Source of the DNA: a virus
Virus record (IMG/VR): IMGVR_UViG_3300023210_000146
Location: 1-30,141 of that record
Length of the DNA: 30,141 nt
Strand: one strand, 5' to 3'
In this document: positions 1 to 30,141 of the stretch, one piece after another
How the letters are laid out: each line of letters begins with the position of its first letter
Numbering within the stretch: position 1 is the first letter of the stretch
Translations under genes and position numbers: made by a program
Notes under the pieces: model-generated
Seen by the model: only the letters and a program-made list of their open reading frames with translations
Told to the model about the DNA's origin: nothing
Database searches by the model: none

Positions 1-404
1 TAATCCACCTTAACAGGATTCACAACCGGCCACTTACAAATAGTAGGTTCCTTCTTAATCAGCCAAACAGAGATTCTACTAGTTGTATTTCCAGTAGCCG
101 CACTACTCGCCTCATTAACAGTATACCTGTCAACAATCCACACTTCTTCGTCTACATTAAACTTTTCAAGTGCGTCATGAAGAGACATAGGGCCATCAAT
201 GCTAGATGCAGTAATGGCGGCTCGATTTCCTTCATAAACAATGTTAGACACAAGCTCTGTGCTTTCTTCAAGTTTATCCGTGGTGTAAGTATTACATTTG
301 GGACACTTGTACTGAACTGATGTTTCCCCTGTAGAGAGTTCTCTAGTTTTATGCTTATGCATAATGCTACCGCACTCCGCACATGTTGGTTTATAATTAG
401 ACAT
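1..404 (-). CDS. Zinc-ribbon protein, partial (possible N-terminus of a phage metallophosphoesterase)
   Basis: The reading frame starts at an ATG at 404 on the minus strand, six bases after an AGGAG ribosome site, and runs off the left edge without a stop. About 134 residues are visible. An N-terminal CxxC (CAEC) and a second CxxC (CPKC) some 22 residues later look like a zinc ribbon. The later part reads DEEVWIVDRYTVNE, then ISVWLIKKEP and WPVVNPV. That spacing resembles, from memory, the N-terminal region of phage proteins that carry a calcineurin-like phosphoesterase domain further on; the catalytic part would lie outside the window, so this is a weak inference. The start overlaps the end of the amidase gene by 8 bases, so the two are translated from one transcript. 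Confidence 0.6.
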   Translation of the reverse strand, partial: MSNYKPTCAECGSIMHKHKTRELSTGETSVQYKCPKCNTYTTDKLEESTELVSNIVYEGNRAAITASSIDGPMSLHDALEKFNVDEEVWIVDRYTVNEASSAATGNTTSRISVWLIKKEPTICKWPVVNPVKVD

Positions 405-870
405 TATTTTCTCCTAAGTGTATATTTAATATGTGCTTACGCACTTGTTTCATATCAATGAGTTTACCGGGACAGGTCTTTCGTGGGTTGATTTTATTAA
501 CAAAAGTCTCACGATGACCGATAACATTCTCAATAGGAATTTGGTATGTCTTCATAAGTTTAGAAACCAACTTACCAAGGGCATCCATTTGCTCCTGAGT
601 CCACTCAATGTTGTCTCCGTTACCTGTCATACAGATACCAAGACTTTTACTGTTGTAACCCCAAGCATGAGCACCTTCATAGATAGGCTGTCTCCCATGT
701 TGGGTCAAGCATTTTTCATCATACCATGAGCCAGTAATAACCCAATGATACCCGATATCTTCCCAGCCTTTTTCTAGATGCCATCTCTTTATAATGTCTT
801 TATCAGCATGACCATCAAACTCTGCGGTGTGTAAAATAATATGCGTTATAGGTTTGCTAAATACTTTCAT
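397..870 (-). CDS. N-acetylmuramoyl-L-alanine amidase (T7 lysozyme type endolysin)
   Basis: This 157-residue protein matches the amidase_2/PGRP fold used by T7 lysozyme, which cuts the bond between N-acetylmuramic acid and L-alanine in peptidoglycan. The zinc ligands are visible as His14 (ILHTAE), His119 (GHRE) and Cys133 (TCPG); the catalytic Tyr41 (GYHWVI) and Lys131 are also in place. The GAHAWGYNSKSLGICM stretch is the usual family core. Length is close to T7 lysozyme (151). There is no signal peptide, so it would need a holin to reach the wall. An AAGGAG site lies just before the ATG. It sits far from the two holin-like genes of the head operon. As in T7 it could also inhibit an RNA polymerase, but nothing here shows this. 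Confidence 0.93.
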   Translation of the reverse strand: MKVFSKPITHIILHTAEFDGHADKDIIKRWHLEKGWEDIGYHWVITGSWYDEKCLTQHGRQPIYEGAHAWGYNSKSLGICMTGNGDNIEWTQEQMDALGKLVSKLMKTYQIPIENVIGHRETFVNKINPRKTCPGKLIDMKQVRKHILNIHLGENNV

Positions 871-887
871 AATACTCCTTAACGTAA

Positions 888-926
888 AGATAGGGAGAGG
901 GCATAAAAGCCCCCTCCCAGATTTTT
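888..926. terminator. GC-rich hairpin between two minus-strand genes
   Basis: GGGAG-A-GGGC at 893-902 pairs with GCCC-C-CTCCC at 909-918, with one A/C mismatch and an ATAAAA loop. On the plus strand it is followed by ATTTTT (921-926), so it looks like an intrinsic terminator for plus-strand transcripts. On the minus strand, the sense of the neighbouring genes, only a weak T-rich stretch follows. It may block read-through from the left or partly attenuate amidase expression. Confidence 0.45.
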
Positions 927-1199
927 CTAACCAAGCTTAGAAAGACGAGACTTAGTAACTTCGATAAAACCCTTGTTAGAGATGGTATCAATAACCTTGT
1001 TACCATTTCGGCCAAAAATCTCATTGACAGCGTTCTTCCAACCACCAGACTTGTTCTTCATAGAATAAGTAATAAAGCCTCGCAATTTAACGTCGATCTT
1101 ACCATGATTCTTAACATGTTCCACATGATCACTAAGATCACGCTTAGAAACAAACATACTCAAACCTTTTTCCCATTTTGCCATTTTAACTTCCTTCAT
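927..1199 (-). CDS. Small basic protein of unknown function
   Basis: This 90-residue, lysine-rich protein is not recognised. It contains mixed charged and polar segments (SKRDLSDHVEHVKNHGK, GGWKNAVNEIFGRNGNK) and no cysteine pairs, membrane segment or signal peptide. The ATG at 1199 follows GGAGG with good spacing; a second ATG five codons on (MAKWEK) has a weaker AAGGAAG and is a possible alternative start. It lies between the GT9-like gene (15-base gap) and the amidase, so it is probably co-transcribed with both. The basic character would suit nucleic-acid binding, but that is only a guess. Confidence 0.7.
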   Translation of the reverse strand: MKEVKMAKWEKGLSMFVSKRDLSDHVEHVKNHGKIDVKLRGFITYSMKNKSGGWKNAVNEIFGRNGNKVIDTISNKGFIEVTKSRLSKLG

Positions 1200-1214
1200 A
1201 CCTGCACCTCCAGA

Positions 1215-2093
1215 TTAAACCTTAAATTTTCCTAAAACCTTATAGAAATCAACATCTCTACACTTCCATTTGTGATGTGAGTCTTCTGTGCATAATCCCC
1301 AGTTTGTTGTGTATTGACACGGCTGGCAATCTATCTCAGATGTGACTACATCTACAGTTCTATGGAACTCTGGATGCCAATTCTTATAAACACTGGTTGC
1401 TGTAAAAATAACAACTCCCGATGTTTTCATTGCCGAAGCAAGATGATATGTCCCTGTATCGTTTGCTATGTAGTGTTTACTAGATTTAATAATACTAGCT
1501 GTTTCCTGCAACGATAACCCAGTTCTATTCTCTCCTGCAACGTATTCGTGTGGAGCACCTATACATGCTACACTCTTCCCACTAGCATGCAAATACTGTG
1601 CCAGTTGTTCCATATGTGGATATTTTTTCCGTTCCCATTGTTTTGGATTTACAAGGGAGCATCCGTTATGAATACAATAGTCATAGTATTCGTCTAGATC
1701 TAATAAGTCTCCTACTTCAACATCATATGGGTTATCCTCAGGTAATCCAAGACTAAGCTCTGGAATAATTCCAAGGTAAACATCAACTTCATTAATCGTA
1801 GGGCTATATATAAACTGATACCTACTACTGTTAACTCTTGGGATTTGGAATCTTTCCCCCCTATTACGATTGTCTTTTGTAGTTGCTAATTCTATCCTGT
1901 ATATATATTTACTGAAGTTATCCCCAGTGTGTAATGTAGCATACTTAGAAAATAACCATTCTGCATCTTTATCAGGAATACTACTTAGGTTTAGTATAGA
2001 AACCTCTATTCCGTTATAATCTAATGCTCTAACCAAAGGAAGGACTTGAACAACATTGCCCAAGCCCTCCCCTATACATAATAATGTTTTCAT
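1215..2093 (-). CDS. Glycosyltransferase family 9-like protein (GT-B fold)
   Basis: The 292-residue protein has the layout of heptosyltransferase-like GT9 enzymes, which transfer a sugar from a nucleotide donor. The N-terminus (GEGLGNVVQVLPLVRAL) is the usual glycine-rich first loop and helix. The C-terminal half carries the family signature NDTGTYHLASAM at residues 211-222 (Asp212, Thr213, Gly214, His217). It ends with a cysteine-rich stretch (Cys256, Cys259, Cys268, Cys278), as many GT9 proteins do. GAGGAG precedes the ATG. It lies just downstream of the tail-fibre stop codon but has its own -24/-12-like promoter in the 57-base gap. Possible targets are the fibre, phage DNA or host lipopolysaccharide; the sequence does not decide. 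Confidence 0.82.
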   Translation of the reverse strand: MKTLLCIGEGLGNVVQVLPLVRALDYNGIEVSILNLSSIPDKDAEWLFSKYATLHTGDNFSKYIYRIELATTKDNRNRGERFQIPRVNSSRYQFIYSPTINEVDVYLGIIPELSLGLPEDNPYDVEVGDLLDLDEYYDYCIHNGCSLVNPKQWERKKYPHMEQLAQYLHASGKSVACIGAPHEYVAGENRTGLSLQETASIIKSSKHYIANDTGTYHLASAMKTSGVVIFTATSVYKNWHPEFHRTVDVVTSEIDCQPCQYTTNWGLCTEDSHHKWKCRDVDFYKVLGKFKV

Positions 2094-2128
2094 GGAGGAC
2101 TCCTCACTTGTTAGTGTAATCTACACCT

Positions 2129-2144
2129 AGCAAGTAATGTGCCA
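2129..2144 (-). promoter_or_regulatory. -24/-12 (sigma-54-like) promoter of the GT9-like gene
   Basis: On the minus strand the sequence is TGGCACATTACTTGCT. It matches TGGCACG-N4-TTGCW at 11 of 12 defined positions, with the required GG-N10-GC spacing. It lies in the short gap between the tail-fibre stop and the GT9-like ATG. Transcription would begin near 2118 and give a leader of about 25 nt that contains the ribosome site. Confidence 0.6.
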
Positions 2145-2150
2145 TCCTTT

Positions 2151-5100
2151 CTATAATTCTTTAATACTGAATCTTGTTCCATTATCATTTTGATATCCGG
2201 CAGTTCCTGCACCATCAGTTCTGATTATAGCAATCTCAAAATAGTCCCCAGTTGTTACATCCAAGATAACTGAAATTGTTGAAGATTGTCCACTATCATA
2301 CCCACGTTGATAATTACCACTTACTGTTGCAGTTTCTGTCACACCATTTCTTTTGAGGTATAAACTATACTCCGTCCTTGCTGTTGAAGAGTTGTTTATA
2401 TACGCATCAACTATAATTTCAAAAGTACCAGTTTTATTAATAGTAACTTGGTTAGAAGCTAAACCAAACACAGCACCATCACTATTAACTCTTGTGCTGG
2501 CTAAGACCAATATTATCTCTGTACTTGATAATCCAGTCCTACCACCAGTTGCAGTGTAGAAACTAGCATACTGTTTTGAACCACCAACAACAGCATTATC
2601 ATCAACATACTTTTTTGTAGCTGGGTGATAATCTAATGATGGTGTGTATGTTGTTGCATTGTCTAATTCTAGAACATTCGTAATTGAACTAGCAGACAAC
2701 GGACCACCGACATGTAATGCCCCACTAACCTCAAACCTCTCAGCAAGATAGTCCCATTTAATATGTTGTGATTCTGGATCGCCATCTCCACCAAAGTAAG
2801 CAAAAACGTCTGTTGCAGAAACATTTTTGTTAATATAAAGGTTTCCTTGAGTCTTTAAATCACCTTGGGCAACAAAATTCACAGAAGAAGAACCAACTGA
2901 GTATTCCAAGTCTGAATGACTGTAAGTCATAAAGGCAGAAGACCCATGGAACAGCAATGAGGAAGTATTACTTACTCCATTCTCATCAATGTACAACTCA
3001 TTTCCTCTAATTGTTAGTAACTGAGGGAATGAATAATATGTTAAACCATTTGATGGAAATGTTGCTTGTGCATCAGTAGTAGGTACCTTGATATCAGATA
3101 CATATCGTCCATCCAAAATAACAACAGTTCCATACGAGTCAATACTAGACCCATCATCCATATATGTATTTGAAACAGTACAAGACCCACTTGCAGTATC
3201 TGCTGTAACTTGACAAGAGTTAAGAACAACATTTGCAGTACCTGGAGAAACCCATGCAGGCTCACCGGAAGGGGCAATAATGTGACAACCATTAATCTCT
3301 ACATAACCAGCAGTAGCCCATTCAATCGGGTTTGTACTTGCAGACTCTATAGATTTAGCATCGACTATAGTAGAACCACCGTCTTGCTCAATCACAAAAC
3401 CATTAGTGCTATACATTCTATTTGCAACGATTCTTATAGTACAGTTTGAAGATAAATTATCAATTGTACCATCTGAACTCAGTATTTCATCAGCCCAGAC
3501 TTTAACTTCCGATGTTCCGTTACCAGCCAATCTGATAGCAACCGAACCAACTGAGTTTAAAGTTTTACACCGAATGAACAGATTGGAGTTGCCCTCTAAG
3601 TTAAACACTTGTTCATCACCAGAGGTAACATTACCTTGATGAATGAATTCACCAAAACCATCTATGTTATTACTAAAATCAGATCCACCATCAGCAAAGA
3701 TAGCCCCAGCTACAGTACCTGTGTAATGGACAATAGCACCGGGCATGAAGTAGTAGTTCACGCCATTCTTTAGAATATCATTTGTATCATACGTACCTGC
3801 TCCAACAATAATCATATCACCAGATGCAGATGCTGTTACTGCGGCCTGTAACGCCACACCCCTAGCGGCATTTGTATCAGCAGTAGGAGTAAATAGGGTA
3901 GTGACTCCCTGATCAGTTACAACCTTAATCAAGGCATCACTACTCCCTCCACCAGTACCACCTTTGGTCTTTCGCAGATCATACAGTAGACTTCCATCTT
4001 CAAGAGTCTGGATTTCACCATCTCTTTTAACAATAGTAGCGTAAAGGAATACGAATTCAGGAGTAGGCAGTCCATCAAGAATTAAGGTATCTTTTTCAGA
4101 TTCAATAGCCGCCCTGGCTAGGTTTCTGGTGGCATAAGCATTGTGCCCAATAATTTTCTTTACGTTATATCCATCTAAATCAGAAACTGCAATATAAAAA
4201 ATTATCCAGAAATCAGATGTAGGTCCACCTTCAGTTAGTTGCCAAGTTGCTCCTGTGAATTCATTCCACACATCATAAGTTCCACCATCATTGTGACTTA
4301 CTTCATTTGTAGGAGCAGACATTCTCCAATCACCGTTTACTCCATATCTATAAGCAAACTGAGTAGTCGCCTGAGTAGGTATTACATGTCTTATATCTTC
4401 ATCCCAAAAGAAACCTGAAGTTGTCTGTGTATATGTAGTACCACCAGCAGTAAGCCCCTCAATATTAATACCAGACTCATACCTAGCACCAAATGTATTA
4501 TGATTATAGTTATGAGTCCTAGCATCCATAAGTTTACCATGGAGTTCATTTCCAGCCATTCCTAGGCCAGTAGTAGCATTCCAATAGACCAAACCAGTGA
4601 TCGCATTTTCATAAAAGTTATCAGAGGTTAATGCGGATTGTGGCACAGCTTCCAATATACCAGCATTATTAAACACTATGTAATATGTGTCTGTTACGTT
4701 AGGTATAACAATAGACTGGGTAGTTGTTTTAGTAAACTTAGTGCTATCTGCCCAGAAGTAGAAATCAGATGACCCACTTTTTACCGAACAAGAGAATGTT
4801 CTTGTAGGGGAGTCAAAAGCAAGATCTGGTTTAGATGCTTCTACTAGATCATCATAGCCATTTATAGACAACGAGTCATCAACATATTTCTTATTAGTGA
4901 GATGATTATCGTCTACTACTAGTGTCTCGTAGTTGGGCGCACCAGCATACAGTCCACCAGCAGGTTGTATCTCAAATCTAAGATAGCTCAACGCTGAGTT
5001 GTTGTGGGAGTCTGTTGGATCTGTGTAAAACTTGTGGCTCTTATTACCATCTACAGCATACCATATATCTCCATACCCTGCTCCATAAAGAACAGTAGTA

Positions 5101-6503
5101 TTAGGGAACACTGTATTGTTTGATCCACCCATACCAAATGTTGATATGTAATTCTGGTTATTAACGGCTGTAAACCCAACCGCAGAACTTACTCCAGTAT
5201 TTTTGTTGATAACCGATTGTCTCAACGTACCGTTGTAATTATTACCAATAGTAAAAGACTCTGGTGCCGTTACTAGAATAGAACCAACAGTAGCATGTGC
5301 CCTTATAACAGTAGCAACAATAATAACACCATCTGTAGCGTTAGTTGGGTGAACATTAGACATTTTACCAAGATCACTTAAATATAATTTATCCCCATCT
5401 AACCATGTCTCGCCAACAGGGGTACCGGATGTGTTAACACCCCTTACAAGACCATTAATAGTAACATAACCACCAGGCCCAGTATTAAGTATAGTGTTTG
5501 TTGTAATACCCGCAACATGTAGCTTATCTGAATCTTGATTATCTGCAAGTTCAATCTCAGGTCTATTCCCTGATGCTCCTGATATACGAACAACTCTCAT
5601 GTCATCTATATCTGCTCCAGAGTTATTTACTACACGAATTAGATTTTCTTGACCAACCTGTAACTCAGAGCTACCAAGCTCCAAACCAATAGATATGGTA
5701 CCAGAATCTTCATCCCAATGCATTCTTCCCATTTGGTGGGCAGGTATAGTTGGAGTTAAATGCCAATCAATATACTGGAAAGAACCAGTGGTACTTGTAG
5801 TATCACCTATAATATTTAAGATGCTACCATCAAAAGTTAGATTAGGATCTCCTTCTATAGTACCATCACCAGTCCACACACCTATTTGATTATCAACAGG
5901 GGTGCCTACTTTTAGTACATCTCCACCAGTAGCATTAGTACCATCAGCACCGGGCTCTCCTTGGATTCCTTGTTCACCTTGGATTCCTTGTTCACCTTGG
6001 ATACCCTGTGCCCCATCAGAACCATCAAGTCCATTAGTGCCATCTACTCCTGGAATTCCTTGGATTCCTTGAGGCCCAGTTTCCCCTTGGATTCCTTGTG
6101 CTCCATCGGTGCCGTCAACACCATCGGTACCATCTAAAGAACTGGGCTTATTTAGAATATAGGAATCCCCACCAATTGCATTCCAATCAGATTGTACATT
6201 AGCATACTGCGGGTGATCATCTGCATCCAGCCCAGAAAGGTGCCTATGTACGGTTACTCCACTTATACCGTCAGTAACAGCAAGTTGTATGTGGTATACA
6301 TCTTCTTCCTGTAATTTGACTTTATAGGACTCTTCTGATAAAGTTACGTTGAACACGTCTTCTTGCTTAACTATTTCATAGCATTCATCAAGCACAGTAA
6401 CTCTATAAACATCCTCTTTTGGGGAGATTACTCTATAGGATTCCTCTAGGACGGATACCTTATATACATCTTCTGCTAATGTAACTATCTGATAAAATGA
6501 CAT
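2151..6503 (-). CDS. Modular tail fibre/spike protein with collagen-like stalk, beta-helix and C1q-like tip
   Basis: This 1450-residue protein is the probable receptor-binding fibre. Residues 11-74 hold four tandem copies of an ED-V-[YF]-containing repeat with a period of 18-19 residues, perhaps the attachment domain. A HRHLSGLDADDHPQY motif, typical of fibres, comes next. Residues 124-190 are collagen-like Gly-X-Y triplets (GIQGEQ and GTDGVD type). Two KKYVDD motifs near residues 541 and 1296 are common in fibre shafts. About residues 860-1135 have the short repeated strands of a pectin-lyase-like right-handed beta-helix, which could bind or cut a polysaccharide. The last 140 residues look like a C1q/TNF-type jelly roll, a usual trimerising tip. 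TAATG couples it to the upstream BppU-like gene. Confidence 0.88.
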   Translation of the reverse strand: MSFYQIVTLAEDVYKVSVLEESYRVISPKEDVYRVTVLDECYEIVKQEDVFNVTLSEESYKVKLQEEDVYHIQLAVTDGISGVTVHRHLSGLDADDHPQYANVQSDWNAIGGDSYILNKPSSLDGTDGVDGTDGAQGIQGETGPQGIQGIPGVDGTNGLDGSDGAQGIQGEQGIQGEQGIQGEPGADGTNATGGDVLKVGTPVDNQIGVWTGDGTIEGDPNLTFDGSILNIIGDTTSTTGSFQYIDWHLTPTIPAHQMGRMHWDEDSGTISIGLELGSSELQVGQENLIRVVNNSGADIDDMRVVRISGASGNRPEIELADNQDSDKLHVAGITTNTILNTGPGGYVTINGLVRGVNTSGTPVGETWLDGDKLYLSDLGKMSNVHPTNATDGVIIVATVIRAHATVGSILVTAPESFTIGNNYNGTLRQSVINKNTGVSSAVGFTAVNNQNYISTFGMGGSNNTVFPNTTVLYGAGYGDIWYAVDGNKSHKFYTDPTDSHNNSALSYLRFEIQPAGGLYAGAPNYETLVVDDNHLTNKKYVDDSLSINGYDDLVEASKPDLAFDSPTRTFSCSVKSGSSDFYFWADSTKFTKTTTQSIVIPNVTDTYYIVFNNAGILEAVPQSALTSDNFYENAITGLVYWNATTGLGMAGNELHGKLMDARTHNYNHNTFGARYESGINIEGLTAGGTTYTQTTSGFFWDEDIRHVIPTQATTQFAYRYGVNGDWRMSAPTNEVSHNDGGTYDVWNEFTGATWQLTEGGPTSDFWIIFYIAVSDLDGYNVKKIIGHNAYATRNLARAAIESEKDTLILDGLPTPEFVFLYATIVKRDGEIQTLEDGSLLYDLRKTKGGTGGGSSDALIKVVTDQGVTTLFTPTADTNAARGVALQAAVTASASGDMIIVGAGTYDTNDILKNGVNYYFMPGAIVHYTGTVAGAIFADGGSDFSNNIDGFGEFIHQGNVTSGDEQVFNLEGNSNLFIRCKTLNSVGSVAIRLAGNGTSEVKVWADEILSSDGTIDNLSSNCTIRIVANRMYSTNGFVIEQDGGSTIVDAKSIESASTNPIEWATAGYVEINGCHIIAPSGEPAWVSPGTANVVLNSCQVTADTASGSCTVSNTYMDDGSSIDSYGTVVILDGRYVSDIKVPTTDAQATFPSNGLTYYSFPQLLTIRGNELYIDENGVSNTSSLLFHGSSAFMTYSHSDLEYSVGSSSVNFVAQGDLKTQGNLYINKNVSATDVFAYFGGDGDPESQHIKWDYLAERFEVSGALHVGGPLSASSITNVLELDNATTYTPSLDYHPATKKYVDDNAVVGGSKQYASFYTATGGRTGLSSTEIILVLASTRVNSDGAVFGLASNQVTINKTGTFEIIVDAYINNSSTARTEYSLYLKRNGVTETATVSGNYQRGYDSGQSSTISVILDVTTGDYFEIAIIRTDGAGTAGYQNDNGTRFSIKEL
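5959..6000 (-). repeat. 18-bp tandem repeat in the collagen-like stalk of the tail fibre
   Basis: CCTTGGATTCCTTGTTCA occurs twice back to back (5959-5976 and 5977-5994) and a third copy begins at 5995. It encodes the six-residue unit GEQGIQ on the minus strand. Related, less exact copies lie up to about 6110. Gain or loss of a unit would keep the frame and change stalk length by two collagen triplets. Confidence 0.85.
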
Positions 6504-6859
6504 TAAGATTTCCTTTTAGTTTGGTGGCTTTCTATAATGAGCGTACCCTCTGCTAGTGTATTCACTACTCCATTGGTCTTAATTACTTTTATGTCATGTA
6601 AATAATCCCCAGGTTCTATGTTTGTTTTTTCAGAGGTAAGAGGTATCTCAAATGTATCAATAAAAGTAGCGTCTGTAGAAGAGAACAAAACATCAGCAGT
6701 ATTCACAGTGATATCGGCTTCTTCATCAGTTTTGGAGAAGTTCTTCTTAGCAGTGTAGAACACTTCCCAGCCATCAATACTCACATCAAATATCATTTTT
6801 ATAACTCTGTCGTCACCCTGTATAACAGACTTATTCAATTCAAATGTAAATTTTCCCAT
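6503..6859 (-). CDS. BppU N-terminal-like baseplate/fibre-associated protein
   Basis: The 118-residue protein reads like the immunoglobulin-like BppU N-terminal domain found in baseplate and fibre-linked proteins. It begins with strands ending in IKMIFDVSIDGWEVFYTAKKN. An ITVNTADVLFSS strand follows, then the PGDYLHDIKVI motif and a closing VVNTLAEGTLIIE strand. I place the start at the ATG at 6859: it lies two bases after the stop of the upstream gene and has GGAAG just before it. A longer frame begins at 6904 but would overlap the upstream gene by 44 bases. Its stop overlaps the fibre start (TAATG), so it probably helps attach or assemble the fibre. Confidence 0.7.
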   Translation of the reverse strand: MGKFTFELNKSVIQGDDRVIKMIFDVSIDGWEVFYTAKKNFSKTDEEADITVNTADVLFSSTDATFIDTFEIPLTSEKTNIEPGDYLHDIKVIKTNGVVNTLAEGTLIIESHQTKRKS

Positions 6860-6860
6860 A

Positions 6861-7121
6861 TTACTTCCACTTTTCGTTAGATTCTTCCATGCGTTCAAAG
6901 ACATGCATCTGTTTGTCTACTTCATCATCACTTACACGGTCTTGAGCAAATTCTTCAGGCATCTCTGCCACAATATCACCCTTTGGAATCTGCACACCAG
7001 CCATCGGGCCTTCACTATTCTCTAAAAAGAAGGCTTCAAACAGCCCTAGCGGGTTGCAAACCCTGACTACACGCTCTCCAGTTTCAATATAATACCCAAC
7101 AAATGTTCTCATAACTGACAT
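6861..7121 (-). CDS. Small acidic protein of unknown function, first gene of the tail-fibre operon
   Basis: This 86-residue protein is not recognised. It is acidic, especially in its second half (EMPEEFAQDRVSDDEVDKQM), and has no membrane segment or cysteine pair. AGAAGGAG lies six bases before the ATG. It is the promoter-proximal gene of the minus-strand block and is followed at once by the BppU-like gene and the fibre. The context suggests a baseplate or fibre-linked role, or a fibre-assembly helper, but no motif supports this. Confidence 0.7.
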   Translation of the reverse strand: MSVMRTFVGYYIETGERVVRVCNPLGLFEAFFLENSEGPMAGVQIPKGDIVAEMPEEFAQDRVSDDEVDKQMHVFERMEESNEKWK

Positions 7122-7232
7122 ATTGTTCTCCTTCTGGTAAGTAGCATAATACTACTTGGTTAATCTTCCCTCAGACGGCCCAGATTGGCTTCTAAGGAAC
7201 GTTTTTGTTAAATACGTATGGTGGCTAGTCTA

Positions 7233-7248
7233 CGGCACAATTATTGCT
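7233..7248 (+). promoter_or_regulatory. Candidate -24/-12 (sigma-54-like) promoter, distal copy
   Basis: CGGCACAATTATTGCT has the GG-N10-GC spacing and matches TGGCACG-N4-TTGCW at 10 of 12 defined positions. It lies 94 bases upstream of a better copy in the same direction, so it may be a second start or a decoy binding site. Confidence 0.35.
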
Positions 7249-7263
7249 CACAAACACTACCAT

Positions 7264-7291
7264 ACTATACTTAATATTAACACACTTTTAA
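7264..7291 (-). promoter_or_regulatory. Candidate sigma-70-type promoter for the tail-fibre operon
   Basis: On the minus strand TTAAAA and TATAGT are separated by 16 bases, matching the -35 and -10 consensus at 4 and 5 of 6 positions. The spacer contains the perfect palindrome TTAATATTAA (7271-7280), which could be an operator. In such AT-rich DNA a match of this quality is not rare. No -24/-12 site was found for this strand. Confidence 0.3.
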
Positions 7292-7326
7292 GATATTTTA
7301 TATATTTTTAAGAATAATATAACGAA

Positions 7327-7342
7327 TGGCATGGAACTTGCA
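7327..7342 (+). promoter_or_regulatory. -24/-12 (sigma-54-like) promoter of the plus-strand operon
   Basis: TGGCATGGAACTTGCA matches TGGCACG-N4-TTGCW at 11 of 12 defined positions with GG-N10-GC spacing. A 26-base stretch around it (7319-7344) is repeated with three changes at 13067-13092 before the recombinase gene. Transcription would start near 7353, between the two G6 runs, and give a leader of about 96 nt. Confidence 0.6.
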
Positions 7343-7448
7343 ACGGGGGGTTTGGGGGGTTCAGAAAAGATTTTAGATTTTCTTTTTTTTCCTTTTTTTT
7401 TCTTTTCCTGTGTATATAAATATTTTACTTAAGCTAAAGGATTTAATT

Positions 7449-7874
7449 ATGATTACAGATTATAAGCCAAATGTAGTAAGTGTTATAGAGGATTTGTTTG
7501 GATTCTGTGTTCATAGTGATTCATCTAATGGTTATTGTCCTACTTGTAAAACTCATCCTAAAACTATAGATCGTACCAGATTTAATGATTTAGATGATGG
7601 GATTACTATTAGGGATGGAATCTATGGTGGATACTATTTGCAAAAACTATTAATTTTCATAACTAATTATAGTGATGGACTATCTTTTAACAAACAAGGT
7701 GGTGCATGGCATGGTTATTGCATGGTAGTTGATAGTAAGATTCACTACCATGCTGGTACTAAGCAATCATTTTGCTATCAGGTATGTTGGTTAGCGGAAA
7801 TTTTGTACAGACACTTAAAATCACAAAATTCAATGTCTGATGAGGATGTTAGGAGATTAATTAATGAAAAATGA
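7449..7874 (+). CDS. Cysteine- and histidine-containing protein of unknown function
   Basis: The 141-residue protein is not recognised. A CPTC pair near residue 30, with further cysteines (FCVH, YCMV, CYQVC) and histidines (WHGY, HYHAG), would allow metal binding, but no known zinc-finger spacing is complete. AAGGA lies seven bases before the ATG at 7449. The frame stays open upstream to a GTG at 7410, which has no ribosome site and would start at the end of the pyrimidine tract, so I prefer 7449. It is the first gene after the divergent control region and overlaps the next gene by 11 bases, which makes it a likely early or regulated protein. Confidence 0.7.
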   Translation: MITDYKPNVVSVIEDLFGFCVHSDSSNGYCPTCKTHPKTIDRTRFNDLDDGITIRDGIYGGYYLQKLLIFITNYSDGLSFNKQGGAWHGYCMVVDSKIHYHAGTKQSFCYQVCWLAEILYRHLKSQNSMSDEDVRRLINEK

Positions 7875-8319
7875 AATTGTAGAACAACAATTATATCCAA
7901 TTATTAAGAAGAGTGCCATTCTAGTTGGTCCTACTGATCTAGGAGTATCTTCTTACCTAGCGGAAAACTTTAAAGATGTAACTTGGTTTACTGATTCTAA
8001 GATTTGTAAACATAAATATGAGCTTGTACCTATTGAGTCTGCGGTTACGTCTGCTATGAAGTGGAAACTTCACAATAAAAAAGTAGATTGTATCTTTTGT
8101 AATATACCTAATCAGTATGTTGATGCTTTTGTACAGCTTGGGCTTTGGATGCCAAACTTAAGAATTGGTGGGATCTTTGTGTTATCTGGACCTGACACAG
8201 TAACTATTATGGATGCTGTTGAGCGTTATATGCGTGGGATTATGTTTGTAAAATATGAAGTACAAGTAAACACACAGAATGGTCTTGTATTTATAAAGAA
8301 TAGGAATACCAATGAATAG
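7864..8319 (+). CDS. Divergent class I methyltransferase-like protein
   Basis: The 151-residue protein has the alternating strands and helices of a Rossmann fold. The first strand and loop are AILVGPTDLGVSSYLAENF. A second strand is VTWFTDSK. A strand VDCIFCNIP is followed by LGLWMPNLRIGGIFVLSG, which resembles the p.LrpGG.lv element of SAM-dependent methyltransferases of the Methyltransf_24 kind. The glycine-rich SAM loop is not canonical, so activity is uncertain and it may be a degenerate or non-methylating relative. AGGAG precedes the ATG. It lies directly before a GT-A-like glycosyltransferase with an 8-base overlap, which suggests that both act on the same sugar or base. Confidence 0.5.
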   Translation: MKNEIVEQQLYPIIKKSAILVGPTDLGVSSYLAENFKDVTWFTDSKICKHKYELVPIESAVTSAMKWKLHNKKVDCIFCNIPNQYVDAFVQLGLWMPNLRIGGIFVLSGPDTVTIMDAVERYMRGIMFVKYEVQVNTQNGLVFIKNRNTNE

Positions 8320-9007
8320 ATTATACATAACTACAAAAGACAGACCTACAGAACTCGCTATTCTTTGTAAGTCTTTGCTACATAGCGATATACAGAAATA
8401 TATCCATGAAGTTGTATTTATTGATGATGGGTCTGAGGATACTGTAACTATGCAACGAATTTTCTCCTCTATGTCCTACTCTTTATTGCAAAGGGGTATT
8501 AGGTCTAAATGGTTGCCACCTAAGGATGGTAGATCAGGTATTAACCAAAGTTTGAATATGGTTAGATATTTTAAAAGTGATCTAGTGTGGATACTTAATG
8601 GTGACATGATGGTTTTTAGTAACTATTTTGAACGATGTTATAACACACTTATGTTCGGGTTGAAGAAGTACGGGGAAGAGAAATCTTTAATTGTGTCTGG
8701 ATTTGACACACACCTCCACCCTCATACTGAAGAGTATAGGCTTAGTGGAACATCAAAAGTAGACAATGTTGGTGGTTGTTCAGAGGTTTTCAGATGGAAA
8801 GACCTAGATAGCTTCCTTGATTGTCTCTCAACTCCAGTAGGTATGAATAGAGGCTGGGACATGTATATGGGTAGAATCTTTGATAATATCCTTGTAACAA
8901 CACCTTCGTCTAGTCAGCATATTGGAATTTTAACAGGGCTGAATCAAGTATCTTTGGCTGGTTGGCCGGGAGCTTGGGCTAATGTGGAGGTTAATAATGG
9001 AAGATAA
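8312..9007 (+). CDS. Glycosyltransferase family 2-like protein (GT-A fold)
   Basis: The 231-residue protein has GT-A features. These are an N-terminal strand RLYITTKDRP, the nucleotide-sugar motif VVFIDDGS (Asp38, Asp39), GINQSLNMV after it, and LVWILNGDMM, where NGD (residues 96-98) takes the place of the DxD metal motif. Near the C-terminus SSSQHIGILTGLN matches the QHIG element often seen in phage and capsule GT2-like enzymes. It would transfer a sugar from a nucleotide donor; donor and acceptor are unknown. AGGAA lies five bases before the ATG. It overlaps the methyltransferase-like gene upstream, and the next gene starts within its last codons. Confidence 0.72.
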   Translation: MNRLYITTKDRPTELAILCKSLLHSDIQKYIHEVVFIDDGSEDTVTMQRIFSSMSYSLLQRGIRSKWLPPKDGRSGINQSLNMVRYFKSDLVWILNGDMMVFSNYFERCYNTLMFGLKKYGEEKSLIVSGFDTHLHPHTEEYRLSGTSKVDNVGGCSEVFRWKDLDSFLDCLSTPVGMNRGWDMYMGRIFDNILVTTPSSSQHIGILTGLNQVSLAGWPGAWANVEVNNGR

Positions 9008-9233
9008 CTTTTGGGATGAATCTGGATCGAAAGATCATAAGTTTGGGTCGGACTACCCTCCAGTAAAACTTTATGTAAGTATGATTGATATTTCTAAGTT
9101 GAATGTGAGTGTACCAGTAGTTAAGACCGTTATTTTGTCTGATGGCAAAGAGATTGATGTGGAGATGATCCTAGAAACTGATAGAGATACTTTTTCTAGA
9201 GACTTAAAGAGTGAGGTAATAGATGACAAGTAA
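8997..9233 (+). CDS. Small acidic protein of unknown function
   Basis: This 78-residue protein starts at the ATG at 8997, six bases after GGAGG. A longer frame begins at 8982 but lacks a ribosome site. It is acidic at both ends (MEDNFWDESGSKD and SEVIDDK) with a beta-rich middle (VKTVILSDGKEIDVEMIL). No family is recognised. It overlaps the glycosyltransferase upstream and the deoxyribonucleotidase downstream, both by about 11 bases, so it is part of the same operon. Confidence 0.65.
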   Translation: MEDNFWDESGSKDHKFGSDYPPVKLYVSMIDISKLNVSVPVVKTVILSDGKEIDVEMILETDRDTFSRDLKSEVIDDK

Positions 9234-9834
9234 TAAGGAAAGAATTGCGCTGGATATGGATGAGGTTGTGGCTGACCTAATGGGTTCTTGGATAGCATGG
9301 TGTAAGGTCGAATCGGGAATGGATGCTGATGAGGATATTGGTGAGATTCAATGGGATGTATCAAAATCATTCCCTGTGCTGTCCCAAAAAGAAGTATACA
9401 GCTACCTTAGCATTCCAAATGCCTTCTTGGAGTTGCCTGTAATTGAAGGTGCTATAGAGGGTGTTAAAGAGCTTAGTAAGTATTATGATATTACTTTTTT
9501 AACTGCGGCTAGGAGCAAAACTGCATTCTTTGAAAAAATCAACTGGGTAGGAAACCATTTTGGTAAAGAGTACAAGAATAAGGTTATTGCATGCTCATGT
9601 GGTAAAATGAAAAGTCTTATTAGTTCTTCCTTTGATATCATGGTTGACGACAACCCTGAGTTCATTAAGAATGCTGTTGGAGAGTGTACTACAATCCTCT
9701 TCACGGCAGACCATAACAAGGATCAAGATCTAGGATACATCAACTACAGAGTTGATAACTGGGAGGAGCTTGTAAAATGTCTGACAGAAAGACACCTGAA
9801 CAGAGAGCTAGAACGACAAGAAACTCAAAGATAG
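9223..9834 (+). CDS. 5'(3')-deoxyribonucleotidase-like HAD phosphatase
   Basis: The 203-residue protein has the HAD-superfamily motifs of the NT5C deoxyribonucleotidase family. Motif I is ALDMDEVVAD with the nucleophile Asp11 and the acid/base Asp13. Motif II is TFLTAAR with Thr94. A lysine-containing segment (CGKMKSL) gives motif III, and IMVDDNP with Asp142 and Asp143 gives motif IV. Such enzymes remove phosphate from deoxynucleoside monophosphates, often dUMP or dTMP. Here it may trim unwanted host nucleotides or balance the pool together with the thymidine kinase and dNMP kinase of this phage. GAGG lies six bases before the ATG. The last 58 bases overlap the HU-like gene in another frame. 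Confidence 0.8.
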   Translation: MTSNKERIALDMDEVVADLMGSWIAWCKVESGMDADEDIGEIQWDVSKSFPVLSQKEVYSYLSIPNAFLELPVIEGAIEGVKELSKYYDITFLTAARSKTAFFEKINWVGNHFGKEYKNKVIACSCGKMKSLISSSFDIMVDDNPEFIKNAVGECTTILFTADHNKDQDLGYINYRVDNWEELVKCLTERHLNRELERQETQR

Positions 9835-10205
9835 CAAGACTCAAGAACATGGGCAAGTTGGAATTCATCAGGTACGCTTACTATAGCTCTGATGAAAAGC
9901 CCTCAGTTTCCATGAGGAACATGAGTAATATTTTAGAGTGCATGACTGACATAATTTCTGATTGTATTGTAGATGGTGAGTTTGTTTATTTACGTGGATT
10001 TGGTACCTTTGTACCTATTGCGTATGCAAGTAAATACAATGAGTATGTTTACAACCCTTATACGCAGGAAACGATTGAGGGGAGGAACATCGTATACAAT
10101 ACACGGTTATTTAGATACTCAAAAGAATTGATTTGCAAAATAAATGGAGTTAAAGAATATGATACCTTTGAAGAATACTTTGGTAGTCCTTTACATACCG
10201 ACTAG
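9777..10205 (+). CDS. HU/IHF-family DNA-binding protein
   Basis: The 142-residue protein contains the HU/IHF core. A helical dimerisation part (NILECMTDIISDCIVDGE) is followed by the diagnostic VYLRGFGTFVPI at residues 70-81. NPYTQETIEGRN at 93-104 matches the tip of the DNA-binding arm with its intercalating proline. It is longer than host HU (about 90) because of a basic N-terminal extension of some 40 residues and a C-terminal tail. HU/IHF proteins bend DNA; a phage copy could organise replication, packaging or promoters, including the -24/-12-like ones. The ribosome site GGAGG is ten bases from the ATG. The gene overlaps its upstream neighbour by 58 bases. Confidence 0.75.
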   Translation: MSDRKTPEQRARTTRNSKIARLKNMGKLEFIRYAYYSSDEKPSVSMRNMSNILECMTDIISDCIVDGEFVYLRGFGTFVPIAYASKYNEYVYNPYTQETIEGRNIVYNTRLFRYSKELICKINGVKEYDTFEEYFGSPLHTD

Positions 10206-10875
10206 TCCTAAAGAGAGTGGTATAAGACTTTCGTTGATTAAAAACTACATGTGGGCTATTGGTAATTCCCCGTATACTAAGGTTGTATACGTTATGGATA
10301 GTATGTCTGTTAGACACAGGGCATTATTCAAAAAGTACATTTGCAATGATATAAAATTTCTAGGTTCCAAGACTATTAATTGGAACAAGGGTGGAAAGAT
10401 AGGATCATACGTAGGTGATGGTTCTGAGTGTCCAAGTGAGATGTATAACAAAGTAGCTGGCGCAGTAGACTTTGATTATGTTTTATTTGTTGAGCCTTAT
10501 ACATATTTATACCCTACATACCTAAGACTGGTATCAAACTTGCACCTTAAGGGTAAATGCAGTGCGGCGTTTGGGTCATCCGTGTTATTCGATTACACAA
10601 CTTTGATCAACTTTGATCTAAACTTATATGATTTTCAAATAGGATTAGACATTAAAGATTCCGGTGATACAAATAATTATTATGACCTGAACTCTGACGC
10701 TGGAGCACTTTACAGAACTTTATTGATAAACAGGGAAGTTTTTATGGAATCATCTAAATTTCCAATAGATTTTAATGGTAATTTCTTAAGATATGTTCAA
10801 CTTGTTAATAATGTGACTTCTGGTGTTTATTATATAAACGAGGTATCTTCAGCCCATATAAAGGGGATTTTATGA
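10159..10875 (+). CDS. GT-A-like glycosyltransferase-related protein, divergent
   Basis: The protein (about 238 residues) looks like a distant GT-A fold. It has an N-terminal strand LVVLYIPTSP, a strand with an acidic end KVVYVMDSMSV, a helix with YNKVAGAVDFDYVLFVEPYTYL where an EPY replaces the DxD, and later DLNSDAGALYRTLLINREVF. This order parallels family 2 enzymes, but the catalytic aspartates are not clearly kept, so it may be inactive or act differently. The ATG at 10159 has GGAG nine bases before it; an ATG at 10144 is possible. Its stop overlaps the thymidine kinase start (ATGA). Confidence 0.5.
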   Translation: MIPLKNTLVVLYIPTSPKESGIRLSLIKNYMWAIGNSPYTKVVYVMDSMSVRHRALFKKYICNDIKFLGSKTINWNKGGKIGSYVGDGSECPSEMYNKVAGAVDFDYVLFVEPYTYLYPTYLRLVSNLHLKGKCSAAFGSSVLFDYTTLINFDLNLYDFQIGLDIKDSGDTNNYYDLNSDAGALYRTLLINREVFMESSKFPIDFNGNFLRYVQLVNNVTSGVYYINEVSSAHIKGIL

Positions 10876-11429
10876 CCGTAGGTAAATTTAACTTAATAAC
10901 TGGACCGATGTTTAGTGGAAAAACAGAAGAGTTATTGAGAATCGCAAACTTATACAAAATAGCAAACAAAAAGATTTTAATTTGTAAACCCAAAAAAGAT
11001 GATAGGTATGGGGAGTCGGTTGTTTGTACACATTCAAATACTGCCTGTACGGCTAAAGACATAACGTATGTTAGGGATATATTCCCTGTTCTGGCTAATA
11101 GTTTCGATTCTTACGATGCTATCTTTATTGACGAATTTCAATTTCTTGAAGACGTAGATATGAAAGATATCTTCGTTTTAACAGAAGAGTACAAAGTAGA
11201 TGTTTACGTCTGTGGTCTTGTACTTGATTCCTTTAGGAAACCATTTGAGAGTATGGAAAAAATACTTCCATATGCTAGTGTCACAGAGTTTTGTGCTGTG
11301 TGCGACAATTGTGGTAACTTTGAAGGAAAATACACATTTAGACTTGGTAACTCATGTGATCAGGTTTATTTAGGTGGTAAAGATACTTACAATGCCTTAT
11401 GTAAGGATTGTTTTTTAAAACTCAGTTAA
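10872..11429 (+). CDS. tdk: Thymidine kinase (type II)
   Basis: The 185-residue protein is a standard type II thymidine kinase, which makes dTMP from thymidine and ATP. The P-loop GPMFSGKT lies at residues 11-18. The catalytic glutamate is Glu88 in AIFIDEFQF, and VCGLVLDSFRKPF is the conserved strand with the Arg-Lys-Pro-Phe motif. The lasso region has a zinc site formed by Cys144, Cys147, Cys177 and Cys180. Length agrees with the family (about 190). Translation is coupled to the upstream gene through ATGA, with AAAGGGG before the ATG. Thymidine salvage would support phage DNA synthesis from degraded host DNA. Confidence 0.96.
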   Translation: MTVGKFNLITGPMFSGKTEELLRIANLYKIANKKILICKPKKDDRYGESVVCTHSNTACTAKDITYVRDIFPVLANSFDSYDAIFIDEFQFLEDVDMKDIFVLTEEYKVDVYVCGLVLDSFRKPFESMEKILPYASVTEFCAVCDNCGNFEGKYTFRLGNSCDQVYLGGKDTYNALCKDCFLKLS

Positions 11430-11435
11430 GAAAGA

Positions 11436-11759
11436 ATGGTGCCCATGAAGAAGAAAACAGCAAAATTGCTACACTCCGAAGACGTTTCTCTCCCTTCATT
11501 TAATATCGAGATTAACGGACATGTTTACGGGTTTCATGGTATGTCAGAATTAGAAGGTGTGGGCGAAGCAATTCAGCACCACATTGATGATGATAAAGAA
11601 TTTACAGATTTTATTAATCTGTTTATGGAAAATGAGAAGGTGCGTAAATACTATGCACCCGCTATGTTATGTGGACTAGGTTACTTAGAGCGGGATGCAC
11701 TTTTGGATTTCCTAGTGGAGACTGTGGTTTCATCAAGTGAGAATCCTGATGGACCTTAA
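11436..11759 (+). CDS. Acidic helical protein of unknown function
   Basis: This 107-residue protein is not recognised. A basic N-terminus (MKKKTAKLL) is followed by a short beta segment (FNIEINGHVYGFHG) and acidic amphipathic helices (EGVGEAIQHHIDDDKEFTDF). No cysteine pairs or membrane segments are seen. The ATG at 11436 has only a weak AAGAAAGA before it; the ATG three codons on is equally possible. It lies six bases after the thymidine kinase stop and overlaps the next gene by about 11 bases. Confidence 0.65.
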   Translation: MVPMKKKTAKLLHSEDVSLPSFNIEINGHVYGFHGMSELEGVGEAIQHHIDDDKEFTDFINLFMENEKVRKYYAPAMLCGLGYLERDALLDFLVETVVSSSENPDGP

Positions 11760-12315
11760 ACTAAAAACACTAGACACCTTTAATGATCTGATAGGTAAGC
11801 TAGAAGTTCTAACGGATGTTGTGTTTTTGTCAGACCATCCTGCGTTTCACAATCTTAGAGTTATGCGTGAAGCAAGAGTTAAATTGTCTTTATTAGGTAA
11901 CTACCATTACTTTGGTAAGAACATCGTAGTTTCTTGTACTATAAAAGACACCAAGTATCTTCTGTTCTATTCTACCTTAACAGGTGTGTTTAGTACACGA
12001 AGAATATTTGATGATAAGATTTCTGATATTACTCTATATAAGAATGAAAAACTTAATATAGCAGTATTCTTAGGATGTGAGTTGGATACATTGTTAGACA
12101 CCAATTCTAGTGTTAATAAGTGGCTGGTATCAAATCAGAATTTATTAGAAGGACAGCGTGTTATAGTTATTATGGAGTGTGACCATAAAAACATTAGTAC
12201 TAAGTACTATAGCAAGAAGCTTAGAGATTTGTATCCAATGACCGAAGTGATTATGTACATTAACGATGACGACACCTTTATAGATAAAAATGAAAGAGCT
12301 TTTGAATTATGTTAA
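11749..12315 (+). CDS. Protein of unknown function
   Basis: The 188-residue protein is not recognised. It alternates strands and helices (YLLFYSTLTGVFSTRR, LNIAVFLGCELD, RVIVIMECDHKN, EVIMYINDDD), as an alpha/beta fold would. The strand pattern ending in DDD recalls nucleotide-binding folds, but no complete motif is present. I use the ATG at 11749; a GTG at 11737 extends it by four codons without a better ribosome site. It overlaps both neighbours by a few bases, as do most genes of this operon. Confidence 0.65.
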   Translation: MDLKLKTLDTFNDLIGKLEVLTDVVFLSDHPAFHNLRVMREARVKLSLLGNYHYFGKNIVVSCTIKDTKYLLFYSTLTGVFSTRRIFDDKISDITLYKNEKLNIAVFLGCELDTLLDTNSSVNKWLVSNQNLLEGQRVIVIMECDHKNISTKYYSKKLRDLYPMTEVIMYINDDDTFIDKNERAFELC

Positions 12316-12590
12316 CCTTTAATATTGTGGACATGGGAGATTACTATTTTAGATGTGTTTTAGGTGGGGAGTCATACTTTGACTTTAGTGTGGCTCAATT
12401 AGATATGTTTGGTTACGACCACTTCTTTGAGAACTTACAAGAGAGTGTTGGTAGCCCAATATATGATGTGAAAGAGGACAGGGCAATAGGTGACCTAGTT
12501 GCCGTTAGGCACTTAAAGGCAGAGAACTCTATTTGGATTCTATCTAGAAATGGAATCCGTGGGGAACTTTTTGTTAAGGAGTTATTATGA
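12309..12590 (+). CDS. Small protein of unknown function
   Basis: This 93-residue protein is not recognised. It has short strands at both ends (LTFNIVDMGDYYFRCVL and NSIWILSRNGIRGELFV) and an acidic middle (FGYDHFFENLQESVG). No membrane segment or metal site is seen. The ribosome site is weak; its start overlaps the previous stop by 7 bases, so translational coupling is likely. Its own stop overlaps the next start (ATGA). Confidence 0.62.
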   Translation: MLTFNIVDMGDYYFRCVLGGESYFDFSVAQLDMFGYDHFFENLQESVGSPIYDVKEDRAIGDLVAVRHLKAENSIWILSRNGIRGELFVKELL

Positions 12591-12790
12591 CTTGGTATTT
12601 GATGTTGAAACTTTTTATTCTATTCGGAGCAGTATCTTTCGTAAGTATGATATTTACGCTTACTGCTGTAAGAGTAGCAATAGAGCACTATTTTAAAACA
12701 AAAAACATAGACATTATGTCTACACTACTAGGAGGCTTGGACCTTGGCGAAAAAAGGGGAACACAAGAAGACAAAACCCGGAGTAAGTGA
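12587..12790 (+). CDS. Small single-pass membrane protein
   Basis: The 67-residue protein has one hydrophobic segment at about residues 5-29 (KLFILFGAVSFVSMIFTLTA) and a charged C-terminal tail (GEKRGTQEDKTRSK), which suggests N-out or signal-anchor topology. AAGGAG lies just before the ATG and ATGA couples it to the upstream gene. The function is not known; superinfection exclusion or an inner-membrane lysis accessory would fit the size, but no motif supports either. Its last 47 bases overlap the HNH gene in another frame. Confidence 0.65.
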   Translation: MTWYLMLKLFILFGAVSFVSMIFTLTAVRVAIEHYFKTKNIDIMSTLLGGLDLGEKRGTQEDKTRSK

Positions 12791-13070
12791 TAATGGCTTA
12801 TCACCTATGGGTAAATGGCGAAGAAAGAACAAGAAGAAGAATGATGCTTGGAGAAAGAGGTATGGTCAAACGGCTAAGTCTAACTCCAGAAATAAGGCTC
12901 GTAGACTTCTTGAAAAATCGACGAGAGCTAGGAAATGCGTTGGTTGTGGATCTGTTACTAAGCTTGAAGTCCACCACAAGGACAGCAATCCTATGAACAA
13001 CTCCCTTGGTAACCTCCAGTGGAGATGCACTAAATGCAATCCAAGAGCAAATAGAAAGCCTGGAAAATAA
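12744..13070 (+). CDS. HNH endonuclease, TTG start
   Basis: The 108-residue protein has a very basic N-terminal half and a compact HNH domain. A CVGC zinc knuckle at about residues 66-69 precedes VHHKDSNPMNNSLGNLQWRC, which holds the catalytic double histidine and the asparagines, then CTKC closes the zinc site. The usual last histidine after this pair is missing (CNPRANR instead of CHxxxH). No ATG is available near the start; a TTG at 12744 lies eight bases after an AGGAGG ribosome site and gives MAKKGEHKK. It may be a free-standing homing-type nuclease or a packaging-associated HNH protein; it ends the operon just before the recombinase promoter. Confidence 0.8.
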   Translation: MAKKGEHKKTKPGVSDNGLSPMGKWRRKNKKKNDAWRKRYGQTAKSNSRNKARRLLEKSTRARKCVGCGSVTKLEVHHKDSNPMNNSLGNLQWRCTKCNPRANRKPGK

Positions 13071-13074
13071 CAAA

Positions 13075-13090
13075 TGGCATGGTACTTGCA
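13075..13090 (+). promoter_or_regulatory. -24/-12 (sigma-54-like) promoter of the recombinase gene
   Basis: TGGCATGGTACTTGCA matches TGGCACG-N4-TTGCW at 11 of 12 defined positions with GG-N10-GC spacing. The 26 bases at 13067-13092 differ from 7319-7344 at only three positions. Transcription would begin near 13101, which gives a leader of about 26 nt with the GGAG ribosome site of the recombinase start at 13127. Confidence 0.6.
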
Positions 13091-13126
13091 TCTATTTATT
13101 AAACGTATTTAATGAGTGGAGTGCAG

Positions 13127-13912
13127 ATGCCGTATAAAAAAGAAGAATTTGTAGAAACGTTGACTGGACTAAGGCGCAGTGAGAATACTATTAAATGTTA
13201 CACAAGAGAGGTTGGATTCTTTTTCAAAAGATATGACTCTGTAACTCTTGAGAACATTAAAGACTTCGTACTGTACATGTCCAACAAGGGTAATAACCCT
13301 TCTAGCATTAGACGTTGTATATACGCCATTAAGACATATTGCAACATCTTTAGTATTACTATTAATTTTTCTTTGATATCACTTCCAAGACTAGTAAAGA
13401 GGGAAGCTTCTTACGTAACTGATTCTATATTTAGTGATGGTATTATTTCTATAATTGAAAGCAATACTCTTGAATATGATATGGAATCGGTTGTTGGTCT
13501 TTTTGATATATTATACAACACAGGACTTCGTGTCAACGAACTACTTAGTCTAGATATCAGTTCTTACAATACTGAATCTGGATGCTTGCGGGTTATAGGT
13601 AAAGGCGACAAAGAGCGATTTGTACCAGTTGGTGATTTGCTTGATGGAAACCTTTTACAGAACACAGACTTCTTTACCTTCTTAAACACGGTACACTATA
13701 CTACTGTGTTACTTTGGTGTAAGAAATTCTTTGGAAAAACTATAACACCACACAGTTTCAGACATGGATACACAACACGATTAGTAAATAGTGGAGTTGA
13801 GCCGTATGCTGTGCAGAAGGTTCTAGGTCATGCCTCGTATAATACTACATTAGGGTATTATCATATGAGTATGGATGAAGTAAACATGCAGGTAATAACT
13901 GCATTGAGTTAG
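13127..13912 (+). CDS. Tyrosine recombinase (XerC/D-like phage integrase family)
   Basis: The 261-residue protein has an N-terminal SAM-like core-binding domain (about residues 1-95, with RRSENTIKCYTREVGFFFKR) and a complete catalytic domain. The active-site residues are Arg135 (NTGLRVNELLSLD), the lysine in GKGDKERFVPV, His209 and Arg212 (PHSFRHGYTT), His235 (LGHASY) and the nucleophile Tyr244 (TLGYYH). The start at 13127 has GGAG five bases before it; the ATG at 13112 has none. The size is that of Xer-like enzymes rather than of large integrases. No repressor, excisionase or attachment site was found, so it may resolve genome multimers or invert a segment rather than integrate. It has its own promoter-like site. 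Confidence 0.9.
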   Translation: MPYKKEEFVETLTGLRRSENTIKCYTREVGFFFKRYDSVTLENIKDFVLYMSNKGNNPSSIRRCIYAIKTYCNIFSITINFSLISLPRLVKREASYVTDSIFSDGIISIIESNTLEYDMESVVGLFDILYNTGLRVNELLSLDISSYNTESGCLRVIGKGDKERFVPVGDLLDGNLLQNTDFFTFLNTVHYTTVLLWCKKFFGKTITPHSFRHGYTTRLVNSGVEPYAVQKVLGHASYNTTLGYYHMSMDEVNMQVITALS

Positions 13913-13920
13913 GAGATTTT

Positions 13921-14361
13921 ATGTTTAATAAAATTATTTTGGTAGGTAGAGTAGGTAAGGATCTTGAGATGCGAAATGAGAAAGCCCCTGTGAATTTCCC
14001 TGTGGCAACATCTGATTCTTACAAGGATGATTCTGGTGAATGGGTGGAACAGACTGAATGGCATAATATTGTTGTTTGGGGTACCCCTGATTTTAAATCT
14101 GGTTTGACTCAGCGAATTAGCAAGGGTGACCTTGTGGTTGTAGAGGGTAAATCTGTTACTGAGACTTGGGAGACTGAGAGTGGTGAGAAACGTTACTCCA
14201 CTAAAGTTAAAGCTTTTAAAGTGAGTAAGATTCCTACTGGTGCTAAGGCTAGTGGTGGATCTAGTGGTGGATATGGTGATAAACCTGCTCCTGAGAAGAA
14301 GGCTGATACTGGTGGTTACAGCGGTGGTCCTTCCAGTCAAGAAGAAGATCTCCCCTTCTAA
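13921..14361 (+). CDS. ssb: Single-stranded DNA-binding protein
   Basis: The 146-residue protein has the OB fold of bacterial SSB: MFNKIILVGRVGKDLEMR at the start, then WHNIVVWG, then ISKGDLVVVEGKSVTETWE, then VKAFKVSKI. The rest is a glycine-rich, disordered tail that ends in the acidic tip EEDLPF, which in bacterial SSBs binds partner proteins of replication and repair. The N-terminal loop between strands is slightly shorter than in E. coli. AGGAG lies just before the ATG. It lies 8 bases after the recombinase gene and probably shares its transcript; it protects template strands during replication by the phage polymerase. Confidence 0.95.
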   Translation: MFNKIILVGRVGKDLEMRNEKAPVNFPVATSDSYKDDSGEWVEQTEWHNIVVWGTPDFKSGLTQRISKGDLVVVEGKSVTETWETESGEKRYSTKVKAFKVSKIPTGAKASGGSSGGYGDKPAPEKKADTGGYSGGPSSQEEDLPF

Positions 14362-14373
14362 GATGCAATGCTT

Positions 14374-14398
14374 GGGGGCGTAGATAGGCTACGTCCCT
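14374..14398 (+). terminator. Hairpin after ssb, possible attenuator
   Basis: GGGGCGTAG (14375-14383) pairs with CTACGTCCC (14389-14397) around an ATAGG loop, with one G-T wobble pair. No T tract follows (ATACACTTTAAGG), so it is a poor intrinsic terminator. It could stabilise the ssb mRNA end or reduce read-through into the next gene. Confidence 0.45.
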
Positions 14399-14422
14399 AT
14401 ACACTTTAAGGAGGAGGATTAG

Positions 14423-15319
14423 ATGACGAAGAACGTAGTGCTAGGATGTGGACTTGGAGACTTATTTACAATATTAGGTAGACTTGATGACTTCTTTGAT
14501 AAGAACAAAGAGTATACTTCTGTAAGGTTTTGGTTATGGAACTGGTCGCCAAAGTTGGCAAAAGAACTTGTAGAGATTTACAGTAGGTCTGGTAAGACTG
14601 TAACTGTAATGTGTTTAGATGACATGAAGGATTACATATTAGGAGCCCTAGAGGGCAAAGGTATTGGTACCGAAGAGGCTAAGAAGTACTTCTTAAGCCA
14701 GAACTCTTCTGGTGAAGGTATTAATAAGTACAGGGAGTTTATAAACAGATTCTTCCCTAACATGGAACAGTGGCTTCATATGTCAACATATGAAAAGAAC
14801 AAAGCAACCTTTCCATTTAAACTTGAAGTAGAACCATTTAAAAGTGATAAACCATTTTTTGTTGTTCACCCGTACTCCGTTCAGATTACAACTGAAAAAG
14901 AAGAACGTAAGTGGAAAGACAGTCGGTGGGCATGGTTATTGCGTACCATGGTTACATACTATGATAGACATGATATTTATATCATTGGTTCTGCTAAGGA
15001 CAAGATAGAAAACAACATGCATGGATTCCCTAAAGAGTGTATTGACCTCAGAGGCAAAAGTACTCTAGAGGAAACAATTGCTCTTATTTATGGTTCTGAT
15101 GGTGTTGTAGGTACAAACAGTTGGCCTACACTCGTTTCTGCTTGGGGAGATATACCTACTTACTCGCAATGGTTCGTACAGGAACAATTATTGCAGGTAT
15201 CCTATCCAAGGGCTAGTATGCCAAATCTTGTAATCGACAAGATGATTAAGTCTCCTACTGGAATGTTAACTCATCCTACTGGAGATCTTGCGTGGGAAAA
15301 GGTAAGGAAGGTGTTGTAG
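14423..15319 (+). CDS. GT-B-fold glycosyltransferase-like protein (GT9-related)
   Basis: The 298-residue protein has the outline of GT9 enzymes but is more diverged than the first copy. GCGLGDLFTILGRLDDFF at residues 8-25 is the glycine-rich first loop. The second half opens with FFVVHPYSVQ and contains a strand DIYIIGSAKDK. A donor-binding loop GVVGTNSWPTLVSAWG lies at about 228-243, where the usual Asp-Thr-Gly is Asn-Ser-Trp. The loss of that Asp makes its activity or donor uncertain. A strong GGAGGA precedes the ATG. The gene lies between ssb and the polymerase, which links this sugar transferase to the replication module and makes DNA a plausible acceptor. Confidence 0.6.
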   Translation: MTKNVVLGCGLGDLFTILGRLDDFFDKNKEYTSVRFWLWNWSPKLAKELVEIYSRSGKTVTVMCLDDMKDYILGALEGKGIGTEEAKKYFLSQNSSGEGINKYREFINRFFPNMEQWLHMSTYEKNKATFPFKLEVEPFKSDKPFFVVHPYSVQITTEKEERKWKDSRWAWLLRTMVTYYDRHDIYIIGSAKDKIENNMHGFPKECIDLRGKSTLEETIALIYGSDGVVGTNSWPTLVSAWGDIPTYSQWFVQEQLLQVSYPRASMPNLVIDKMIKSPTGMLTHPTGDLAWEKVRKVL

Positions 15320-15320
15320 T

Positions 15321-17252
15321 ATGCAACAAGTATTATTTAGTGTGATGGAAGAGAAACCTTTATGGTGGAGATCAGAGGGGTGCAAGTACTACATTGTAGA
15401 TACTGAGGCCCGTGTGGCTAGGCTTGCTGAGATACTAAGTAATAAAGAAATTATTGCATATGATATTGAAACAACAGGGTTAGACCTTGGCACTTGTGAG
15501 ATAGTTGGTGTCTCCATCTGCGCTGAAGAAGGACTTGGGTTTTATATTCCTTTAGGACACAAGTATGGACGTAACTTATCTTTAGAGTTATTTAAGAAAT
15601 ATCTTAAAGAGATTTTAGAGACTAAAAGTATTATCGGACATAACTTAAAGTTTGATTACAAGTTCACCCTGTTCAAGTATGGTATCACACTTAATTGTGT
15701 GCATGATACCTTTGTTATGGTTAAGCTCCTTGATTACTTTGACTATGCAGGACTCAAATTCCTTGGTGAATCTATCTTTGGATTTGATGTTCTTGAACTG
15801 TCGGATATGATAGCTGAGTACAATATAGGTTACGACAAGTTGAACCTATTAACAGCAGAAGAGTTGTTTGAGTATTGCTGTCAGGATACAGACCTGACAC
15901 TAAGGCTTTACAACTACCTCCTTAAAGAGTTTAAGTGGAAAGACACCTTCTTGTATAAAGAAGAGATGAAGCTTGTTACATCCTTGGGAGATATGGAGAA
16001 CCGTGGAGTCAAAATTGACTTTGAGCTTCTTAAGAGTCTTAAGGTAGAATACGAACAAGAAGTATTGGATATCGAGATTAAGATGAGAGAAATCTTAGGG
16101 GTGCATGACACCTTTAATATAAACTCTGATGAGAAGTTCTCTACGGCGGCGGCTTCAAGATTTCCGGGAATGAAAAGTAAATACTTTAGGACTGAGAAAA
16201 AAGCTGTTAGGATGGATAAAGATTCTGTTAAAAAATATAAGGAAATGCTTGATGAACAGATAGAGAATCACAAGATTCCTGATGATCATAATGTATTTGA
16301 CTTACACCTAGAAAGAAAATCTAAGTTCAGTCTACTGTCAAAGTATATTTATAATTGGATTGAGATGATTGAGGAACGTAAAAGTACTACAATCTATACC
16401 AATTTTAATGCTTTCGGGGCACGTACTGGAAGGATGTCCTCTGACAATCCTAACATGCAAAACATTGCACCTAAGATGCGTCATTGTATTATTCCAAGAA
16501 AAGGTTATTACTTCCTATCAATGGATTATGACCAAGTAGAATATAGAATCTTAGCAGTGTTAGCGGGTCTTGATCACTTAGTAGAAGACATGAACAAAGA
16601 TGGTGCGGATATACACACCCTTGCGGCTATGCTTATCTTTGGTAAAACAAAAGAAGAGATTAAGGCTGATCCAAGTTTACGTACAAAAGCAAAGACATTA
16701 AACTTTGGTATCGTGTATGGTATGGGCGACCATAAACTTGCGAAGGCTCTTGGTATCTCTATTGATGATGCTGAAGCACTTAAACGTGTGTACAATGAGC
16801 GGTTCTTACGTGGCACAGGCTGGTTTGACAGAGTTGTAGATTTTGCTAAAGACAAGGGATACGTTTTAACCTCCTTTGGTAGAAAACGTAGAATTCCTAA
16901 CATAGATCTTGTTATTGATAAGTACGCCCCGTATAAGGAGAAAAAGGAACTAACGAGGCTGTTAGAATCAGCTAAAAGGGTAGCTGTTAACTCTCCTATA
17001 CAGGGCACATCTGCTGACATTACAAAGATGGGCTGTAATAATGTAGACGCTTATATTAAAGAGCATGCATTAGATATCTGGCCAGTGTTAGTAATACACG
17101 ATGATATCGTGTTTGAGGTTAGTGATAAGTACTCTCCAGAAGAAGCCATTGCCATGCTTAAACCTCAGATGGAAATGAAGTTTAAAGGCAAGGTTAACCT
17201 TACAGTAGATAATAATGTATCAACTGTATCTTGGGGAGCAATGAAGGGGTAA
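15321..17252 (+). CDS. polA: Family A DNA polymerase with 3'-5' exonuclease
   Basis: The 643-residue protein has a proofreading exonuclease and a family A polymerase domain but no 5' nuclease. Exonuclease motifs: Asp48 and Glu50 (YDIETTGLD), Asp112 (GHNLKFDYKF) and the Tyr185-xxx-Asp189 motif (YCCQD). Polymerase motif A is SMDYDQVEYR with Asp402. Motif B is RTKAKTLNFGIVYG with Arg454, Lys458, Phe462 and Tyr466. Motif C is VIHDDIVFE with Asp594, where most relatives have HDE. Phe462 corresponds to Phe762 of E. coli Pol I. The upstream gene ends one base before the ATG. It is the replicative polymerase of the phage; the helicase and primase must lie outside the window. Confidence 0.96.
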   Translation: MQQVLFSVMEEKPLWWRSEGCKYYIVDTEARVARLAEILSNKEIIAYDIETTGLDLGTCEIVGVSICAEEGLGFYIPLGHKYGRNLSLELFKKYLKEILETKSIIGHNLKFDYKFTLFKYGITLNCVHDTFVMVKLLDYFDYAGLKFLGESIFGFDVLELSDMIAEYNIGYDKLNLLTAEELFEYCCQDTDLTLRLYNYLLKEFKWKDTFLYKEEMKLVTSLGDMENRGVKIDFELLKSLKVEYEQEVLDIEIKMREILGVHDTFNINSDEKFSTAAASRFPGMKSKYFRTEKKAVRMDKDSVKKYKEMLDEQIENHKIPDDHNVFDLHLERKSKFSLLSKYIYNWIEMIEERKSTTIYTNFNAFGARTGRMSSDNPNMQNIAPKMRHCIIPRKGYYFLSMDYDQVEYRILAVLAGLDHLVEDMNKDGADIHTLAAMLIFGKTKEEIKADPSLRTKAKTLNFGIVYGMGDHKLAKALGISIDDAEALKRVYNERFLRGTGWFDRVVDFAKDKGYVLTSFGRKRRIPNIDLVIDKYAPYKEKKELTRLLESAKRVAVNSPIQGTSADITKMGCNNVDAYIKEHALDIWPVLVIHDDIVFEVSDKYSPEEAIAMLKPQMEMKFKGKVNLTVDNNVSTVSWGAMKG

Positions 17253-17254
17253 TT

Positions 17255-17683
17255 ATGAATAAACAATTACAAGGAGTAATGGCTCTTACTACATTCAATA
17301 AAAAAGAAGTTGACAAGTCCCTAAAAGATTTACTAAACAATCAGTGCTTTTATTACTTGAATACATTCTCTAGATACCTCTACTCTGTAGGTGCTTCTGA
17401 TCTAAAATATAACACTTTCTGTGAAAGAGTGTTTAATAGAGTAGACGAGTCGATAAAGAATGCTAGGAGATCAAACAATTACGAAGAGTTTGAGCAGAGT
17501 ATTTTGGATTGTATTTACTATACTGAGGAATTAGCTAAGGAAATACATGAAGCATACGATTATATAGGAGAGGTACCGGAAGATCCTGAATCATATTTTG
17601 AGCTTCAGGACAGTTTACCAAAGATTTATGACAAGTTTTTTATCAGGGCAAGGAAATACTCGCCTAGGAAACGGAGAAAATAA
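17255..17683 (+). CDS. Helical protein of unknown function
   Basis: This 142-residue protein is predominantly helical, with many charged residues and tyrosines and a basic C-terminus (RARKYSPRKRRK). No family is recognised. The ATG at 17255 has AAGGGG five bases before it and follows the polymerase stop by two bases; a longer frame from 17231 would overlap the polymerase and has no ribosome site. Its stop overlaps the next start (TAATG). Position suggests a replication accessory role, without direct evidence. Confidence 0.65.
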   Translation: MNKQLQGVMALTTFNKKEVDKSLKDLLNNQCFYYLNTFSRYLYSVGASDLKYNTFCERVFNRVDESIKNARRSNNYEEFEQSILDCIYYTEELAKEIHEAYDYIGEVPEDPESYFELQDSLPKIYDKFFIRARKYSPRKRRK

Positions 17684-18045
17684 TGGCAAAGAACGTACAA
17701 AAAGAAATTATGGAACAGGTAATGCAGTTGATGGCAGAACGAGATGAGAGTATTCGACAGGCATTTACACAGATGCATCAGAATATTGGCAACTCCTTTG
17801 GTGCAGTAGACTTCAAGCTGAATGTTATATTCAGTGCCCTTAACGAACTTGGTGTTAGCCAAGAAACTATTCAAGGCATCTCTACTGAGTTACAGAAACG
17901 GATGCAAGAGCAACAGCAGACTCCAGAAGGCGGTGAGACTAATGACCCATACGGCAAAAACACTCCTCCAGAAAGCGTCAGCGATACTGAGGAATCAGGA
18001 CACATTGATGGCGAATCGGGAGATGAGCACTTCGGAAACGATTAA
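17683..18045 (+). CDS. Coiled-coil-like protein with acidic tail, unknown function
   Basis: This 120-residue protein has an N-terminal helix rich in Glu, Met and Gln (EIMEQVMQLMAERDESIRQA), a second helix (LNELGVSQETIQG) and a glutamine-rich linker. It ends in a disordered acidic tail (TEESGHIDGESGDEHFGND). This build is common in small phage oligomerising or DNA-mimicking proteins, but no family is recognised. GGAG precedes the coupled TAATG start. The tail region overlaps the next gene by 38 bases. Confidence 0.62.
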   Translation: MAKNVQKEIMEQVMQLMAERDESIRQAFTQMHQNIGNSFGAVDFKLNVIFSALNELGVSQETIQGISTELQKRMQEQQQTPEGGETNDPYGKNTPPESVSDTEESGHIDGESGDEHFGND

Positions 18046-18232
18046 TTATCTATTAGAAGAGATGGCAAGTATTGACGACGAAGTTATCAATGATGTGCTA
18101 AAGGCTAGTTTTAAAGATGACGAATTACTGTCAGATTTAGATGTTGATGCTTTGTACTTTTTGTTGAATGATTTAAGTACTAACTTATCATACACTTCTT
18201 TTGATTTGGATGAGGTTGACGAAGATTATTAA
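18008..18232 (+). CDS. Small acidic protein of unknown function
   Basis: The 74-residue protein is very acidic (LKASFKDDELLSDLDVDALY and FDLDEVDEDY). The ATG at 18008 has AGGA seven bases before it; another ATG at 18023 sits directly against its upstream GGGAG and is less likely. The frame is open further upstream, but those starts lie deep inside the previous gene. Acidic proteins of this size in phages are sometimes DNA mimics or inhibitors of host proteins; that is speculative here. Confidence 0.55.
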   Translation: MANREMSTSETINYLLEEMASIDDEVINDVLKASFKDDELLSDLDVDALYFLLNDLSTNLSYTSFDLDEVDEDY

Positions 18233-18252
18233 CTATACAGGATAGAGGTACT

Positions 18253-18879
18253 ATGAATATATTAATGGGAATCTCTGGTAAACCCAGAGCAGGAAAAGAT
18301 TCTATTGGTGATTACTTACATGAAGAACATGGATTTTATATATACGCTTTTGCGGATTACCTTAAGTGGGTAGCTTATACTCATTTCGGTTTTGACAAAG
18401 AAGAGTTGTGGGGTAGGAAGTCTAAAGAGACTCGTAAGTTCTTGCAGAACTTGGGTACCTTCTTAACCACTATTGATACCTATTTCTTCGTGGACAAAGT
18501 TGTTGAGAAGATTAAGAATGATTACAAGTATTGTATGGAGAACGATCTCCCTTATAAAGCTGTAATTACTGATGTTCGTCGTGAAGATGAGCTTAAGATC
18601 TTCGATAGAGCTAGTAGTAGATTTGTTGTTTGGGGTAACATCTCATCCAATGGGGTATCACTTGAGAATGCTTTTGATAAGTTATTCATAACTCTTGTCT
18701 CTAGGGACGTTGAGAAGACTCTAAAAGAAGAAGACGGATTAGCAGAAGCTATGAAGCATCCAGTAGAAGGTCTACCAGATGCTGATATCGACTGGGATTT
18801 AATGATAGATAATAATGGAACAATCGAAGACTTACATCACAAAATAGATTCTATGCTTGCAGATGTTGGCGTAGTTTAG
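18253..18879 (+). CDS. Deoxynucleoside monophosphate kinase (T4 gp1-like)
   Basis: The 208-residue protein matches the phage dNMP kinase family, which makes dNDPs from dNMPs for DNA synthesis. The P-loop GKPRAGKD lies at residues 9-16. It is followed by FADYLKWVAYTHFGF and ELWG, the substrate-side helix, then RKFLQNLGTFL and YKAVITDVRREDELKIF, a conserved strand and helix with the arginine pair. The T4 enzyme also phosphorylates the modified hm-dCMP, so this gene is compatible with modified nucleotides but does not prove them. GAGG lies before the ATG. It forms a salvage chain with the thymidine kinase. Confidence 0.85.
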   Translation: MNILMGISGKPRAGKDSIGDYLHEEHGFYIYAFADYLKWVAYTHFGFDKEELWGRKSKETRKFLQNLGTFLTTIDTYFFVDKVVEKIKNDYKYCMENDLPYKAVITDVRREDELKIFDRASSRFVVWGNISSNGVSLENAFDKLFITLVSRDVEKTLKEEDGLAEAMKHPVEGLPDADIDWDLMIDNNGTIEDLHHKIDSMLADVGVV

Positions 18880-18887
18880 GAGAAACA

Positions 18888-19436
18888 ATGATACAGATTA
18901 AAGGTACGATTATGGAGACTTACGATGATTCTTTGGCATACTTTGAGCCATGGATCAAGTCACTCACTAATATGATCCTGAAATCTCATCCTGACAAGGA
19001 GGACTGTAGACAAGAGCTTAGGCTTAAGTTGTGGTCACTTCATGAGAAGGATAACATGTATAACTCCACGTATGTAAGCACACGGTTGAAATGGGATACG
19101 ATTAATTTTATAAACAGGGACACAGGCTACAACTGGGATAAGAAATTTAAATCTTTTGAAGTCTGTGCATATACAGAGCTAGAACGCTTGTTTAGTGTCA
19201 AGGATTACGCTATTGAGAAGTCTTTGAATGTCGATATAGAAGTAGAAGATATGATACTTAAGGCAAAATCAAAACTTTCACAAAAGCAATACGAGGCACT
19301 CATTTTGTTCCTTAGCGGAGCAAATTCAAAAATGATTAGTAGCTTTTTGGGAACTAGGAATCGAAATATCACACGATATTACTTGTTGCTTGGTGAAGCT
19401 ATTAACATACTGCGGGAGGTAGCTATCTATGAGTAG
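18888..19436 (+). CDS. Sigma-70-family (ECF-like) RNA polymerase sigma factor
   Basis: The 182-residue protein has the two domains of a group 4 sigma factor. About residues 18-75 look like region 2 (KEDCRQELRLKLWSLHEK, then YVSTRLKWDTINFINRD). About residues 128-178 look like region 4: KLSQKQYEALILFLSG is followed by a helix-turn-helix, SKMISSFLGTRNRNITRYY, and ends in EAINILREV. It would redirect host RNA polymerase to phage promoters, probably those of the late genes that follow. AGGAG lies five bases before the ATG. It directly precedes the packaging genes. Some proteins of this build are instead non-sigma regulators, which cannot be excluded. Confidence 0.72.
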   Translation: MIQIKGTIMETYDDSLAYFEPWIKSLTNMILKSHPDKEDCRQELRLKLWSLHEKDNMYNSTYVSTRLKWDTINFINRDTGYNWDKKFKSFEVCAYTELERLFSVKDYAIEKSLNVDIEVEDMILKAKSKLSQKQYEALILFLSGANSKMISSFLGTRNRNITRYYLLLGEAINILREVAIYE

Positions 19437-20343
19437 TGTTTATAAAGAAGCTCCACTATATAACGTAACAGCAACAGAAATTAAAAAATATTATAACATT
19501 GTTTATGTGTATTTATTGGAGCTTTCTCGGAGTGGTAAGGTTAGTGTTAAAAACAAACGTGCCACTGATAATCCTGCTTGGGCCGCCTCTGAGATTTTGT
19601 ATATGGCGTTGTACGGTTACACAAAGAAGACTAAGTTTTCTAAGGCACAGAGGTATATTAAATGGAATAGACCTCCTAAGTCCCTTGATAAGAGAGTCCT
19701 TGCTTTAATGGGTAAGCCCTTTAGAGCAGACCAAGAGAAGAAGATTGAAAAGGTGAAACAGATTGCTCCTACCACTGCGGTTGAGGCTGTTTCCCAAGAG
19801 CATTTCTCTGATATACTTACTGAGACATTCATGACAAGTGATGACGAAGTAATTCACAGGATGCAGGTTTACATTGAGGATTTCGATTTACACTCCTCGG
19901 TGGACAAGGACCAACTTAAGAACCTTATCAAAACGCAGATGTTAATTGAATCTGCTCACGATAGGATGCTTAAGGGTGAACCAACAAATTTAGATATTAA
20001 ATCTTTATCCGATCAGGTTAAGACTTATACTACTATGCTTGGTTTATCAAAAAAGGATCGTGTAAACTTAGGTTCAGAGCGAAGTAAAGGCTCTGTAGCA
20101 GAACTTACTATCGTGTATGAGAATACACTTAATGAGTATGCTGGATTGGAAGAGGATTTCCTATTAGATGAGTTGAACATGCTTTTAGATAAGTATGAGA
20201 GAATTAACAATGATGGAGAACGTGAATTAAACGTAAAAGCTTTTAGAGTAATATCTGGTGGATTTACTATAGAAGAAGCTCTTGAAATGACAGGAAGAAA
20301 ACGTAAGTATGGCCTCAAAAAACCACATACATCTAACTCGTAA
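19429..20343 (+). CDS. Possible small terminase subunit
   Basis: This 304-residue protein is placed where a small terminase normally lies, directly before and overlapping the large terminase by 35 bases. It is helical and charged. The N-terminus (ATEIKKYYNIVYVYLLELSRSG) could be a DNA-binding helical bundle. A middle region (DKDQLKNLIKTQMLIESAHD, then LDIKSLSDQVKTYTTMLGLSKKDR) resembles the oligomerising part of some small terminases. No decisive motif is seen, so the call rests mainly on position and general appearance. The C-terminal FTIEEALEMTGRKRKYG could form a short HTH. GGGAGG precedes the start. Confidence 0.45.
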   Translation: MSSVYKEAPLYNVTATEIKKYYNIVYVYLLELSRSGKVSVKNKRATDNPAWAASEILYMALYGYTKKTKFSKAQRYIKWNRPPKSLDKRVLALMGKPFRADQEKKIEKVKQIAPTTAVEAVSQEHFSDILTETFMTSDDEVIHRMQVYIEDFDLHSSVDKDQLKNLIKTQMLIESAHDRMLKGEPTNLDIKSLSDQVKTYTTMLGLSKKDRVNLGSERSKGSVAELTIVYENTLNEYAGLEEDFLLDELNMLLDKYERINNDGERELNVKAFRVISGGFTIEEALEMTGRKRKYGLKKPHTSNS

Positions 20344-22207
20344 AGAAAAAATCTCTGGACTAAGAATGATTCACTTTTACAGGCGACACCCTGTACTAGC
20401 TGTAAGGGATCTGCTAGGTCTACCAATTAGTTCACCACATTTTAGACTTGCAATAAAGGCGGCTTGGTTTTGTGACCATGCCGTACTTTTGCTGTCTCGT
20501 GGTATGATGAAGTCTACTACGAATGCTATTATCTCTATTCTAAAGAGCCTACTGTACCCTAGTAGGACACAGCTTGTTCTTGGTCCACAGTTCCGTCAGG
20601 GTCGTATGATCTTTGAAGACGCTGGTATTGAGAAGATCTTGTTGGACACTATGGGTAACCAAGAGCATAGAAAAGGGTTTGGGAATCAATCCTGCAAGAA
20701 TCCAAAGAAGATTATTGATAAAGGTTCAAACGATCTCTGGAAAGTAAACTTTAAGAATGGATCTAAGATTGTGACCGGCCCTATGGGGAAGAAGGGTAAC
20801 TCTCTGCTTGGTACTAGAGCAAATGATATCCGTCTTGATGAAATGCGTGACTTCTCCAAGTATCAGGTTACAAAAGTTATCCATCCGTTTGCTAACGTTA
20901 TGTCTGATCCCTTTGGTAACAAAGAGGAGGAAGCAGGCACTAGTGTTGGTAATACTTTTATGTACGGCGGTACTATTAGATACACTGATGATTACTATTA
21001 TGAGATTATAGATGAATTTAGATCCTTTATGGAAGAAGATGCAGATTTAAAGAAATATGGTTTCTGCCCAAGACTCAGACGTGGTAAGTACTGCGTAGTT
21101 GAGTTTAACTACGAAGATGCCTTCACTCTCAAACAGGGAGTTAAGCGTCCTAAGCAGTATACAGTGGATGTTGTAGAAGATTTAATTAAAAAGCGTAAGA
21201 TAAAGTTCTATTTTCGTGTTAATATAGAAGAGATAGAGGCGGCTAAGTATTCAGATACTGTTAATACTGAGGATTGGAACGCTGAAAACAAGAATTTGCC
21301 TATTAAATTAGGTAGTAAAGAGTTCCCTTACCTGTTGCTCCAGTCTGTATCTGATGATATAGAATTTGAAGAGGCAGACATGCCCAATTCTAAGTACCTG
21401 TTCCCTGAGGCTTTGGACACGGCTAGAGAATTCTCAAAGAGTTCTGATTTTGCGGCACAGCTTGAGCCATTGAAGGAATGTGATGTTCCTACTGTTATGG
21501 GTGTTGATGTTGCTACTGAGTCCGATAAGTTCTCAATTACTATTATAAAACCGGGCAGTACTCAAGGAAATACCTTTGATCATATAATTTACGCATTTGC
21601 AAAAAGCCACATGAGTTATTCTGATATGGTAGCCAAGTTATACGAATGTATAGAAAAATACAATGTTGCTTGGGCCTTTATTGATAAACGAGGTGGTGGT
21701 TTCGCTATTCGTGACATGCTTAGGGAACCAGAAAACGAGAGTCAGCTTCCTTTCGTAGATGAAGTTAATGACGAAAAGGCTAAATTTGTTAAGAACAGAG
21801 TAGACATGATTCGTATGGTAAATGCCTCGGCTGAGTACAATACAACAATGTCAAATGCTGTCAAAGCCAGATTCCAGTCAAAGAAGTTACTTATGCCTAA
21901 GATTGTAAGTATTCACCCAGATCCAGAACTTGAGGAGATTTATCATGACTTATTAGCGTTACGTGGTCAGTTTGGTAAGATCAAGGCTAGATCTATTGGT
22001 GGTGGCTGGAAGAAATACTACGTACCAGAAACAAAATCAACTGACGAATCATTAGAGCGAGGGTACAAGGATTTATTTAGTTCTACACTGTACGCCATGA
22101 ACGCACTACTGGAATACACAGGTGCCATGGAAGTACTAGAAAAGAAAAAACGATTTGATAACATACCTGTACCCACTTTTGTAAAAAACGGTGCTTTTAG
22201 GAGATAA
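20309..22207 (+). CDS. terL: Terminase large subunit
   Basis: The 632-residue protein has an N-terminal packaging ATPase and a C-terminal nuclease. The Walker A is the variant SRGMMKST at residues 63-70, in the place of the usual SRGxGKT. Walker B is IRLDEM with Asp177 and Glu178. The RNase H-like nuclease begins with VMGVDVATESDKFS (Asp400). WAFIDKRGGG (Asp459) follows, then HDLLALRGQFGKIKA. It would translocate DNA into proheads at the portal and cut it. The length is typical of the larger terminases. The start at 20309 overlaps the upstream gene; AGGAAG lies rather far away, so translation is probably coupled. Confidence 0.93.
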   Translation: MASKNHIHLTRKEKISGLRMIHFYRRHPVLAVRDLLGLPISSPHFRLAIKAAWFCDHAVLLLSRGMMKSTTNAIISILKSLLYPSRTQLVLGPQFRQGRMIFEDAGIEKILLDTMGNQEHRKGFGNQSCKNPKKIIDKGSNDLWKVNFKNGSKIVTGPMGKKGNSLLGTRANDIRLDEMRDFSKYQVTKVIHPFANVMSDPFGNKEEEAGTSVGNTFMYGGTIRYTDDYYYEIIDEFRSFMEEDADLKKYGFCPRLRRGKYCVVEFNYEDAFTLKQGVKRPKQYTVDVVEDLIKKRKIKFYFRVNIEEIEAAKYSDTVNTEDWNAENKNLPIKLGSKEFPYLLLQSVSDDIEFEEADMPNSKYLFPEALDTAREFSKSSDFAAQLEPLKECDVPTVMGVDVATESDKFSITIIKPGSTQGNTFDHIIYAFAKSHMSYSDMVAKLYECIEKYNVAWAFIDKRGGGFAIRDMLREPENESQLPFVDEVNDEKAKFVKNRVDMIRMVNASAEYNTTMSNAVKARFQSKKLLMPKIVSIHPDPELEEIYHDLLALRGQFGKIKARSIGGGWKKYYVPETKSTDESLERGYKDLFSSTLYAMNALLEYTGAMEVLEKKKRFDNIPVPTFVKNGAFRR

Positions 22208-22208
22208 C

Positions 22209-22727
22209 ATGCAACCAACTACAATTCAAGAAATTATTTACTCTGACAACACAGTTGTTGACTCTACACGTACTACAGACGCAGGGTCGGCTACTTCCTA
22301 TTGGTTTTCACGAAACTTACCTGCTACTGGTAAGTCTATGCTGGATTCCACTGTAGGAGGCTATAACTGTGAGGTGTGTAAATACTATTTTGCTGGCCAT
22401 GGTGCTGGCAACGAAGTTACAAACTTCAAATATTACATAGGCAATAGAAACAGTATTGCTCAGGACATGACACATATGTTTTACGTAGAAGACGCATGGG
22501 TTAACCCTAGTTCGTGGACTGACTCTGCTATCTACAACGAAACTGGTGATTGGGGAGAGGCTCCTGTTGCGGCTCCAGGCTCCCCTAATGTTTCGACTAG
22601 TAGTGACTATTTGTCTACTGATGACCCTACAATGTCTCAATACATCTATTCTGGTGTTACTGTAGAGGCGGCTAAGGCTACTGGGTCTGCTACTTGGGAA
22701 GTAAGATTACTATATCAGTACACGTAA
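22209..22727 (+). CDS. Unknown protein between terminase and portal
   Basis: This 172-residue protein starts at the ATG at 22209, five bases after AGGAG, and directly follows the terminase stop. It is rich in Thr, Ser, Tyr and Asn, has a CEVCKYYFAGHG motif with two cysteines near residue 55, and ends in a strand VRLLYQYT. The composition suits a beta-rich structural protein of the virion. No family is recognised. Head-tail connector or decoration functions are possible from position only. Confidence 0.65.
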   Translation: MQPTTIQEIIYSDNTVVDSTRTTDAGSATSYWFSRNLPATGKSMLDSTVGGYNCEVCKYYFAGHGAGNEVTNFKYYIGNRNSIAQDMTHMFYVEDAWVNPSSWTDSAIYNETGDWGEAPVAAPGSPNVSTSSDYLSTDDPTMSQYIYSGVTVEAAKATGSATWEVRLLYQYT

Positions 22728-22736
22728 GGAGTGTTT

Positions 22737-23207
22737 ATGATGAAAAAATGGAATATTAAGAAATTTGGATCAAGTACCTCATATCAGGGTGATTGGGGAA
22801 CAGAACTCCTACCTCACGTCAATGGGATCGAGAATATCGAGTTTTTTGACTATATTAATAGGGAAGAGGGCGTACTTAATGACGGATTGAAAAATAATGT
22901 ATACATAAAGGTCCAAAGTGGTGTTATATATATAGGCAGTGTAGAGACTCATCTGGGTATCAACCTTGGAGGGTATGGCCATAAAATAGAAGAATGTGAA
23001 GCAAATCTTATTAAAATGTCACCGTATACAACGGCTGTTTTTAATATTTCTACCAAAAATAACGAAGATTTGGATTTTCACCTGCTTCTTGGCTACGAGA
23101 TTACTGCTGTAAAAGATAAAGTTTCAGGAGAAATGGCACCTTTGTCCTCTCCTGTTTATAAAGAATTCCTAGTATACTTTACTAGTGAAGGTGTTTTAAT
23201 TTGTTAG
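22737..23207 (+). CDS. Unknown protein between terminase and portal
   Basis: The 156-residue protein starts at the ATG at 22737, five bases after AAGGAG; the ATG directly after it is equally possible. It appears beta-rich (NNVYIKVQSGVIYIGSVE, EFLVYFTSEGVLIC), with an acidic middle. No cysteine pairs, membrane segment or known motif is seen. It lies between two structural genes and is likely co-transcribed; a virion or assembly role is a guess. Confidence 0.65.
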   Translation: MMKKWNIKKFGSSTSYQGDWGTELLPHVNGIENIEFFDYINREEGVLNDGLKNNVYIKVQSGVIYIGSVETHLGINLGGYGHKIEECEANLIKMSPYTTAVFNISTKNNEDLDFHLLLGYEITAVKDKVSGEMAPLSSPVYKEFLVYFTSEGVLIC

Positions 23208-23216
23208 GAGACTATT

Positions 23217-23507
23217 ATGATGGAAGCTGGAGATTTATTAGTTGGTAATTTGGCGATTGCTTCGGTTGTAATCAAGACACTGATCTCTGGATTAAGGCAG
23301 GCTGTGCAGACCTCTCCTTTGGTCACTAGGCTCACGGCTATTGGTCTTGGTATTGGTACCTCATTCATTATGGATGCTGGTATGTACACTTTAGGTGATG
23401 CCCCCACGGCTATTGCTGTTATTTTGAACAAGGTTATTGCTGGTATGTTTATTGGTGTGACTGCTATCGGTGTTAATGAGGCGGCCAAACAGATTGTGAA
23501 GAAATAA
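23217..23507 (+). CDS. Holin-like small membrane protein
   Basis: The 96-residue protein has about two or three hydrophobic segments: roughly residues 8-24, 38-57 (LTAIGLGIGTSFIMDAGMY) and 62-85 (TAIAVILNKVIAGMFIGVTA), and ends in a basic tail (KQIVKK). The VTRLTAIGLGIGT and AGMFIGVTAIGVNEAAK pattern resembles small phage holin-like proteins, which make membrane holes for endolysin release. It lies inside the head operon, away from the amidase, which is unusual. GGAG lies six bases before the ATG; its stop overlaps the portal start (TAATG). A structural or membrane-docking role cannot be excluded. Confidence 0.55.
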   Translation: MMEAGDLLVGNLAIASVVIKTLISGLRQAVQTSPLVTRLTAIGLGIGTSFIMDAGMYTLGDAPTAIAVILNKVIAGMFIGVTAIGVNEAAKQIVKK

Positions 23508-25747
23508 TGTCAGAACAAAACGGAAGAGATCTTGGCAACTCTCCGATAGTTCCTTTTGAAACATATGAAGAGTATGAAGAACTCTCTAATGAGGAATTGT
23601 CTAGTAGATATGCTAATGTCGTAAATGAGTTTGTGACTAAGGCAATGACATACAGTAGAGGCGTACAAACCTCTACTGATTATCTACTTAAAGAAGTCAA
23701 AGATTTAAAATCAGTGGGCGACTACGGTTACTCTAAATCACAGAATAAGAGCAAGGAAATAGCCCTTGCTCGTAAACTTGTTGAACATGATGAGATCTGT
23801 GGTACCGTTCTTGACAGGTTGATATCCTTTTGTGTCACAAAGGGTACAATCGAAAATGTAGAGGATAAAGAGCTACTAGTTCTTTTGAAGTCTTGGTCAG
23901 AGGGTATAGGTAATTTAGAGAGTTCTGGTAGTCCTAAAACTCATGTATATGTTAATAAAGCAGAAGGCATCAATGTTGTATTTGAACAAATCATTGAGCG
24001 ATTGCTTGTTGATGGGGATGCTATTATATCTGAAGCTTGGGCTTCTGATGTAGATCTTGATGAGGGAGAACACGTCCTTCCATATAAAATTAATATACAC
24101 GATACTTTACTAGCAGAAATTGATGAAATATATTTCAAGAAAACTGGACAGGAAAAGATAAGTTTGAATCTGGATTTAGTTACTGAAACTTTTGGTAAAT
24201 CTAACAAGGACAACAAGCTTAAATTATACAGTGAATCCGGCGACCCTTTCACTACTCACTTGAAACTAAGACCTAAAACATTTTCTGTTTGGGGCACATC
24301 TTACTTCAGGAGAGCCTTCCACCCAGTTGCAAACAAGAAGAAAATAGAAGCTCTAGAAACGAATACTATCGAAGGTCTTATTAATAGGCTGACTATTATT
24401 AAGGCGGGTAAGATAGATGGGGAGACAGAAGGTGGGATTGTGGCTCCGCACAGACTTGCTGTTCTAGAGAGAATGATTTCTCAGCCTAAGGTAAACAACT
24501 TTATCTTATGGCCGGGTGATGACATTTCAGTTGAGGATGTTAGTCCCGATTCTAATATCTTAACATACGATAACAAGTATGAATCTGCAAATGAACAACT
24601 ACTCGCCGCTCTTGGGTTCCCAAGGGTATTGATTGATGGTTCGGGTACTTCTACTGAGAACTGGCAGAAGTTCTTGGGTGTTATCGCTGATCTTGATAAG
24701 ATTCGTAATAACTATTTGATTCCTTGGATTAATAATGTTTTCAAGCAGATCGCAGAGAAGAATGGATACAAAAATGAGAAGCCTCGTTTTGTGTTTTCCA
24801 GGATTCGTCTGCATGATCTGAATGACCTTCTGAATGCTGTTAAGGTATTCTATGATAGAGGTCTAATGTCTGAATTGTCTGCTGTTACTAGTGGTGATCT
24901 TGATTATAATATTGAGTACGCCCGTAGGGCTGTAGAGTCCACAGAAGGTATTATAGCTGAGTATGGTGGCCCTGGGTTCCTTCCTTACGCTAAGAATACT
25001 GAAGATGGCAACAACAAAGAGGGTAACGACAGCCCAGAGAAAACAATTGATAAAGAGGATAAAGTTTCTGCCTCTATTCTAGACTCCGAAAGGAAATCTA
25101 TTATAGAAGTGTTTGAGGATTACCTGTTTGTGTTACACGATATGTACTCTAAGAAGATAGTCTCTGCTGTTAAAGCTAAAGACTACGACAGGGTAGACGA
25201 TATCATATTTGTATACTCTACACATATGAAACGTGATATTAAAGAGCAAATGCTTACTTTATTTAAAGATGAGTTGCAGGGTTACAAGATTGATGACTCT
25301 TTACTTGTAGCATCACAAACATGGCTTATTGGTTTTATTGATGGATTCTTTGAAGAGATTGGTAAAGAGGTTTCTCTTGTAATCGCTAACAACAAAGAAG
25401 ATAGAACTCCATTACTGCCTAACTTGGTAGCAGGGATTCTTACTGCAATGAAGACAAAACGATTACGCTTATACAGTTCATCTGTGTATGCGAAGGCCAG
25501 ATCCGCAGGAGAGCTTACAGTAATGAAGGCATCCGGCGGTGACCGTATACAGTGGAAGTCTGCTGAGACTGAGGCCACATGTGAGTACTGTTCTGCAATG
25601 CATAACAAGACTCTTAGTTTAGAAGCTTTCTTTGCGGATTTCCCACCGCATCCCAACTGTGAATGTTGGGGCAAGTCTACAAACGAAGGTATATCTGACG
25701 ATACACCCACTAAAGACACATCCAATTGGGGAAACATTACTAAATAA
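23507..25747 (+). CDS. Portal protein fused to a MuF-like head morphogenesis domain
   Basis: The 746-residue protein has a portal-like N-terminal two-thirds. It includes VDGDAIISEAWAS, FSVWGTSYFRRAFHP and ALGFPRVLIDGSGTSTENWQ, and a long helical stem near GVIADLDKIRNNYLIPWINN. The last 200 residues look like a MuF domain. They are helical, then have WKSAETEATCEYCSAMHN and PPHPNCECWG with Cys692, Cys695, His715, Cys718 and Cys720, the metal-site pattern of that family. Usually the two are separate neighbouring genes; here they are one frame with an acidic linker (NTEDGNNKEGNDSPEKTIDK). It would form the dodecameric DNA gate at one capsid vertex. The TAATG start is coupled to the upstream gene. 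Confidence 0.88.
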   Translation: MSEQNGRDLGNSPIVPFETYEEYEELSNEELSSRYANVVNEFVTKAMTYSRGVQTSTDYLLKEVKDLKSVGDYGYSKSQNKSKEIALARKLVEHDEICGTVLDRLISFCVTKGTIENVEDKELLVLLKSWSEGIGNLESSGSPKTHVYVNKAEGINVVFEQIIERLLVDGDAIISEAWASDVDLDEGEHVLPYKINIHDTLLAEIDEIYFKKTGQEKISLNLDLVTETFGKSNKDNKLKLYSESGDPFTTHLKLRPKTFSVWGTSYFRRAFHPVANKKKIEALETNTIEGLINRLTIIKAGKIDGETEGGIVAPHRLAVLERMISQPKVNNFILWPGDDISVEDVSPDSNILTYDNKYESANEQLLAALGFPRVLIDGSGTSTENWQKFLGVIADLDKIRNNYLIPWINNVFKQIAEKNGYKNEKPRFVFSRIRLHDLNDLLNAVKVFYDRGLMSELSAVTSGDLDYNIEYARRAVESTEGIIAEYGGPGFLPYAKNTEDGNNKEGNDSPEKTIDKEDKVSASILDSERKSIIEVFEDYLFVLHDMYSKKIVSAVKAKDYDRVDDIIFVYSTHMKRDIKEQMLTLFKDELQGYKIDDSLLVASQTWLIGFIDGFFEEIGKEVSLVIANNKEDRTPLLPNLVAGILTAMKTKRLRLYSSSVYAKARSAGELTVMKASGGDRIQWKSAETEATCEYCSAMHNKTLSLEAFFADFPPHPNCECWGKSTNEGISDDTPTKDTSNWGNITK

Positions 25748-25761
25748 CTTTAGGGGTTAAC

Positions 25762-25956
25762 ATGACCGATTTAGATAAGATGCTACAAGTTGGTATCCAA
25801 TTTCTCACTGAATTCGGCCTTCCTACTTTTCTTGTTATCTTTTTGCTAGTTTCTTTCCAGCGTAAGATTGACAAACTAATATGCTTAGTGGACAGGCTCA
25901 CAGGAGTTATAATGCAACTAACAAAAATGAGTAGGAGGGATTTCGATGATGAATGA
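25762..25956 (+). CDS. Small single-pass membrane protein, BhlA/UviB holin-like
   Basis: The 64-residue protein has one membrane segment at about residues 14-31 (GLPTFLVIFLLVSF), then a basic turn and an amphipathic helix (LICLVDRLTGVIMQLTKM). This layout resembles BhlA/UviB-type holin-like peptides, though such short matches are weak. GGGG lies before the ATG. It overlaps the start of the cupin gene by 11 bases, so both are made together and may meet in the membrane. Confidence 0.5.
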   Translation: MTDLDKMLQVGIQFLTEFGLPTFLVIFLLVSFQRKIDKLICLVDRLTGVIMQLTKMSRRDFDDE

Positions 25957-26533
25957 ATGGCACTTAGCAAACCACATCCCTTCTATAATGTTCTCAGGTG
26001 CTATTCTATGGGCGTTTTTGTATTTTGTTAAAAAAATTAAAGCGCAAGACACTGCAATAGAGAAATATTCAGAAGTATTGAACGTTTATATGGAAAGCGA
26101 TAATGTGAAATATACTACTATTGATATGGCTTTTTCTAAAGAGGTTGTCCCTAACGAGATGCCAATAGAACTTAAAGCAATTGCTAGTGACCTCAGCAAG
26201 GGGTACGATTTCCTACACGTAAAATTTAAAAAAGATTATGGTGGTGTTCCAGAACATTATCATAGAAATTCAGATGAGCTTATGTATGTGTTGAAGGGAT
26301 CTTTACAAGTAAAGACAGACTACAGGCACCGTAATATATTTGCACGTTTGATTAGTAACAAATGTGAATCTGAAGTGTCATATATCGCTAAAGGCAAATG
26401 GCACTACATACCAAGACAGTGTAAGCACACGCTTACAATAACTGAAGATACTGAATTAATAGTTGTCGCACGACCCCCATTATTTACAAGGATAGGTAGA
26501 TTATATGAAAAATTCTTCAAAAAACAACAGTAG
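25946..26533 (+). CDS. Membrane-anchored cupin-domain protein
   Basis: The 195-residue protein begins with a membrane anchor (about residues 11-28, IPSIMFSGAILWAFLYFV). A linker follows, then a cupin domain at about 85-178. Cupin motif 1 is PEHYHRNSDELMYVLKG with His104, His106 and Glu111; motif 2 is GKWHYIPRQCKH with His161. All four metal ligands are present, so it could be a metal-dependent enzyme (isomerase, oxygenase) or a small-ligand binding protein. The C-terminus is basic (YEKFFKKQQ). AGGAGG lies seven bases before the first ATG. A cupin between portal and protease genes is unusual and I know of no assigned role. Confidence 0.75.
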   Translation: MMNEWHLANHIPSIMFSGAILWAFLYFVKKIKAQDTAIEKYSEVLNVYMESDNVKYTTIDMAFSKEVVPNEMPIELKAIASDLSKGYDFLHVKFKKDYGGVPEHYHRNSDELMYVLKGSLQVKTDYRHRNIFARLISNKCESEVSYIAKGKWHYIPRQCKHTLTITEDTELIVVARPPLFTRIGRLYEKFFKKQQ

Positions 26534-28283
26534 ACTTAACCCTGTGCTGGACTCTGATAAAGAGGCAATCCTAGATAGTGTTAGGGGTTCTATTATACAT
26601 GTTTTGTCGGAGACTGACAATTTCAGTGATTTAGTATCTACTCCTAATGTGGTTAATTCTATTGCCGATGCTGTGTTCTCGTCTATGTACAAGAACCATG
26701 GCAAGTACTTCCTTAAGAAAAAGGAAGACAACTTCTCTTCTCTAATTGATAACATTATCTTTAATACTGAAAAAGTTATCAAGGTAGCGGAGACTAAGAA
26801 GCAAATCCTCAAGGCATCTGAGATTATCACAGAAGATGGTTATGAAACTATCTCTTTGAATGTTGTGAAAGCATCTGTTTCAGGTAAGTTGACTTCTGAG
26901 GACACTAAAGACTTAGACTTCTTTGAAAGTAAATTTAAGAATGATGTGAGTGATCGTGTCTACGCTGGTTCTGGTATTAATTTATCAAAACTTCCAGCTA
27001 GGAAAGATCTGCTTTATTTGGACTTAATTCTTGTTGCAGAAGGCACTAATAAAAATAAAGACACTATCCCAGCAGAGGAGCTTCAAGCTCGTTACCTTAC
27101 TCTAATAGGTATGCCTCTTGTTGAGGAACATATCACCGATGCTATTCGTGGTGTGTTTTATGAGTCTAGTCTTGTACGAATCAAATCAGGGAAAACACCC
27201 GGCTCTGTTAAAATTGTTAAAAAGGGTGGTAAGCTTGCAGTACGTGCTAAAGCATACGTGTATAAAAATAGATTCCCAAGAGAAGCTTATCAGTTAAAAG
27301 ATAAGCAGGAACAGGGATTACTGAGGTATTCAGTAGAGTTGGGTTTTGGACAGTCAGAATGCTCTGCTTGTCATAAGACCTTTGATCCTGGAAAGCCTTT
27401 CTGTGACCACTTGATGCTTAGGCATACTCCGGGTGATCATAATTTTTCACGTATTGTACGTGATATCTACTTTATTGGCGGTGCCTACACACAAAATCCG
27501 GCAGAAAAGGACGCAATTTCTCTGGAAGTCGTAGATCCTGCTGATGATAAATCGAAAAATAAAAAAATTAGCAGTTCTTGTGTTAATAATATAGACGATA
27601 CTGGCAAGGATATTGTTAATGACTCTTCCTCGGAGGAGTTAGGTTTAAAGAAACAAGCTGAGGGGGATACACTCTCTCAAGATGAAAATGGAGGACAATC
27701 AATGTTCCAATATGAATCAGTCGAAGAGCTTTTAGCTAGTACTGAAGTTAAGGCACTCGTTGATGCTAAAGTCGCAGACATATTAACTGCTCAGGAAGAA
27801 GCTTTCACTGCTACTCTTGATGAGATGGAAACTGTTAACGCCGATGGTGTAAAAGCAAATGAAACTCTCAGTGAAACTGTTGAAGACCTTAGTACTAAAC
27901 TGGATGAAGCCAAAGCTTCCCTCGCTAAGATGGAAAGTGACAAACGAGTTTCCGATGCTATTCTTAGTCTGCAAGTTGCAGGTTACGAATTTGAGTCGGA
28001 TGACGAAATCTCCGCCTTCTCTACCCGTATCAAGAATATGGAAGATGAGGACGCAGAATTTGTTATGGATCTGATGCGCAAGCAGATTACTGCTACCGTT
28101 GAAGACACCGAAGTTGTCGCAGACAGCACAGACGAAAATCACGAGCAAGAAGATGAAAAATCTGATGAGGAAACTCTGAAAGCTTCACAGGATGCCGATA
28201 CTAATGAAGAGTCTGCTGGTAATAGTACGATCAAATCAATTCGTGAGAGTTGGGCTGAACGCATGAAAGACCTTACAGGTTAA
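26505..28283 (+). CDS. Prohead protease fused to scaffold
   Basis: The 592-residue protein appears to be a head-maturation protease with a C-terminal scaffold. Residues about 170-340 carry the protease-like part. LDLILVAEGTNKNKDTIPAEELQ is followed by GMPLVEEHIT, with a candidate catalytic His209. LLRYSVELGF has Ser276. A cysteine/histidine cluster (SACHKTFDPGKPFCDHLM) precedes IYFIGGAYTQNPAEKDA, a block seen in phage prohead proteases. From residue 400 on it is acidic and coiled-coil (about 436-485), as scaffolds are. The catalytic assignment is inference. Its start overlaps the cupin gene by 29 bases. Confidence 0.78.
   Translation: MKNSSKNNSRLNPVLDSDKEAILDSVRGSIIHVLSETDNFSDLVSTPNVVNSIADAVFSSMYKNHGKYFLKKKEDNFSSLIDNIIFNTEKVIKVAETKKQILKASEIITEDGYETISLNVVKASVSGKLTSEDTKDLDFFESKFKNDVSDRVYAGSGINLSKLPARKDLLYLDLILVAEGTNKNKDTIPAEELQARYLTLIGMPLVEEHITDAIRGVFYESSLVRIKSGKTPGSVKIVKKGGKLAVRAKAYVYKNRFPREAYQLKDKQEQGLLRYSVELGFGQSECSACHKTFDPGKPFCDHLMLRHTPGDHNFSRIVRDIYFIGGAYTQNPAEKDAISLEVVDPADDKSKNKKISSSCVNNIDDTGKDIVNDSSSEELGLKKQAEGDTLSQDENGGQSMFQYESVEELLASTEVKALVDAKVADILTAQEEAFTATLDEMETVNADGVKANETLSETVEDLSTKLDEAKASLAKMESDKRVSDAILSLQVAGYEFESDDEISAFSTRIKNMEDEDAEFVMDLMRKQITATVEDTEVVADSTDENHEQEDEKSDEETLKASQDADTNEESAGNSTIKSIRESWAERMKDLTG
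27702..28283 (+). CDS. Nested in-frame scaffold protein (internal start)
   Basis: An ATG at 27702, codon 400 of the protease-scaffold frame, lies exactly seven bases after a GGAGG ribosome site. It would give a separate 193-residue protein (MFQYESVEELLASTEVK...), helical and acidic, with a coiled coil and a basic end (IRESWAERMKDLTG). This is the arrangement of phage lambda C and Nu3, where an internal start makes free scaffold in excess over the protease fusion. The boundary also falls just after a low-complexity linker, where the protease domain ends. Confidence 0.7.
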   Translation: MFQYESVEELLASTEVKALVDAKVADILTAQEEAFTATLDEMETVNADGVKANETLSETVEDLSTKLDEAKASLAKMESDKRVSDAILSLQVAGYEFESDDEISAFSTRIKNMEDEDAEFVMDLMRKQITATVEDTEVVADSTDENHEQEDEKSDEETLKASQDADTNEESAGNSTIKSIRESWAERMKDLTG

Positions 28284-28306
28284 CAATAGATGATTGGAGA
28301 AATCAA

Positions 28307-28837
28307 ATGAATAAAGCAAGTGTACTTCGTGCTCCCAGTTGGGCACATCAGGGTGAATTTATCGCCTCTGGTACTATCTTTATGTTCCAAGCTTGCATCG
28401 AGGATACCCACGATGTAACTAGTGCTGAAGGTATGACCTACGTACAGAACGTCCATAAGTTGAAGGCTATGTCAACTGCTGGTCAAGCCGCTGATTCCAC
28501 TGGAATCGTTTACTTGACCTACAAGTGGCCCACCGAAGACGATTATCTTGGCCTGAATGGCCTTTCCGCAGAGTACATGGTTAAGGGTGAGGGTGTTATC
28601 GGTCTGAAAATGATCGCTGGTGTCCGAGTTCAGGACTATGTAGGTACTGACTATACTAACGCCGCTGGTGTTAAGATGGGTAGTTTGGCTCCTGGTATTA
28701 CGTGGTCCTCCGTGACCGCTGGTACTCAGTTGTACTTTACTGACATTGGCCAGTTGACAACCGCAACCACCAACTCTATCGTAAGAGCACAGTTCATTGA
28801 AGAAAAATTGAACTGGGTTACCTACGAGATTGTTTAA
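28307..28837 (+). CDS. Putative head decoration protein
   Basis: The 176-residue protein lies between the scaffold and the major capsid protein, the usual place of a decoration (cement) protein. It appears beta-rich with many Gly, Thr, Val and Tyr (GIVYLTYKWPTEDDY, GLKMIAGVRVQDYVG, GTQLYFTDIGQLTT). No specific decoration family signature was recognised. GGAG lies seven bases before the ATG. Its codon use is less AT-rich than that of the early genes, as in the capsid gene, which suggests high expression. Confidence 0.6.
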   Translation: MNKASVLRAPSWAHQGEFIASGTIFMFQACIEDTHDVTSAEGMTYVQNVHKLKAMSTAGQAADSTGIVYLTYKWPTEDDYLGLNGLSAEYMVKGEGVIGLKMIAGVRVQDYVGTDYTNAAGVKMGSLAPGITWSSVTAGTQLYFTDIGQLTTATTNSIVRAQFIEEKLNWVTYEIV

Positions 28838-28852
28838 TTAAGGAGGCTTATA

Positions 28853-29821
28853 ATGGCTGATAAACTTATTTCCCGTGATCTCCTTAAGACTTTAAATTTT
28901 GGCGATAGTGACCAAGATTTACTGGAGATGATGAAGTCGATTGACTGGAGAAATCCTGGATCTCAGGAAGACCGTTACATGTTTGCTAAGGAGATCATCC
29001 GGCAGGCAGAAGATCTGGTCACTCTCGTTGACCCCACCCCCTTGATGCTGGAGCAGAAGACTTATGCTCCTAATGTTACTAACATTAAGTTCAAGGACTT
29101 GGTTGGCTTTGAGGCCCATGCAGTTACTGCTGGTGGTCATAAAGAAGCTATCCGTATCGACAACGAAATCGTGTCGATGCCCATTCCTCGTCGGTATGAC
29201 CATGTGACCATTGAGATGCTCAAAGAGGATCTTGAACTTGGTACTTATGGTGATCTGTCTGATATCCGTGAGGGTATTGCTGACGCATTGCTTCGCAAGA
29301 AGATTAATGCCGTGTGGACAGCATGTAATGATGCTATCACAATGACAGATGTTACTGGCGGTAGTGGTAATGGAAACTTGATCCGGTTGTCCGGTGGTTC
29401 CCTCACTGAGGAAGCTGTGGATTACGCTATTGATAAGATGGACGCTGAAGGTGGCGGAGTTTACTCCATCATCGGCCATCCTACCAAGGTTAACCCGATC
29501 TCTAAGTTCACCAACTTCCAGGCTGTTATGCCAGAGAAGGTTAAATACGACTTGTGGCGTACTGGGTACATTGGCTTGTATCGTGGTGCTAACATCGTTA
29601 AGCTTCCTGCTGTGCCTGATAAGAAGTACGGTTTGGCTCCTACTGATGAAAACTCTGTTTTCGTTATGGGTGGCGGCTTGGGTGAGATCGCTCAGATTCG
29701 TGGCTTGACTGCGGATACGTGGGATCGTCCTGAGAATGATGTGCAGTTCATCTCTGCACAGCATAAATACGTTGTGCTGACTTGGCAACCGAAGGGTGCC
29801 TTCAGGCTCCGTCTGTACTAA
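28853..29821 (+). CDS. Major capsid protein (HK97-like fold)
   Basis: The 322-residue protein follows the scaffold and putative decoration genes and fits an HK97-type capsid protein. It has an N-terminal helical arm (SDQDLLEMMKSIDWRN), an E-loop-like region (FEAHAVTAGGHKEAIRIDNEIVSMPIPRR), a spine-helix part (LSDIREGIADALLRKKINAVW) and a P- and A-domain-like C-terminal half (GGGVYSIIGHPTKVNP, YRGANIVKLPAVPD, HKYVVLTWQPKGAFRLRLY). A strong AAGGAGG lies six bases before the ATG. Codon use is clearly more GC-rich than in its neighbours upstream, as expected of a very abundant protein. It is followed by a good terminator. Confidence 0.85.
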   Translation: MADKLISRDLLKTLNFGDSDQDLLEMMKSIDWRNPGSQEDRYMFAKEIIRQAEDLVTLVDPTPLMLEQKTYAPNVTNIKFKDLVGFEAHAVTAGGHKEAIRIDNEIVSMPIPRRYDHVTIEMLKEDLELGTYGDLSDIREGIADALLRKKINAVWTACNDAITMTDVTGGSGNGNLIRLSGGSLTEEAVDYAIDKMDAEGGGVYSIIGHPTKVNPISKFTNFQAVMPEKVKYDLWRTGYIGLYRGANIVKLPAVPDKKYGLAPTDENSVFVMGGGLGEIAQIRGLTADTWDRPENDVQFISAQHKYVVLTWQPKGAFRLRLY

Positions 29822-29831
29822 GATAAATAAT

Positions 29832-29859
29832 GAGGGGGTGGGCAACTGCCCCCTCTTTA
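29832..29859 (+). terminator. Rho-independent terminator after the capsid gene
   Basis: GAGGGGG (29832-29838) pairs with CCCCCTC (29849-29855) around the loop TGGGCAACTG and is followed by TTTAA. A longer alternative with GGGC/GCCC is possible. It lies 10 bases after the capsid stop and before the ribosome site of the next gene, so it likely sets a high capsid-to-downstream ratio by partial termination. Confidence 0.75.
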
Positions 29860-29880
29860 AAAAGGATTAAGGAGAAAATA

Positions 29881-30141
29881 ATGAGTAGAAGTACTATGGT
29901 GAATAACCCTAACTCGGTTATTTTGGTAGACAACATCTCTAACGGTGCGGTCTGTTTGACTAGAGAAAATAACAAAGACTTAATTTTAGAGCCAGGGGCT
30001 ACTGGCCAGATCTCTTGGGCCGAATATGTTAAGTTTAAGAGCATTCCTTATTTTGGCAGACACATTGATTTAAATGATTCTGTTATTATCAGTAATGGTA
30101 AAGTTATGATTAGAAACGTTCAGACAGACTTGAACGATGAC
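29881..30141 (+). CDS. Unknown protein downstream of the capsid gene, partial
   Basis: The frame starts at the ATG at 29881, which follows AAGGAG, and runs through the right edge; 87 residues are visible. It appears beta-rich (SVILVDNISNGAVCLTRENN, LILEPGATGQISW, SVIISNGKVMIRNV). No family is recognised. The position after the capsid gene suggests a head or head-tail connector protein. Confidence 0.65.
   Translation, partial: MSRSTMVNNPNSVILVDNISNGAVCLTRENNKDLILEPGATGQISWAEYVKFKSIPYFGRHIDLNDSVIISNGKVMIRNVQTDLNDD

Follow-up and report, generated by a model that had tools for sequence, protein, structure and literature searches.

Predicted sigma-54 promoters recur in the non-structural arms of a small phage clade

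Sequences matching the -24/-12 promoters of sigma-54 (RpoN) RNA polymerase are enriched far above chance in a virus fragment of 30,141 bases (IMG/VR record IMGVR_UViG_3300023210_000146, analysed in full and called the window below), and they recur in the other lineages of its clade. These sites are very probably genuine promoters, recognised by the sigma-54 polymerase of the host, dependent on a host activator and driving the non-structural arms of the genomes. The usual assumption is that phages begin on promoters of the sigma-70 type, and sigma-54 polymerase needs an activated AAA+ protein to open DNA. A phage relying on sigma-54 would couple its expression to a sensor of the host, and in some host states it could stay silent.

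Results

Gene order and -24/-12 sites in the window

The window consists of two gene arms that diverge from an intergenic control region (Table 1). The leftward genes, from 7121, are two small genes, a tail fibre, a GT9-like gene and an amidase; the rightward genes, from 7449, encode a glycosyltransferase, a nucleotidase, a thymidine kinase, a recombinase, and SSB-like, PolA-like, sigma-like, terminase, portal-like and capsid-like proteins. Gene names without a family match were taken from the translation and gene order, and since genes were called with a simple script, gap boundaries are approximate. Three of the genes are glycosyltransferase-like (8312-9007, 1215-2093 and 14423-15319; one GT2-like, two GT9-like), which suggests sugar modification of a surface or of DNA.

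A first-pass annotation had pointed out three sites, at 7327, 13075 and 2129, and had proposed them as sigma-54 promoters served by host RpoN. Their sequences, coordinates, strands and GG-N10-GC spacing were all confirmed: each has a single mismatch to TGGCACG-N4-TTGCW over 12 positions and lies in a gap between genes (7122-7448 for 7327, 13071-13126 for 13075, 2094-2150 for 2129), and the stretches 7319-7344 and 13067-13092 are identical at 23 of 26 bases. The leader lengths predicted there also hold: the GT9-like gene, which starts at 2093, would have about 25 nt, and the recombinase, which starts at 13127, 26 nt. From 7327 the predicted leader measures about 97 nt before the gene that starts at 7449. 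The sites carry GG and GC doublets set a constant 10 nt apart within a TGGCAYR-N4-TTGCW context, 5' of genes and co-directional with them, as expected of sigma-54 promoters. Just 3' of 7327, the leader (window 7344-7412) carries a G-rich stretch, CGGGGGGTTTGGGGGG, then a long pyrimidine tract.

Beyond these three, the window holds two sites of equal strength, 7707+ and 1588-, and a weaker one, 7233+. The match at 1588- may be a coding coincidence and that at 7707+ is probably coding-derived, judging from the codons they span; the ORF orthologous to 7449-7874 in the relative G001 holds a weaker site, at G001 34064. Because an intragenic match can arise from the codons by coincidence, the case rests on 2129, 7327 and 13075 (and 7233), together with their counterparts in relatives.

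Table 1. Predicted promoters and associated features of the window.
Feature	Sequence	Position	Strand	Context
Predicted -24/-12 promoter	TGGCATGGAACTTGCA	7327..7342	+	Divergent region, 5' of rightward DNA-metabolism operon starting 7449
Weaker -24/-12 site	CGGCACAATTATTGCT	7233..7248	+	Within divergent region 7122-7448
Predicted -24/-12 promoter	TGGCATGGTACTTGCA	13075..13090	+	36 nt 5' of tyrosine recombinase start
Predicted -24/-12 promoter	TGGCACATTACTTGCT	2129..2144	-	35 nt 5' of GT9-like gene, leftward arm
Intragenic -24/-12 match	TGGCACAGTATTTGCA	1588..1603	-	Inside GT9 ORF; codons LAQYLH
Intragenic -24/-12 match	TGGCATGGTTATTGCA	7707..7722	+	Inside ORF 7449-7874; reads WHGYC
Divergent intergenic control region		7122..7448		Between leftward and rightward gene arms
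Tyrosine recombinase (PF00589)		13127..13912	+	3' of promoter 13075
GT9-like glycosyltransferase (PF01075)		1215..2093	-	3' of promoter 2129
ECF-like sigma-70-family factor, 182 aa		18888..19436	+	Conserved in all three lineages, just before terminase region
Terminase/portal/capsid block		19429..30141	+	No -24/-12 site at score >=13; likewise G001, G005

Enrichment over shuffled sequence and match to known sites

When scanned on both strands with a matrix hand-set after the published consensus, the window shows five sites scoring at least 17 (7327+, 7707+, 13075+, 1588- and 2129-), against a mean of 0.07 in dinucleotide shuffles, and none of 300 shuffles reaches five. Its non-coding gaps, about 0.7 kb, hold four sites scoring at least 14 where 0.003 are expected, and the presence there of three intergenic sites scoring at least 17 corresponds to p~5e-8. 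The sites are thus far above chance against shuffled sequence, and the earlier estimate of their rarity was conservative. Sigma-70 promoters showed no enrichment over shuffles.

The test was repeated with a data-derived matrix, built from 29 intergenic ChIP-chip sites of S. Typhimurium (PMC3844500). On this matrix the best five sites of the window reach 19.7-20.1 bits, and the Salmonella sites themselves have quartiles of 16.4, 18.4 and 19.8, so that the best window sites are in the range of top-quartile ChIP-identified sigma-54 sites. For the whole of the relative G005 at a loose threshold, the same matrix gave 10 sites against 2-10 at shifted spacings, an excess that is not clear.

Recurrence across the clade

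A terminase search retrieved a small clade made of G001 (98.6 kb) and of G002, G003, G004 and G005 (up to 72.8 kb), all with a gene order that follows that of the window for most genes. G002, G004 and G005 have site sequences and order in common; they are seemingly one virus and were counted once, with G003 grouped with them too, which gives three independent lineages: the window, G001 (98.6 kb) and G005 (72.8 kb). Searches for further members with PolA, GT2 and capsid returned the same few contigs only, alignments of terminase and capsid against the genome collection, aimed at the host, found no relative, and a DNA search against named phages gave no match.

Each of the three lineages carries -24/-12 sites. 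Pooled at a score of at least 13, they amount to 37 at the exact spacing, against 4-15 (about 8) at other spacings, N4 being the only spacer enriched. Fourteen of the 37 are intergenic, in genomes whose non-coding DNA represents 2.6-6%, versus at most one at other spacings; 31 sites point along transcription versus 3 against it; and none of the 37 falls in the structural blocks, which occupy 36-60% of each genome. An unbiased dyad search recovered the same motif: of 649,406 4-mer/gap/4-mer dyads, the top-ranking one in non-structural DNA is TGGC-N7-TTGC (18 occurrences versus 1.76 expected), and it is at background in structural DNA (1 versus 2.16 expected). Both the dyad count and the contrast between structural and non-structural DNA argue against composition, codon use or a circular choice of matrix. 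Taken singly, G001 and G005 display a weaker intergenic signal (p about 1e-5 at >=14, 0.007-0.017 at >=17). No enrichment was seen in 76 loci of other phages totalling 1.15 Mb (8 sites versus 9.9 at shifted spacings), nor in G006, a 46%-identical relative.

Sites also recur at corresponding places. The divergent region holds them in all three lineages (G001 33500+ and 33512-; G005 60391- and 60984+), as does the gap before the recombinase in two lineages, where G005 55113-, located 24 nt 5' of the orthologous recombinase, is the counterpart of 13075. Flanks differ in both cases, and the phage sites are not conserved beyond the -26 to -11 core, as in a promoter. Enrichment, exact spacing, strand and gap placement, together with recurrence in relatives, the unbiased dyad search and the signal-free background phages, strongly support the initial proposal of sigma-54 promoters read with host RpoN.

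Several local features of the relatives deserve mention. At G001 33500-33527, the divergent region carries a pair of overlapping -24/-12 sites on opposite strands (TGGCACAGGACTTGCAAGTATTGTACCA), a possible bidirectional sigma-54 promoter. The end region of G001 (1-1000) contains repeated TTGCAC/GTTGCA elements, mostly in non-coding DNA. The amidase has a gene for a small membrane protein nearby in both relatives (G005 62244-62465 and G001 26408-26620); the two products are similar and, by their location, holin-like, and perfect -24/-12 matches (G005 62378, G001 26474) lie inside their conserved GTxLA codons. A repeat common to these two loci, AAAATGCNGACATTTT, was considered as an enhancer and set aside, as it corresponds to the start of the homologous small ORF.

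Sigma factors and activator

No RpoN gene was found in the window or its relatives, and no match to the AAA+ sigma-54 activator domain PF00158 at E<=0.1 in six records, including those of 98.6 and 72.8 kb, although records may be incomplete; HTH_8 gave nothing above cut-off in the records searched. The lack of an activator gene, initially reported for the window, therefore extends to the relatives, and host factors are implied, since neither RpoN nor an AAA+ activator was detected in any relative. It is rather improbable that these sigma-54 promoters respond to a divergent activator encoded by the phage, which would make expression independent of host signals: many small proteins are uncharacterised and the window record is a fragment, but the domain searches above point the other way. 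A search for palindromes and dyads in the 255 bp 5' of 19 sites, aimed at enhancers, revealed nothing convincing that was shared; upstream activating sequences have no common consensus (PMC3844500).

The product of 18888-19436 has a weak profile match to phrog_1740 (E 5e-4) and no Pfam match. The top Foldseek matches of its structural model (pLDDT 65) are ECF sigma factors, weak ones with E of at least 0.016. This ECF-like protein, which may have the sigma2-sigma4 architecture, is a candidate late-gene sigma factor.

Alternative explanations

The motif might instead be the operator or binding site of a phage DNA-binding protein, such as a repressor or a replication initiator, and merely look like a sigma-54 site. 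Recurrence within one phage speaks for this, and the face-to-face overlap of G001 33500+ and 33512- creates a partial palindrome. We nevertheless consider this quite unlikely, as the motif agrees with sigma-54 sites position for position, down to the C/T and A/G changes tolerated in the outer part of the -24 element, is directional with transcription (31:3), and has several copies tens of nucleotides 5' of start codons and no conserved symmetric extension. Matches produced by chance or by codons in AT-rich DNA could account for single sites inside ORFs (7707, 1588 and the G005 62378/G001 26474 pair, the last two in a GTxLA stretch), but are a very unlikely source of the whole: for the intergenic set this origin is refuted by shuffles and controls, intergenic sites alone being far above shuffles, with no signal at shifted spacings, in the structural half of genomes or in 1.15 Mb of other phages.

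Discussion

Under the promoter reading, host sigma-54 polymerase would read the predicted -24/-12 promoters of the non-structural arms, the rightward target being the DNA-metabolism and recombination operon and the leftward target the glycosyltransferase/amidase arm. A host enhancer-binding protein would license these operons, because closed complexes of sigma-54 polymerase depend on an AAA+ activator, and none was detected in the phages. The protein in question may respond to nutritional or stress signals, as initially proposed. Transcription of the structural block would fall to a different holoenzyme, plausibly one containing the ECF-like sigma of the phage. Such a two-stage programme, with host sigma-54 for non-structural genes and a phage sigma for virion genes, would fit the site-free structural block. 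Based on the promoter-like sequences, the clade probably ties part of its gene expression to a host sigma-54 regulator that hardly any known phage uses. A bolder extension, possible but on balance doubtful, is that its entire non-structural programme is gated by host sigma-54 together with a host AAA+ activator, infection proceeding or stalling with host physiology, before the clade's own ECF-like sigma takes over virion production.

The -24/-12 signature may serve to find other such phages and to narrow the hosts to RpoN-bearing bacteria. In P. aeruginosa, RpoN is also required for type IV pili, which commonly act as phage receptors, so rpoN dependence alone would not prove promoter use. YuA is a cultured precedent, and a clade-wide, near-consensus and spatially partitioned set of sites makes the idea testable.

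A search of mostly open-access literature identified no other phage with genome-wide sigma-54 promoters. One source presents phage use of sigma-54 as rare and the development of YuA as strictly dependent on host sigma-54 (PMC5053324). Pseudomonas phage YuA (Yuavirus) has annotated -24/-12 promoters, of high activity; its record NC_010116 lists three, all among structural genes (38-47 kb), which is the reverse of the situation here, where sites are absent from the structural block. YuA sites also fit the consensus poorly (best score 5.1 on the hand-set matrix) and were unusable as a positive control, whereas those of the clade are near-consensus and more numerous. Other systems involve phage-host interplay via RpoN, as proposed here, but in neither are sigma-54 promoters located on phage genes: the Xp10 protein P7 inhibits sigma-54 polymerase, and the prophage Gifsy-1 triggers a host sigma-54 operon through RtcR (PMC5053324, PMC9879122). 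The nearest named phages by capsid and terminase (24-27% identity), Bacillus Slash-type phages and Microcystis phage MaeS, have one TGGC-N7-TTGC each in about 80 kb and no sigma-54 signature, unlike this clade. The S. Typhimurium sigma-54 regulon (PMC3844500) shares with the phage sites its TGGCAY-N5-TTGCW core, spacing and score range, but site density is far higher in the phage, with five sites scoring at least 17 in 30 kb.
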